Of a stretch of 59,611 bases of DNA, positions 1 through 59,611 are shown piece by piece. Each line of letters opens with the position of its first letter. Position 1 is the first letter of the stretch. The notes beneath the pieces are model-generated. The model did no database searches. It had not been told where the DNA came from and was given only the letters and a program-made list of their open reading frames with translations. The position numbers were made by a program, and so were the translations under genes. Origin of the DNA: an uncultured Pelagibacteraceae bacterium. Lineage in GTDB: Bacteria > Pseudomonadota > Alphaproteobacteria > Pelagibacterales > Pelagibacteraceae. The stretch spans positions 1 through 59,611 of the forward strand of contig CABZJN010000006.1 in assembly GCA_902526085.1 (NCBI GenBank), in the 5' to 3' direction.

Positions 1-553
1 CATAAGCACTAAAGTGGTTTATATCTGTAATTTTTACATTTGGTATATTTCTTACTGATTTAAAAATATTATTTTTTGAGTTTGTATCAGCAATTATTAT
101 CGAATTTTCTGCTTTAAATTTTATCAGTATTTTATGCATTTCTCTGGTTTTCAAAATTTCATTTTTAAAATCGTCTAAAATAACCAGGTCTTGTAATGTA
201 TTTTTCTTCGTGATCAAGGATGCAATACTTAATTTTTTTTCACTTTTATTTAGTTTTCGCTTTTTATAATTACTCTCTCCTTTTGGACCATGCGCTACAC
301 CTCCTCCAACAAAAATAGGAGCTTTTTTACTCGCATGTCTAGCATTGCCTGTACCTTTTTGTGCATATATTTTTGAGGTAGAACCAACAATTTCATTTTT
401 TTGCTTTGTCTTTGCTTTTCTTCCTTTATAGTTTGCATTTGTCTTGTATAAAACATTGCTTACTAATTTATTATTAATTTTAGCTCCAATTATCTTATCT
501 GATATTTCAATAGAATTTTTGTTTCCATCAATACTTAATTTATTAATTTTCAT
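1..553 (-). CDS. rplD: 50S ribosomal protein L4 (3' end cut by window)
   Basis: This is ribosomal protein uL4, which binds 23S rRNA and lines the exit tunnel. The frame is open from the ATG at 551-553 to the window edge, about 184 residues. It shows the L4 core segment rich in Arg/Lys/Gly (KGTGNARHASKK) and the typical C-terminal pattern around ITDIN. The stop codon lies outside the window. It follows rplC by three bases, as expected in an S10-type operon. Recognition is from sequence pattern and gene order. Confidence 0.93.
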   Translation of the reverse strand, partial: MKINKLSIDGNKNSIEISDKIIGAKINNKLVSNVLYKTNANYKGRKAKTKQKNEIVGSTSKIYAQKGTGNARHASKKAPIFVGGGVAHGPKGESNYKKRKLNKSEKKLSIASLITKKNTLQDLVILDDFKNEILKTREMHKILIKFKAENSIIIADTNSKNNIFKSVRNIPNVKITDINHFSAY

Positions 554-556
554 TTT

Positions 557-1264
557 TTATTTTTTTTTATCTTTAATTTTTTTTGATTTTTCTAATATCT
601 CGTTTTTCTCACTCATAGTAAGTTTACTTATATTTTTTACTGCTTTTTTAATTAAAACTTCTGTGTTTTTTGATCCAGGTATCGATCCTTTAAGATAAAT
701 TAACTCATTATCTAAATCTGTTTTTATAATTTCTAGATTTTGCATAGATCTCAACTTATCTCCCATATGTCCTGCCATTTTTTTTCCTTTAAATACCTTT
801 CCAGGATCTTGGTTTTGCCCAGTTGAACCATGTGCTCTGTGTGATATTGATACTCCATGGGATGCTCTTAAACCTCCAAAGTTATGCCTCTTCATAGCAC
901 CAGCAAATCCTTTACCAATTGTTTTAGACCTTATATCTAGAAACTTTGTATCTTTAAATATTTCTATTCCAAATTCATTTCCTTCTTTATACTGACCTAG
1001 ATCCTGTACTCTAAATTCTTTTAATATTTTTTTTGCTTCTGTATTTTTTTTTGAATAATATCCTTTCATTGCTTTAGAAAGTTTTGAGTTTTTTATTTTT
1101 CCAAAACCTAATTGAATTGCATCGTATCCTCTTTTTTCTTTACTTATTAATTGTATAACTCTTCCTTTTTCAACTTTTATAACTGTTACAGGAACAGATT
1201 GACCAGTTTTATAAAACTCTCTAGACATACCAATTTTTTTTCCAATTAATCCTATCTCGCTCAT
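557..1264 (-). CDS. rplC: 50S ribosomal protein L3
   Basis: This is ribosomal protein uL3, an early 50S assembly protein near the peptidyl-transferase centre. The 235 residues begin [17 protein letters not shown], the usual L3 start. The central loop with [20 protein letters not shown] and the [20 protein letters not shown] stretch are the classical L3 extension. It is longer than the enterobacterial protein through a lysine-rich C-terminal tail, which is common in alphaproteobacteria. Its ATG overlaps the rpsJ stop by one base (TAATG), suggesting translational coupling. Confidence 0.97.
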
Positions 1265-1572
1265 TATATTTTAATCTCCACATCTACACCTGAGGCTAAA
1301 TCTAATTTCATTAACGCTTCGACTGTTGCTGGTGTTGGTTCAATTATATCTATCAATCTTTTGTGTGTTCTTGTTTCAAACTGTTCTCTACTCTTTTTAT
1401 CGATATGAGGCGATCTTAAAACTGTATATCTTTCTTTTTTTGTAGGTAAAGGTATTGGCCCTTTTATGTTGGCCCCAGTCCTTTTTACTGTATTTACAAT
1501 TTCCTCTGTAGATTGATCTAATACTTTATTATCATATGCTCTTAACTTAATTCTAATATTTTGTTTTTCCAT
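1264..1572 (-). CDS. rpsJ: 30S ribosomal protein S10
   Basis: This is ribosomal protein uS10 (NusE), a 30S head protein and antitermination partner of NusG. I chose the ATG at 1572, which gives a 102-residue protein starting [20 protein letters not shown], the family's normal N-terminus. An in-frame start 21 codons upstream would overlap fusA and add a non-conserved tail. It carries the conserved [18 protein letters not shown] motif. It lies one base after the fusA stop, with no tuf copy between them. Confidence 0.96.
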
Positions 1573-1573
1573 T

Positions 1574-3649
1574 TTAACCTGTCTTTTTAGTAACCTCGTC
1601 CTGAACATTTTGTGGAACTTTGTCATAATGATCAAAGAACATTGAATATTGGGCTCTACCCTGGGACATTGATCTTAAATTATTTATATATCCAAACATA
1701 TTTGCTAAAGGAACCATAGCAGTTATCACTGTTGCGTTTCCTCTTTGCTCTTGTGTGTTTATCTGACCTCTTCTACTGTTCAAATCACCTATTACATCTC
1801 CCATATAATCCTCTGGAGTGACCACCTCTACTCTCATTATTGGCTCAAGTAATTTTAGTGTTGCTTTAGTACACGCTTCTTTAAAACATTGTCTTGATGC
1901 TAGTTCAAAAGCTAATACACTTGAATCAACATCATGATGTAATCCATCTACAATTGTTACTTTGTAGTCAATAAGAGGGAAGCCAGCTAATATTCCTCCA
2001 TCTGCAACAGTTTCTACACCTTTTTCAACTCCTGGAATAAATTCTTTAGGTATTGCTCCTCCTTTAATCTTACTTTCAATCTCTCTGCCTTTTCCAGGTT
2101 CTAATGGTTCTACTGTAAGTTTTACTCTAGCAAATTGTCCAGCACCACCGCTTTGTTTTTTATGAGTGTAATCATTTTCTGCTGGTGTAAGAATTGTTTC
2201 TCTATAGGCAACTTGAGGTGCACCAACATTTGCCTCAACTTTAAATTCTCTTTTCATTCTATCAACTATGATATCTAAATGTAGTTCACCCATACCTTTT
2301 ATAATTGTTTGACCTGACTCTTCATCGGATGTTACTCTAAATGACGGATCTTCTTTAGCTAAACGTCCAAGAGCTTCTCCCATTTTTTCTTGATCTGCTT
2401 TTGTTTTGGGTTCAACTGCAATCTCTATTACTGGGTCAGGAAATTCCATAGGTTCAAGTAGAACTGGCGTTTCTTTATCAGCAAGCGTATGTCCTGTGAC
2501 TGTATTTTTTAATCCAGCTAAAGCAACAATATCTCCTGCATTTGCCTCTTTTATATCCTCTCTCGAGTTTGCATGCATCAAAAGCATACGACCAACTCTT
2601 TCCTCTTTGTCTTTTGATGTATTGTAGATACCAGTCCCTGATTTAACGGTACCCGAATAAATCCTAATAAAAGTTAAACTTCCAACAAAAGGGTCGTTAG
2701 CCACTTTAAAAGCTAATGCAGAGAATGGAGCACTATCCTCGAATTTCATCTCAATTTCATCATCAGAATTGGGTTTGGTTCCTTTGATTGAACCTATGTC
2801 TTTTGGACTTGGTAAATAGTTTACAACTGCATCTAGTAATGGTTGAACTCCTTTATTTTTAAATGCAGAACCAGTTAAAACTGGCACAAAGTCAAAACCT
2901 AAACATCCTTTTCTAATACATTTAATTAAATCTTCCTCTGTTATATCTTTACCACTTAAATAGTCTTCCATAAGTTTTTCATCTTGTTCAACGGCAGTCT
3001 CAACTAATTCCTGGCGATACTTTATAGAAATCTCTTTTAGATCGTCAGGAATGTCAGTTAATTCCCAGGCTGCTCCCAAATCTTCGTTTTTCCATACAAG
3101 TGCTTTCATTTTAACAAGGTCAACAACACCTTTTAAAGATGCTTCAACTCCTATTGGAACTTGCATTACTAAAGGTTTTGCTCCTAAGCGGTCTTTAATC
3201 ATTCCAACGCATCTAAAAAAATCTGCACCAGTTCTATCTAATTTATTCACAAAGCAAATTCTTGGAACTTTATATTTATCTGCCTGTCTCCAAACTGTTT
3301 CTGATTGAGGTTCTACTCCCGCAACCCCATCAAACACAGCAACAGCACCATCTAGTACTTTTAGTGATCTTTCAACTTCAATAGTAAAATCAACATGACC
3401 CGGTGTATCGATAATATTAATTCTATGATCATTCCAAAAACAGGTTGTAGCTGCTGAAGTAATTGTTATCCCTCTCTCTTGTTCCTGCTCCATCCAGTCC
3501 ATTGTAGCTGCTCCATCGTGTACTTCTCCAATCTTATGACTCTTGCCAGTGTAATATAAAATTCTTTCTGTAGTTGTTGTTTTACCAGCATCTATATGGG
3601 CCATGATGCCAATATTTCTGTACTTATCTAATGTGTGAGTTCTAGACAT
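1574..3649 (-). CDS. fusA: Elongation factor G
   Basis: This is the translocation GTPase EF-G. I chose the ATG at 3647-3649, giving 691 residues, the usual family length. An upstream in-frame extension runs through rpsG and is not conserved. G-domain motifs are visible: AHIDAGKTT (17-25), DTPGH (in the mid-80s) and NKLD (about 138). Domain IV/V signatures follow, including [10 protein letters not shown] and the C-terminal [18 protein letters not shown]. It sits directly between rpsG and rpsJ in a str-type operon. Confidence 0.97.
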
Positions 3650-3656
3650 AATTATA

Positions 3657-4127
3657 TTACCATCTAAAATGGGCAAAAGCTTTGTTTGACTCCGCCATTT
3701 TATGTGTATCTTCTTTTTTTTTAATCGCTGATCCTTTGTTCTGATAGGCATCATAAATTTCATTAAATATTTTATCAGACATATTTTTATCTTTTCGTTT
3801 TCTTGATGCATCCACAAGCCATCTTAATGCTAATGCTTGAGATCTTTTAGATTTGACTTCCACAGGAACTTGATAGGTAGCCCCACCAACTCTTCTCGAC
3901 CTAACTTCTACTGTTGGTCTAATATTATTAATTGCATCATTAAATACATTTAATGGTTCGTCTTTCGACTTAGTTTTTATTTTATCTATTGCATCATAGA
4001 TTATTTTTTCAGCTATTGTTTTTTTACCATCATACATGATAGAATTTATAAGTTTTGGAATTATTGTAGATTTGTATTTTGGATCAATAACTGGTAATTT
4101 CTTTGGTGCTTTTCTTTTTCTAGACAT
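3657..4127 (-). CDS. rpsG: 30S ribosomal protein S7
   Basis: This is ribosomal protein uS7, the primary 3'-domain assembly protein of the small subunit. Its 156 residues match the usual length. It shows the conserved [25 protein letters not shown] region and the C-terminal [13 protein letters not shown]. It lies three bases after rpsL and seven bases before fusA, the standard str-operon order. Confidence 0.97.
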
Positions 4128-4130
4128 ATA

Positions 4131-4502
4131 TTATTTACCTTTTTTTGTTCCGTATAATGATCTTCTCTGTTTTCTATTTGTAACACCTTGAGTGTCGAGA
4201 TTGCCTCTTAGAATATGATATCTAACCCCTGGTAAATCTTTAACTCTCCCGCCTCTGATTAAAACTACAGAGTGTTCTTGTAAATTATGACCTTCTCCAG
4301 GTATATATGCAGTTACCTCAAAACCATTAGACAACCTTACACGAGCAACTTTCCTTAGCGCTGAATTAGGTTTTTTTGGGGTTGTTGTATAAACTTTTAC
4401 ACATACACCTCTTTTTAAAGGTTGTTTTTGCAAAGCTGGAACTTTGTTTCTTGTAATCTGTTTATCTCTACTTTTTCTTACTAATTGATTAATAGTTGGC
4501 AT
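4131..4502 (-). CDS. rpsL: 30S ribosomal protein S12
   Basis: This is ribosomal protein uS12 of the decoding centre. The 123 residues begin [15 protein letters not shown] and contain [18 protein letters not shown] and the [14 protein letters not shown] loop. The streptomycin-site lysines in KKPNS and VKDLPG are present, so no resistance change is evident. It is the first gene after the 162-base gap that separates it from rpoC. Confidence 0.97.
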
Positions 4503-4568
4503 AATAAATTTTTTTTATTAATTTTTATTTTTGATGAAAATAACTGACGTGTTATTTGTGGCAGCGTT

Positions 4569-4585
4569 TAGTGATCTAGTCACTA
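4569..4585. terminator. Small hairpin between rpoC and rpsL
   Basis: A perfect 6-bp inverted repeat (TAGTGA / TCACTA) with a five-base loop lies in the 162-base gap (4503-4664) separating rpoC from rpsL. It has no adjoining T-run, so it is not a standard intrinsic terminator. It could mark an mRNA processing site. Nothing else is recognisable in this gap. Confidence 0.25.
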
Positions 4586-4664
4586 CATTCCAACCAAAAA
4601 CATGGCCAAAATACATTAGAAATTGTAATTGTCAAACTAAATAAAAGCCTAAAAGTACTTAGAA

Positions 4665-7600
4665 TTATTGATTTATTTGTGCTTCTGCAGTTTCAACAGT
4701 CTCTTGTTCAGATAAAAATTTTTGGTCATCATTGATTGCTTTTTTGTTCCAAGAATTTTTAATAGCTCCAGTTCCTGCTGGTACCAATCTACCTACTATA
4801 ACATTCTCTTTTAGACCCGTAAGTTTATCAACTTTACCTTTTATTGCAGCATCTGTTAATACTCTTGTTGTTTCTTGGAATGAAGCTGCAGATATAAATG
4901 ACTCCGTTTGTAATGAAGCTTTCGTTATGCCCATTAGAACTCTTTCGCCAACCGCAGGTTTTTTACCATCAGTCACTAATTCTTCATTCATTGTTTCAAA
5001 TTTTATTCTATCTATAATCTCTCCGGGTAATAATTTACTATCTCCAGTTTCCTTTACTTCTATTTTCTTCAACATTTGTCTTAATATAGTCTCAATATGT
5101 TTATCGTTAATTATTACACCTTGAAGTCTATAGACATCTTGTACCTGATTAACAAAATATTCTGTTAGTTCCTCTATTCCTAATATTCTAAGAATATCGT
5201 GTGGCAAAGGCTGGCCATCTAATAAATATTCACCTTTTTTAATCTTTTCACCTTGATTAAAATTAATATGCTTGCCTTTTGGTATTAAATAACTTGATGT
5301 GTCACCATTTTCAGATTCTATTGTAACTCTTTGTTTACCCCTTACCTCTTTGCCAAAAATAACACTACCGTCGTTTTCAGCAATAATTGCACTATCTTTA
5401 GCTTTTCTTGCTTCAAATAATTCTGCAACTCTAGGCAATCCTCCTGTAATATCTTTGGTTTTGGTAGTTTCCTTAGGTAGTCTTGCTATTACATCACCTG
5501 CTGATATTTTTGCTCCATCTTTTACTGATAAAATTGAATCTGGAACTAAATAGTATCTTGCTTCATTGTCATCTGCTTTTTTTATAACATTACCTTTTGC
5601 ATCTCTTAGAGTAATTCTCGGTTTAAGGTCAGTATTTTTAGATTGCGTTTTCCAATCAACAACTGCTTTTGTAGAAATACCAGTTGCATCATCAACAGTT
5701 TCAGCAATCGAAACACCATCTATTAAATCAACATAGTTCACAATACCATCTTTTTCAGCAATAACTGGTGTTGTATAAGGATCCCATTCACAAATTTTTG
5801 CATTTTTTTTAACCTTTTGACCATTTTCAAAAAATAGTTTTGATCCATAAGGAACTTTGTAAGATGCAACTTGTAATCCTTTAGCATCTTCAATTGATAT
5901 CTCCGTATTTCGACCCATAACTATTTGATTATTTTTTGAGTCTTTTATTAAATTTGTATTAACAATTTTAAGAGTTCCTTCTGAATTTGATACTATTTGT
6001 GACTCTTGCTTAACAGAAGCTGTACCGCCAACGTGGAAAGTTCTCATAGTTAACTGCGTTCCAGGCTCACCTATAGACTGAGCAGATATCATTCCAATTG
6101 CCTCACCTACATGAACCATTTTTCCTCTGGATAAGTCCCTTCCATAACACATAGCACAAACACCGTCTTTAGAGCTACATGTCATAACGGAGTATACTTT
6201 TAATACTTTTACTCCTGCTGCATCAATTTTCTCACAAGCAGCTTCATCAATCATCTCCTCTTTTTTAATTATTACATCTCCTGTTAAAGGATTTTTAACA
6301 TCTTGAGCAGTAACCCTTCCAAGCGCTCGCTCAGATAGACTTACCATGATATTTCCACCCTCAAGTACTTCTGATAGTTGAATAGAACCTGGGTTCTCAC
6401 ATTTGTATTTTGTTACTGTTAAATCTTGAGCAACATCACAAAGTCTTCTTGTTAGATAACCTGAACTTGCAGTTTTCAATGCTGTATCCGCTAAACCCTT
6501 TCTAGCACCATGGGTAGAGTTAAAATATTCTAATGCTGTAAGACCTTCTTTAAAATTTGATGTAATTGGCGTCTCAATAATTTCACCTGATGGTTTAGCA
6601 ATTAAACCTCTCATTCCAGCTAATTGTTTCATTTGAGCTGCTGAACCCCTGGCGCCGCTATCAGCCATCATAAATACAGAATTTATTTTTAATCCATCTT
6701 CTGTAACTTCAGTAGCTGAGATTCTCTTCATCATTTCAGATGCAACCCTGTCCGTACATTTAGACCATGCATCAATAACTTTGTTATACTTTTCTCCTCT
6801 TGTTATAAGTCCCTCAGCATATTGACCTTCATAGTCAGCAATAAGTTTTTTAGTTTCATCAATTAATTGTTCTTTATTATCTGGTATTAAAAGATCATCC
6901 TTTCCAAATGAAATTCCAGCTTTAAATGCATGTTTAAATCCAATATCTTTCAATTTATCACAAAAAATTACAGTACTTTTTTGCCCTGAAAACCGAAATA
7001 CATGATCAATAACTTCTGAAACTATTTTTTTTGGCAGCAATCTATCTATTAAAGAAAATTTATTATTTACATTTTTTGGAATTATGCTTGACAATAAAAA
7101 TCTTCCAGCAGTGCTTATGTGTTTTTCAAATTTAGCATTTCCTTTTTCATCAATAGTGTCAAATCTTGACACAATTCTCGAATGTACTTTAATCTGCCCA
7201 GTTTCTAATGCATGTTCTATTTCAGATGTGTTTATAAAATATCCTTCAATTCTCTCAGTTTGAACTGGAGGTTGAGATAAATAATAGATCCCTAATATCA
7301 TATCCTGACTAGGTACAATTATAGGTTTACCATTTGATGGGCTTAAAATATTATTAGTAGACATCATTAATACTCTTGCTTCCAGCTGTGCTTCCAAACT
7401 TAGTGGTACGTGAACTGCCATTTGATCTCCATCAAAATCAGCGTTAAATGCAGCACATGTTAGTGGATGAAGTTCAATTGCATTACCCTCAATAAGTTTT
7501 GGCTCAAAGGCTTGTACACCAAGTCTATGCAATGTCGGGGCTCTATTTAAGATTACAGGATGTTCTCTTACAATTAACTCTAATGCGTCCCAAACCTCTG

Positions 7601-8827
7601 TTCTTTCTCGCTCAACTAATTTTTTTGCTTGTTTAATTGTTGATGCTAAGCCTAATTTATTTAAACGAGCATATAAGAAAGGTTTAAATAACTCTAGAGC
7701 CATCTTTTTTGGTAGTCCGCACTCATGTAATTTTAAATCAGGACCAACAACGATTACTGATCTACCGGAGTAATCAACTCTTTTTCCAAGTAAATTCTGT
7801 CTAAATCTTCCTTGTTTTCCTTTTAACATCTCAGCTAAAGATTTAAGTGGTCTTTTGCCAGTACCTGTTATTACTCTTCCTCTTCTTCCATTATCAAATA
7901 ATGCATCAACAGATTCTTGAAGCATTCTTTTTTCATTTCTAACAATAATGTCAGGTGCTTTTAGATCTATAAGTCTTTTAATCTGTTATTTCTGTTTATG
8001 ACTCTTCTGTATAAATCGTTTAAATCAGAAGTTGCAAATCTTCCTCCATCCAGAGGCACTAAGGGCCTTAGTTCCGGTGGTATAACGGGTACAGTTGTTA
8101 ATATCATCCATTCTGGCTTATTACCAGTTTCTATAAACGACTCTATCAATTTTAACCTTTTAATTGATCTCTCCTCAGCAACTTTTGATTTTGTTTCTTT
8201 AATAGTTTTTATGAGAGTTTCTCTTTCTTCTTCTAAATTTATAGATTTTAGTATTTCTAAAATTGCTTCTGCTCCGATACCAGCTGTGAATGCTTCTTCG
8301 CCATAATCATCTTGATACTTTATTAATTCTTCTTCACCTAATAATTGATTTTTTTTTAATCCCGTTAAACCTGGTTCTATAACTATGAAATTTTCGAAAT
8401 ATAAAACTCTTTCAACTTCTTTTAATTTCATATCTACAACTAAAGAAATTCTACTTGGTAATGATTTCAGAAACCATATGTGAGCGACAGGCGTAGCTAA
8501 GTTAATATGTCCCATTCTTTCTCTACGCACATTAGACTTTGTAACCTCTACTCCACATTTTTCACAAATTATCCCTCTAAATTTCATTCTTTTGTATTTT
8601 CCACATAGACACTCATAATCTTTAATTGGACCAAATATTCTTGCACAAAACAGTCCATCTTTTTCAGGTCTGAATGTTCTATAATTTATAGTTTCAGGTT
8701 TTTTAATTTCACCAAATGTCCAAGACTTAATTTTATCGGGACTAGCCAATGTAATTTTTATACTGTTAAAGTTTTGAGCTTCTGATATTTCTGAAGATTT
8801 AAATAGATCTGATAATTCCTTACTCAT
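4665..8827 (-). CDS. rpoC: RNA polymerase subunit beta', with an apparent 1-base frameshift
   Basis: This is the beta' catalytic subunit of RNA polymerase. It reads as two frames: residues 1-286 (7967-8827) and a 1086-residue remainder (4665-7925, plus upstream in-frame codons). The first frame ends at RNNRLKDL. Shifting by one base restores the conserved [18 protein letters not shown]. The defect sits at a four-T run (7976-7979 on the plus strand), and one extra T would repair it to about 1387 residues. Both halves are well conserved: the N-terminal zinc ribbon (CLCGKY...CEKCG), the catalytic [12 protein letters not shown], and a second cysteine cluster ([11 protein letters not shown]). A sequencing or assembly error is most likely, because the gene is essential. 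Confidence 0.95.
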
Positions 8828-8830
8828 ATT

Positions 8831-11800
8831 TTAATTTAACTCCACATTTAATGCTAATGATTTAATTTCTTTCACTAATACGTTAAATGACTCAGGAATA
8901 CCTGATTCAAAATTTTCTTCACCTTTAACTATTGTCTCATAAACTTTAACTCTTCCAGCAACGTCATCAGATTTAACAGTCAGTATTTCTTGTAAAGTGT
9001 AAGAAGCTCCATATGCTTCAAGAGCCCATACCTCCATTTCACCAAATCTTTGGCCTCCCAATTGGGCTTTTCCCCCAAGTGGTTGCTGGGTAACTAAGCT
9101 ATAAGGTCCGGTCGATCTAGCATGAATTTTATCTTCAACTAAGTGATGCAATTTTAGCATATATATTATTCCAACTGTAACTGGTCTATCAAATTTTTCT
9201 CCGGTTCTTCCATCCCAAAGAGTTGTTTGACCTGAGTTTGGTAAATTGGCAAGGTCTAACATTTTTGTTACATCTTTTTCTTTAGCCCCATCAAAAACTG
9301 GAGTAGATATAGGAACTCCACTTTGTATGTTTTCACACAAATCTTTAAATTCGCTATTTGTTAACATGTTAATATTTTCTGAATAGATCTCTTCACCATA
9401 AACTGACTTTAAAAATTTTGAGATTTTTTCGTCTTTTTCTATTTTTTTTTGGTTTTTATTTATTAAATCAGTTAATTGCTCGCCAAGCTCCTTACATGAC
9501 CATCCTAAGTGTGTTTCTAAAATTTGACCTACATTCATCCTGCTCGGCACACCAAGTGGATTTAGAACTATATCAACAGGCTTTCCATTTTCTCTATATG
9601 GCATATCCTCAATTGGTACTATTTTACTTACAACTCCTTTATTCCCATGTCTGCCAGACATTTTATCACCAGGTCTTAATCTTCTTTTAATTGCAACAAA
9701 CACCTTAACCATTTTCATAACACTTGGTAACAAGTCGTCACCTTGTCTAATTTTGAGCACTTTATCTTCAAATCTGTCTTGAATATCTTTTTTTGCGTTT
9801 TCATATTGGGATTTTAACTGATTAAGTGCCTCAATTTTTTTTGTTTCCTCAATTGAAATCTTAAATAAGTCAGCGACTGATAAATTAAATATTGTCTCCT
9901 CAGATAAATTTGTCCCGTTTTCTAGACTTTTGATTTTTTTTGTTAGTTTAGAATTAACTAATATAGATGATGCTCTTTGTTTAATGCTTCTTTCAAGAAT
10001 TTCTTCTTCAACATTTTTATCCTGTTGAACACTTTCAATTTCTGCTCTTTCTATTGTTATAGATCTCTCGTCTTTCTCAATTCCGTGCCTATTAAATACT
10101 CTCACATCAACTACTATTCCTCCACTTCCACTTGGCATTTTAAGTGAGGTGTCGGTAACATCTATCGCTTTTTCTCCAAATATCGATCTTAATAATTTTT
10201 CCTCTGGGCCTGAAGCAGAGTCTCCCTTAGGAGTCACTTTTCCAACTAATATATCTCCAGGTTTTACTTCTGCACCTATATATACTATACCTGATTCATC
10301 TAAATTTTTTAGAGACTCTTCATTTATATTTGGTATATCTCTAGTTATATCTTCCTCTCCTAGCTTTGTATCTCTAGCCATAACTTCGTATTCTTCAATA
10401 TGTATAGATGTGAATACATCATCTGTTACGCACCTCTCAGATATTAGGATTGAATCCTCAAAATTATATCCTTGCCATGGCATAAAAGCTACGGTGACAT
10501 TTTTTCCAAGTGCTAACTCTCCGGTTTTTGTTGAAGGACCATCAGCAATAATATCTCCTGAATTTACTTTGTCTCCAACTCTAACTAGTGGTTTTTGATT
10601 TATGCATGTGTTTTGATTAGATCTTTTAAACTTTTGAAGATTATATATATCGACACCAGATTGTGAATAATCTTTTTCACTTGATGCTTTAATAACAATT
10701 CTTTTTCCATCTATTTTATCAACAATACCATCTCTTTTTGCCACAATAGTTACTCCAGAGTCTAAAGCTACATCACTTTCTATACCAGTACCAACTAAAG
10801 GAGCTTCTGGCTTTAACAATGGAACCGCTTGTCTCATCATATTAGAACCCATTAATGCTCTGTTTGCATCATCATTTTCTAAAAAAGGAATTAATGATGC
10901 TGCAACTGAAACTAATTGTTTTGGAGATACATCGATATAATCAATATTTTCCGGTTTTGATAAAATAAAATCTAAATTTGCTCTACTTGAAACTAACTCC
11001 TCAACAAATTTTCCATTTTTATCTAAAACTGAATTGGCCTGTGCGATAGTAAATTTAGTTTCTTCCATTGCTGAAAGATATTCAATCTTATCTTGTACAA
11101 CTCCATTTTCAACTTTTTTGTACGGGCTTTCAATGAAACCGTATTTATTAATTTTTGAATAAGTTGATAAACTATTAATCAATCCAATATTTGGACCTTC
11201 TGGTGTTTCTATTGGACATATACGTCCATAATGTGTTGGATGCACATCCCTTACTTCAAATCCAGCTCTTTCTCTTGTAAGACCGCCTGGTCCTAAAGCA
11301 GAAACTCTTCTCTTATGAGTTATCTCTGATAATGGATTTGTTTGATCCATGAATTGAGAAAGTTGAGACGTTGCAAAAAAATCTTTAAGAGAAATCGTAA
11401 GTGGTTTAGCATTGATTAAGTCCTGTGGCATCGCTGACTCAACATCCAATGTAGTCATTTTTTCTTTTATAGCTCTTTCCATACGATAAACGCCTATTCT
11501 AGCTTGGTTTTCGACAAGTTCTCCAACAGATCTCACTCTTCTATTTCCTAAGTGGTCAATATCATCAACTTCATCTTTACCGTCTCTTAAATCTAACATT
11601 TTTTTTATTATTGCTAGGATGTCGTCATTCCTTAAAATTGTAATTTTATCAGAGCAGCTCAGGTCTAGTCTTGAATTCATCTTGACCCTACCAACGTCCG
11701 AAAGGTCATATCTATCAGAGCTAAAAAATAAATTGTTAAAAATTTGTGTTGCTATTTCAATTGTAGGTGGCTCTCCAGGTCTTAAAATTTTATAAATTTC

Positions 11801-12913
11801 AGTGATAGCATCGTTTTTACTATCATTTTTATCATTTAATATCGTCTGAAGTAAATAAGGACCTTTTGATATAGAGTTAGTTTTAGAAATTTTAATAGAC
11901 TTTATATTTTCATCTAAGATTCTTTGAATTATAGTTTCATTTAATTCAGTGCCTATTTTGAAAGAATTTTCACCAGCAACAATATCCTCATGCAAAAATT
12001 TTCCATAAATTGCATCATTAGAAACTAGAATGTCTTTTAATCCATCATTCTGGAGTTTTTTAGCAGTCAAAAAGTTGATTTGCTCGCCAAGTTTTACCAA
12101 AACATTATTATTTTTTGCATCAATCACTTCCTCAGAAAAATTTTTAGACTTATAGTTTTCAGGATCAAATTTAGTTTTCCATTTCTTTAAATTTTGATCA
12201 TATGTAAATGTTTCTTTTTCATAAAATTCGTTAACTATATCTGATTTAGAATAACCTAGGGCTTGTAAAAGGGTAGAAACAAATATTTTTTTTTTTCTGT
12301 CAATTCTAAAGTATAAGAAATCCTTAACATCAAATTCGAAATCTAACCAAGATCCTCTGTTTGGGATTACTCTACAATTAAACAAAAGTTTACCACTAGC
12401 ATGGGACTTTCCTTTGTCGTGATCAAAGAATACACCAGGGCTTCTGTGCATTTGATTGACTACAACTCTTTGAACACCATTTGTTATAAATGTTCCACTG
12501 TTTGTCATCATGGGAACTTCACCCATATATACTTCTTGTTCTTTTGCTGATAAAATATCTTTAGTATTATTTTCTTGGTCTATTTCATAAACAACCAATC
12601 TTAAAGTACACTTTAATGCTGCTGAATAAGTGAGACCTCGTGTAATGCATTCATCGACATCAAATTTAGGTTTTTCAAGCCTATATGACACATACTCCAA
12701 AGTAGCTTTATCGTTAAGATCTTCAATTGGGAAAATGCTCTTAAATACTCTATGGAAACCTTTAATTAGATGTTGTTCAGTTTCATCTTTAAATTCAGTC
12801 AATTCTTTATATGAATTTTTTTGAACTTCAATTAAGTTTGGTATTGATAAACTCTCTTTAAGTTTACCAAAACTTTTTCTAATATTTTTTTTCTCAGTAA
12901 AAGATAGTTGCAT
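8831..12913 (-). CDS. rpoB: RNA polymerase subunit beta
   Basis: This is the beta subunit of RNA polymerase, 1360 residues, full length for the family. Recognisable blocks include [17 protein letters not shown] and [13 protein letters not shown] (the rifampicin pocket), the [17 protein letters not shown] segment and [16 protein letters not shown] near the C-terminus. The rifampicin-pocket residues look wild type. It is followed after three bases by rpoC. A hairpin lies just upstream, between rplL and this gene. Confidence 0.98.
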
Positions 12914-12923
12914 ATATACTGTA

Positions 12924-12948
12924 TTACTGAATTAATTTTTCAGTAATT
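12924..12948 (-). promoter_or_regulatory. Hairpin in the rplL-rpoB intergenic space
   Basis: A 9-bp perfect inverted repeat (ATTACTGAA / TTCAGTAAT) with a seven-base loop fills the short rplL-rpoB gap. It lies about a dozen bases upstream of the rpoB ATG. In other bacteria this junction holds an attenuator and an RNase III site that set the ratio of ribosomal protein to polymerase. The same role here is inference from position. Confidence 0.4.
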
Positions 12949-12967
12949 ATATTCTTTCTAATTTTAT

Positions 12968-13342
12968 TTACTTAAGTTCTACTTTTGCGCCTGCTGCTTC
13001 TAATTTAGTCTTTATTTCTTCAGCATCTTTTTTGTTAACACCTGATTTTATTTCTTTAGGTGCGCCTTCAACTAAATCTTTTGCTTCTTTCAATCCTAAT
13101 TCAGTAATAGCACGCACTTCTTTAATTACATTAATTTTTTTATCACCTGCAGCTACTAACATAATTGTAAAATCGTCTTTCTCCTCAGCTGAAGCGTCTC
13201 CACCTGACGCAGCTGGTACAGCAGTAGCAACAGCAGCAGCAGCTGTAACTCCCCATTTTTCCTCTAATTGTTTTGATAGCTCTGCTGCTTCAACAACAGT
13301 TAAGCTAGATAAATCCTCTATAATTTTATTTAAGTCAGCCAT
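12968..13342 (-). CDS. rplL: 50S ribosomal protein L7/L12
   Basis: This is the stalk protein bL12 that recruits translation GTPases. The 124 residues show the three parts of the family: an N-terminal helical dimerisation domain, an Ala-rich hinge (residues about 35-50, [15 protein letters not shown]) and the C-terminal domain with [20 protein letters not shown]. It follows its partner rplJ after 22 bases and precedes rpoB. Confidence 0.97.
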
Positions 13343-13364
13343 AATGATAATTTTTTATCCCTAG

Positions 13365-13874
13365 TTAATTTTTTGATTTTTCGAGCGCTAAAATAGCGAT
13401 TTTTGACGCTGGTGCAAGTAAAATACTTGTAATTTTTTGTGCTGGAGACCTTAAAATACCTACTATTTTAGCCCTAGCCTCGTCTAGTGTTGGTAATGTT
13501 GCTACATTTTGTACACCAGCCAAGTCTAAAACGTCAGGGCCCATGATTCCACCCAAAATTTTAAGGTTTTCATTTTCTTTTGAAAATTTTGTAAGAATTT
13601 TTGCTGAGGCTATAGCATCATTAGATAGTGCGACAGCTGTTGGCCCTGCAAATAAATTTGATAATTCTTTACACTTCGTTTTTTGTAATGCTAATTTTGT
13701 AATTCTATTATTAGTAATCTTGAATTTAATACCATGTTCTCGCATTCTTTTTCTAAGGTCATCTAATTGAGTTACAGTTAAACCTTGATAGTGAGTAACA
13801 ATAACAGCCTCAGTTTTTTCAAATTGAGATGACATATCATCGATATACCGTTTTTTTTGTTCTTTGTTCATCAT
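13365..13874 (-). CDS. rplJ: 50S ribosomal protein L10
   Basis: This is uL10, the base of the L12 stalk. The 169 residues contain the conserved VTQLDDLRKRMREHGIKFK and KITNNRITKLAL segments, followed by the helical tail that binds L12 dimers. Two adjacent methionines (13874 and 13871) could start it. It follows rplA after two bases, so no room is left for a long L10 leader of the kind known in enterobacteria. Confidence 0.96.
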   Translation of the reverse strand: MMNKEQKKRYIDDMSSQFEKTEAVIVTHYQGLTVTQLDDLRKRMREHGIKFKITNNRITKLALQKTKCKELSNLFAGPTAVALSNDAIASAKILTKFSKENENLKILGGIMGPDVLDLAGVQNVATLPTLDEARAKIVGILRSPAQKITSILLAPASKIAILALEKSKN

Positions 13875-13876
13875 AA

Positions 13877-14566
13877 TTAAAAACTCTTATCCAGTTTAAT
13901 TTTATAAGATACACCCATACTTGAAGTTATAAAAACTTGTTTAACTAAATCGCCTTTAATTGTTAAATTAGATTTCTCTTTTTCTAAAGATTCTATTATC
14001 GCATTATAATTTTTAATAATTTTCTCATCATTGAATGATTTTTTTCCTATACTCAATCCAATATTTCCATCTTTATCATTTCTGACTTCAGCTTGTCCAG
14101 CCTTTGCTTCACTAATTGCTTTTGCAATTTCATTTGTAACAGTTCCTAATTTTGGATTTGGCATCAATCCTTTTGGTCCTAAAATTTTACCTAATTTTGA
14201 TAATTTAATCATCATTGACGGGGTACATATAAGTTTTTCAAAATTCATATTTCCATTTTTTATTTTTTCAACTAGATCATCTCCTCCTACTAAATCAGCT
14301 TTTGCATCTTTAGCTTCTTGTATTTTTGCCTCCTCACATACAACAGCAACTTTGATTACCTTACCTGTCCCGCCTGGCATATTTACAACAGTTCTTAAAT
14401 TTATTTCATTTTTTTTTTGCTTATTATTTATTCTGAAACTTAAATCTATTGACTCATCAAAATTAGCTGTGCAATTTTCTTTAATAATTTTTAAAACTTT
14501 ATCAACTACATCTGGAGCTTTATCTTTTGAATTAGTTGGCAATTTTTTATATCTTTTTGATTTCAT
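13877..14566 (-). CDS. rplA: 50S ribosomal protein L1
   Basis: This is ribosomal protein uL1 of the E-site stalk. The 229 residues carry VNMPGGTGK, the KLGKILGPKGLMPNPKLGTV signature and a C-terminal KQVFITSSMGVSYKI. Its start overlaps the rplK stop by one base, so the two are probably translationally coupled. Autoregulation by L1 on its own mRNA is known elsewhere, but no site could be identified here. Confidence 0.97.
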   Translation of the reverse strand: MKSKRYKKLPTNSKDKAPDVVDKVLKIIKENCTANFDESIDLSFRINNKQKKNEINLRTVVNMPGGTGKVIKVAVVCEEAKIQEAKDAKADLVGGDDLVEKIKNGNMNFEKLICTPSMMIKLSKLGKILGPKGLMPNPKLGTVTNEIAKAISEAKAGQAEVRNDKDGNIGLSIGKKSFNDEKIIKNYNAIIESLEKEKSNLTIKGDLVKQVFITSSMGVSYKIKLDKSF

Positions 14567-14994
14567 TATTCTTTTACCTCAATTCCCATTGATCTTGCAG
14601 ATCCTGCTATTATTTTTGAAGCTTCATCTAAGTCGTGAGCATTTAGGTCTTTCATTTTTTTTTCAGCTATATCCTTTAATTGCTGTTTAGATATTGAACC
14701 AATAATATTTCTTCCAGGTTCCTTTGATCCACTTTTTAATTTCATTGCTTCCTTAATAAAATGAGATGCCGGTGGTGATTTTATAACAAAATCAAATTTT
14801 TTATCTTTATAAACTGTTATAATTACTGGCACAGGTTTTCCAGCAAAAGATTTTGTTTTGTCGTTAAATGCTTTACAGAATTCCATTATATTAATTCCTC
14901 TTTGCCCAAGAGCCGGACCTACCGGTGGAGCTGGATTTGCCTGACCACCTTTAATTTGCAATTTTACATATCCACTTATTTCTTTTTTTGCCAT
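14566..14994 (-). CDS. rplK: 50S ribosomal protein L11
   Basis: This is ribosomal protein uL11 of the GTPase-associated centre. The 142 residues begin [20 protein letters not shown] and contain [20 protein letters not shown], the thiostrepton-site motif. The C-terminal rRNA-binding domain ends in [12 protein letters not shown]. The gene overlaps nusG by one base (TAATG) and rplA by one base. Confidence 0.97.
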
Positions 14995-15524
14995 TAACTT
15001 GCCTTTTCTACTTGGTTATATTCTAAATCAACAGGTGTTGGACGTCCAAATATTGAAACAGAAACTTTTAATCTTAATTTATCCTCATCTATGTCCTCAA
15101 CTAAACCACTAAACGAAGCAAACGGACCATCTATAACTTGAACTTTTTCTCCAACATTATATTCAACACCTGATTTTGGTTGCGCTACACCGTCTTTTAT
15201 TTCACCTAATATTTTTTCTATTTCTTTGTCCGAAACAGGAATTGGTGTTCCTTTTGAACCAAGAAATCCACTTACTTTTTTTAAGTTTTTTATCATATGA
15301 TAAATATCATTATTCATTTCACTTTTGATCAAAATATATCCAGGAAAAAATTTTTTTTTTCTTTGAACTCTTTTTCCTCTTTTAACCTCAGTTATGTCAT
15401 GTGTTGGAACTATAATCTCTTCAAACTTATCTGAGATTTTGGCTTTTTCAACTTCCTCTTTAATAAGTTGCGCAACTTTATTTTCAAAACTAGAATGTGA
15501 TTGAACTATATACCAGTTTTTCAT
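14994..15524 (-). CDS. nusG: Transcription elongation/antitermination factor NusG
   Basis: NusG links RNA polymerase to Rho or the ribosome. The 176 residues begin with the NGN domain ([18 protein letters not shown]) and include the [11 protein letters not shown] motif. The protein ends with a KOW domain (about residues 122-175, [20 protein letters not shown]). It overlaps secE by one base on one side and rplK by one base on the other. Confidence 0.97.
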
Positions 15525-15715
15525 TAAATACTTACCTTAAGAATTATCTCTAAAAAAAACTTTAAAATTTGATCTAATAATAAGAAAAACAGTGAAGCTA
15601 AAACAGCCATTGCAAAAACCATTAAAGCACCTTGCACAGTTTCTTTAGCTGTTGGCCAAGTTACTTTAAAAGCCTCTTGTTTAACATCCTGTATAAATTT
15701 TAAAGGGTTTTTCAT
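15524..15715 (-). CDS. secE: Preprotein translocase subunit SecE
   Basis: SecE is the small clamp subunit of the SecYEG channel in the inner membrane. The 63 residues have the single-helix form: an amphipathic N-terminal part with the conserved F(I)QDVKQEAFKVTWPT motif, then one membrane helix from about residue 30. The start lies 19 bases after the tRNA-Trp 3' end, so the tRNA and secE are likely cotranscribed. Confidence 0.96.
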   Translation of the reverse strand: MKNPLKFIQDVKQEAFKVTWPTAKETVQGALMVFAMAVLASLFFLLLDQILKFFLEIILKVSI

Positions 15716-15734
15716 ATATAATCTGAAACTAAAC

Positions 15735-15810
15735 TGGCAGGAGCGAAGGGAATCGAACCCCCAACCTCCGGTTTTGGAGACCGGCGCTCTACCAATTGAG
15801 CTACACTCCT
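15735..15810 (-). tRNA. tRNA-Trp (CCA anticodon)
   Basis: A full cloverleaf is seen on the minus strand: acceptor AGGAGTG/CGCTCCT, discriminator G and an encoded CCA end. The anticodon loop CTCCAAA lies on a CCGGT/ACCGG stem, giving anticodon CCA for tryptophan. It lies seven bases after tuf and before secE, as in many proteobacterial tuf-secE-nusG loci. Confidence 0.97.
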
Positions 15811-15817
15811 ATTGAGT

Positions 15818-17008
15818 TTACTCTATAATTTTAGTTACTACTCCAGCTCCTACTGTTCTACCACCTTCTCTAATTGCAAAGTTAAGCTTTTCGTCCATTG
15901 CAATAGGTGTGATAAGTTTTACCGTAAATTTAGCATCATCACCTGGCATTACCATTTCTGTTCCTGCTGGTAATTCTACTTCTCCAGTTACATCTGTCGT
16001 TCTAAAATAAAATTGGGGTCTATATTTAGTAAAGAATGGTGTATGTCTTCCACCTTCCTCTTTTTTAAGTACATATGCTTGAGCTTCAAATTTGGTATGT
16101 GGTTTTATTGATCCCGGTTTACATAGAACTTGCCCTCTTTCGACATCAGTTCTTTCAACACCTCTAAGAAGTGCACCAATGTTGTCACCGGCTTCACCTG
16201 AATCAAGGAGTTTTCTGAACATTTCAACTCCAGTACAAACTGATTTTTTTGTCTCTCGAATTCCAACGATTTCAATTTCTTCACCTGTTTTAATTACGCC
16301 AGACTCTACTCTTCCAGTAACCACGGTTCCTCTTCCAGAAATTGAAAAAACATCCTCAACTGGCATCAAAAAATCTTTATCTTTTGGTCTGTCTGGTTGT
16401 GGGATAAAATCATCAACTGATTTCATTAATTCCATAATCGAATTTTTTCCAATATCATCATCCCTACCTTCAACTGCAGCTAACGCAGATCCTTTTATAA
16501 TTGGTGTTTTATCTCCTGGAAATTTATAAGATGTTAATAAATCTTTAATTTCTTCCTCAACCAAGTCTATCATTTCTTTATCATCAACTTGATCAACTTT
16601 ATTTAAGTATACTACAATTGCAGGGACACCTACTTGACGTGCAAGTAGAATATGCTCTCTTGTTTGAGGCATAGGACCGTCAGCTGCATTTACAACTAAA
16701 ATTGCACCATCCATTTGTGCTGCTCCTGTAATCATATTTTTTACGTAATCAGCGTGACCTGGGCAGTCTACATGTGCGTAATGTCTTTTTTCAGTTTCAT
16801 ACTCAACGTGAGCTGTTGAAATAGTTATACCTCTCTCTTTCTCCTCAGGAGCTTTATCTATTTGATCATATGCTACAAAGTTTGCTCCACCACCTTCAGA
16901 CAGAACTTTTGTTATTGCAGCTGTTAAAGTTGTTTTACCATGGTCAACGTGTCCGATTGTACCAATGTTACAATGCGGTTTATTTCTTACAAATTTTTCC
17001 TTCGACAT
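15818..17008 (-). CDS. tuf: Elongation factor Tu
   Basis: EF-Tu delivers aminoacyl-tRNA to the ribosome. The 396 residues show GHVDHGKTT (19-27), the switch region [26 protein letters not shown] and NKVD. Domains 2 and 3 are intact to the C-terminal [15 protein letters not shown]. This is the only tuf in the window. It sits in the tRNA-Tyr/tRNA-Gly/tRNA-Trp cluster rather than between fusA and rpsJ. Confidence 0.98.
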
Positions 17009-17045
17009 TACTTTTTTTCCTCACTTTATTTTTATATTACTTTTT

Positions 17046-17119
17046 TGGAGCGGGTGATGAGAATCGAACTCACGCAACCAGCTTGGAAGGCTAGTGTTCT
17101 ACCACTGAACTACACCCGC
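17046..17119 (-). tRNA. tRNA-Gly (TCC anticodon)
   Basis: The minus strand folds as a cloverleaf with acceptor GCGGGTG/CACCCGC, discriminator T and encoded CCA. The anticodon loop CTTCCAA gives TCC for glycine. It lies 41 bases after tRNA-Tyr and 37 bases before tuf, so it is probably processed from the tuf transcript. Confidence 0.96.
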
Positions 17120-17160
17120 ATACCCAAGTGTGCACTCCAAATTATCTAAAGTTTAAAGAA

Positions 17161-17246
<86 letters not shown>

Positions 17247-17297
17247 CAATTAGAGGGAAGCGTCCCCGTGTTCAATAAAGCTTTAAACAACATGCGT

Positions 17298-17325
17298 TTT
17301 ATATATTTTTATTGTACAAATGCAA
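17298..17325 (-). promoter_or_regulatory. Candidate promoter of the tRNA-Tyr/tRNA-Gly/tuf unit
   Basis: On the minus strand a TTGCAT hexamer (17320-17325) and TATAAA (17298-17303) are separated by 16 bases and lie about 50 bases before tRNA-Tyr. The spacing suits a sigma-70-type promoter, but the -35 match is partial and the region is AT-rich, so this is a tentative call. Confidence 0.35.
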
Positions 17326-17374
17326 TACGTGAATTTCAGGAAAAATAGTATAAAAACCCTATAAATTCATAAAT

Positions 17375-18112
17375 ATGACACAAAAATCATCCTTTTTTAT
17401 TGCTGGACGTCATGCTGTAATTGGAGCATTAAAAAATCCTAGAAGAAGAGTCATCAAAATATTCTTAACAGAAGAGAGTAAAAAAAATATTCACAAACAA
17501 AACCCTCATAAAAATTTATTAAAAGATTTAAAAGTTTTTTTTAAAACAAAAAAAGAATTAGATAAATATTGTAGAAGCGAGGATATTTTACACCAAGGTT
17601 ATGTTGCTGAAATAGAACACTTAGCAAATCCTGAACTCAAAGAATTCATTAGAGATAAAAATAATTTAACATTTGCTTGTTTGGATGGTGTTACAGATCC
17701 TAGAAATATTGGTTCATTAATTAGAAGTGCAGTTTCATTTAATATTGACGGACTAATTGTTAAGGAAAGACATTTTCCGAGTGAGAGTAAATTGCTATAT
17801 AAGGCTGCAAGCGGATGTATTGAGAATTTAAATATTTTTGAAGTATCAAACATAAATACTTCTTTAAAATATTTGAGGGATAAAAATTTTTGGGTTTATG
17901 GCTTCACAGCTAAAAGTAAAAAAAATTTTACAGACATTGAGTGGAAAGGAAATAATATTTTACTATTTGGATCAGAAGGGTATGGGTTAAAACAGCATAC
18001 TGAAAAATATACAGACTTTTCAGTAAAAATAGATATTAATAAAAATGTTGAGAGTTTAAATATATCTAATAGTGCTGCGATAGTTTTTCATCATATAAAA
18101 CAGCAAAAATAA
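17375..18112 (+). CDS. rlmB: RlmB-like 23S rRNA (guanosine-2'-O-)-methyltransferase
   Basis: This is a SpoU/TrmH-class knotted methyltransferase, 245 residues. The N-terminal substrate-binding domain (IAGRHAVIGALKNPRRRV) resembles RlmB/TrmH proteins. The three catalytic motifs are visible: DPRNIGSLIRSA, LLFGSEGYGL and ESLNISNSAAIV. It likely 2'-O-methylates a guanosine of 23S rRNA. The exact target nucleotide is inferred from family resemblance; another SpoU substrate is possible. It is divergent from the tRNA-Tyr unit. Confidence 0.85.
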   Translation: MTQKSSFFIAGRHAVIGALKNPRRRVIKIFLTEESKKNIHKQNPHKNLLKDLKVFFKTKKELDKYCRSEDILHQGYVAEIEHLANPELKEFIRDKNNLTFACLDGVTDPRNIGSLIRSAVSFNIDGLIVKERHFPSESKLLYKAASGCIENLNIFEVSNINTSLKYLRDKNFWVYGFTAKSKKNFTDIEWKGNNILLFGSEGYGLKQHTEKYTDFSVKIDINKNVESLNISNSAAIVFHHIKQQK

Positions 18113-18152
18113 TTCTTGATAATATGTTAAATACTATTAAAAAACGCATCAT

Positions 18153-18228
18153 GCCCTTGTAGCTCAGCTGGTAGAGCAATTGATTTGTAATCAATAGGTC
18201 CGCGGTTCGAATCCGTGCGGGGGCACCA
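18153..18228 (+). tRNA. tRNA-Thr (TGT anticodon)
   Basis: The plus strand gives acceptor GCCCTTG/CGGGGGC (one G-T pair), encoded CCA and an anticodon loop TTTGTAA (anticodon TGT, threonine) on an ATTGA/TCAAT stem. Its 3' end is three bases from the stop codon of the convergent DmdA/GcvT-like gene. Confidence 0.95.
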
Positions 18229-18231
18229 TCA

Positions 18232-19380
18232 CTACTTTAATTGTTTTGATGTAATTTGTTTTTTTGGGTCAAAAAAAGGCTTATCAATAACTTCGCATTT
18301 AAAATTCTTATCCTTAATTGAAACTTCAATAACTAAACCAATTTTGGAATATTCAACGTCAACTATAGCTAAAGCAATATTTTTTTTTAAGCGTGGAGAA
18401 TAAACAGCTGAGGTAACTTTCCCTATAACATTATTATCAAACATTAAAGGCCAAAATATAGTGTTTGGTCCACTTAACTTTTCACATTTAATTTCTAAAC
18501 CAACTTGTAATCTTTTTATTCCATCGGATTTTATTTTTTTTAACGCTTTTTTTCCTATAAAATTAATGTCACCATCTAAGTTAACTAAACGATCTAAACC
18601 AAGTTCAAATGGGTTTGTATTTATATCTGCATCAGCATGATAAGAAAGCATTCCACCTTCTATTCTTCTAATAGAAGAAGTATGACCTGGTTTTAGTCCA
18701 AATTCTTTTCCTGCTAACATAATTTTTTCATATAGTTCATTTCCCTTTGAACCATCTCTTAAAAACAATTCATAACCAAATTCACTTGACCAGCCAGTTC
18801 TTGATACAATTAATGGTATTCCATCTAAATCTAATTCTCGAAACCAATAATATTTTAAATCTTTTATACTTTCTCCAAATAATTTAATCATTATTTCAGC
18901 AGACTTTGGTCCTTGTAATTGCAATGGGGATACATCCGGCTCCGATATTTTAACATCTAGTCCTGAATTAATAGCTACTCCCTGAGCCCATAATAAAATA
19001 TCACTATCTCCTAAGGATAACCAAAAGTGATTTTCCCCCAACCTTAAAAGAACTGGATCATTTAATATACCACCCTCAGCATTTGTAATTAAAACATATT
19101 TACATTGTCCTACAGATAATTTTGATAGGTCTCTTGGGGTTAATAGTTGAATAAATTTAAAGGCATCGGGTCCAGTTATTTCAACTTGTCTTTCAACCGC
19201 AACGTCACAAAGTATAGCTGTTTCAATTAAGTTCCAAAAATTCTGTTCTGGATCTCCAAAATCACGAGGTATGTACATGTGGTTATAAACAGAAAAACCT
19301 GTTGCGCCCCACCTGACAGTTGCATCAAAATATGGAGATTTTCTAATTTGAGTTCCAAACCCAAAATTTTTATTAGTCAT
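18232..19380 (-). CDS. DmdA/GcvT-family tetrahydrofolate-dependent methyl/aminomethyltransferase
   Basis: This 382-residue protein belongs to the glycine-cleavage T-protein fold. It resembles the SAR11 dimethylsulfoniopropionate demethylase DmdA closely in several blocks recalled from that family: VYNHM near the N-terminus, TPRDLSKL, GGILNDPV, EPDVSPLQLQGPKS and RIEGGMLSY. It differs from DmdA as I recall it in the segment before the C-terminal domain (ELGLDRLVN). It could be a true DMSP demethylase or a paralogue acting on another methylated or aminomethyl compound with tetrahydrofolate as acceptor. It overlaps nadK by one base. Confidence 0.75.
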   Translation of the reverse strand: MTNKNFGFGTQIRKSPYFDATVRWGATGFSVYNHMYIPRDFGDPEQNFWNLIETAILCDVAVERQVEITGPDAFKFIQLLTPRDLSKLSVGQCKYVLITNAEGGILNDPVLLRLGENHFWLSLGDSDILLWAQGVAINSGLDVKISEPDVSPLQLQGPKSAEIMIKLFGESIKDLKYYWFRELDLDGIPLIVSRTGWSSEFGYELFLRDGSKGNELYEKIMLAGKEFGLKPGHTSSIRRIEGGMLSYHADADINTNPFELGLDRLVNLDGDINFIGKKALKKIKSDGIKRLQVGLEIKCEKLSGPNTIFWPLMFDNNVIGKVTSAVYSPRLKKNIALAIVDVEYSKIGLVIEVSIKDKNFKCEVIDKPFFDPKKQITSKQLK

Positions 19381-20150
19381 TAATTAGTTTCTTTTCTGAT
19401 TTGCTCTATTTTAATTTTTTTTTGAAGACTTCTGTTTGAATCATATAAAAGATTAAATCTAATTTTTTTATTAATCTTAATAGATATAGTCTTTGCATTT
19501 CTTACTTCATAATTGTCAGCAACCGCACTTATTGGTCTTTTATTAATATTTAGATTTTTGATTGTTATATTTGATTTATCGCTCACAACTCTTCCCTTCC
19601 ATCTTCTAGGTCTAAAAGCACTAATAGGCCTAATAGAAAGTTTTTTAGAGTCTAAGTTTAATATTGGCCCATAAACTGACATATTATATGCAGTGCTACC
19701 CGCAGGTGTTGAAATCAATACACCATCTGAGACTAATTTTTTTATAATCTTTTGAGAACCGTTTGAAATCTCAAGTGATGCTGTTTGCCTGCTTTGTCTT
19801 AAAATTGAGACTTCATTTATGGCAATAGACTTTTTAGTTTTGTTAAATTTATTTTTTACACTCATTTCTAAAGGAGAAATCGAAACTTGTTTTGCTTTAG
19901 ATAAATTTCTAATAGTATTTTTTGACGAAAACTTATTCATTAAAAAACCATAACTACCAGCATTTATTCCATAGAATGGTTTTTTGTATTTATTATACTT
20001 TTTCAATGACGAAAGCATAAAACCATCGCCTCCAACAACAATTATTAGATTACACTTACCTAATGATATATTTTTGATTTTATTATCTAGAAAATTTTTA
20101 ATTTTATTTGATGTTTTTGTATGATCAAAAAGAATATGAGGCTTTAACAT
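19380..20150 (-). CDS. nadK: NAD kinase
   Basis: This enzyme phosphorylates NAD to NADP. The 256 residues have the catalytic GGDGFML motif, NAGSYGFLMN, and the second signature with STPAGSTAYNMSVYGPIL. The length fits the short bacterial form. Its ATG is only four bases from the mature 3' end of tRNA-Leu. After tRNA processing the mRNA would therefore be nearly leaderless. Confidence 0.93.
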   Translation of the reverse strand: MLKPHILFDHTKTSNKIKNFLDNKIKNISLGKCNLIIVVGGDGFMLSSLKKYNKYKKPFYGINAGSYGFLMNKFSSKNTIRNLSKAKQVSISPLEMSVKNKFNKTKKSIAINEVSILRQSRQTASLEISNGSQKIIKKLVSDGVLISTPAGSTAYNMSVYGPILNLDSKKLSIRPISAFRPRRWKGRVVSDKSNITIKNLNINKRPISAVADNYEVRNAKTISIKINKKIRFNLLYDSNRSLQKKIKIEQIRKETN

Positions 20151-20154
20151 TTAG

Positions 20155-20240
20155 TGGTGCCCTCGGCCAGACTCGAACTGGCACTCCATAAATGGCAAGG
20201 ATTTTAAGTCCTTTGTGTCTACCAATTTCACCACGAGGGC
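20155..20240 (-). tRNA. tRNA-Leu (TAA anticodon)
   Basis: The minus strand shows a class II tRNA: acceptor GCCCTCG/CGAGGGC, discriminator A, encoded CCA, a long variable arm, and anticodon loop CTTAAAA (TAA, leucine) on an AAGGA/TCCTT stem. Its 5' half is repeated at 21840-21869, marking it as a probable integration target. Confidence 0.96.
20202..20231. repeat. Left core copy of tRNA-Leu direct repeat (attachment-site-like)
   Basis: Thirty bases inside tRNA-Leu, from the anticodon loop towards the 5' end, recur exactly and in the same orientation at 21840-21869. The two copies remain alignable for about five more bases with two mismatches. A duplicated tRNA segment bounding foreign cargo is the usual footprint of tyrosine-recombinase integration. 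Confidence 0.7.
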
Positions 20241-20321
20241 ATGAGTTATTTTCATGAGTGTTTATGCCAATATTTATAATTGAACAAGAGGAATAAGTAA
20301 ATTTTTTTTATTTTATCTCTC

Positions 20322-20343
20322 TGGCTTCTAGTTGGCTTCTAGT
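20322..20343 (+). repeat. Tandem 11-base repeat, left arm-site candidate
   Basis: The unit TGGCTTCTAGT occurs twice with no gap. Its core CTTCTAGT reappears twice, with the same 11-base period and orientation, at the other end of the islet. One-helical-turn spacing is typical of protein-binding arrays such as integrase arm sites. Confidence 0.5.
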
Positions 20344-20369
20344 TATCCTATAAAATCCTACAAGTATTA

Positions 20370-21101
20370 TTAATTTAATATTTTTTTCTTCGCTTTTTCA
20401 AACTCATCTTTAGTTAAAACTCCATCATCCATTAATTGTTTTAGTTCTTTTATTTGAGTAACTATATCTGAGCTAGTAATATTTGATGAGGTGTCTTGTT
20501 GTTTGGTAACTAATTTTTTAGTTAAAAGCTTTTTTTTCTCATTAAATTCATTCTGATCAATAATGCCTAATTTTAAATATCTTTGTAATTTTTGTAATTC
20601 TTCAATATCAGTGATTATTTCTTTTTTTGAATTATTTTTATTTGAGGATTCTTGATTATTGTTAGAATTTTTTATATCACCTAAAAAACCCAATTCAGTC
20701 AGTCTTGCAAAAATTTCTTTTTCAGACAACTTGCTATTAATTTTTGATTTTTTCCCTTTTCCGGTATTAATTCCATTATCCCATTTGATTGTTCTGTTTC
20801 TTGCAAATAATTTACATTCAACTCCATTTCCAGATCTTTCACAATTTTGAAGAATGTGACTATCTCCACCTTTGCAATTATTCATTCCAGCAGAGCAGTA
20901 TAAATAGCTATACGCATTACCATCCATAGAAACAGCAAACAAATAAGGTGCTTTAGATGTTGTTGATCCTTTGACATACTCAACAAACTTTGCGGCAACA
21001 CCAGGATGCAGATTTATCTCACCTCTTCCCCATTTGGACTCTGCAAATGCATTGGGTTTAATTAAAATTAACAAGAGTATTATTTTAAAAAAATATTTCA
21101 T
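20370..21101 (-). CDS. Exported protein with two C-terminal SHOCT-like segments
   Basis: The 243 residues start with a signal peptide (MKYFFKIILLLILIKPNAFA). A cysteine-containing domain follows (Cys residues in YLYCSAGMNNC, ILQNCERSG, VECKLFA). After a low-complexity linker come two short helical hairpins resembling SHOCT motifs: one around LKLGIIDQNEFNEKK and one around MDDGVLTKDEFEKAKKKIL. SHOCT segments are usually oligomerisation modules. The specific role is unknown. It lies in the tRNA-Leu islet, 28 bases after the next gene upstream. Confidence 0.7.
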   Translation of the reverse strand: MKYFFKIILLLILIKPNAFAESKWGRGEINLHPGVAAKFVEYVKGSTTSKAPYLFAVSMDGNAYSYLYCSAGMNNCKGGDSHILQNCERSGNGVECKLFARNRTIKWDNGINTGKGKKSKINSKLSEKEIFARLTELGFLGDIKNSNNNQESSNKNNSKKEIITDIEELQKLQRYLKLGIIDQNEFNEKKKLLTKKLVTKQQDTSSNITSSDIVTQIKELKQLMDDGVLTKDEFEKAKKKILN

Positions 21102-21129
21102 TTTTTTAATAAGTTGTTTTAAAGATGAT

Positions 21130-21669
21130 TTATTTAACTCCGTTTTTTATTAAATCTCTATAATCTGTTTTATCAATCTTTTCACAAACTTGATCCATAA
21201 CAATGTCGAGAGTGCTTTTATTATTTTCAACCATCGAAAATGTTACACTATTGTGATAGTTATTATTTATTTTTTGGACCGCAAACCCCATTGTAACTGT
21301 GGTGCCTTCAACTTTAGCTTTATCAACAAATGTATAAATTTGGTCTTCATTTGAGTAACTATCCCATTTTGTAGATTGGTATGTATATTTTTCAGGTTTT
21401 TTTCCTTTCCAATCCCAGCCATGGTTAAGAAAACTTTGCTCATGTATCATAACTTTTGATTTTTTTTTAATTTCTTTGTATTTGTAAAAAAAATACCCGA
21501 TATTTGTTCCACTCTTTAACTTATCGTTATTTTTAAAGGGGCCATCTTCTGTTTTATTTTCCATAACAACAGCTTTACATGATAAGTAAGTAAACGGAGT
21601 TGCTGCATATGACATGCTAGGCAAAATTAAAATGAAAAAAACAATTTTTAAAATAAATTTCATAATCAA
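21130..21669 (-). CDS. Exported protein of unknown function
   Basis: I do not recognise this 179-residue protein. It begins with a signal peptide (FILKIVFFILILPSMSYAATP) and is predicted to be periplasmic. The mature part contains two cysteines, one near the start (YLSCKAVV) and one near the end (DQVCEKI), which could form a disulfide. It is the upstream gene of a two-gene unit with the SHOCT-like protein and is cargo of the tRNA-Leu islet. Confidence 0.65.
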   Translation of the reverse strand: MIMKFILKIVFFILILPSMSYAATPFTYLSCKAVVMENKTEDGPFKNNDKLKSGTNIGYFFYKYKEIKKKSKVMIHEQSFLNHGWDWKGKKPEKYTYQSTKWDSYSNEDQIYTFVDKAKVEGTTVTMGFAVQKINNNYHNSVTFSMVENNKSTLDIVMDQVCEKIDKTDYRDLIKNGVK

Positions 21670-21692
21670 AAATACTATTACAATATCATATT

Positions 21693-21713
21693 GACTTCTA
21701 GTCTACTTCTAGT
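21693..21713 (+). repeat. Tandem CTTCTAGT pair, right arm-site candidate
   Basis: Two copies of ACTTCTAGT spaced 11 bases apart match the core of the left-end pair in sequence, period and orientation. They lie upstream of the 179-residue gene and inside the islet. Confidence 0.5.
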
Positions 21714-21792
21714 TTGAAAGAATTTATTATTCATATTTTCCAATAAAAATAATTAAAGGTTTTTTTAAAGTATAGGATTTAATGGGATTTAA

Positions 21793-21820
21793 GACTGTAT
21801 GAGACTGTATGAGACTATCT
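21793..21820 (+). repeat. GACTGTATGA tandem repeat beside the right core copy
   Basis: Two exact 10-base units, GACTGTATGA, are followed by a partial third (GACTATCT). They lie 20 bases from the duplicated tRNA segment. Position and helical phasing suggest a recombinase or accessory-factor binding array. Confidence 0.5.
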
Positions 21821-21839
21821 AATTGCTCTACACTATGTC

Positions 21840-21869
21840 TTTTAAGTCCTTTGTGTCTACCAATTTCAC
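21840..21869. repeat. Right core copy of tRNA-Leu direct repeat
   Basis: An exact 30-base copy of the tRNA-Leu segment at 20202-20231, followed by a decayed continuation. It does not form a functional tRNA because the 3' half is absent. It probably represents the pre-integration 5' half of the tRNA gene. Confidence 0.7.
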
Positions 21870-21881
21870 AACAAGTTTAAT

Positions 21882-22676
21882 CTAATATTTTACTACTTTA
21901 CCCCATAGGGATTGAGATGGTCCATACCCTATTCGAGCATCTTCCATTTTGAGAACTCTACTATGATCAACCATCATATTTATACCCGGACCATAGATAT
22001 CTATATATTTTGATAATACATCCTGGTCATCGGCCTCAACCATAAACTGACTCAATTCTAGTGGACTAATGATTTTATCAATTATATTCCATCTATAATC
22101 TTTCTTATCAAGGTTTTCTGTCAAACCCTCTGATTCTAGTAATATTTTCCAAGAACCTGCTTCAATAAATCTTTTAGATTGCATTTTAATTCGTTCTACA
22201 AAAATTTCTTCCTCGATAACTTTGGAATGTGCAAACGCAACTCCAACCTCATTAATAACTTTTATCCCTTTGCCTGTTGCATTTTCGATAAGTCTACACA
22301 TCTCATCATCATCTAAAGAACGAGCTATTCTTGAAATTTCAATTATATCGATACCAAGATTAACAACAGTTTCTAGATAATCATCTACCACTTCTTTCCC
22401 ACCAGACAATGCAACGTCCATAATTGGATTTCCTAATGCAACTTGAACACTATGCTTTTTGCAGGTTTCGATAAATCTCAAAAGTGATTTTTTGCTCATC
22501 ATTACACCTTGTTTTCCAGAAATCTTAAAAATATCAACAAGGTTTGCATATGCTTCTAGGTAATCATCTATACAATTTCCCACCATCACAGGTGCCCTAA
22601 CATAATTTATGCCTGTCTCTCGAGGTTTTTCCTTTCTTTTTATAAAAGGTAATTTTGGAAATGTTATTTCAGTCAT
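21882..22676 (-). CDS. ComA/phosphosulfolactate-synthase-like TIM-barrel protein
   Basis: This 264-residue protein resembles the (2R)-phospho-3-sulfolactate synthase (ComA) family, which adds sulfite to phosphoenolpyruvate. Family-like features are the N-terminal KPRETGINYVR, the stretch from VDIFKISGKQG, the IDIIEISR segment and the C-terminal ARIGYGPSQSLWG block. It lies 15 bases downstream of the TctA-TctB gene, in the same direction. The true substrate is uncertain; the transporter context suggests catabolism or modification of an imported organic acid or sulfonate. Confidence 0.6.
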   Translation of the reverse strand: MTEITFPKLPFIKRKEKPRETGINYVRAPVMVGNCIDDYLEAYANLVDIFKISGKQGVMMSKKSLLRFIETCKKHSVQVALGNPIMDVALSGGKEVVDDYLETVVNLGIDIIEISRIARSLDDDEMCRLIENATGKGIKVINEVGVAFAHSKVIEEEIFVERIKMQSKRFIEAGSWKILLESEGLTENLDKKDYRWNIIDKIISPLELSQFMVEADDQDVLSKYIDIYGPGINMMVDHSRVLKMEDARIGYGPSQSLWGKVVKY

Positions 22677-22691
22677 TTAAATTCTATTTAT

Positions 22692-24677
22692 TTAATTCAA
22701 TTGCCCACCTAGCCACCAAGGTAAATCGATAAATAATCCTATCAAACCGTTTGGAAACTGTAAAGTTAACAGAGACGATAACGCCCATAGTATTGCCATT
22801 AATACAGCAGAAATGCAAATTGATGACACATAAGCTTTCCTATTATGAAATAATATAAACATGTTAATAAAAAGTGCAGCAGCAATTGGAAAACCAAATG
22901 TAAAATTCATTAATAAGAAACCAATAAAACTTAAATAATAAAAAAGTTGATTATTAAAGTTTCCACTTATTTCAAAAATATTCGACCGAGCAAACTTCAT
23001 CAAACTATTATTTAAAAATGGTAAATTTTTTAAATCTGCAATTTTTATAAAAAGTATAAAGATTAAGAGTGAAAAAGCTATTACACTTAGACTTATTGGA
23101 AACAAATTAGCACGATAATCTAAACTACTTGTAAACCAAATCATTGATAATGGCAGACAAAGTAATATGACTATATAATAAATTTGAGTAAGCTTACCTT
23201 TAATAAGATCAGACCTATAATTTTTGTCAAACTTTTGTTTTGTTAATAGAACGATGGTAGCAAGACACAAAATTATAAGAATTATTGAAACTGGACGGGA
23301 TAAAAAACTTAAACCATATACTGCTTGAGTTTGATAGCTTAGAAGTTCAACTTTGCTTGATAAAAAGAAACCAATTAAAAGAGCTGGTCTAGACCAACCA
23401 AAGTTTTTAAAGGTAATACCAATTATACCAAATGATAATAGTCCAATAAAATCATACCAGTCCCTATTAATATTAAATGTCGCAAAAAATATTAAACAAA
23501 CCATCACAGGTGCAAGTATGTAATATGGAACTAAAGTGAATTTAGAAATTTGAGATGAAAAACCCATACAAATCCCAGCACCTAAAATATTTGCAATAGC
23601 TAATGACCAAATCATTAGATAGGTAAGATCTAGGTTTGTCGTTACCATATCTAAACCAGGTTCAATTCCAATTAGAACAAAACCTCCAAGCAATAAAACC
23701 TTATTACCAGAACCAGGTATTCCAAAAATTAATGTTGGAATTAATGCTCCACCCTCTTTAGCATTATTAGCAGACTCAGGTGCTATAACACCTCGGATAT
23801 CACCTTTACCAAATTGAGAAGTATCTTTTGTTGTTTGTTTTAAGTGACTATACGCAATCCAATCAACTACTGTTCCTCCTAAACCTGGTAAAGCTCCAAC
23901 TAGACAACCAAGAGTAGAACAACGTAAAACTAAAAACCAATTTTTTACAACATCTTTTAAACCTGTGAACCAACCTTTTTTAGTATTAAGTGATTTTGCA
24001 ATTGAACCTTTTGAATCAAGTAGGCCAACTATTTCTGGAATTGCAAACAATCCTAGTCCAACAACAACAAGAGGAACACCCTCTAAAAGATATAATGTAT
24101 CAAATGTATATCTAGGATCTCCTGTAATTGGAGCAGTTCCAATTGATCCAATAATTAATCCTAAAAAACAAGAGGCAATACCTTTAAATAAATTGTCACC
24201 TGTAAGAGCACCAACCATTAATAAAGCGAGAACTACTAATAGAAACTGTTCTCCAAATCCAAACGCCATTATAATTGGAATGGCGTAATAAATAGATATT
24301 GATAATATAAATGCTCCAAAGATACCCCCAAGTAATGAAGCACTAAAGGCAGCGCTCAAAGCTCTTGCTGCCATACCTTTTTTAGAAAGTGGAAAACCAT
24401 CCATCACTGTTGCTTGAGATCCTGCAGTGCCAGGTACTCCCATAAGCACGGCAGGAAAAGTATCTGAAGTTGTCGTAGGTGCCAGAACTCCAATCATCAT
24501 TGCAAGAGCATGTGATGGCTCCATAGTAAAAACAAAAGGTAAAACAAGGGCTAAACCTGATGTTCCACCCATACCTGGAAGTATACCAACAATTAAACCA
24601 AGTAATGTACCTGCAAATAGAAATGCTAAATGAGTAGGCTCAAAAAGTTGAAAAAGTGCAGCTAATAATTGTTCCAT
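22692..24677 (-). CDS. Tripartite tricarboxylate transporter permease, TctA-TctB fusion
   Basis: This is an inner-membrane permease of the TTT family, 661 residues. The first 500 or so match TctA: GTLLGLIVGILPGMGGTSGLALVLPF near the N-terminus, and ALPGLGGTVVDWIAY and PESANNAKEGGALIPTL in the middle. The remaining 160 residues form about four membrane helices in the manner of the small TctB subunit, so the two are fused. The family normally imports carboxylates with a binding protein, here the upstream tctC-like gene. The ATG directly follows a seven-T tract and no Shine-Dalgarno sequence is evident. Confidence 0.88.
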   Translation of the reverse strand: MEQLLAALFQLFEPTHLAFLFAGTLLGLIVGILPGMGGTSGLALVLPFVFTMEPSHALAMMIGVLAPTTTSDTFPAVLMGVPGTAGSQATVMDGFPLSKKGMAARALSAAFSASLLGGIFGAFILSISIYYAIPIIMAFGFGEQFLLVVLALLMVGALTGDNLFKGIASCFLGLIIGSIGTAPITGDPRYTFDTLYLLEGVPLVVVGLGLFAIPEIVGLLDSKGSIAKSLNTKKGWFTGLKDVVKNWFLVLRCSTLGCLVGALPGLGGTVVDWIAYSHLKQTTKDTSQFGKGDIRGVIAPESANNAKEGGALIPTLIFGIPGSGNKVLLLGGFVLIGIEPGLDMVTTNLDLTYLMIWSLAIANILGAGICMGFSSQISKFTLVPYYILAPVMVCLIFFATFNINRDWYDFIGLLSFGIIGITFKNFGWSRPALLIGFFLSSKVELLSYQTQAVYGLSFLSRPVSIILIILCLATIVLLTKQKFDKNYRSDLIKGKLTQIYYIVILLCLPLSMIWFTSSLDYRANLFPISLSVIAFSLLIFILFIKIADLKNLPFLNNSLMKFARSNIFEISGNFNNQLFYYLSFIGFLLMNFTFGFPIAAALFINMFILFHNRKAYVSSICISAVLMAILWALSSLLTLQFPNGLIGLFIDLPWWLGGQLN

Positions 24678-24707
24678 AAAAAAAGCTGCTAGCTATTAGC
24701 TAGCAGC
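24678..24707 (-). terminator. Strong hairpin plus T7 between tctC-like and tctA-like genes
   Basis: A 10-bp perfect stem (GCTGCTAGCT / AGCTAGCAGC) with a three-base loop is followed on the minus strand by seven T residues that run straight into the permease ATG. The other flank is also A/T-homopolymeric, so it could terminate in both directions. Partial termination would give more binding protein than permease, a pattern known for many transporter operons. Confidence 0.8.
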
Positions 24708-24723
24708 ACTTTTTTTATTTGTT

Positions 24724-25797
24724 CTATTGAACTCTATATGTGAATTTATGTTTCTTTAAAGCTGCATTTAATTGCTTTTTAGTAGTATCAGAAAATACTG
24801 CAGCCTTTTTGATTATTTCACCAGCTTCTTCTCCTATGATTAATGGAAATGGTCCAAGAGCTTTTACAGCTTTAGCCTTAAACTCTGGGTCATTTGTCAT
24901 TTTAATAGCTGCATCTCTGTATGCTTTTACTATTTCATCGGATGCATCTGCTGGAAGCATCATTGCTTTAGATGCTTGAGACCATGCAGCACCTATTGCA
25001 TAGTATGCTTCTAGGTCATCACCCTCAAGTTTTTTACCATTTACCTTCTCATACATTTCAGGAAATGTAGGTGCATTTGGTGCCAAAGGATTTCTAGAAA
25101 CTGAACCATCAGCTCCAATAATTCCTAATGTCATTAAATCTACTACTTTTCCTTTTTCTATTTCAGGCTTAACTTTTTTCACATAATTTGCTGCACCATG
25201 TGAACTTAGATGAATTTCACCTCTTAGGAATGCTTGATACCCTCCTGAAGATGAAAGACCAGGTATAGGTTTAGCCCCTTTGATACCAAGTTTCTCGTAA
25301 ATCCATATGTGGAATAAATCTGCAGATGCAGGAGTTTTCAATGCATAAAGAACCAACTTCCTCTCTTTAATTTTAGATAGATCGTGAGGCTCAGCTAAAT
25401 CTGAACGTGTGAACCAATGAGTATTTTGTGGTAGCAAAACTACTGGTCGGTATTCACTAAGATTATATTTAACAAGTGGATTTCCAGTAGCAACGTTTAC
25501 TATTACTGAAGTTGAACATCCAAAAATAAAAGTTCCATCTGCTTTTGCGTTTTTTTCAAAATAATTTGAACCTTTAATAGCTCCACCTCCTGGTATGTGC
25601 ATGATTTGGACATCAGGATTTCCAGGTAAATATTTTTTTAAGAAAGGTTGAATAAATCTTGCAAATCTACTCGTACCACCACCTTCTTTAAATGGCACAA
25701 CCCATGTAACTGTTTTGCCTGCGAAATTCACATCTGCATTTCCAATGGATACAAACGGGAATAACGACATTAATATTAATATTAGAATTTTACGCAT
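24724..25797 (-). CDS. Tripartite tricarboxylate transporter substrate-binding protein (TctC/BUG family)
   Basis: A periplasmic binding protein of 357 residues. The signal peptide is MRKILILILMSLFPFVSIGNA. The mature start VTWVVPFKEGGGTSRFARF and the VQIMHIPGGGAIKGSNYF stretch are the two ligand-loop regions typical of TctC-like proteins. It delivers a carboxylate-type ligand to the TctA-TctB fusion encoded just downstream. The ligand cannot be read from sequence. A very strong ribosome-binding site precedes it. Confidence 0.88.
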   Translation of the reverse strand: MRKILILILMSLFPFVSIGNADVNFAGKTVTWVVPFKEGGGTSRFARFIQPFLKKYLPGNPDVQIMHIPGGGAIKGSNYFEKNAKADGTFIFGCSTSVIVNVATGNPLVKYNLSEYRPVVLLPQNTHWFTRSDLAEPHDLSKIKERKLVLYALKTPASADLFHIWIYEKLGIKGAKPIPGLSSSGGYQAFLRGEIHLSSHGAANYVKKVKPEIEKGKVVDLMTLGIIGADGSVSRNPLAPNAPTFPEMYEKVNGKKLEGDDLEAYYAIGAAWSQASKAMMLPADASDEIVKAYRDAAIKMTNDPEFKAKAVKALGPFPLIIGEEAGEIIKKAAVFSDTTKKQLNAALKKHKFTYRVQ

Positions 25798-25802
25798 AAT
25801 TT

Positions 25803-25810
25803 CCCCCCTT
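25803..25810 (-). promoter_or_regulatory. Unusually strong ribosome-binding site of tctC-like gene
   Basis: On the minus strand AAGGGGGG lies five bases before the ATG. A G-rich tract of this kind stands out in this AT-rich window, where most starts have weak or no Shine-Dalgarno. It fits high-level synthesis of a binding protein. Confidence 0.6.
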
Positions 25811-25949
25811 GAGAATATTGTTAGAGATAGTATAACGTGTTCATTATGGGTCTTTCAACTAATTATATTTTTTTTACATCCCCAAGAACTATGAAAATAA
25901 CGTATTTAGTTAGAAATTTATCTATTTGAATAATATAAAAGCAAAAAAC

Positions 25950-26813
25950 ATGTCTAAAACAAAAAATTCGATATCAAAAGTATTTGATTTAAAGACAATC
26001 GATCCTAAGCCTAGAACCAAATCCCAACTATGGTTGAAAGATGTAGGTTTTGATGAAGGCCCTTGGTACCACGAAAGAATGGGACTTCGTGAGTTAGAAG
26101 ACTTTCTAGAGGTTGCAGGTAACAGGATTGACCATGTTAAAATTGCAACAATGCAAGTTCTGGGGCATCCAAAAGAATGGTTAGAACGTAAGAATGATCT
26201 TTACAAAAAACACTCGATAGAGCCTTACTTAGATCATGGTTATTTTATAAAAGCTTTTAAAAAGGGAAAAGTAAATGAAGCAATTGATGTTGCGGCAGAT
26301 TTAGGATTTTCTGCAATGGAATTCATGAATACATTTGGAGACATTCCTGAAAATCAAATTAAAGCTTGGTGCAATCATGCGATTAAAAACGGAATGAATA
26401 TAATTTATGAACATCATCCAGAAAGTGGATGGGATAAAACAAAAAAAAATACTCCTGCAACATTAAAACAAATTGTTGAAAGTGCTGAACCTTTTTTTGA
26501 ATATGGAGCATTTTCAATGCTTATTGATCATGAAGAAATTGAACTTCATGATAGTAAGTCAGATGTACTAGCTGGAGTGCTCGAACACTTTGGTAAAAAT
26601 AAGGTTGCATTTGAAGTTACTTCACCAAAGGAAGCTGAAGTGAGATGGTATTCAGATATACTTAATTATTTTGAACTTTTTGGTACAGATTGCAATTTAA
26701 CTAATATTATGCCTAGCCAAGTAATGCTCATTGATCCATTAAGATCTGGAGAGAGACCAGCTGAAATTTTATTTGATAAGTATCCAGAATTAGTCTCTGT
26801 AAAGAATAAATAA
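25950..26813 (+). CDS. Second ComA/phosphosulfolactate-synthase-like protein
   Basis: A TIM-barrel protein resembling the ComA family. Features are GLRELEDFLEVAGNRIDHVKIA, IEPYLDHGYFIKAF, AADLGFSAMEFMN and the C-terminal NLTNIMPSQVMLIDPLRSGERP. It is divergent from the tctC-like gene. Two starts are possible, 25926 and 25950; I took the second, giving 287 residues, because conserved sequence begins after it. It is a distant paralogue of the protein at 21882-22676, and the two bracket the transporter. Confidence 0.6.
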   Translation: MSKTKNSISKVFDLKTIDPKPRTKSQLWLKDVGFDEGPWYHERMGLRELEDFLEVAGNRIDHVKIATMQVLGHPKEWLERKNDLYKKHSIEPYLDHGYFIKAFKKGKVNEAIDVAADLGFSAMEFMNTFGDIPENQIKAWCNHAIKNGMNIIYEHHPESGWDKTKKNTPATLKQIVESAEPFFEYGAFSMLIDHEEIELHDSKSDVLAGVLEHFGKNKVAFEVTSPKEAEVRWYSDILNYFELFGTDCNLTNIMPSQVMLIDPLRSGERPAEILFDKYPELVSVKNK

Positions 26814-26931
26814 ATTTGTCAATTTTTGACATGAATGTAAATAATTAATGTTTTATTAATAATATCTTGTAAATTTTTTGGCGCGACAAGAGTTTATCTT
26901 CGAAATATCTTTTCATAGGATAAAAAGCGAC

Positions 26932-27690
26932 ATGCTAAAAACAAAAAAAAATATAGATATTATTCTAGCTTGGTCTGTTCATTTATTTACATGTTTTGGA
27001 CTAATAGCTGGTTTTTTAGCAATTATAAGTATTTTCAAAAATAATCAAACTTCAGCCTTTTTATTTTTAGGACTTGCATTATTGATTGATGCTGTTGATG
27101 GTACATTAGCAAGAAAATTTAAAGTATCTGTTTTTGTAAAAAATATAGATGGAAAAATGCTCGATAGTGTAATTGATTTTTTTAATTACATAATAATTCC
27201 ATCTGTAATGATATATTGGTTTAAATTTGTACCAACACCTTTTGAAATAATTATACCTTCAATTATTTTAATAATATCAGCAATATCATATTCAAATAAT
27301 AATTTGATGACTTCAGATAACTTTTATAAAGGTTTTCCATGCATTTGGAATATATTACTTTTTTACTTATATTTGTTTGATCTATCGCAGACTTATAATT
27401 TATTTTTTATATCTGCTTGTATATTATTAAAATTTATACCAATAAAATTTATACATCCATTAAGAGTTAATAAATACAGAAGGTATTCAGTTGTATTTAT
27501 GGTTCTATGGTTTATTTCCTCTTTTAAAATTTTATTAAGCTCATTTTTTGTACTTAAAAGTAATTTTGATTATTTATTTCTGGGTATATGGCTAGTCTCA
27601 AATATGTACTTTATTTGTCTTACAATTTACGAACTTTATCGTCCGATACTAAAAAATATTTATTTAAAATTTAAAAGACAAAATACTTAA
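26932..27690 (+). CDS. pcs: Phosphatidylcholine synthase
   Basis: This integral membrane enzyme condenses choline with CDP-diacylglycerol to make phosphatidylcholine. I used the ATG at 26932 (252 residues, the usual Pcs length), preceded by an AGGAT-like site. A TTG 18 codons upstream would add a non-conserved tail. The CDP-alcohol phosphotransferase motif is complete: D53..D56-G57..A60-R61, then G74, D78 and D82, with the longer spacing seen in rhizobial Pcs. Pcs-like blocks include WSVHLFTCFG, KGFPCIWNILLF and IPIKFIHPLRV. Several membrane helices are evident. Confidence 0.88.
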   Translation: MLKTKKNIDIILAWSVHLFTCFGLIAGFLAIISIFKNNQTSAFLFLGLALLIDAVDGTLARKFKVSVFVKNIDGKMLDSVIDFFNYIIIPSVMIYWFKFVPTPFEIIIPSIILIISAISYSNNNLMTSDNFYKGFPCIWNILLFYLYLFDLSQTYNLFFISACILLKFIPIKFIHPLRVNKYRRYSVVFMVLWFISSFKILLSSFFVLKSNFDYLFLGIWLVSNMYFICLTIYELYRPILKNIYLKFKRQNT

Positions 27691-27695
27691 GTTTC

Positions 27696-28085
27696 TTAAA
27701 TTAAAAGAAATACTAAACAAATCATTTGAATAAAATTAATAACCACTGAGATAAAGTGAGAATATTTAAATTTTCTATCCTGCTTTTCATCTTTATATTT
27801 GTTAATCAAAGGCATTAATAAATAATTTGAGGTCCCAAATAAAATTGTAATTACTAGTATTAAGTAAAAATCTATTCCTAATTTACTTAAATATAAAAAT
27901 GTCAATAGTACAATAAAACTGATCCCTAAATTTACATTGTAATAAAAAGGGAATATTCTTCTAATAAACTTTCGAGCATTTTCTTCATTTAAAGTAGTGA
28001 ATACAACAGGTGCTATTACGAAAGAAAAGAATAGCATTATTCCCAAAATCATTGCTGTCAAATAAATACTGACTTGTTCAATCAT
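27696..28085 (-). CDS. DUF4149-like membrane protein
   Basis: A 129-residue protein with four predicted membrane helices. The N-terminal pattern (AMILGIMLFFSFVIAPVVFTTL, with charged residues after it) matches DUF4149 / TMEM205-like proteins of unknown function. It ends five bases from the stop of the convergent pcs gene, and follows the 61-residue gene after three bases. Confidence 0.7.
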   Translation of the reverse strand: MIEQVSIYLTAMILGIMLFFSFVIAPVVFTTLNEENARKFIRRIFPFYYNVNLGISFIVLLTFLYLSKLGIDFYLILVITILFGTSNYLLMPLINKYKDEKQDRKFKYSHFISVVINFIQMICLVFLLI

Positions 28086-28088
28086 AAT

Positions 28089-28274
28089 TTAGCTTTCTAT
28101 AGAATTTTCTTCTTTCATTAATATTGGTCTTCCATCATGTGCTGTATTAAGAGGTATAATTTTGCCTTTATATTTAGCACATAAAGTTGGGGCACTTCTT
28201 ACCTCTTCTCCTAATCTTACTTCTAAATCAACAATAACTAACTTTGCATCATCTAATTCTTTTATTATTCTCAT
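28089..28274 (-). CDS. Small hypothetical protein (61 aa)
   Basis: I do not recognise this 61-residue soluble protein. It has alternating acidic and hydrophobic residues (KLVIVDLEVRLGEE) and a single cysteine. It is supported as a gene by a good Shine-Dalgarno (AGGAGAG, about six bases before the ATG) and by its position in a compact minus-strand unit between the ABM-type and DUF4149-like genes. Confidence 0.6.
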   Translation of the reverse strand: MRIIKELDDAKLVIVDLEVRLGEEVRSAPTLCAKYKGKIIPLNTAHDGRPILMKEENSIES

Positions 28275-28307
28275 ATTTCTCTCCTGTAATTAAAATTTAA
28301 AATATAT

Positions 28308-28610
28308 TTAAAGTACTACTTCAAAACCTTCAAAGTTAGGTGCTCCAAGATATAAGTCTTTATGTTGACCTGCATTTTTATGGGCTAATCTAAAAGCCTC
28401 TGATTTAGTCCAGTTAATAAAAGCCTCTTTAGAGTTCCATATACTGTGAGAAGCATATAATGAAAATTCATCATTTTTTTCACCTTTTACTAAATGGAAT
28501 TCCTTAAACCCCTCTACGCCACTTAGATGCGTATCCCTTTCTCTCCAAACTTTCTCAAACTCGGCCTCCTTACCTAATACAATTTTAAATCTATTCATTG
28601 CTATAAACAT
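28308..28610 (-). CDS. Antibiotic-biosynthesis-monooxygenase (ABM)/IsdG-like protein
   Basis: A 100-residue single ABM ferredoxin-like domain. It opens with MFIAMNRFKIVLGKEAEFEKVW and has the W-x-S/N-x-E-A-F pattern (IWNSKEAFINWTKSEAF) followed by H residues. This family includes haem-degrading and quinol monooxygenases. The substrate is not determinable. It heads a short minus-strand operon and is divergent from the flavodoxin-fold gene. Confidence 0.75.
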   Translation of the reverse strand: MFIAMNRFKIVLGKEAEFEKVWRERDTHLSGVEGFKEFHLVKGEKNDEFSLYASHSIWNSKEAFINWTKSEAFRLAHKNAGQHKDLYLGAPNFEGFEVVL

Positions 28611-28687
28611 GCTAACCTTTTATTCTAATTATTTGATTCTATACAAAATATGATTGTCGCAGAATTAGTAAGAATTAAAAACCTACG

Positions 28688-29296
28688 ATGAAGAAGATAT
28701 TTATTGCTTATGGACATCACAATACAACAAATTCCTTTAATGCAGCTATAAGAGATACTTTCATCACAGAAGTTAAAAAAAATGGCTACAAAGTTGATTT
28801 AATAAATTTATTTGAAGAAAAAGAACAACTTCCATTTTATAATCAAAATGTGAATCCTCCACCACAATTAGTACTAGATTACCGTAAAAGATTAGAAGAA
28901 TGTTCAGTTATGATGTTAATAGGAAGTTGTCACAATTTGAGATTAAATGCAATTTTAGAAAACTGGGTTGATTGGGTGCTTCATCCAAAATGGTTTTTTT
29001 CCTATAGGTCACTGGTTCCAGGTAATAAGTATTTTAAAAATTATGGCTATCCAGTACCAGGAGCTATGAAAGGTAAACTTGGTATTGTCTCAATAACATA
29101 TGGGGGACCAATGATTACTTATCAAAATTTTTCAATTTTTGACAACATTCCATTTAGAAGAATAAAAAAAATTGTTTTTAAATTAGGTGGACTAAAAACA
29201 AAATATCTAAGATTTTACTCAGTACTACCGAATATGGAAAAAGATGTTTTTGAAAAACATATGGAGAAAGTTAAAAAATTAGCAAGAAGTCTTTAA
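28688..29296 (+). CDS. NAD(P)H quinone oxidoreductase-like flavodoxin-fold protein
   Basis: A 202-residue protein with the flavodoxin-like fold of the NQO1/MdaB/KefF type. It begins IFIAYGHHNTTNSFNAAIRD (phosphate-binding loop region). The middle LEECSVMMLIGSCHNLRLNAILENWVDWVL corresponds to the helix after the second strand in these enzymes. It probably reduces quinones or similar acceptors with NAD(P)H and FMN/FAD. Its stop lies six bases from the convergent DUF4396-like gene. Confidence 0.7.
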   Translation: MKKIFIAYGHHNTTNSFNAAIRDTFITEVKKNGYKVDLINLFEEKEQLPFYNQNVNPPPQLVLDYRKRLEECSVMMLIGSCHNLRLNAILENWVDWVLHPKWFFSYRSLVPGNKYFKNYGYPVPGAMKGKLGIVSITYGGPMITYQNFSIFDNIPFRRIKKIVFKLGGLKTKYLRFYSVLPNMEKDVFEKHMEKVKKLARSL

Positions 29297-29302
29297 ATTA
29301 AA

Positions 29303-29746
29303 TTAATGACAAGCTTGATTATGTTTCTTAAGTCTCCAATAGTTATATGGCCAAGGAGTAACAAATCCAACTGCTAACATTATAGGAACCACCCACCAGG
29401 TAAGTATTGCTCCTCCTGTTAATACATAATCTGTAATATTCATAGCAACTTCCATGCTAACCATAGAAATAAAGCTCATTCCTAGTGCAGTCTTTAATGC
29501 TTTTTGAAAAGTAAAATTTTGTTTTATTAAAATAAAAGTCTCTAAAATTACACTTGTAATTAAACCATTAATAATTGCTAAAATCATAATACTTAAAACA
29601 GGGAAAGGAATTTTGGTTAATTGAAAAAATAATATAGTTCCAAAATCACCAATAGCACAACCTAATAAGCACCAAGCTGTATTCTTGGCACTTCTTCGCC
29701 AGGTATGTTTACATTTCCAATTAAAACTTATTGCCTCAGCACTCAT
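29303..29746 (-). CDS. DUF4396-like membrane protein
   Basis: A 147-residue inner-membrane protein with about four helices. The N-terminus (FNWKCKHTWRRSAKNTAWCLLGCAIGDFGTI) matches DUF4396 proteins, often found near copper genes. The conserved Met-rich helix SMVSMEVAMNITDY is present. The function is not established. No metal-transport gene is adjacent here. Confidence 0.7.
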   Translation of the reverse strand: MSAEAISFNWKCKHTWRRSAKNTAWCLLGCAIGDFGTILFFQLTKIPFPVLSIMILAIINGLITSVILETFILIKQNFTFQKALKTALGMSFISMVSMEVAMNITDYVLTGGAILTWWVVPIMLAVGFVTPWPYNYWRLKKHNQACH

Positions 29747-29799
29747 AAATTATTCATATCAAAATTATTTAAAATTTTTGTGTATAATATTGACGTATC

Positions 29800-29868
29800 T
29801 TAAAGAATGTATTTATCACCCAAATACATTGCAAAAGCTATCGCAGCACCTAATAAAATATATTTCAT
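29800..29868 (-). CDS. Candidate 22-residue hydrophobic peptide
   Basis: A short frame beginning MKYILLGAAIAFAMYLGD would encode a single membrane-spanning peptide. It has no clear Shine-Dalgarno, and its start lies within a 12-bp inverted repeat. The composition (Gly/Ala-rich hydrophobic core with charged ends) is protein-like, but the support is limited to that. Confidence 0.3.
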   Translation of the reverse strand: MKYILLGAAIAFAMYLGDKYIL

Positions 29869-29889
29869 ATATAAGCTTTATATATGAAA
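29863..29889. repeat. 12-bp inverted repeat
   Basis: TTTCATATATAA and its exact complement are separated by GCT. It lies in the gap before the accessory region (29747-30042) and could be a hairpin or a dyad for a regulator. It has no G/C-rich core, so it is a weak terminator candidate. Confidence 0.4.
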
Positions 29890-30042
29890 GACTAACGACT
29901 TTACAATTTATTAATTTGACGACTTAATTCTTTTATTTTTTTCAATTTTTTCACAAATTTTGTCTCTATTAATTTTATTAATTCTTTTCAGACATTTGCT
30001 GTTAAATATAAAAAAAAGAAAATAGGTTTATTTTTTCATTAC

Positions 30043-30630
30043 TTACTTTCTGTTATCCTCTATTATCTTTTTTATAAGCTTTAGACTATCATCATTTGGA
30101 GGGTATGAATTGTCTGATGTTTTAAAAAATTCACCACCAGTTTTAAGCCTTAAAGTATTTCCACCTCTCTGTGTAACTTCAATGTATAAATAAACACCAG
30201 CCTCTCTTAAGTTTTTTAACTTTTCTCTAAATTCTTTAGAAATTTTAACATCATAAGGTGCAGTTTTGGATACTTGGTTATCAAGTGTTTGGGGTTTTAA
30301 ATTATTAGTATTGAAAATTGGGTCTTTTAAACGACTGTAGATGATAGTTTCTCCAATTATTACACCTTTTGGAAGCTCTTTTTGAATTTTTTTAGCTGCA
30401 CCCTCCACACTTATAAAGCTGTTTTTTGGCAGATTATCGAAGTATTTTTTTATTTCTTTGTTTTTAATTTCGGTGCTTGATCCAAACTTAAATTTATTTT
30501 CATACTCTTTTAAAATTTTATTTGTGTTTCCATTTACTTTGCTTCCTGATGCTCTAATTAATTCACTTCTACTTTCCCATTCAATTTTTCCTTTTTGAAT
30601 TTGATTCTCTAAATACTCTCTAAGTTTCAT
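30043..30630 (-). CDS. Hypothetical protein (195 aa), island left cluster
   Basis: I do not recognise this protein. It is 195 residues, charged and soluble, with an N-terminal helical segment (LREYLENQIQKGKIEW) and a C-terminal part with strand-like IEVTQRGGNTLRLKTGGEFF. It is last in a minus-strand unit of five genes with short gaps, 29 bases after the leucine-rich-repeat gene. A DNA- or RNA-binding role would be a guess from composition only. Confidence 0.6.
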   Translation of the reverse strand: MKLREYLENQIQKGKIEWESRSELIRASGSKVNGNTNKILKEYENKFKFGSSTEIKNKEIKKYFDNLPKNSFISVEGAAKKIQKELPKGVIIGETIIYSRLKDPIFNTNNLKPQTLDNQVSKTAPYDVKISKEFREKLKNLREAGVYLYIEVTQRGGNTLRLKTGGEFFKTSDNSYPPNDDSLKLIKKIIEDNRK

Positions 30631-30659
30631 TTTAAAAAATATTGATTTAATCCTGAAAA

Positions 30660-32792
30660 TTATTCACTTTTAATTGTTGTTAAAGTTTTCGTAGAGAGTC
30701 CATTTATTTTAAGTTTATTCCCTTTTGAAATTTTTTTGGCAAAAGAGGCAAATTTTGTGTTATTTAACTCATTAGATTTTTTAAAATCATACCCATATAC
30801 CCAGACATCTCTAACATTGGAATTTTTACAGAATTTATTAATTTTTGTTATAAATTTATCAAATAAAATATTAATGCTAAAAGTACCCTCGGCATAAATT
30901 TCACTATACCAATTATAAAATCTTAACTTATTTAAAGTCTTTATTTTTTCAAAATTTGGTAAATCGCTTACTTGTAACACTCTAAGATTAAATGTATTAG
31001 GATATTTTCCACCATAACCCTGATTACCTTTTAAATCAGGTTCCTTTTTTTTTAAATCTTGTGGAATTATTATTTCAAAATCTTTTAATTTTTTTGGATA
31101 AAGTTTCTTAGGAAAATTATATCGATTATAATCAGGATAATGGTCAATTGGAGGTTGAAGCCAACAATCTGGATTTAGAGTGAATTTTTCTAGATTGGGT
31201 AATTTATATAAATTTACAAAAAATGAATAAGATGCTTTTCTTGAGATTATACAATTTTCTAAGTGCAAGTGTTTTAGTTTTTTTAATTTAGATAGTGAAG
31301 ACCAATCATTAATATACTCAATATTAGTTAACTCTAATTCTTCAAGATTTTTAAGTTTTTCAATTTCTTTTAAACTTTTTGAATCTCTTAAATCTATTTT
31401 ATCTATCTGTGCTTTTTTTAATTTTTTATTTGATATATTTTTTAAATATAGACTTTCCTTATTTAATTTGTTTACTATTAATTTTCCATTTTCATTTTTG
31501 TTTAAGTAACAGCCTTTAATACCCTCAACAACTATTTTGACATATGCAAATTCATCTCCTTCTCCATTGTCAAAACTTTCATCGCTATAACAGTGTAAAT
31601 AAACTGGATAAGAACCTTTGCTTACTGGAAAGATTATTTGAGAAATAGAAAAATCTACATCTTCTTTTACCTTATAACCATCAAACAATCCGTCTATGCC
31701 CTCCGAGGAAGAGATTTCTAATTTTTTCTCACTAAGTTTCCTTTTTTTGTTTTTTTTACCAAATGTGGGTAGTTCTAATTCTTGAGGCTCTATATCTTTA
31801 ATTATTCCAATAATAAAATCTTCAAACTGTTTTCTTCTTAATTCAAATACTTTTTTAAAATTTTCTTTAAACAAAATTTTTGTTTGTTTTTTAAGTATTT
31901 GTAAAGCTTTTGGCAATCTATCTGAAATATATTTTCCAGAGATTTTCACATCTTTTTTGATCCTTAAATTAAAATTAGAATTAAAATTTCTATTAACATC
32001 ATATTCAAACTCATCAACTTTACACAAATAATCATTAAAAATATATTTTGTCGGATAACAGCCTTCGTCTAGTAAGTTACTGAAAATTTCTGTATATGAA
32101 TAATTGATTGGTTCTTGATGAGGTTCTAGTTTTTTGTGAATTACTGAAGAACTAAAACTTGATGACTGAGGCTTTGTAATAAGACCATATGAAAAATTAA
32201 CTATTAATATTGGTGTAGTATTTTGAAAAATACCATTTTTTTTAAAGAAATTTAAATCAATTTTTTCTTTTAACTCAGAGTCACTATCTGCATAACCTGG
32301 GCCATCATTCCAGCCCAACAAAAATCTTAATGGTCCAGCATAATCACCTACCGCAATAAGACCTGATCTTGTATCTAAATCAAATAATTTAATTCTATTT
32401 TGATTAACCTTTTTAAAAAACTGATCATTAAAATCTTCTTTATCCCACCAATTTGAAATATAACTTTGAATATCTTTGGGTTGGCTTTTATATTCAGCTA
32501 CAGTGGCATCTGCAAATATTTTTTTTATTCTATTTTTTCTATCAACGCCAATGTATACTGAATAACCACCATCAGCTCCATTATGGTATGAAATAGAATT
32601 GTATTTAGAGGCATTAATTTTTCTATAGTGATCAGTTACCTCTTTAACATTAGGTGCATCGATTCCTGTATCAAAATCATTACTTAATCTTTCACATAAG
32701 TCACCGATAGTAACTGTGGCAGCATCTACCGCATTCATTTCTAAAAAATAAATATCAGTGATAGGAAATGGATCTGAAACTTTTTTTATCAC
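30660..32792 (-). CDS. Large protein with leucine-rich-repeat segment
   Basis: A 710-residue protein. The N-terminal half has a FDLDTRSGLIAVGDYAG segment and, near residue 390, FPVSKGSYPVYLHCYSDE then DEFAYVKIVV. This pairing is faintly like DUF4241 proteins. The C-terminal half contains several leucine-rich-repeat turns (LKNLEELELTNI, LSKLKKLKHLHLENC, LYKLPNLEKFTLN). No signal peptide is present, so it is probably cytoplasmic and a protein-binding scaffold. Its start abuts the stop of the next upstream gene with no gap. Confidence 0.6.
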   Translation of the reverse strand: MIKKVSDPFPITDIYFLEMNAVDAATVTIGDLCERLSNDFDTGIDAPNVKEVTDHYRKINASKYNSISYHNGADGGYSVYIGVDRKNRIKKIFADATVAEYKSQPKDIQSYISNWWDKEDFNDQFFKKVNQNRIKLFDLDTRSGLIAVGDYAGPLRFLLGWNDGPGYADSDSELKEKIDLNFFKKNGIFQNTTPILIVNFSYGLITKPQSSSFSSSVIHKKLEPHQEPINYSYTEIFSNLLDEGCYPTKYIFNDYLCKVDEFEYDVNRNFNSNFNLRIKKDVKISGKYISDRLPKALQILKKQTKILFKENFKKVFELRRKQFEDFIIGIIKDIEPQELELPTFGKKNKKRKLSEKKLEISSSEGIDGLFDGYKVKEDVDFSISQIIFPVSKGSYPVYLHCYSDESFDNGEGDEFAYVKIVVEGIKGCYLNKNENGKLIVNKLNKESLYLKNISNKKLKKAQIDKIDLRDSKSLKEIEKLKNLEELELTNIEYINDWSSLSKLKKLKHLHLENCIISRKASYSFFVNLYKLPNLEKFTLNPDCWLQPPIDHYPDYNRYNFPKKLYPKKLKDFEIIIPQDLKKKEPDLKGNQGYGGKYPNTFNLRVLQVSDLPNFEKIKTLNKLRFYNWYSEIYAEGTFSINILFDKFITKINKFCKNSNVRDVWVYGYDFKKSNELNNTKFASFAKKISKGNKLKINGLSTKTLTTIKSE

Positions 32793-33239
32793 TTAGGAAT
32801 CTTTAAGCCTTTCTTTATAAATTCTATCTCTGTATTGTTTTAATTTAATTTGAGATTCTGTAAGGTTTTCATGCCTTTTTTTATAAAATATTTTTTTTTT
32901 ATTAGCCGGCATCAAATCTCTTTGTTTTTTTGTTCTAGCTCTATTTCTAAAAGTATCTTCATTAATAAGACCTTTTTCAAATTCACCAATACTTTCGTAT
33001 GAGGAGTGTTTATATATATCTTTTAATGGTTGTTTTCTTTTACCAAAATTTTTAAATACCAAACCAGGTCTTTCGGTCTCTTTTCTAGTTAATATTTTTC
33101 TGGAATTCAGTTTACCTTCACCTCTAAAATCCTTTTTTGTAAAATTAGGATGTTTATTTATTATTACTTGAATTTCCTCATCAGTTCTTTTAACCCATTG
33201 ATTAAAGCCTTCAGGATTTCTATTTGTATCTCTTGACAT
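32793..33239 (-). CDS. Very basic hypothetical protein (148 aa)
   Basis: I do not recognise it. The 148 residues are rich in Lys and Arg, with a C-terminal region (MPANKKKIFYKKRHENLTE) that looks nucleic-acid-binding or disordered. It lies between the GxxExxY-like gene (nine bases) and the leucine-rich-repeat gene (no gap), so it is probably cotranscribed and may be stoichiometrically linked with them. Confidence 0.55.
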   Translation of the reverse strand: MSRDTNRNPEGFNQWVKRTDEEIQVIINKHPNFTKKDFRGEGKLNSRKILTRKETERPGLVFKNFGKRKQPLKDIYKHSSYESIGEFEKGLINEDTFRNRARTKKQRDLMPANKKKIFYKKRHENLTESQIKLKQYRDRIYKERLKDS

Positions 33240-33248
33240 AACTAATAA

Positions 33249-33716
33249 TTAAATTTCGTCTAAAATTAATTTATTATCTTTGTATGACCATATTTCTAAA
33301 TCAATTTTCTCTTCAGGAACCTCATTTGCTCCCTCTTTGTATTTTTCGACTTTCTTGAAATTTAATAAAATTCCTTTTGTAACTTTACTTATTATTTCAT
33401 GATTATTTAATGGAGCTGATCTTAATTGAGATTTTAGCTGATGCCTGTTTGTATCATCAATTTTAGACGCCTGTTTCATCTCGATTATTAGATATTCTTT
33501 AAGATCCCCGTGTGGTGAAATAATGAAATCTAATTCAACCATACCAATAGGGCTGGTGTCATAATAAATTTGTACACTAGTCTCCCTTAAATGAGGTATT
33601 TTTAATTTATCAAATTCAATTGAGAGGGCTGCTTGAATATATCTTTCTTCTGTTCCACCTATTTGATCATAAATTTTTTCTGAGATTTTTTTTAAATTTT
33701 CAATAAATTCTTTCAT
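33249..33716 (-). CDS. GxxExxY-like PD-(D/E)XK superfamily protein
   Basis: The 155 residues resemble the GxxExxY family: GGTEERYIQAALSIEF near the start matches the name-giving motif. A nuclease-like core follows, with VELDFIISPHGDLKEYLIIEMK, giving D (in ELDF), E and K as the expected metal-site residues. A C-terminal GILLNFKKVEKY matches the family end. Family members are predicted nucleases, although activity is rarely shown. Confidence 0.65.
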   Translation of the reverse strand: MKEFIENLKKISEKIYDQIGGTEERYIQAALSIEFDKLKIPHLRETSVQIYYDTSPIGMVELDFIISPHGDLKEYLIIEMKQASKIDDTNRHQLKSQLRSAPLNNHEIISKVTKGILLNFKKVEKYKEGANEVPEEKIDLEIWSYKDNKLILDEI

Positions 33717-33718
33717 TA

Positions 33719-34081
33719 TTAATTCTCCATTGAGTAATATTTCAGAAATCTATCCTTAAAATGATCATACATTCTTTTATCTATTTCATCATAATATTTC
33801 TTGGACTTTGGGCTTATCCCTTCAAATTCTGTTAATTGTCTGTGTAGTTTAAAAGCAAAATTTGTCATAATTTCATCGTATCCGAACCAAGAATTTACTT
33901 TTGCCCATTTTTCAGCCTTAGGATCAGATTTAAAGTCTTTGCCTTCTATTTTTGCCCAATCTACTTTTTCGTAAATATTTTTAGCTATTTTTTTACATAC
34001 TCTTATGAAAAATCTCACAAGATTTAATATCGTTAAATAAACGAAGTACTTTGCTGTTTTCTTTTTTATTTTTCCTCTCAT
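33719..34081 (-). CDS. Hypothetical protein (120 aa)
   Basis: I do not recognise it. It begins with a lysine-rich stretch and a moderately hydrophobic segment (FVYLTILNLVRFFIRVCKKIA), which may be amphipathic or membrane-associated. The rest is soluble. It is the first gene of the five-gene minus-strand unit and has a recognisable GGA-type ribosome-binding site (GAAAGGAAAAT before the ATG). Confidence 0.55.
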   Translation of the reverse strand: MRGKIKKKTAKYFVYLTILNLVRFFIRVCKKIAKNIYEKVDWAKIEGKDFKSDPKAEKWAKVNSWFGYDEIMTNFAFKLHRQLTEFEGISPKSKKYYDEIDKRMYDHFKDRFLKYYSMEN

Positions 34082-34137
34082 ATTTTCCTTTCAAAATTAG
34101 ATTTGCTTTGGAACAATCTTCATCAATTAATCCATAG

Positions 34138-34154
34138 CAAAACTGTTAGTTTTG
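34138..34154. repeat. Small inverted repeat upstream of the five-gene unit
   Basis: CAAAACT and AGTTTTG flank a three-base loop. It lies in the 197-base gap 34082-34278, upstream of the 120-residue gene. It could be a weak hairpin or an operator. No terminator T-run follows. The remainder of the gap shows nothing I can name. Confidence 0.3.
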
Positions 34155-34278
34155 TTGGTTAATATGACAAAATTATAGAGAAGGTTTAACGGTTTTAGTT
34201 AAATGCTATCTAAATAAGTAAGTCTCAAATTAACTAATATTATATTATCAAAGAGTTATTATGATTTCAATAAAATAA

Positions 34279-34452
34279 TTATTTTTTGTTTTTTATTTTA
34301 AAACCATTTTTTTCAAGAACAGCTATTAAATTTTTAAGCATTTCTTCTCTTGAGCTATTTTTATCTCCAACACTTTCAAAAAATAAGAGCTTTCTTCCTT
34401 TTTTTTCTTTTGATTTAAAGTATTCTTTTAATGATTGTATTATATGTTTCAT
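34279..34452 (-). CDS. Small basic protein (57 aa)
   Basis: A short frame beginning MKHIIQSLKEYFKSKEKKG encodes 57 residues, highly charged and helical in appearance. A consensus Shine-Dalgarno (AAAGGAG, 34457-34463) sits a few bases before the ATG, which is rare in this window and supports expression. Function unknown. Confidence 0.55.
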   Translation of the reverse strand: MKHIIQSLKEYFKSKEKKGRKLLFFESVGDKNSSREEMLKNLIAVLEKNGFKIKNKK

Positions 34453-34601
34453 ACATCTCCTTTAGCGTTGTGTTTAAAGTCCCAGCAAGTAGAGTTAAGT
34501 TCTAAATCAGGACTAGTAATTTTATATCATAGTTTAGTCATATTTTTTAGTTATTTTATTAATTGTTAAAGTTATTTTTCGGACTTTATAAACCTCAAAA
34601 C

Positions 34602-34940
34602 ATGCAACAATTAGATCTATTTGATTATAGAAAAGATTATATCTTTGATAGGGAAAATCAGATTGCACATTATTATGATATTTTAAGCGAAACAAGAGAC
34701 ACTATTATTTATTCAGAGCACATAGATCCAAAAAAAGGCTTCTCTGTATGTGGAATGGATTATGAGGAATATGTAGATGTTAAGAAAATACACTTAGGAA
34801 AACTTACATATGATCAAATATTACTATATCTAAAACAATCTGAGAAAGATCAAAGAATTCAAAAATACAAAGAGCTTCTTAAATTTAGAAATATTCCATA
34901 CGAACATGACACATTCACTTGGAGCAACGATGATTTTTAA
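34602..34940 (+). CDS. Hypothetical protein (112 aa)
   Basis: I do not recognise it. The ATG at 34602 gives 112 residues starting MQQLDLFDYRKDYIFDREN. A TTG 13 codons upstream would add an unrelated tail. It is acidic, soluble and rich in aromatic residues (YYDILSETRDTIIYSEHID). It is the only plus-strand gene in the left half of the island. Its stop codon directly abuts the stop of the convergent 122-residue gene. Confidence 0.5.
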   Translation: MQQLDLFDYRKDYIFDRENQIAHYYDILSETRDTIIYSEHIDPKKGFSVCGMDYEEYVDVKKIHLGKLTYDQILLYLKQSEKDQRIQKYKELLKFRNIPYEHDTFTWSNDDF

Positions 34941-35309
34941 TTAAAATTGTATCTTTGAACCAAAAAGATCATTAAGTGCTTTTATTAATTCTTTAAATTT
35001 TCTTGGAAAACTCTCATAACCTGAACAATATTTTGCTCTACCACTTCTATCTCTTAGTTTTAATTCCCAACTATAACCATCTAATAACTGCTGATATTTA
35101 AGTTTAGAATATGGATACTTTTTATGCCACTTCCATACACCAATTTCTTCAATTCTGTCCCAGAAAGATAAAATTTTATAATCTTGTATATCTACAATTT
35201 TTGCATCCAATCTAGGAGTGATAATGGTTCCTTTGTTATTTTCTAATAGCTCGACACTTTCTGGAGGTATCATTGAGTGACCACTATAAGAAATAACTTC
35301 TTTTTTCAT
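34941..35309 (-). CDS. Hypothetical protein (122 aa)
   Basis: I do not recognise it. A 122-residue soluble protein with several Trp and Tyr residues (ILSFWDRIEEIGVWKWHKKYPYSK) and a strand-like WELKLRDRSGRAKYC stretch. It lies 32 bases after the 68-residue membrane protein gene, in the same direction, and could belong to the same transcript. Confidence 0.5.
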   Translation of the reverse strand: MKKEVISYSGHSMIPPESVELLENNKGTIITPRLDAKIVDIQDYKILSFWDRIEEIGVWKWHKKYPYSKLKYQQLLDGYSWELKLRDRSGRAKYCSGYESFPRKFKELIKALNDLFGSKIQF

Positions 35310-35341
35310 ATATTTATAAACGGTTTTATTAAAATTTTGTT

Positions 35342-35548
35342 TTAAATTTTACGATGTTTTGCTCTAGTAGCTTCGTTGATGTTATCTAAATAAACTCTTA
35401 TTTTTTCATGCTCAGAGACATGCTTACTTTGTCTTAATTTTTTGTCAAAAATTCTTTTATCGAGTTTCTTCTTATATAAATATATAAACACAACAAGTGA
35501 TATAGCAGTAATCATGAAAAGTACTAAAAGTATTTGAAAATCTGTCAT
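35342..35548 (-). CDS. Small membrane-anchored protein (68 aa)
   Basis: Sixty-eight residues with one N-terminal membrane helix (ILLVLFMITAISLVVFIYLY) and a basic cytoplasmic tail. The ATG overlaps the TGA of a 22-residue frame (ATGA), so it appears translationally coupled to it. Function unknown. Confidence 0.55.
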   Translation of the reverse strand: MTDFQILLVLFMITAISLVVFIYLYKKKLDKRIFDKKLRQSKHVSEHEKIRVYLDNINEATRAKHRKI

Positions 35549-35613
35549 TGTGATGAAATATATATACCTAACAAAGCAGCCGCAAGTTCAATTAAAATAA
35601 TTGTTTCAAGCAT
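35545..35613 (-). CDS. Overlapping 22-residue hydrophobic peptide
   Basis: A short frame beginning MLETIILIELAAALLG fits exactly between two larger genes. Its ATG lies eight bases inside the 3' end of the 201-residue gene, and its TGA overlaps the ATG of the 68-residue gene. Such end-to-end overlap on both sides argues for real translation. It is probably a single-pass membrane peptide of unknown role. Confidence 0.45.
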   Translation of the reverse strand: MLETIILIELAAALLGIYISSQ

Positions 35614-36211
35614 TTTTAAATTCCAAAAAATTTAAAGTCAAAAACTCTCTTCTAGATATCTTTTTCTTAACATTAGGGACTCTTAATTTTAAAGATTTTA
35701 AGTATTTAATATATTCAAAGAATCTTAATGAACTCACTGATTTTCTAACAATAGCTGCTATACAAATTCCTACAAGAAAACTTAGTAGAGAAACACCCAT
35801 AGCTTTAATTGTTAAAGCAAACGCACTTACACTTAAACCACCTTTAACAATTCCCCATTTAAGATTTCTTAACTCATTTTTATTGGTTGATTTTGTATAT
35901 CGGTAAGCAAGCACAACTATTGAAGTAACTGTTCCAATCGGATCTCCATGAATAAAACTTGAGGCTAAAGCGCCTGATGCAATTTCTGAAAATTCCTCTT
36001 TATGTCTTTTTTTCCAGCCAAAATATAAAGCTAAAGGACCAATCGATGTAGCAAGCAGTTCATTAAACTCTACGTGCTTAATATCTTCTATCCATTTCTG
36101 AGGTACCTTAATTGCTTGATTAAGTTGATCATAAATAATTGTATATGATTTAGAATAAGTTGAATGAATTAAAGTAGATATATTATTAAAGTAATATAAT
36201 CTTTGCATCAT
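35606..36211 (-). CDS. Membrane-associated hypothetical protein (201 aa)
   Basis: I do not recognise it. The 201 residues have two or three hydrophobic segments: LLATSIGPLALYFGW, an Ala/Ser/Gly-rich SEIASGALASSFIHG region and GVSLLSFLVGICIAAIV near residue 150. The C-terminus is basic. It starts a three-gene overlapping unit (this gene, the 22-residue peptide, the 68-residue protein) and is divergent from the NERD-helicase gene, with 35 bases between start codons. Confidence 0.55.
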   Translation of the reverse strand: MMQRLYYFNNISTLIHSTYSKSYTIIYDQLNQAIKVPQKWIEDIKHVEFNELLATSIGPLALYFGWKKRHKEEFSEIASGALASSFIHGDPIGTVTSIVVLAYRYTKSTNKNELRNLKWGIVKGGLSVSAFALTIKAMGVSLLSFLVGICIAAIVRKSVSSLRFFEYIKYLKSLKLRVPNVKKKISRREFLTLNFLEFKNA

Positions 36212-36246
36212 AACTTATTGTTTTATAAATGAATTAAAGCATAAAA

Positions 36247-38121
36247 ATGTCAGACTTTGAGAGATTATTTCCAATTGGAATATTGAAAAAAAGCAGAAAC
36301 AGAGAGCTTAAGCCAGACTTTGAGAAAGGTGAGTTTTTTTTAGCAGATTATTTAAATAAAAATTTACCTAAAGAATGGAATATTTATACTCGTCCTGAAT
36401 TAAAAGCACGCTGGGGTTCAAATCAAAATAAAAAAACACCTGATGTGGTAATTGCCCATCCATCAGATGGTATAATGATATTTGAAGTAAAGAATTGGAA
36501 TATTTCAAATTTTTTTGTAGATGAGATAAAAAAAATAGGCTTTCGAACTAGAGTAGATATTTATCAAAAAAATTTAAAAGGAAGATCGGGTAATTTAAAT
36601 CCAGTAGATCAAGCAGAAAATTATTTGTGGAGAATGAGAAATGGTATTAATGATATATTGGAGGAAATTTATGAAAATAACAACAAAAGACATTTAATTC
36701 GTTGTGGTATTTATTTTCACAATCCATATTCAACACAAGAAGCCAGGAACTTTGTTAGATACAAATATATAGATCAGGATAGATGTTCTGTTATTGCTCG
36801 AGATTTTTTAGAGAAAGGAATAGAAATAGAAAAAATAGTTCCATTAATTAATAATAGATTTAAAATTAAATCAGATAAAGATTGGTTAAGTCTGTTTTCT
36901 AATTGGATTTCACCACCTTTACACAGACAAGAAAAGCAATTTAGATTGTCCATAAATGACCTTGATAATAATCAAAAAAAATATGTTGAGAGTAAACCTA
37001 ATGTAATTCAAAAAATTTCAGGAGTTGCTGGTAGTGGTAAAACTACTATTGCTGCATTAAGAGCAGCAATTTCAGCTAATAATAAGAAAAAGGTTCTTGT
37101 TCTTTGCTACAATATTACAATAAAAAATTTTTTAATAGATGAAGTAGAAAAAACTATTTATTCTCAAAATGAATTAATTGACTTCTTTCACTTCCACGAT
37201 TTTTGTAAAGCTTACAGAGAGAATAATAAAATTTCTTATAAAACAAATATTTTAAATGAGGAAAGTGACGATATTTCAATTGATGAAATAAAAAATCATA
37301 AAGAGCAAAACAAAGATTACTCAATTAACTATGATGTAATAATTATAGATGAAGGACAGGATTTTAAAAAAAACTGGTACGATTTTATAAGAAAATTTTT
37401 AAACCCAAATGGAGAAATTTTAATTGCACTTGATCAGAAGCAAAATATTTATAACAGAGAAAAAAAAACCTCACTAAAAGGTATTGGTGGCGGTAGGTGG
37501 GGAATTTTGAAAAAAAGTTATAGATTATTAAATGCACATATTGACTTAGCAAACAAATTTTCTGAAAAATTTTTGATTGATAATAATGAGGAAGATGAAG
37601 ACCCAAGAATTGAATTAGATAAGAATAATCAATTTAAATTACCCTTTAAAGCAGAACCAGCTTCATATTGGTTAAATATTTTAAATGATAATGATTTAAA
37701 TGATAGTGTGATTGGAATTCTAAAAGATTTATTTGATAAAAAAGTAAGTCCTTCTGATATTGCAATTTTAGTTACAAACCATGATCAAGGAAGAACTATT
37801 AAAGAGGTAATTAGTAATAGTTATGATGACTTTAAAATTATGGATGTTTTTGACAAAATGGACGTTAGACAAAGGCAACAAAAAATACTGTTTAAAGTCC
37901 ATAGTGATAAACTCAAGATGGCAACTATCGCAAGCTTTAAAGGTTGGGATAGAAGAAATATATTAATAATCACTGATAAAACCTCTAGCTTTGAAAAAAA
38001 TAATGCCCGAATGGATTTTGAATTTTATACATCAATGACTAGAGTTAGAGAAAAAGTTTACATTTTAAACCGTAATAAACGTTATACAGAATTTCTTAGG
38101 GAAAACTTTGAAAAATATTGA
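36247..38121 (+). CDS. NERD-domain superfamily I helicase
   Basis: A 624-residue fusion. The N-terminal NERD-type nuclease domain holds D66 (TPDVVIAH), E80 and K82 (IFEVKNW), the PD-(D/E)XK triad. A UvrD-like helicase follows: Walker A GVAGSGKT (259-266), Walker B IIDEGQDF (about 366-373) and a late motif MATIASFKGWDRRNILIIT. NERD-helicase proteins are repeatedly found near restriction or other anti-phage genes. It precedes the cytosine methyltransferase by 55 bases on the same strand and could serve the same system or act alone. Confidence 0.82.
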   Translation: MSDFERLFPIGILKKSRNRELKPDFEKGEFFLADYLNKNLPKEWNIYTRPELKARWGSNQNKKTPDVVIAHPSDGIMIFEVKNWNISNFFVDEIKKIGFRTRVDIYQKNLKGRSGNLNPVDQAENYLWRMRNGINDILEEIYENNNKRHLIRCGIYFHNPYSTQEARNFVRYKYIDQDRCSVIARDFLEKGIEIEKIVPLINNRFKIKSDKDWLSLFSNWISPPLHRQEKQFRLSINDLDNNQKKYVESKPNVIQKISGVAGSGKTTIAALRAAISANNKKKVLVLCYNITIKNFLIDEVEKTIYSQNELIDFFHFHDFCKAYRENNKISYKTNILNEESDDISIDEIKNHKEQNKDYSINYDVIIIDEGQDFKKNWYDFIRKFLNPNGEILIALDQKQNIYNREKKTSLKGIGGGRWGILKKSYRLLNAHIDLANKFSEKFLIDNNEEDEDPRIELDKNNQFKLPFKAEPASYWLNILNDNDLNDSVIGILKDLFDKKVSPSDIAILVTNHDQGRTIKEVISNSYDDFKIMDVFDKMDVRQRQQKILFKVHSDKLKMATIASFKGWDRRNILIITDKTSSFEKNNARMDFEFYTSMTRVREKVYILNRNKRYTEFLRENFEKY

Positions 38122-38176
38122 TCTATTTATAATTTAAAAGCAAAAAATATGATAAATTACGATGATTCAATAACTT

Positions 38177-39436
38177 ATGAAATTTATAGATTTATTTGCA
38201 GGACTTGGTGGTTTTCACTTAGCTCTTAACAAGCTTGGTCACGAATGTGTATTTGCTAGTGAGTTAGAAATCTTCTTGAGAAATCATTATGAAGAAAATT
38301 TCGAATTGTATCCTGAGGGAGATATTACAAAAATAAATATCAAAAAAATTCCAAAACATGAAATTTTATGCGCTGGATTTCCTTGCCAACCTTTCTCTAA
38401 AGCTGGTTTTGCGAATGGATTTAGCCATAAAATCGCTGGAGATATGTTCTTCTATTTATTTAAAATAATTAAATACCATAAGCCTAAATACTTATTTCTA
38501 GAAAATGTGCCAAATCTGCTTACGCATAATGATGGAAAAACTTGGTTATTTATGAAAAATAAAATATCAAAGCTTGGCTATGTTGTTGATCAGAAAGTTC
38601 TATCGCCTGTGGATTTCAATATACCTCAAACTCGTGATCGACTTTATATTGTAGCAAAACAAAATAATCTGAATGATTTTGAATGGCCTCAAAAAAATAA
38701 AGCTAAAAATAATCTTAAAAAATTTTTAATTTCAAAACCAAAAATAAATAAAAAACTTACTAAATTAAAAAATAATGTTCTTGAAACTTGGAAAGGTTTT
38801 TTGAAACGTATTCCAAAAAATACCTATGTACCAAACCCCCTTTGGTCAATGGAATTTGGCGCCACCTACCCTTATGAAAATTCAACACCTTACAGCACAG
38901 GTTTAAAAGAATTAAGAAAACTGAAGGGTTCCTTTGGGAAAAGTCTTAAAAATGTTAATAGAGATAATATTCATGATTTAATTCCTAAATATGCAAATAA
39001 AACAGTAAAAAAATTTCCTGATTGGAAAATAAGAATGATTAAACGTAGTAGAGAATTTTATAAAAATAATAAAGTTTGGATAGATAAATATCTTCCTAAA
39101 ATCACATCATTACAATTTGAGGCTTACCAGAAACTAGAATGGAATTGTCAAGGAGATGCATTCAATTTAAGGAAGAAGATTGTAACATTTAGAGGTTCAG
39201 GCGTAAGAATTAGACGTAGTACAAACTCCCCTACTTTAATTTCATCATCTGTATCTCAAGTTCCATATTTACCTTGGAAGAAAAGATACATGTCTCATGA
39301 AGAATGTTTAAATATTCAAGGCTTTAGAGGAATAAAAAGTTATCCTGAAGCTCATGAAGCATTCTATTCAACGATTGGTAATGCAGTAAACGTTGGAGTG
39401 GTTACTAAAATAGCAAAAAATTTGTTACAAAATTAA
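38177..39436 (+). CDS. C5-cytosine DNA methyltransferase
   Basis: A 419-residue Dcm-type enzyme. Motif I is FAGLGGFHLAL (7-17), motif IV is PCQPF with catalytic C70, motif VI is LENV, motif VIII is QTRDRLYIVA and motif X includes GNAVNVGV near the C-terminus. The target-recognition region (roughly residues 190-340) does not allow the site to be read. Its 3' end overlaps the stop of the convergent nuclease gene by four bases. It probably protects host DNA from the adjoining MORC/Z1/nuclease operon. Confidence 0.93.
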   Translation: MKFIDLFAGLGGFHLALNKLGHECVFASELEIFLRNHYEENFELYPEGDITKINIKKIPKHEILCAGFPCQPFSKAGFANGFSHKIAGDMFFYLFKIIKYHKPKYLFLENVPNLLTHNDGKTWLFMKNKISKLGYVVDQKVLSPVDFNIPQTRDRLYIVAKQNNLNDFEWPQKNKAKNNLKKFLISKPKINKKLTKLKNNVLETWKGFLKRIPKNTYVPNPLWSMEFGATYPYENSTPYSTGLKELRKLKGSFGKSLKNVNRDNIHDLIPKYANKTVKKFPDWKIRMIKRSREFYKNNKVWIDKYLPKITSLQFEAYQKLEWNCQGDAFNLRKKIVTFRGSGVRIRRSTNSPTLISSSVSQVPYLPWKKRYMSHEECLNIQGFRGIKSYPEAHEAFYSTIGNAVNVGVVTKIAKNLLQN

Positions 39437-40923
39437 AATAATACTTGGTTTTTTAAAGTGACAACCTTATTATTTGATATCCAGCAAATTTTAATTTTTT
39501 CAGATAACAAAAATTTCTTTTGAATATCGTTAAGAAATTTTTCCGGATCTCTATCTACTAACAAATATAAGTTTGTACTTGTTGGAATTTTTTTCCAGTA
39601 CAGTGCATAAGAGAAGAAATACTCTTTTAGTTGCATAATCCCATGCCTAATTTGTTCTTTAAAGTTATCTTTGTTGAATGTTTTTACCTCAAATAAATAA
39701 CCTTTATTTTTTTGGTGACTAAAGAAATCAATATGAATGGTTCTATGAATTGGAAGTCCTTTGTTTTTAAATATGATTGCTAAATTATTAATTGTTTTTT
39801 CATGTATTTGATTTGCTTTATCAATTTGATTAAGCCCTTCAATTTTATCTTTAAAGTTGTCAGGATTAATTATTCTATTTTGGTATTCTTTATTTATTAT
39901 AATATCTAATAATTCTGGCTCGTCATTTGAGTGAGATGATATTGTATAAATTTGCGTTTCCTTTTTTTCTGTCTTTAATATTTGTTCTTTACCAATTAAA
40001 ATTTCTAAATTTTTTGATTTTATTTTATTTATAAGATTTTCAGCGTCATTTTTAAGTCTATTCTTATCAATTTTATTTTCTTCGAAATAAATATCCCAAA
40101 TTTTTTGCTGAGGTCCATGTGCACCACCAGGATAACCACCGACTTCATTTGGGTCTGTAAATTTAAAATTTTGTATCTTTGTGTAAATTCCATTTATATT
40201 TCTAAATTTTTTAACATAATCTTCAGGTATGAAGTTAGATAAAGGACTAAAACCTAAAATTTTAAATCTTTCGTTACATAATTTACTAACAAATAATAAT
40301 TCTGGATCATTTTTATCAATATTTTTAGTTTTTCTCTCTAAACTATAAAGATATAAAGATAATAGTAAGTCATCTTTGCTATAAGGGAAATTATGTCTTT
40401 TTATTTTTTCTCTAAAAGTGTCTACAAAATCTCTATCAAATATTTTACTAAAATTTTTTAAAACTAATGAAAATAAAATAGCATTTACACTTAAGCTTAA
40501 ACTTCGTTGATCATGTCTTCGATTATTAAATGGATCTCTTTTTCTATAATAATATTTAGAAAAACCATTTCTCTTTGCCTCTTCAATGACATTTTTTCTA
40601 GTATATAGAGATTGCTTTGTGTTTGTTTCAAAACTATCGTCGTATTTCCAGAAAGTAAAAGTATTTGTATCCTTATCAAACCCTAATAATATTACTTTAT
40701 AATCTTCTGCAGTATATCCAATTAATTTATGTTTAATTGAAACAGATAATTGAATTCTAATTTCATCAAGATTACGAGAACCTCCTGAATGAGATACTTC
40801 AGCAAAATAAATGATATATTTTTTACTTTTAATATTTAAGGTTAATAACTGCGAGTCTGTTTTTTCAATCGAAAAGGTTTGATGATTCTGATCTAATGAA
40901 TAGTTAATTAAATCTAAAATCAT
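39433..40923 (-). CDS. Predicted restriction endonuclease, PD-(D/E)XK fold
   Basis: A 496-residue protein. The C-terminal nuclease core has D399 (HIDFF), E412 and K414 (LFEVKT), followed by a helix R426-x-G-x-x-Q431-L-x-x-Y435 that resembles the QxxxY motif of RecB-like nucleases. The N-terminal 150 residues form a separate domain with an RNLDEIRIQLS segment, which may be the DNA-recognition part. It is the last gene of the minus-strand operon, nine bases after the Z1 gene. Nuclease assignment rests on the motif and on context. Confidence 0.7.
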   Translation of the reverse strand: MILDLINYSLDQNHQTFSIEKTDSQLLTLNIKSKKYIIYFAEVSHSGGSRNLDEIRIQLSVSIKHKLIGYTAEDYKVILLGFDKDTNTFTFWKYDDSFETNTKQSLYTRKNVIEEAKRNGFSKYYYRKRDPFNNRRHDQRSLSLSVNAILFSLVLKNFSKIFDRDFVDTFREKIKRHNFPYSKDDLLLSLYLYSLERKTKNIDKNDPELLFVSKLCNERFKILGFSPLSNFIPEDYVKKFRNINGIYTKIQNFKFTDPNEVGGYPGGAHGPQQKIWDIYFEENKIDKNRLKNDAENLINKIKSKNLEILIGKEQILKTEKKETQIYTISSHSNDEPELLDIIINKEYQNRIINPDNFKDKIEGLNQIDKANQIHEKTINNLAIIFKNKGLPIHRTIHIDFFSHQKNKGYLFEVKTFNKDNFKEQIRHGIMQLKEYFFSYALYWKKIPTSTNLYLLVDRDPEKFLNDIQKKFLLSEKIKICWISNNKVVTLKNQVLF

Positions 40924-40932
40924 TAAATTTGT

Positions 40933-43449
40933 TTAATTCTTTGTTTCTTTAAAACCTTTTCCTAATATTTTTGGAATATATAATCTAAAATATGGAACAT
41001 TTTCTATTAAAGGGTTGTCGCCTTGCTCTTTTGATGAATGAATATTGAATTTATATAATTGAATAGTGGCAATTTTGTTAGCCTTCATTCTTTTATTTCC
41101 CTCTATTGGCTTACCATAAGGAGAGTCCTTGCTAGGTGTGGGATGCCATTTAGGTTGTGGTTCTATCATAAATTCATAATGTAAATATGCATGTCCAGGT
41201 CTGCTTTTGTTTGCACCTGACTCAATAGGCACAGAACTATCCTTAGAATTAAAAGAATATTTATCTACTCTTCTTTTAAAACTTGAATCATCATCATTCA
41301 TAATAACAACTGCAATTTCAATATCATCTTTTTTTAAATAATTTCTCCAATCTGCTAGTTCAGTAATGATTGAATAATCATCATCATTTGTATCGTCATA
41401 ATAATTTAATTCTTTAAGATATTTTTCTGACACCTCATATAAACTTAAATTATTTATTACATCTATATTTTTTAAATTTGATGAATACTCGTGCTCAGAA
41501 ATTTCAGAAAATTTAATTTTATTACCAATATTTGAAAGCGCATCGTAAATATCTCTATTTTTTTCTAATCTATAACTATCTAAATGATGTGCTCGATGGT
41601 CTGAAATAATACCACCATGTGGAAACTTTTTAAGGTTATTTTCGATAATACCTATCCTAGCAGGACCAGCTTTACCTGCGAATGGAAAACTTCTTTTCAG
41701 ATCTTTTCTCAAATCGCCATTTCTTTCTACAATTTCTCTTATTTTTTCTCTTATAATAATTTCATTTTCTTGTTGCTGTGAAAAATTATCTGCGAGAACT
41801 TGTGGTAAATACATTCTTACTAGGCCTATGTAAGGTTTATGGTAACCAAAAAATCTTGCTCTTTGATAAATTGTATCATCGGTTCCTGTTTCTCTAACTA
41901 TATAAGAAACTGTTAGGCCTGAAATTGTATAACCTCTCTCTAAACCAATTCCACCAACAAGTATTCTTGCATAAATAGAGTCTTTGCCCCATTTTATGGT
42001 TGGTATTTTTCCCTTCTGTGTATTAAATAAATCTACTCTAGGCTCTACAATATCTATTGCTCTAACCATTCTTTTTATGAATTCATCATTCCAATTAGAT
42101 AAATTTTCATCTGTCATTTTTAAATCCTTGTGTAATTTGATAAATTCTTTTTCTAATTCAGGATAATCAATATCAATTCTTTTTGATGGGTCGATTATAT
42201 TTCTACCTTTAGAATCAAATGCTTTTTTATATCTTTGAAGTTCGCTTTTAATCCAATTCTGCCAATCTTTATGTATAGTTTTATTTACAGATGGATGAAC
42301 CAACATTGATCTTGATTTTTTTTTTATGTGCTCTTTATTTAATAATCCCTGGGCTACACCAATCAAAAATATTTTAATAGCTTCAGTAAGGCTCTCAGGT
42401 TTAATTTTATTATCATTTATATTTTCTTCTTTTATTATTCTAATGTGTTTTTTTTCATTATCTGAGTTTCCAAAAAAATAGTTTGCACCAGTATACATTG
42501 ATCCAGGCTCTAAAATTGTTGCACTTTGAGGTGAAAGATGACTGACTTGTGCAATTAGAAAGTTGGCTACTGGTGTGGCGGTATATCCTAAATACGAATG
42601 TTGAATTAATAATTGTCTTAATCTCTTAATCTGTCTATGTGTTGTTGTTTCAGGTCTCTCTACTAAAATTTCAATACCTTCAGTCAACTCAAAGTTCTCA
42701 TCTTTTTCAAAATCATTTAAATACTTTAAATTATCAATCGATATTCTAAATTTTCTACTTATTTCCTCTAAATTTTCATCTTTTTGTACAATATGTTTAA
42801 CTGCTTCATTATATTTTTTGAAAGTTTTCTTTTTTGTTCTTGCGTAAGCATCTAGTGAATAATGATCGGCCTCATCATCAAAAATTATTGTTGGGATTTT
42901 AGATAGTTCAACACCATTTTCTTTTGCGGTTTCAAATATTTCTGAAACTTTAGAAATTGAATTCCAGAGTTTTTTTGTAACTATTAAAATTGCAGGTTTC
43001 TCCTCCTCTTCAACAAATAAAGAGTCATCTGATTTTTCTAATTGTTTAATCAGGTTTAATGATTTTTCCTGGTCAACTTTGCCGTCTATGTCTATTCTGT
43101 TCCAACCAAACTGATCTAAAGATTCATAAATTCTGTCTTGTGTTTGTTCTGCTAAATTTGAAACATGACCAGATAAAATTATCATTAGTTTAAATCCATT
43201 GTCTCTAGCCATGCAAGAAACAGCTTCCATAGATGTTGTTTTTCCGCTTTGAATATAACCAAGTACTAGATTTGTTTTAAAAGTTTCATTATTAAGTGTT
43301 GGATTATTTGGATCTATAGTTTTTGATAGTGCGTCTTGAGCATTTTCAATTACCCTGTTGATATCATCATCTTTAAAATTTTCTTCTTTAAGTTTTCTCT
43401 TAAAATCATTTGTAAAAGAACCATTTTTTTTTGGAATCCATTTAATCAT
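40933..43449 (-). CDS. Z1-domain helicase-like ATPase
   Basis: An 838-residue P-loop ATPase. Walker A is GYIQSGKTT (64-72), and Walker B is PTIIFDDEAD. The Z1 region (about residues 480-560) reads ILVGGIGLERGYTISGLTVSYIV followed by YQRARFFGYH, a close match to the motif V-VI area of Z1 proteins. Z1 ATPases occur next to MORC-type ATPases, methyltransferases and nucleases in predicted restriction systems. It lies two bases after the MORC-like gene, so the two are likely made together. Confidence 0.85.
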   Translation of the reverse strand: MIKWIPKKNGSFTNDFKRKLKEENFKDDDINRVIENAQDALSKTIDPNNPTLNNETFKTNLVLGYIQSGKTTSMEAVSCMARDNGFKLMIILSGHVSNLAEQTQDRIYESLDQFGWNRIDIDGKVDQEKSLNLIKQLEKSDDSLFVEEEEKPAILIVTKKLWNSISKVSEIFETAKENGVELSKIPTIIFDDEADHYSLDAYARTKKKTFKKYNEAVKHIVQKDENLEEISRKFRISIDNLKYLNDFEKDENFELTEGIEILVERPETTTHRQIKRLRQLLIQHSYLGYTATPVANFLIAQVSHLSPQSATILEPGSMYTGANYFFGNSDNEKKHIRIIKEENINDNKIKPESLTEAIKIFLIGVAQGLLNKEHIKKKSRSMLVHPSVNKTIHKDWQNWIKSELQRYKKAFDSKGRNIIDPSKRIDIDYPELEKEFIKLHKDLKMTDENLSNWNDEFIKRMVRAIDIVEPRVDLFNTQKGKIPTIKWGKDSIYARILVGGIGLERGYTISGLTVSYIVRETGTDDTIYQRARFFGYHKPYIGLVRMYLPQVLADNFSQQQENEIIIREKIREIVERNGDLRKDLKRSFPFAGKAGPARIGIIENNLKKFPHGGIISDHRAHHLDSYRLEKNRDIYDALSNIGNKIKFSEISEHEYSSNLKNIDVINNLSLYEVSEKYLKELNYYDDTNDDDYSIITELADWRNYLKKDDIEIAVVIMNDDDSSFKRRVDKYSFNSKDSSVPIESGANKSRPGHAYLHYEFMIEPQPKWHPTPSKDSPYGKPIEGNKRMKANKIATIQLYKFNIHSSKEQGDNPLIENVPYFRLYIPKILGKGFKETKN

Positions 43450-43451
43450 AG

Positions 43452-44990
43452 TTATGTCCTTGGTGGTATATTCTCACAAATTGAGTTCAATCTTAGTCTC
43501 ATTAATGCTGCATCTCTTGAGCCATCTATATGTCTTACCTGAGCTTCACAAATTGCAAAAAAAGTAATTAATGTCAAAAAACCATTTCTATCGTTATTAT
43601 GAGTAAAGAACCTCTCTGCAAACTTGTGTTTTAAGTTAATATAAACTTTAATTTTAAAATTGTTTTTTGAATCTGGAAATTCCGCAAAATATAAATCAGT
43701 ATTACTTTCATCATACTCTGTAATGATTTGGTATCTATACTTTTGATTTTCTAAAACTACTTCCTCCCAATCACTTTCATTTCTCTCCTCTGCTTTCTTG
43801 TGTTTTTTTTCGTCTTTTATTGGATTAATTTTTGTAAGTCTTGCGTTTTCAATACCTCTTTTTATAATTTTACTTATTTGAGGTAAGCTTTTAGTAGTTT
43901 GTTGTCTTATATCATCTCTTTCTAGAGACTCCGACCATTCTTTAGCTTGTTGTATGAGATTAATTTTCTTTTTATCATCTAAGAATTCTATTTCATTTTT
44001 TAATTGAGATATAAACTGACTCTTTAGAGTATCATCCCATTTAAAATCATTTTTTTGAAAAGTTACTGGCATATCATCAAGATTCAATTCTCCAAATATA
44101 ACTTGCTGTCTTCTATCGTTTCCTAATCCAAATATTTCTTGAGGTTTAAATGGAACCGCTTCTGTACCTGTAATTAACCTTCCTCTCCTAAATAGAGAGA
44201 ACCCAGGTTGTTTAACTTGACCTTTTTCTCTTATTCCAACATGACCTGTGACATGTGTTAAATCTTTAAATGTAAAATCTAATTTTTTAAACCATCTTCT
44301 TTTTTTTGGGTTTTTAATAATTCCATCCTCCCATTCTTTGTAGTATCCAGACGTACGTACTGGAGGAGGTTCGTATTTTAATTTATTTCCATTAATTGAA
44401 ATTTCTATTTCGTCTGAATTAATTAAGTGTCTATATATTGAACTTAAATGTTGAAAAATCTTAGTAATAGAAGTCGATTTAGGTTTGTGGTTCAATTTAT
44501 TTAAAGTGACAATTGTGTAGTGAGCATCTTCATTGGCTTTACTTTCTGTTACCTCTAATTGTTCTGTATTTTTTTCTCTTAATTTTTCTATATTGAATTC
44601 AACCAATCTCCAATGTTTCTCACCTAAAGCTTTTGTGTGAACTTTCCATTTATCAGCAAACCAACAAGATGCTATTTTCATTCCAACACCAAATTCAGAT
44701 AGACCTTGAGTATCTGGCGGGGGTTTGCCAGTTTCAAAAGCATCTGCGTATCTTTCCTCTGAAATGCCAGCAGCATTATCTTTAATTCTTATCTCATTTG
44801 GTAATAAATCAATTCGTATTTTTAACTTATAGTCTCGTTCTAATTTTCTAAGTTTTTTTTTATTTGCCCTGTAACTTTGAACAGAGTTATCAATAAACTC
44901 TGCCATTGCCTCCCATTCGGTATACTTGATATTTTTCATTAAAGCCAACAAACCTATTGTTGGTCTTATATCTATGTATTTAATTGACAT
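43452..44990 (-). CDS. MORC-like GHKL ATPase
   Basis: A 512-residue ATPase of the Hsp90/MutL/histidine-kinase fold. ATP-site motifs are E31-x-x-D34-N35 (EFIDNSVQSY), IKDNAAGI (about 69-76) and SEFGVGMKIASCW (about 97-109). An S5-like second domain with GFSLFRRGRLI and FQKNDFKWDD follows, as in prokaryotic MORC proteins. The C-terminal 120 residues are charged and partly helical. It overlaps the upstream gene by one base and the Z1 gene follows after two bases. It probably acts as an ATP-driven clamp on DNA. Confidence 0.82.
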   Translation of the reverse strand: MSIKYIDIRPTIGLLALMKNIKYTEWEAMAEFIDNSVQSYRANKKKLRKLERDYKLKIRIDLLPNEIRIKDNAAGISEERYADAFETGKPPPDTQGLSEFGVGMKIASCWFADKWKVHTKALGEKHWRLVEFNIEKLREKNTEQLEVTESKANEDAHYTIVTLNKLNHKPKSTSITKIFQHLSSIYRHLINSDEIEISINGNKLKYEPPPVRTSGYYKEWEDGIIKNPKKRRWFKKLDFTFKDLTHVTGHVGIREKGQVKQPGFSLFRRGRLITGTEAVPFKPQEIFGLGNDRRQQVIFGELNLDDMPVTFQKNDFKWDDTLKSQFISQLKNEIEFLDDKKKINLIQQAKEWSESLERDDIRQQTTKSLPQISKIIKRGIENARLTKINPIKDEKKHKKAEERNESDWEEVVLENQKYRYQIITEYDESNTDLYFAEFPDSKNNFKIKVYINLKHKFAERFFTHNNDRNGFLTLITFFAICEAQVRHIDGSRDAALMRLRLNSICENIPPRT

Positions 44991-47029
44991 TAATCTTGAT
45001 CAGATACTTTATTATTATATTTAAACGCTGGTTTATAAACTATATTAGCAAAATTTCTTTTAGTCATCCCAATTTTGTCTAATAGAATTTTGTAATTCTC
45101 ATTAACAGATAATGACCATTTATAATTGTTTTTTATGAGTTGTTCTAAGTTTACAACCATAGGTGATTTTGAACTAAGATAATTATTGTCATAAAAAAAT
45201 GGTTTATCTAATACTATTTTTTTAATCATAGAATCATAAAAATAATTTGAAAAATTGTATAATAATTTTTCATTTAATTTTTCCCTTATAAAACTAATTG
45301 TAGCAAAGTCGTAATTTTCTAATAATATCTCTAATTCATTTATAATTTCTTTTTCATCATATAGTTTAATGGCTTTATCAAAACCTATATATGTACCTGG
45401 GCTTGTTTTAAAAATTATAAATTTATCTACTAAGTCGTTTAAATGAATATCGACAGCTAATTCCTCATTTGTTTTCTGTAATTTTTTGATTATTTCATTT
45501 TGATGAATTTCATTTTGAGAATTTAAAACTATTTCTCTAATTTTATCTTTTAATGATATAAATTTAATTTCTTTATTTAAACTTATTGTATTGGTACCAG
45601 ATTGTCCTTTATGAAATAATCCACTTTCTGCTCCAAATTTTTTTATTATAGCTCTAGCATCATAGAAGTTTAAATCTTGAAATTGAGATAAATTAGTTAT
45701 CTCTTTAAATGCTGGCTCCATAGAAGATTGCTCTAAATTATTATCTTGAAGATACTTAATAAATAAATCAATAATTTCATTTTTATTTTTAATCTCATTA
45801 CAATATCTAAATAATCTATAAGTTCCTCTTTCAGAAAGATATATGCTTTGATTAGTTAGCATATTTAAAGACGAGTCTCCTACTATCCTATTCAAATCCC
45901 ATTTATTATTAGTAAATGAATTATTGCCAATTTCAGCTATCTTTCTCCAATGCAATCCTTCAGGATATGAAACTAAAATATGTGTCACTTCCAAATTTTT
46001 AAGCATCTTCAAAGGATAAATTTTATTATTTACAATTTTAATTAATTTTTTATTTTCCATAAATTCAATAGAAGATTTTGCTACAAAATTATTGTATCCA
46101 TAATTGTCTTTGATAATTTCAATGAAATTTTCTTGGTCAAGTCCACTAGGAATTAATGTAAATATTTCCTTTAATTTATCTTCATTAAAATTCCATAACT
46201 CTCTTTCTGGAGTTTTAAAATATTCTGCTTTTACACCGCAATAAAATTCCATAAACACAGTTAATTTATCCCTAGTGATTTCCTCTGTGCCTCTTGCTGT
46301 ATCAGTAAACATTTTGTCTAACCTGGGAAATAGTTTGTGAAAACTCACATAATCATATTGATTGAAATAATTAATTAATGTTTGCTTTTCAATTAATCCA
46401 ATTCTGGCTAGTGATAAATTTAAAATTTTTTCAAGCTGTCGCACTCTTTCTCTTGTAATTCCATATTGTTTTCCTAATTCGTCAAGTGTTTTGTAGTTTT
46501 CTTTAAACCCATAACGTCCAAAGAAAAAAACTTTCATTCTTTCTGTTAAGACAGAAATTAAATATTCGATATCTTTAATTATAAATTCTTCTATTTCTTT
46601 CACATCAAGGTCTTTTGTAATTTTTATTGTCTTAATATTATAAAAATTCTCTTTGAAGTTGTTGAAATCATTAAAAATTGATTTATTTAGACCACTTAAA
46701 TTATTTCGAGTTTCTATTTTTATTTTTTCATTTTCTTTATATCTCTTTATTAGATCTTCTCTCATTTCAGACCAATCAGACAGATCATAGGAAGTATTTT
46801 CTTTATCTATATTAAATTTTTGAAATAATTCTTGTATTTCATTAAGTGATTTTCTACCAAAGTTTCTCAATTTTAATAAAGACGTTTCTTCATAAGATAA
46901 TAAATCACCTAAAAAAATGATCTCCTCTGCTTTAAGGGCATTATATGTTCTAACCGAAAGAGGCCAATCATTTAAAATATTAATTGAGATTAGATTTAGA
47001 TAATTAATTTTTTGAGGATCTTCAGACAT
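44990..47029 (-). CDS. Alpha-CTD/sigma-region-4 chimeric DNA-binding protein
   Basis: A 679-residue protein heading the MORC/Z1 operon. Residues 15-72 match the RNA polymerase alpha C-terminal domain. R27, N30, N56, G58 and K60 fall at the spacing of the E. coli DNA-contact residues R265, N268, N294, G296 and K298. Residues 167-210 match sigma-70 region 4 (YKTLDELGKQYGITRERVRQLE). No sigma region 2 is present, so it cannot be a complete sigma factor. The rest shows winged-helix-like segments (HILVSYPEGLHWRKIAEIG; REIVLNSQNEIHQNEIIKKL). It may be a regulator or the sequence-recognition subunit of the system. Confidence 0.7.
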   Translation of the reverse strand: MSEDPQKINYLNLISINILNDWPLSVRTYNALKAEEIIFLGDLLSYEETSLLKLRNFGRKSLNEIQELFQKFNIDKENTSYDLSDWSEMREDLIKRYKENEKIKIETRNNLSGLNKSIFNDFNNFKENFYNIKTIKITKDLDVKEIEEFIIKDIEYLISVLTERMKVFFFGRYGFKENYKTLDELGKQYGITRERVRQLEKILNLSLARIGLIEKQTLINYFNQYDYVSFHKLFPRLDKMFTDTARGTEEITRDKLTVFMEFYCGVKAEYFKTPERELWNFNEDKLKEIFTLIPSGLDQENFIEIIKDNYGYNNFVAKSSIEFMENKKLIKIVNNKIYPLKMLKNLEVTHILVSYPEGLHWRKIAEIGNNSFTNNKWDLNRIVGDSSLNMLTNQSIYLSERGTYRLFRYCNEIKNKNEIIDLFIKYLQDNNLEQSSMEPAFKEITNLSQFQDLNFYDARAIIKKFGAESGLFHKGQSGTNTISLNKEIKFISLKDKIREIVLNSQNEIHQNEIIKKLQKTNEELAVDIHLNDLVDKFIIFKTSPGTYIGFDKAIKLYDEKEIINELEILLENYDFATISFIREKLNEKLLYNFSNYFYDSMIKKIVLDKPFFYDNNYLSSKSPMVVNLEQLIKNNYKWSLSVNENYKILLDKIGMTKRNFANIVYKPAFKYNNKVSDQD

Positions 47030-47030
47030 T

Positions 47031-47046
47031 TTATTTTATAAAATAA
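47031..47046. promoter_or_regulatory. 16-bp perfect palindrome before the alpha-CTD/sigma-4 gene
   Basis: TTATTTTATAAAATAA is an exact palindrome two bases upstream of the ATG at 47029. It would overlap the translation start region and core promoter of the operon, as an autorepressor site might. It is A/T-only, so chance occurrence is a real alternative. Confidence 0.4.
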
Positions 47047-47060
47047 TATTTTTATCTATT

Positions 47061-47082
47061 TTTAGACAAATTTAAGTCTAAA
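47061..47082. promoter_or_regulatory. Second dyad in the divergent promoter region
   Basis: TTTAGAC and GTCTAAA flank an eight-base spacer, 15 bases beyond the first palindrome and 41 bases before the divergent gene at 47123. The 22-base dyad with G/C in both arms is a better operator candidate than the A/T palindrome. The protein binding it is unknown. Confidence 0.45.
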
Positions 47083-47122
47083 TAAAAACATCTAAATTAC
47101 CTTTAATATTAATACTTATTTA

Positions 47123-47326
47123 ATGGTTGATTTTATTTTCTATTGGTGTGTAGATTTTCTTGCAATGTTGGCAGTAGCATTTGGTACAACTTATGAGTGG
47201 ATCAATATTTTAATATTTATAATTGGCTATCCTATTTTTGTTATTTTTTTATTTGTAATTATTTATTATCAGCACAAAAAAATAAAAAGTCTTGTTCATA
47301 CAAAAGACAAATTTGAAACTAAATAA
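47123..47326 (+). CDS. Small membrane protein (67 aa)
   Basis: Sixty-seven residues with two hydrophobic segments (about residues 4-22 and 26-50) and a basic tail. No family is recognised. It is divergent from the MORC/Z1 operon across a 93-base region carrying two palindromes, and 29 bases upstream of the next plus-strand gene. Confidence 0.5.
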   Translation: MVDFIFYWCVDFLAMLAVAFGTTYEWINILIFIIGYPIFVIFLFVIIYYQHKKIKSLVHTKDKFETK

Positions 47327-47355
47327 CAACAAATATTTTTTTTAAAAAAAGAATC

Positions 47356-47931
47356 GTGAGATTATCATTATTCTTTTTTCTTCATTTAGTTGCTTTAGGA
47401 ATCCTCTTACTCGTTCATCCTCATGCAAAAGCTGAGGATGACGAGTGGTATATAAATGATTTTGGAGATTACGTTGTTGCAGCAGTTCCTGGGGAAGTAA
47501 TTCATGGTGATAAATTAAGATTTTTTATTAGAAAGTCTGACTGTTTTGAGGTTGGTATGCTCTTTTCCTTTTCGACAACAAAAGATGCAAAAAATATTGA
47601 GGATTTACAGAACACAGATTTACCAATTAAAATTAACCAGTGGAAAGACTTAAGAACTGCAAGAGTAATAACAGTTCATCCAATGTATGGAATGACCATT
47701 GTAATGATGCAAACTAAAGGTTTTTATAATCTGGATGAATTTATTGATAATTTAATGAAAATGTATAATCATGAAAAAGAGTTTAGCATCCAACTAGCTA
47801 ATAGTGAAAAATACAATCCAGATGAGTATTTTGATATATTGGATAACAGTTGGAAACTAGATCTATTGCCTCATAAAATAAAAGAAGCCCAAAGAATGTG
47901 TTTTGGACCAGGAGACATAATAAAAAGCTAA
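47356..47931 (+). CDS. Exported hypothetical protein (191 aa)
   Basis: I do not recognise it. It begins at a GTG with a signal peptide (FFFLHLVALGILLLVHPHAKA) followed by an acidic mature start. The mature part has a Cys near residue 60 (KSDCFEVGM) and one near the C-terminus (AQRMCFGPG), possibly disulfide-linked. It is probably periplasmic. It follows the 67-residue membrane protein and may share its transcript. Confidence 0.6.
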   Translation: MRLSLFFFLHLVALGILLLVHPHAKAEDDEWYINDFGDYVVAAVPGEVIHGDKLRFFIRKSDCFEVGMLFSFSTTKDAKNIEDLQNTDLPIKINQWKDLRTARVITVHPMYGMTIVMMQTKGFYNLDEFIDNLMKMYNHEKEFSIQLANSEKYNPDEYFDILDNSWKLDLLPHKIKEAQRMCFGPGDIIKS

Positions 47932-47933
47932 TT

Positions 47934-47990
47934 ATGTTTGTTGGAATGGAAGCTCTACTTATACTCAGTCTTTTTGGACTTATATTTTAA
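47934..47990 (+). CDS. Candidate 18-residue hydrophobic peptide
   Basis: A short frame beginning MFVGMEALLILSLFGL starts two bases after the 191-residue gene and overlaps the 3' end of the convergent dioxygenase gene by four bases. It would be a single membrane span. Support is position and composition only. Confidence 0.3.
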   Translation: MFVGMEALLILSLFGLIF

Positions 47991-48886
47991 TTACTTTTCT
48001 GAAGTTGATAGATAGAAACATAGTGTTTCTTTTTAGGTAATGGAATAATTACAGGTACATCTGTACATCTTGGGACTATTGATTTTTTTCCATAAATTAT
48101 ATTTGCATCATAATTTTCAAAGTTAGTCTCTGGATGCGGATTGCCATCATTTATAATTGGCCATGCATCACATGCTCTATAACCAAATAATATTAAAGGT
48201 CTTGATCCATTAGTATGATTTAAGCCTGAACCATGAATTGTTCGACAATGAAAGAAAGCAACTGATCCTGCTTTACCAGTTAAAGAGACTGACTTTTTTA
48301 AATTGATTTTGTTTTTTTTAATATTAATTTTGCCTACAAAATAATTATCATTGCTGTGATGACTAAATAGTTCTTTTTTATGAGAACCTTTTATAACCTT
48401 TAAGGGGCCATTTTTTTCACCACAATCTTCAAGATAAATACCAACTGTTATTAAATCGTCATTTGTATGAGGGTAAAATGCAAAGTCTTGATGCCATTCA
48501 ACTAAACTCCCCTTTTTTTTATTAGGTAGTTTAAAGTTTAATTTGCCAAGATGAAATCTTACTGTTCCACCAATTAGCTTTTTAACAATATCAATAATCT
48601 TTTTATTTCTTGATAAATCATAAAATAGTTTATTTTTATTTTGAGGGTTATTTAATCTTAATATTTCTTTATTTTTTGAAGAATTGCTATTGAATACAAA
48701 GTGATAATTATCATAACTTTGAGTTCCTCCTTGATCTTTAACTTTTCTTCTACTGTTCTTTTCTTTAGTTACAATCTTATTAATAAGAGTATTTAATTTA
48801 TTGATATCTTTCTTTGAAATAAGCTGATCTTTAATTAAGTAGCCGTTCTTTTTATAGAAGTTACTTTCAGATCTAGTGATGCTCAT
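47987..48886 (-). CDS. Phytanoyl-CoA dioxygenase (PhyH) family protein
   Basis: A 299-residue non-haem iron, 2-oxoglutarate-dependent oxygenase. The metal-binding H-x-D is in VEWHQDFAFYPH, the distal His in IHGSGLNHT, and the 2-oxoglutarate Arg follows in SRPLILFGYR. The fold and length fit PhyH-type enzymes such as those that hydroxylate small metabolites. The substrate is unknown. It is the last gene of the minus-strand operon with azlC and azlD, nine bases after azlD. Confidence 0.82.
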   Translation of the reverse strand: MSITRSESNFYKKNGYLIKDQLISKKDINKLNTLINKIVTKEKNSRRKVKDQGGTQSYDNYHFVFNSNSSKNKEILRLNNPQNKNKLFYDLSRNKKIIDIVKKLIGGTVRFHLGKLNFKLPNKKKGSLVEWHQDFAFYPHTNDDLITVGIYLEDCGEKNGPLKVIKGSHKKELFSHHSNDNYFVGKINIKKNKINLKKSVSLTGKAGSVAFFHCRTIHGSGLNHTNGSRPLILFGYRACDAWPIINDGNPHPETNFENYDANIIYGKKSIVPRCTDVPVIIPLPKKKHYVSIYQLQKSN

Positions 48887-48895
48887 AATTAAATT

Positions 48896-49207
48896 TTATA
48901 ATAAAAATATAATAATCCAATACGAAAATAGACCAGATATTATAGTGGCTATTACATTTCTTGAAAAATAACCAACCAATATAGCAATTATGGCACCGAA
49001 GATTTTTGGATCATTCATTTCTATAAAAGTTCCGTAATCATTAATAAATATTCCAGGAAATATTATTGCTGGAAATACGGCTGATGGAACATAAGCTAAA
49101 ACCGCTTTTACTCTCTCTCCCAATAAATCTCTATCTACTAAAGCAACCATAGTCATTCTCATTAAATAAGTAATTATCCCTGCAATAATAATTGTAAACC
49201 AAGTCAT
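48896..49207 (-). CDS. azlD: Branched-chain amino acid exporter subunit AzlD
   Basis: A 103-residue small membrane partner of AzlC, with three to four helices. The pattern AGIITYLMRMTMVAL at the N-terminus and AVLAYVPSAVFPAIIFPGIF in the middle are typical of AzlD. It overlaps azlC by four bases (ATGA), the standard arrangement. Together they form a two-component branched-chain amino acid exporter. Confidence 0.85.
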   Translation of the reverse strand: MTWFTIIIAGIITYLMRMTMVALVDRDLLGERVKAVLAYVPSAVFPAIIFPGIFINDYGTFIEMNDPKIFGAIIAILVGYFSRNVIATIISGLFSYWIIIFLL

Positions 49208-49890
49208 TTTTTTAACCTCAAAACTAATGCAGCAACAAATAATGCAATTATAGGTGATATAATTATGTAAGATTTAAAAGGTGCATCAAAAAATAATAAA
49301 GAACTTAATCCACAAGTAATCATTACTATTACATGATCCAATTTTTTAATATCTTGAACAACAATTGCGATAAAAGTTAAAGGAACTGCAAATTTCAATC
49401 CTAATTCCTCAGGCACAAACGAGCCAAGAATTATTCCAGCTAATGTAGATATCTGCCAACAAACCCACAAAGTTCCACCACTTCCTAATAAATGATAGTG
49501 AAGATGTGTTTCATTTTTATTTTTTTGAAAGAACTTATTAGATTCAGCAAAACCCTGGTCTACGACTAAATAAGATATTAGTAGCTTCTTGATAAAAGAT
49601 AATTTTTCTAAGTATTCAGATAAAACAGCCCCGTATAATAAGTGTCTAGAATTAATTACCCCTACTGAAGTTACTGCAATTAATGCAGAGGCTCCTCCGG
49701 AAAGAAGCTGTAAAAAGACAATTTGAGATGCTCCACCAAAAATAATGATAGACATTGCATAAACTAATACTGGACTAAAATCTAACTCAATACCAATTGC
49801 TCCACATACAATACCAAAAGGAATTACTGAGAACATATGCGGTGCAACAGCCAATATTCCTTTAGTAAATATTTGTTTTTTAGTGAGCAT
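49204..49890 (-). CDS. azlC: Branched-chain amino acid exporter subunit AzlC
   Basis: A 228-residue polytopic membrane protein of the AzlC family. Family-like stretches are GILAVAPHMFSVIPFGIVCGAIG and GGASQIVFLQLLSGGASALIAV, then NSRHLLYGAVLSEYLEKL. It pairs with AzlD for amino acid efflux. It directly abuts the GGCT-like gene start (no gap), so translation is probably coupled. Confidence 0.88.
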   Translation of the reverse strand: MLTKKQIFTKGILAVAPHMFSVIPFGIVCGAIGIELDFSPVLVYAMSIIIFGGASQIVFLQLLSGGASALIAVTSVGVINSRHLLYGAVLSEYLEKLSFIKKLLISYLVVDQGFAESNKFFQKNKNETHLHYHLLGSGGTLWVCWQISTLAGIILGSFVPEELGLKFAVPLTFIAIVVQDIKKLDHVIVMITCGLSSLLFFDAPFKSYIIISPIIALFVAALVLRLKK

Positions 49891-50298
49891 TTACTTAACT
49901 GGTTGTAGAGCAACTTTTAAGTGTTTAGTGTCTAACTTACAGTCTTTGTATCCTCGTTTAACAACATTTAAATATCTTTCAGTTGGATATCTAAATTCAG
50001 TCTTATTAACCATAATGTAAGTCATTACTGTCTTAGTGTAGTAAGTAAAATATAATTTCTTATAAAGAATTGGGTAATCTTCATAAACATCTAGTTTTTT
50101 TTCATCACTTTTTGATATTTCAAATAAAGCACCAGGAACTATAGAATTTTTACTCTTTTCAATGTCCGCTGCTCTATATTTGCTTCTAAAGTTTAATCTA
50201 TAGCCTTTAAGCTCGTATTTTTTTAAGAAAATAGAGTCTTTACATCTCCGCTTCATTTGAAAAAGATTAAGATTACTTCCGTAAGCAAAATACAACAT
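49891..50298 (-). CDS. Gamma-glutamylcyclotransferase-like protein
   Basis: A 135-residue GGCT/AIG2-like protein. The substrate loop is YFAYGSNLNLFQM at the N-terminus, and the expected catalytic Glu lies in LDVYEDYPILY. This fold cyclises gamma-glutamyl amines to 5-oxoproline. It is translationally coupled to the CinA-like gene (one-base overlap), and its stop abuts azlC. A link with amino-acid export is inference. Confidence 0.8.
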   Translation of the reverse strand: MLYFAYGSNLNLFQMKRRCKDSIFLKKYELKGYRLNFRSKYRAADIEKSKNSIVPGALFEISKSDEKKLDVYEDYPILYKKLYFTYYTKTVMTYIMVNKTEFRYPTERYLNVVKRGYKDCKLDTKHLKVALQPVK

Positions 50299-51050
50299 TA
50301 CTCTAGTTCAACTATTTTAATATTCTTTGCTTTTACAAATTCAAGAATTAGTGAGTTACACAAGTTTATTTTATCTTGATCTTTTGATCTTAATACAATA
50401 GATACACCTAATTTACCTTGTCTAAAAAAAGGATAACTGCCAATTTCTACATCTTTATTGTTATCTTGAACATTAGTTAATGAGCTTGCTATTTCACTTT
50501 CATAAGTCATCAAATTTATTGTCTTACTAAGAATTGGATCGCCGCCTACTAATACATTACCAAGTCCACCAATCATTGCCTTTAATATAGATGGAACGCC
50601 TGGGAGGGAAAAAACATTTTCTACATAGAATCCTGGAGCGCCACTTGTTGGATTTAAAATTAAATTAGCTGTAACTGGCATCTTTGCCATTTTTTGTCTA
50701 CCATCATTAAAATTACCTGGTTCATAATATTTTTCTAGAATTGCAAACGCCTCTTTATGAAATCCATATTCAATATTAAAAGCTTTTGAAATTGATTCTG
50801 CTGTAATGTCATCATGAGTAGGACCAATGCCACCTGTGGTAAACACATAGTTGTATTTAACTCTTAACTCATGAACAGTATCTATTATAGTTTTTTCCAC
50901 ATCAGGAATTACTCTTACCTCTCCTACCATTATTCCTAAAGAATTAAGCCAAGTAGCTAATGTACTTGTATTCAAATCTTTTGTTCTACCTGATAGTACC
51001 TCATTACCTATAATGATAATTCCTGCAGATATTTCTTTTTTATTAGTCAT
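50298..51050 (-). CDS. CinA-like molybdopterin-binding domain protein
   Basis: A 250-residue protein corresponding to the N-terminal domain of CinA (competence/damage-inducible protein A). Conserved features are IIIIGNEVLSGRTKDLNTSTLA, YVFTTGGIGPTHDDITAESI and FSLPGVPSIL. The separate nicotinamide-nucleotide amidase domain is absent. I used the ATG at 51048-51050, because the in-frame upstream 28 codons overlap sfsA on the other strand and are not conserved. CinA acts as an ADP-ribose/NMN-related hydrolase in some bacteria. Confidence 0.85.
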   Translation of the reverse strand: MTNKKEISAGIIIIGNEVLSGRTKDLNTSTLATWLNSLGIMVGEVRVIPDVEKTIIDTVHELRVKYNYVFTTGGIGPTHDDITAESISKAFNIEYGFHKEAFAILEKYYEPGNFNDGRQKMAKMPVTANLILNPTSGAPGFYVENVFSLPGVPSILKAMIGGLGNVLVGGDPILSKTINLMTYESEIASSLTNVQDNNKDVEIGSYPFFRQGKLGVSIVLRSKDQDKINLCNSLILEFVKAKNIKIVELE

Positions 51051-51072
51051 TTCTAAATATAAATAAAATTCT

Positions 51073-51759
51073 ATGAAATTTACCAACACTTTATTAAAAG
51101 GCAAATTACAACGGAGATATAAGAGATTTTTCACAGATATAGAAGTAAATAATAAAACTGTTGTAGCGCATTGCCCAAATACGGGCTCTATGATGGGTTT
51201 ATTAGATCAAGGTAATGAAGCTTGGATAAGCGAGCACAGTGACCCAAAGCGTAAATTAAAATTTACTTTAGAGATGATAAAAGTAAAAAAAAGAATAATT
51301 GGTGTAAATACTCATAGAGCAAATAGAATTGTCGAACATGCTTTAGAAAATAAATTAATAAAAGAATTTAGTTCTATAAAAAATATACTACCAGAATTTA
51401 AGTATTCTGATGATACTAGATTTGACTTTTTGTGTGATAAGAAAATATTAGAAGTAAAGAATACCACGTTAATGAGAGAGGATGATATTGCAGAATTTCC
51501 AGATGCTATTACATCAAGGGGTACAAAACACCTCCAAAAGTTAAAGGAATCAATTAAAAAAGGATACAAACCTTATGTCTTATTTTTAACTCAAATTCAG
51601 GGTATAAATAATTTTAGAATAGCAAAAGATATAGACTCTACTTATTATAAAGAATATTTAGATGCTAAAAAATCTGGTGTAAGCTTTCTTGCTTACAGAT
51701 GTAGCTTAAATTCTAAAGAAATAAAAATTGAAAAGAAAATAAAAATTTTAGATGAGTAA
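51073..51759 (+). CDS. sfsA: SfsA-like DNA-binding/nuclease-fold protein
   Basis: A 228-residue SfsA family protein. It has the RRYKRFFTDIEVNNKTVVAHCPNTGSM N-terminal domain and a later FDFLCDKKILEVKNTTL segment with D, E and K of a PD-(D/E)XK-like core. A C-terminal ITSRGTKHLQKL pattern follows. In E. coli it is linked to sugar-fermentation gene expression, but the biochemical role is unsettled. The start codon is 22 bases from that of the divergent CinA-like gene. Confidence 0.88.
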   Translation: MKFTNTLLKGKLQRRYKRFFTDIEVNNKTVVAHCPNTGSMMGLLDQGNEAWISEHSDPKRKLKFTLEMIKVKKRIIGVNTHRANRIVEHALENKLIKEFSSIKNILPEFKYSDDTRFDFLCDKKILEVKNTTLMREDDIAEFPDAITSRGTKHLQKLKESIKKGYKPYVLFLTQIQGINNFRIAKDIDSTYYKEYLDAKKSGVSFLAYRCSLNSKEIKIEKKIKILDE

Positions 51760-52522
51760 TTATTCAGAAAAATTTGAGAAAATGAGAATTGCTGGAAAAC
51801 TAGCATCTCAAACTTTAGATATGCTTACGAATGAAGTTAAAGAGGGTGTTTCTACAGATAGAATTGATCAATTGGGTTATGAGTTTATAAGAGACAATGG
51901 TGGCCACTCTGCCCCGCTATACTACAGAGGTTTTAAAAAATCACTTTGCACATCATTAAACCATGTTGTTTGTCATGGCATACCCTCTGATAGAGTTTTA
52001 ACTGAAGGAGATGCAGTTAATATTGATGTAACAGCTATAGTTAATGAGTACTACGGTGACACCAGTAGAATGTTTACCATTGGAGATATTCCAGTAAAAG
52101 CTAAAAACTTAATTGACACAACTTACGAGTCGATGATGAAAGGAATAGCAATTTTAAAACCAGGTGTAAAATTAGGAGATATTGGATTTGAAATTCAATC
52201 CTTTGTTGAAGAAATGGGTTTTTCAGTAGTTAGAGATTTTTGTGGACACGGTATTAGCAATACTTTTCATGAGCAACCTAATATTCTTCATTATGGTAAG
52301 AAAAATACTGGTCATGAACTAACACCTGGTATGACCTTTACAATAGAGCCTATGATAAATGTAGGTAAATTTGATGTAAAAGTTCTTAATGATGGATGGA
52401 CAGCAGTGACAAAGGATAAGTCTTTATCTGCACAATTTGAGCATACAATAGGAATTACAGAAGACTCTTATGAAATTTTTACAGAATCTGTTAAAGGTTA
52501 TAAGAGGCCCCCATATAATTAA
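51752..52522 (+). CDS. map: Methionine aminopeptidase, type I
   Basis: Removes N-terminal methionine from new proteins. The 256 residues have the metal ligands in the expected blocks: NIDVTAIVNEYYGDTSRMF (two Asp), DFCGHGISNTFHEQPN (His), FTIEPMIN (Glu) and AQFEHTIGIT (Glu), plus VCHGIP. The gene overlaps sfsA by eight bases and purB by one base. Confidence 0.96.
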   Translation: MSNYSEKFEKMRIAGKLASQTLDMLTNEVKEGVSTDRIDQLGYEFIRDNGGHSAPLYYRGFKKSLCTSLNHVVCHGIPSDRVLTEGDAVNIDVTAIVNEYYGDTSRMFTIGDIPVKAKNLIDTTYESMMKGIAILKPGVKLGDIGFEIQSFVEEMGFSVVRDFCGHGISNTFHEQPNILHYGKKNTGHELTPGMTFTIEPMINVGKFDVKVLNDGWTAVTKDKSLSAQFEHTIGITEDSYEIFTESVKGYKRPPYN

Positions 52523-53814
52523 TGATAACAAGATACTCTAGAAAAGAACTTACGGATATCTGGTCCGAATATAACAAATATCAAATCTGGTTAGATGTAG
52601 AGATTACTGCAGCCGAAGGAATGGAAAAATTAGGTACAATTCCAAAAGGTGTTGCAAGTGCTGTTAGAAAAAAAGCTAAAATTAATGTTAAAAGAATCCA
52701 TAATATCGAAGCTAAAGTAAAACACGATGTAATAGCTTTCTTAACATCTGTAACCGAAAAAGTAGGTATTAAAGCAAGATACTTACACCAAGGAATGACC
52801 TCTTCAGATGTAGTAGATACAAGTTTTAATATTCAGTTAGTTCAATCTGGAAAGATTTTAATAAAGGATATTGATCAAATATTAAAAGTTTTAAAATCAA
52901 AAGCTAAAAAATATAAATTTACACCATGTATGGGTAGAAGCCATGGTATTCATGCAGAACCAATTACATTTGGTCTTAAATTAGCTTCATATTATGAGGA
53001 ATTTAAAAGAAATAAAAAAAGACTAATTATTGCAATAGATGAGATATCAACGTGCGCAATATCTGGTGCTGTTGGTACTTTTGCAAATATTAATCCTTAT
53101 GTGGAAAAACATGTTGCTAAAAAGCTAGGATTAAAAGTTGAGCCAATATCTACACAAGTTATCCCGAGAGATAGACATGCTTATTATTTTTCAGTTTTAG
53201 GAATTATAGCAGGATCAATTGAGAGGGTCTCAACAGAAATTAGACACTTACAAAGAACTGAAGTTTATGAATTACAGGAATTTTTTTCAAAAAAACAAAA
53301 AGGTTCAAGCGCAATGCCTCATAAAAAAAACCCAATATTAAGTGAAAACTTAACGGGACTTGCTAGAATGGTTAGAAGTTATACTATTCCAGCACTAGAA
53401 AATATTGCTCTTTGGCATGAAAGGGATATTTCACATTCAAGCGTTGAGAGAAATATTGGTCCAGATGCTAATATAACTTTAGATTTTGCATTAGTAAGGT
53501 TAGCAAACTTATTAGACAAGATGATCGTCTATCCAAAAAAAATGCTTAATAACCTTAATATTACTAAAGGTACCATTTTCTCCCAAGAGTTGATGTTAGA
53601 ACTGACAAAATCAGGTTTGACTAGAGAAAACTCTTATAAATTAGTTCAAGCACATGCCAAAAAATGCATAGCAGATAATCTTAATCTTTTTGATGTTGTG
53701 ATGAGTGACAAAAACATTACATCTAGAATATCAAGCAAGAAAATGAAAAAAATATTTGATTATTCCTCACACTTTAAGAATATTAATATAATTTTTAACA
53801 GGGTCTTTAAATAA
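52522..53814 (+). CDS. purB: Adenylosuccinate lyase
   Basis: Catalyses two steps of purine synthesis: SAICAR to AICAR, and adenylosuccinate to AMP. The 430 residues show LHQGMTSSDVVDTSF, GRSHGIHAEPITFGLK and the superfamily signature GSSAMPHKKNP with the flexible catalytic loop. It overlaps purC by one base and forms the start of a five-gene purine series. Confidence 0.96.
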   Translation: MITRYSRKELTDIWSEYNKYQIWLDVEITAAEGMEKLGTIPKGVASAVRKKAKINVKRIHNIEAKVKHDVIAFLTSVTEKVGIKARYLHQGMTSSDVVDTSFNIQLVQSGKILIKDIDQILKVLKSKAKKYKFTPCMGRSHGIHAEPITFGLKLASYYEEFKRNKKRLIIAIDEISTCAISGAVGTFANINPYVEKHVAKKLGLKVEPISTQVIPRDRHAYYFSVLGIIAGSIERVSTEIRHLQRTEVYELQEFFSKKQKGSSAMPHKKNPILSENLTGLARMVRSYTIPALENIALWHERDISHSSVERNIGPDANITLDFALVRLANLLDKMIVYPKKMLNNLNITKGTIFSQELMLELTKSGLTRENSYKLVQAHAKKCIADNLNLFDVVMSDKNITSRISSKKMKKIFDYSSHFKNINIIFNRVFK

Positions 53815-54599
53815 TGAAAAAAGGTAAAAAATTATACGAAGGTAAAGCTAAAATTATTTATGCAACTACTGATAAGAATTTAGTAATTCAACATTTTAAA
53901 GATGATGCTACAGCTTTTAATAATCAAAAAAAAGATGTCATTGAAGGTAAAGGAATTTTAAATAATAGAATTTCAGAACATGTTCTTACGCAATTAAGCA
54001 ATGTTGGAATAAAAAATCATTTAGTAAAAAGACTTAATATGAGAGAACAACTTGTTAAGTTAGTCGAAATTATTCCAATTGAATTTGTTGTTAGAAATAT
54101 TGCAACAGGTTCTTTGACGAAAAGATTAGGAATAGAAGATGGAACAGTGCTTGATTATCCACTAGTTGAATATTGCTTAAAAAATGATGATCTAGGTGAT
54201 CCTCTTGTAAGCAGAGAGCATATTTTAGCATTTAAATGGATGGATGTTTTCGAATTAGATTTTATTTACGAAGAAGTAAGAAGAATAAATGATTTTCTTC
54301 AAGGCATGTTCAGGGGTGTCGGTATTAAATTAGTAGATTTTAAAGTTGAATTTGGAAGATTTGAAGCTGATGGTAAAAGAGAAATTATGTTAGCTGATGA
54401 AATTAGTCCAGATACATGCAGGCTTTGGGATATGAGAACAGATAAAAAACTTGATAAAGATAGATTTAGAAATAACCTTGGAAACTTGGTAGAAGCATAT
54501 CAAGAAGTAGCAATTAGGCTAAATATATTGCACGAACAATCAAATATAAGACCCTTAACTTATCCTAAACCTAAAGCAGTAAAAATTAAGAAAAAATGA
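53814..54599 (+). CDS. purC: SAICAR synthetase
   Basis: Phosphoribosylaminoimidazole-succinocarboxamide synthase, 261 residues, near the usual length. Conserved segments are KLYEGKAKIIYAT (nucleotide loop), DDATAFN, IEFVVRNIATGSL and LVDFKVEFG, then DEISPDTCRLWD. The start follows the purB stop with a one-base overlap, and the end overlaps purS by four bases. Confidence 0.96.
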   Translation: MKKGKKLYEGKAKIIYATTDKNLVIQHFKDDATAFNNQKKDVIEGKGILNNRISEHVLTQLSNVGIKNHLVKRLNMREQLVKLVEIIPIEFVVRNIATGSLTKRLGIEDGTVLDYPLVEYCLKNDDLGDPLVSREHILAFKWMDVFELDFIYEEVRRINDFLQGMFRGVGIKLVDFKVEFGRFEADGKREIMLADEISPDTCRLWDMRTDKKLDKDRFRNNLGNLVEAYQEVAIRLNILHEQSNIRPLTYPKPKAVKIKKK

Positions 54600-54829
54600 A
54601 AGTAAAAGTAATAGTTACTTTAAAAAATGGAGTGCTTGATCCTCAAGGTAAGGCGATACAACAAACTCTAAATGGAATGACTTTTGATAATGTTTTAGAA
54701 GTTAGACAAGGTAAATATTTTGACATCGAAGTAAATGAGAATGATGAAAATAAAGCTAAATCGCAAGTAGAGGAGATGTGTAAGAAGCTTTTAGCAAATC
54801 TAGTTATTGAGGATTATAAAATCTTGTAA
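54596..54829 (+). CDS. purS: FGAM synthase subunit PurS
   Basis: Small bridging subunit of the three-part phosphoribosylformylglycinamidine synthase. The 77 residues contain LKNGVLDPQGKAIQQTLNGM and VRQGKYFDIEV, the family core. It lies between purC (four-base overlap) and purQ (seven-base gap to the chosen start), the normal PurSQL arrangement. Confidence 0.94.
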   Translation: MKVKVIVTLKNGVLDPQGKAIQQTLNGMTFDNVLEVRQGKYFDIEVNENDENKAKSQVEEMCKKLLANLVIEDYKIL

Positions 54830-54836
54830 CTACCTA

Positions 54837-55517
54837 ATGAAATCATCTGTAATTATATTCCCTGGCTCAAATTGTGATAGAGATATGGATGTGGCTCTAA
54901 AGAAATTTGGTTTTGAAAATCAAATGGTTTGGCACAATGATGATGAAATTCCAAAGAGTGATTTAATTGTTTTGCCAGGAGGTTTCTCCTATGGTGATTA
55001 CCTTCGATGTGGGAGCATTGCTGGTAAATCAAGAATTATTAAATCTGTAATTGATTTTGCAAATTCTGGTGGATTGGTACTTGGAATTTGTAATGGTTTT
55101 CAAATACTAACTGAAACAGGTTTATTACCTGGAATACTTCAGCAAAATAAATACCTAAACTTTATTTGTAAAAATGTTTTTGTCAAAATTAAAAATAAAG
55201 AAAATAAATATTTTAAAAATATTAAGAAAGAAGTTTTAGAACTTCATATCGCTCATAACGAAGGAAATTACTTTTGCTCAAATGATGAATTAAAATCAAT
55301 ACAAGATAATGGTCAAATAGCCGTTACTTACTGTGATGATAAAGGAAATGATGACGAAAATAATAATCCTAACGGAGCTATTAAAAATATAGCTGGGATA
55401 TTCAATAAAAATAAAAATATTTTGGGAATGATGCCTCATCCAGAAAGAATGATTGATCCTTTTCTTTCGGGTGAAGACGGGTCACTTTTTTTTGAAAATT
55501 TAATAGGTAGCATGTAA
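54837..55517 (+). CDS. purQ: FGAM synthase subunit PurQ (glutaminase)
   Basis: The glutamine amidotransferase subunit of FGAM synthase. I used the ATG at 54837 (226 residues, starting [18 protein letters not shown]), since the in-frame TTG ten codons upstream lies inside purS. The class I catalytic Cys is in GICNGFQIL, and the His/Glu pair in MPHPERM. It overlaps purL by one base (TAATG). Confidence 0.95.
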
Positions 55518-57712
55518 TGAGTGATGTAAATGAACAAATAGCTATCGATCATGGACTGAAGAAAGATGAATATAAAAAAATTTGCGATCTATTAAAGAGA
55601 ACTCCAAATATAACAGAATTAGGTGTTTTTTCAGCAATGTGGAATGAACACTGTTCCTATAAATCATCTAGAAGACATCTTAAAAAATTACATACTAAAG
55701 GTGATCAAGTTATTCAAGGTCCAGGAGAAAATGCTGGTGTTGTCGACATTGAAGATGATGATGCAATTGTATTTAAGATAGAAAGCCATAACCATCCTTC
55801 ATTTATTGAGCCCTATCAAGGTGCAGCAACAGGTGTTGGTGGAATTATGCGAGATGTATTTACTATGGGAGCAAGACCTATTGCTAATTTAAACTCAATT
55901 CACTTTGGTTCAATTGATCACGAAAAAACTAGAAATCTATTAAGAGGTGTTGTTAAAGGTATTGGCGGATATGGCAATTGTATTGGTGTTCCAACTATCG
56001 CTGGCCAAACTTGCTTTGACGAGTCTTATAATGGAAACATTCTAGTCAATGCTATGACATTAGGCTTAGTAAATAAAAATAAGATATTTTACTCTAAAGC
56101 TGCTGGAGTCGATAAGCCTGTTATATATGTAGGGTCAAAAACAGGAAGAGACGGAATACATGGTGCAAGTATGGCATCAGCTATTTTCGATGATAAGATA
56201 GAAGAAAAGAAGCCGACAGTTCAGGTTGGTGATCCATTTACTGAAAAACTACTTTTAGAGGCTTGCTTAGAATTAATGGCAGGTAAATCAATAATATCAA
56301 TTCAGGATATGGGAGCTGCTGGACTAACTTCATCAAGTATTGAAATGGCATCAAAAGGTGATTTAGGCATTGAAATAGATTTAACAAAAGTACCATGTAG
56401 AGAAGAAAATATGACACCTTATGAAATAATGCTTTCAGAAAGCCAAGAGCGAATGTTAATTGTATTAGAGGCAGGAAAAGAAAATGAAGCAAAAAAAATA
56501 TTTGATAAGTGGAACTTAGATTTTGCAGTAATTGGTAAAACAACAAATAGTAAAAATATAGAATTATTTTTTGAAAATAAAAAAGTTGCTGAAATTCCAA
56601 TAGATTTTTTGGCAGAAAATGCACCTATGTACGATCGTAAATGGACAAAAGCTAAATTACCTAAAGAAAATAGATTTTCAAAAGATGCTTTTAAATCTTT
56701 GAAACTAAATGAATGTCTAAATAATATTTTAACTGACCCGAACATTGCAGACAAGAAATGGATATGGGATCAATATGATCATACTGTTATGGGTGATACT
56801 ATTCAAAAGCCAGGTGGAAATGCTGGAGTTGTAAGAGTCCATGGAACTAATAAAGCTGTGGCTGCAGCGGTTGACTCTTCGGCTACTTATTGTAACGCTC
56901 ATCCATTAACAGGTGGAAAGCAAGTAGTTTGTGAAAGTTGGAGAAATATGATTTCTGTGGGAGCTAAACCGATAGCAATTACAAATTGCCTTAATTTTGG
57001 AAACCCAGAAAAAGATAAAAATATGGGTGAATTTGTTGAGTGTGTTGAAGGTATTACTGAAGCTTCTAAGTATTTAAATTACCCAGTAGTTTCAGGAAAT
57101 GTATCTTTCTATAATGAGACGAATGATAAAAGTATCAAACCTACCCCATCTATTGGAGGTATTGGTCTATTGTCTGATTATAAAAAGATGGTAACAATGG
57201 ACTTAAAAAATAATGGAAACTTTTTATTAGTAATTGGTAAGACTGTGGGCCATTTAGATCAATCAATATTTGCAAAAAATATTTTGTCTAATCATAATGG
57301 ACCACCTCCAGAAATTAATTTATTCAATGAAAAACAAAACGGGATGTGTATTTTAAATTTAAATAATAAGAATTTAATTGAAACTTGTCATGATGTTTCC
57401 TTAGGAGGAATTTTAACTGCTGTTTCAAAAATGAGCATAAAAGGAAATAAAGGTGTAAAATTATTTCCAATTAAAGGTTTAGTGAATAAATTTGAGTATT
57501 TTTTTGGGGAGGACCAGGGAAGGTATATAATAGAAATAAAGCCTGAAAATTCAGAAAATGTTGAAAATATACTTAAAAAAGATTCAATCCATTTTGATAA
57601 ATTGGGTATAATAGAAAGCGATCAGATAACTTATAGTGATGATCTAAAAGTATCAATTGATGATATTAAAGATGGCTATAAAAAATGGCTAAAGGATTAT
57701 ATGGTTAATTAA
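55517..57712 (+). CDS. purL: FGAM synthase subunit PurL
   Basis: The synthetase subunit, 731 residues, the small PurL form that works with PurS and PurQ. Conserved blocks are [49 protein letters not shown] and, in the second half, the pattern from [16 protein letters not shown]. It ends overlapping bolA by one base. Confidence 0.96.
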
Positions 57713-57942
57713 TGGCAATGGATTTAAAAGAAATTGAAAGCTTAATTAAAGAAGCCCTTCCTGATGCAAAAATAGAAATTCAAGATCTTGCAGGTGACGG
57801 TAATCATTATTCAGCGACAGTAATTTCGTCGCAATTTGCAGGAAAAAGTAAAATTCAACAGCACAAAATGGTATATAGTTCCCTTAAGGGTAAGATGGGA
57901 AATGAATTACACGCATTAGCCGTAAAAACAAAGGAGAAGTAA
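57712..57942 (+). CDS. bolA: BolA-like protein
   Basis: A 76-residue BolA/IbaG-type protein with the GDGNHYSATVIS segment and a conserved His in HKMVYSSL, the region that binds iron-sulfur ligands with a monothiol glutaredoxin. It is directly followed by such a glutaredoxin (no gap), the known functional pair in iron-sulfur trafficking. Which BolA subtype it is, by name, is uncertain. Confidence 0.9.
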   Translation: MAMDLKEIESLIKEALPDAKIEIQDLAGDGNHYSATVISSQFAGKSKIQQHKMVYSSLKGKMGNELHALAVKTKEK

Positions 57943-58281
57943 ATGGATAGTCAAACAAATGAGTTAATTAATAATGAAATAAAAAGTAACGAAGTATGTT
58001 TATTTATGAAAGGAACACCTGATGCTCCACAGTGTGGATTTTCGATGGCTGTAACAAATATTTTAAAAATGCTTGAAGTTAATTTCAAAGGTGTAAACGT
58101 TTTAGCGGACCAAAACCTAAGAGAGGGAATTAAAGTTTTTAGTGACTGGCCAACAATTCCTCAATTATATGTCAAAAATGAGTTCATAGGCGGTTGTGAT
58201 ATAGTGAAAGAAATGTACGAAAGTGGTGAATTAGCTAAACTTTTTGAAGATAATGGGATTGAATTTAAAAAGAAAAACTGA
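57943..58281 (+). CDS. grxD: Monothiol glutaredoxin (Grx4/GrxD type)
   Basis: A 112-residue CGFS glutaredoxin. The active site is in MKGTPDAPQCGFS and the glutathione-binding WPTIPQLYVKNEFIGGCDIV follows. It transfers [2Fe-2S] clusters with BolA. Its ATG follows the bolA stop without a gap, after a GGAGA ribosome-binding site. Its stop lies two bases before that of the convergent methyltransferase. Confidence 0.95.
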   Translation: MDSQTNELINNEIKSNEVCLFMKGTPDAPQCGFSMAVTNILKMLEVNFKGVNVLADQNLREGIKVFSDWPTIPQLYVKNEFIGGCDIVKEMYESGELAKLFEDNGIEFKKKN

Positions 58282-58283
58282 TC

Positions 58284-58895
58284 TTATTTAATTAATAATC
58301 TAATTTTTTTAGAGAAATACTTTTTTAATAAATTTAAAATTGATATTTTAAATGGACTTTTTAAATTATTTTCATCTAATTTAAATTTTATACTATCTTC
58401 CCAACTCAACTCGATTACTAAGCTTTCGCGAAAATATTCATTTAATTTTTTTATTGTTCCTACAGTTAAAATTGGTTCAAAGTATTGTTGTTTTTTTGAA
58501 ATGTTAATTTGATTATTAATATCATCGAATACTAAGTGCCAAATGTGAGCTTTTTTATTTTCAAAAACTAAATTATCTTCAAGTCTTGTAGGTACTTCTA
58601 TATATCCTTTTTTTCCTACTCTAGATAATTCATTTAGAAAATATGAAATATCTTCAACATGTTCAGCAACATGGGAGGCAATAACAAAATCAAATTCTTT
58701 ATCTTTGAATGGTAATCTTTTTTTAGTAATTTTTATGAAAGATTTATCTTTATAATGATTGGATAAATCCATTATATCACTGATTGTAGTTGCGTACTTA
58801 TTTGCACCATAACCACAACCAATATCTAGAATCTTCCAGTCTGGATTTTCTGATAGTATTTTTTCTATGTGAGTTTTTGTTGTTCTTTTAATCAA
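58284..58895 (-). CDS. SAM-dependent methyltransferase (class I)
   Basis: A 203-residue Rossmann-fold methyltransferase. The SAM-binding motif is WKILDIGCGYGANKYATT. FDFVIASHVAEHVEDI is the typical post-motif with a catalytic-site-like His. A basic C-terminus follows (LLKKYFSKKIRLLIK). The substrate is unknown. It is two bases downstream of rpsD in the same direction. Confidence 0.8.
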   Translation of the reverse strand: MIKRTTKTHIEKILSENPDWKILDIGCGYGANKYATTISDIMDLSNHYKDKSFIKITKKRLPFKDKEFDFVIASHVAEHVEDISYFLNELSRVGKKGYIEVPTRLEDNLVFENKKAHIWHLVFDDINNQINISKKQQYFEPILTVGTIKKLNEYFRESLVIELSWEDSIKFKLDENNLKSPFKISILNLLKKYFSKKIRLLIK

Positions 58896-58897
58896 AA

Positions 58898-59515
58898 TTA
58901 TCTTGAATAATATTCAATGACCAGATTTGGTTCCATTACAACAGGATAAGGTACTTCTTCAAACTTTGGAATTCTTACAAATTTAACTTTTTTATTTTTT
59001 TCATCTAATTGTAAATATTCTGGAACTTCTCTTTCTTTGTTAGCAAGAGCAATATCAATTAAAGCTAATTGTTTGGACTTATCTCTAATCTCAATGCTAT
59101 CCTCTTCCTTAACTTGGTAACTTGATATATTTACCTTTTTTCCATTTACTCTAACGTGACCGTGGTTAATCAATTGTCTTGATGAAAAAATAGTATTTGA
59201 TAATTTTGATCTATAGATTACAGCATCTAATCTTCTTTCTAGCAGTCCAATTAGATTTTCTGCTGTATCACCTTTTTTCATGATAGCTCTTTTATACATA
59301 TTTCTAAACTGTCTTTCATTTATGTTACCATAATAACACTTTAATTTTTGTTTAGCTTGAAGTTGAATTCCATAATCAGATGGTTTAGATGATTTTGATT
59401 GTCCATGTTGTCCTGGGGGATATGCTCTAGTATTAAATGGGCTTTTAGGTCTACCCCACAAATTTACTTTAAGTCTTCTATCGACTTTATGTTTTGAGTT
59501 TAATCGTTTTGTCAT
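58898..59515 (-). CDS. rpsD: 30S ribosomal protein S4
   Basis: Ribosomal protein uS4, the primary 5'-domain assembly protein. The 205 residues show the LKVNLWGRPKSPFNTRAYPPGQHG start, KQKLKCYYGNINERQFRNMY, and the S4 RNA-binding domain with RLDAVIYRSKLSNTIFSSRQ, followed by INHGHVRVNGKKVNI. It stands alone here, away from the alpha operon where many bacteria keep it. Confidence 0.97.
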   Translation of the reverse strand: MTKRLNSKHKVDRRLKVNLWGRPKSPFNTRAYPPGQHGQSKSSKPSDYGIQLQAKQKLKCYYGNINERQFRNMYKRAIMKKGDTAENLIGLLERRLDAVIYRSKLSNTIFSSRQLINHGHVRVNGKKVNISSYQVKEEDSIEIRDKSKQLALIDIALANKEREVPEYLQLDEKNKKVKFVRIPKFEEVPYPVVMEPNLVIEYYSR

Positions 59516-59582
59516 TTTAAAGTTATTGGGTTTATAGACATCATTATATTTTTGTCAATCAAGGTTTTTTAATTAAAGCAGC

Positions 59583-59608
59583 AAATACGCTTGATAAAAT
59601 GCGTATTT
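59583..59608. terminator. Hairpin at the right window edge
   Basis: AAATACGC and GCGTATTT form an 8-bp stem with a ten-base loop, followed by T-rich sequence cut by the window end. It may be a terminator of a gene outside the window. Strand cannot be decided. Confidence 0.4.
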
Positions 59609-59611
59609 CTT

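Follow-up and report, generated by a model that had tools for sequence, protein, structure and literature searches.

A leucine-rich-repeat protein and a GxxExxY-type predicted nuclease in a modular, putatively anti-phage gene cassette of Pelagibacter

The five-gene unit and its products

The stretch of DNA analyzed here (59,611 nucleotides, hereafter the window) belongs to a 1.15-Mb assembly of an uncultured Pelagibacteraceae bacterium, Candidatus Pelagibacter (SAR11), and carries five closely spaced genes on its minus strand. In order of transcription, these encode A120 (33719..34081, 120 aa), B155 (33249..33716, 155 aa), C148 (32793..33239, 148 aa), D710 (30660..32792, 710 aa, GTG start) and E195 (30043..30630, 195 aa), with gaps of 2, 9, 0 and 29 bp between them. 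The original prediction, made from the sequence alone, had placed the five ORFs correctly and had given the right gap sizes, but listed them in genome order (29, 0, 9, 2). At the level of sequence comparison the ORFs are real genes, since homologues were found for D710 (42–71% identity over its length), E195 (51–82%), C148 (52–71%) and B155 (57%).

The first gene product, A120, possesses a C-terminal domain that had escaped the original prediction. Residues 51–114 (33740-33931, minus strand) match phrog_28737 (E 7.6e-20, PHROG search) and show 55% identity over 62 aa with gp56 of pelagiphage HTVC027P. In three phage records the gene carrying this domain directly follows a GroES gene, and two genes lie between it and the annotated capsid/head gene; from this location, and because its sequence is acidic and charged, we refer to the phage gene as putatively scaffold-like, its function being listed as unknown in PHROGs. 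Single-sequence patterns of A120 gave no match in IMG/VR, whereas a domain-alignment search detected the domain in at least 594 viral contigs. Across 80 IMG/VR loci, proteins of 301–358 aa hold all but two of the 118 domain rows from complete ORFs, and a capsid gene homologue is found around 1.3 kb downstream of the domain gene at every locus with enough downstream sequence (45/45). A120 thus retains the ~62-aa phage scaffold-like domain, but not the full-length acidic architecture of ~330 aa beside a capsid gene: its neighbors are the nuclease and module genes, and its N-terminal 50 aa are strongly basic (charge +10), with a hydrophobic/amphipathic stretch, where the checked full-length phage proteins are acidic. 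Among 399 genomes of the genus we found no A120 homologues beyond chance matches; the N-terminal matches in four Pelagibacter genomes were rejected as such, one common alignment crossing a stop codon. A120 is a private module of the window's copy, equipped with a phage-morphogenesis domain.

As originally proposed, the second gene encodes a GxxExxY-like predicted nuclease. B155 scores above the cut-offs of both NCBIfam TIGR04256 (E 4.6e-10, 39.9 bits, curated cut-off 35) and Pfam PDDEXK_3 (PF13366; E 1.2e-11, 45.4 bits, cut-off 22) and contains the signature motif G20-x-x-E23-x-x-Y26 together with the PD-(D/E)XK residues D63...E79-x-K81. These three residues form the predicted active site (minus strand, 33528-33530, 33480-33482 and 33474-33476, respectively). 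Their absence from alignments had been named as an argument against the prediction; we found them not only in B155, but also in its 57% identical homologue at another Pelagibacter locus (L058), where the GxxExxY motif is not exact. No relatives of B155 were detected among PDB sequences. To our knowledge, the GxxExxY/PDDEXK_3 family has no established function and no operon combining it with an LRR protein is known; the single publication in which we found the term deals with an algal virus.

The third gene codes for a basic, Lys/Arg-rich protein without a match in Pfam, PHROG or PADLOC, and C148 may bind nucleic acids. E195, in turn, has a helical N-terminal and an alpha/beta C-terminal half, and neither family nor fold searches returned a significant match for it; weak matches in ORFs of ~690–711 aa were judged to be due to chance, and the one inspected resembles glycyl-tRNA synthetase beta by eye.

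The largest protein, D710, appears from its homologues and structural model to comprise a conserved beta-rich N-terminal region (residues 1–260), a long conserved helix (residues 286–333, 31794-31937) and a C-terminal LRR solenoid (residues ~470–700, 30693-31385), all encoded on the minus strand. The solenoid, in line with the leucine-rich-repeat assignment made earlier, is predicted by AlphaFold, whose model (mean pLDDT 69.9) is reliable across most of residues ~430–700 but poor in the N-terminal region, and is backed by Foldseek, whose top matches are almost all LRR proteins (best E 5.6e-4), while the Pfam LRR matches at 473–540 are exclusively sub-threshold. Structure prediction covered two of the five proteins. 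A further sub-threshold Pfam similarity (E 0.034) relates the N-terminal region of D710 to DUF4241. The records of D710 homologues are named Pelagibacteraceae, Pelagibacterales or Candidatus Pelagibacter. Of 397 genomes of the order, 11 were found to encode this LRR protein, and these belong to a single genus; a larger profile detected it in 17 of 399 genomes of that genus. No relatives were found in IMG/VR or in phage and plasmid collections.

The surrounding island

The unit lies within a segment of ~18 kb (29747..47986) that is missing in two relatives. In one of them (L222), the genes matching those on either side of the segment (29303-29746 and 47987-48886) are about 0.6 kb apart; in the other (L223) a single unrelated gene separates them, at a distance of about 1.4 kb. 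Neither relative has any of the window genes of 29.75 to 47.99 kb between the flank genes. As the flank genes sit close together without these genes, the segment is most simply explained as an inserted island. It also includes a candidate defence gene encoding a NERD + UvrD-type helicase (36247..38121, plus strand; Pfam NERD, 1.5e-9; PADLOC C3a187 "NERD+UvrD", 9.3e-64), a gene for a C5-cytosine DNA methyltransferase (38177..39436, plus strand; PADLOC MTase_II, 4.1e-80) and one for an MzaC-like Z1-type helicase/ATPase (40933..43449, minus strand; PADLOC Helicase_II, 4e-39; MzaC, 1.1e-21). Together with genes for proteins of 496, 512 (a GHKL-type ATPase by eye) and 679 aa, the methyltransferase and MzaC-like helicase genes occupy the region 38177-47029, which looks like a Mza-type restriction system. 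It shares the island with the unit, but its genes are separate ones, on separate runs outside the five genes.

Two smaller genes border the unit. A short gene on the plus strand (34602..34940, ORF open from 34563), designated module F, is found beside four of the cassettes described below, on the opposite strand. Just upstream of the unit, a 57-aa ORF (34279-34452, minus strand) resembles by eye a 78-aa ORF located near another C gene (10615-10851 of locus L217), and the two possibly represent a further small module.

Recurrence of the modules in Pelagibacter genomes

C148, D710 and E195 turned out to be recurrent modules (termed C, D and E). The order that repeats itself in the neighborhoods of D is small3, a nuclease gene and small2 (in either order), C or K, E and D. 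Among the recognised modules D comes last, the exceptions being the window, where it precedes E, and two loci (L007, L029) with a DUF2130 gene after it. A nuclease is encoded in the same-strand run at 13 of the 15 LRR (D) loci. Cassette runs draw on at least eight nuclease families, i.e., GxxExxY, two Cas4-like ones, RmuC, DUF2130, DUF2779, ExoI and RecB/UPF1; by Pfam, these correspond to PDDEXK_1/Cas4-like, RmuC, DUF2130, DUF2779, ExoI/SbcB and RecB-RNaseH-UPF1 helicase proteins, the second Cas4-like subfamily (c37) being named from sequence resemblance. The co-occurrence search suggested with the original prediction gave a divided answer: C, D and E share one short run not only in the window but also at L026 and L030, but the five genes are nowhere else found together, their exact order is unique to the window, and the GxxExxY gene adjoins an LRR cassette at one other locus only (L058, on the opposite strand). 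The original interpretation of the locus is supported in part. The locus stands in a defence-island context, but the proper unit is a modular cassette whose nuclease can be exchanged, rather than a fixed set of these five genes.

A wider form of the cassette is marked by small2, which we observed in 53 of 329 genomes. One of the nuclease families listed above is encoded in the run at 45 of 50 small2 loci, directly adjacent in 31 cases, compared with 16 of the 166 other multi-gene runs in these regions. As the small2 loci have common ancestry and do not count as independent, this contrast is descriptive. The cassettes occupy several chromosomal sites; the RmuC/ExoI versions share chromosomal flanks.

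Several variants were also recorded. D is lengthened to about 1430–1456 aa at four loci (L013, L029, L030, L058), with extra LRR-like repeats by eye, and at L014 (8001-10083) the LRR gene is split over two frames, so that it may be a pseudogene or contain a sequencing error. L061, which lies at the window's chromosomal site, encodes a divergent LRR-family protein of 423 aa (7753-9024 of the reverse-complemented locus); its nucleases differ from the window's and comprise a Cas4-like c37 gene and DUF2130. Other LRR proteins of 526 to 858 aa (L097, L104, L112) reach the edge of the sequence examined; their genes match the profile outside a cassette run and were left out of the counts. In the LRR cassette of L010 the place of the nuclease is taken by a 541-aa protein, by eye similar to a GHKL-type ATPase, together with one of 708 aa that bears an RNA polymerase alpha-CTD-like domain. 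At L134, a Vsr-type endonuclease gene (5497-5880) and that of a 646-aa protein (7464-9404), which matches the PADLOC candidate PDC-M33A, form one run downstream of small2. Finally, a group of loci (L123, L125-L130, L133) displays a near-constant set of small2, a ~530-aa protein without a Pfam match, usually RmuC, and a ~190-aa protein, and many of these runs contain or adjoin a gene for a Cas4/RNaseH/UPF1-type helicase (~1110 aa); this set is possibly a separate undescribed system.

Possible function of the cassette

None of the five proteins matches a signature protein of PADLOC-DB 2.0 at E<=0.001 (the best being Cas4 at E 0.017 for B155), which agrees with the earlier statement that no described system of this composition was known, and our searches of papers accessible without subscription found no description of such a cassette. 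The cassette type is best regarded as undescribed. It resembles Shield in that the latter combines a nuclease with variable accessory genes in defence islands and has subtypes with different partners (PMC10270631), and RmuC is present in some sister cassettes. However, Shield is defined by ShdA with its RmuC domain, whereas the nuclease of the window belongs to PDDEXK_3; searches with Pfam and an RmuC profile found no RmuC in the unit, which thus falls outside Shield. Moreover, Shield has been described only in Pseudomonas and its component table contains no LRR protein (PMC10270631). Similarly, D710 shares with NLR-type immune sensors an LRR solenoid as a possible ligand-binding part, but the NACHT/STAND NTPase domain is lacking: none was found in the five proteins by Pfam up to E 1, placing the unit outside the NLR/STAND definition.

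We consider it moderately probable that the unit represents a variant of a modular Pelagibacter nuclease cassette with an anti-phage role, in which D would act as sensor or adaptor and the exchangeable nuclease as effector. An immune role is suggested by the recurrence of nucleases in LRR and small2 runs compared with the background, by the diversity of nuclease families and the usual position of the LRR gene at the end of the run, by the occurrence at several chromosomal sites, with the window site free of the island in two relatives, and by the sharing of that island with the methyltransferase, MzaC-like helicase and NERD-helicase genes. It is further favored by the spread of the gene-1 domain among viral contigs next to capsid genes, and we also counted for it the conservation of the catalytic D/E/K in both GxxExxY homologues. 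Counted against it were the two LRR loci without a recognised nuclease (L010, L027), a C gene with none beside it (L217), the single occurrence of A120 and the absence of small2 and small3 matches in the window. In such a system the effector slot would be taken by one of several nucleases, in the window by the putative GxxExxY PD-(D/E)XK enzyme, and the small proteins of basic or helical character (C, E or K, small2, small3) would serve as DNA-binding or regulatory partners. The phage-type domain of the first gene suggests that, in the window, capsid assembly may be the trigger or target of the system; A120 could be a bait reporting that assembly is under way or could itself disturb procapsid assembly.

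RmuC and ExoI can be DNA-maintenance enzymes. Given this and the shared chromosomal flanks, some of the wider set could function in DNA repair, and the cassettes as a whole might be accessory repair or recombination modules (ExoI, RmuC, DUF2130, RecB-like helicases) moving between SAR11 genomes, in which the LRR and small proteins would scaffold or regulate DNA processing rather than immunity. That ExoI/SbcB and RmuC dominate one locus set and that the run of five holds no hallmark defence gene would be in keeping with this explanation; we nevertheless regard it as unlikely, as the exchange of unrelated nucleases in one slot, the low frequency of the LRR protein (17/399) and the methyltransferase and helicase defence genes of the island fit immunity better. 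Still less probable is a chance neighborhood in a defence hotspot, where a solo nuclease, a solo LRR gene and a phage relic would merely be co-directional: the unique five-gene order, D alone at L027 and C without a recognised nuclease at L217 are compatible with it, but C, D and E come together in three short runs, D is accompanied by a nuclease at nearly all its loci, and the frequency in small2 runs is 90% against 10% in the background. Although small partner proteins accompany exchangeable nucleases and the D N-terminal region is weakly like DUF4241, a toxin-antitoxin-like or inter-bacterial competition cassette, in which small basic proteins neutralise a nuclease toxin, is the least probable, as no delivery gene was seen in the run and the nucleases belong to exonuclease/restriction-like families.

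The anti-phage reading can be extended, far more tentatively, to a widespread undescribed SAR11 immune system whose exchangeable nucleases would be docked by an LRR protein and its small partners; in the window copy, a captured phage morphogenesis domain would serve as built-in bait or inhibit assembly. SAR11 bacteria rank among the most abundant in the ocean. They have streamlined genomes, and oligotrophs of this kind are considered to possess few genetic defence systems and to depend on variation of their surface (PMC12143481). A nuclease cassette in roughly one-sixth of the sampled genomes, as judged by the small2 marker, with swapped effectors and in some cases an LRR protein, would change this picture and supply testable genes. 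A bacterial protein encoded in a defence island and bearing a phage morphogenesis domain would also point directly to what the system senses and, if the extended reading is true, one of the ocean's most abundant bacterial groups would possess an immune module joining an LRR protein with a phage mimic.
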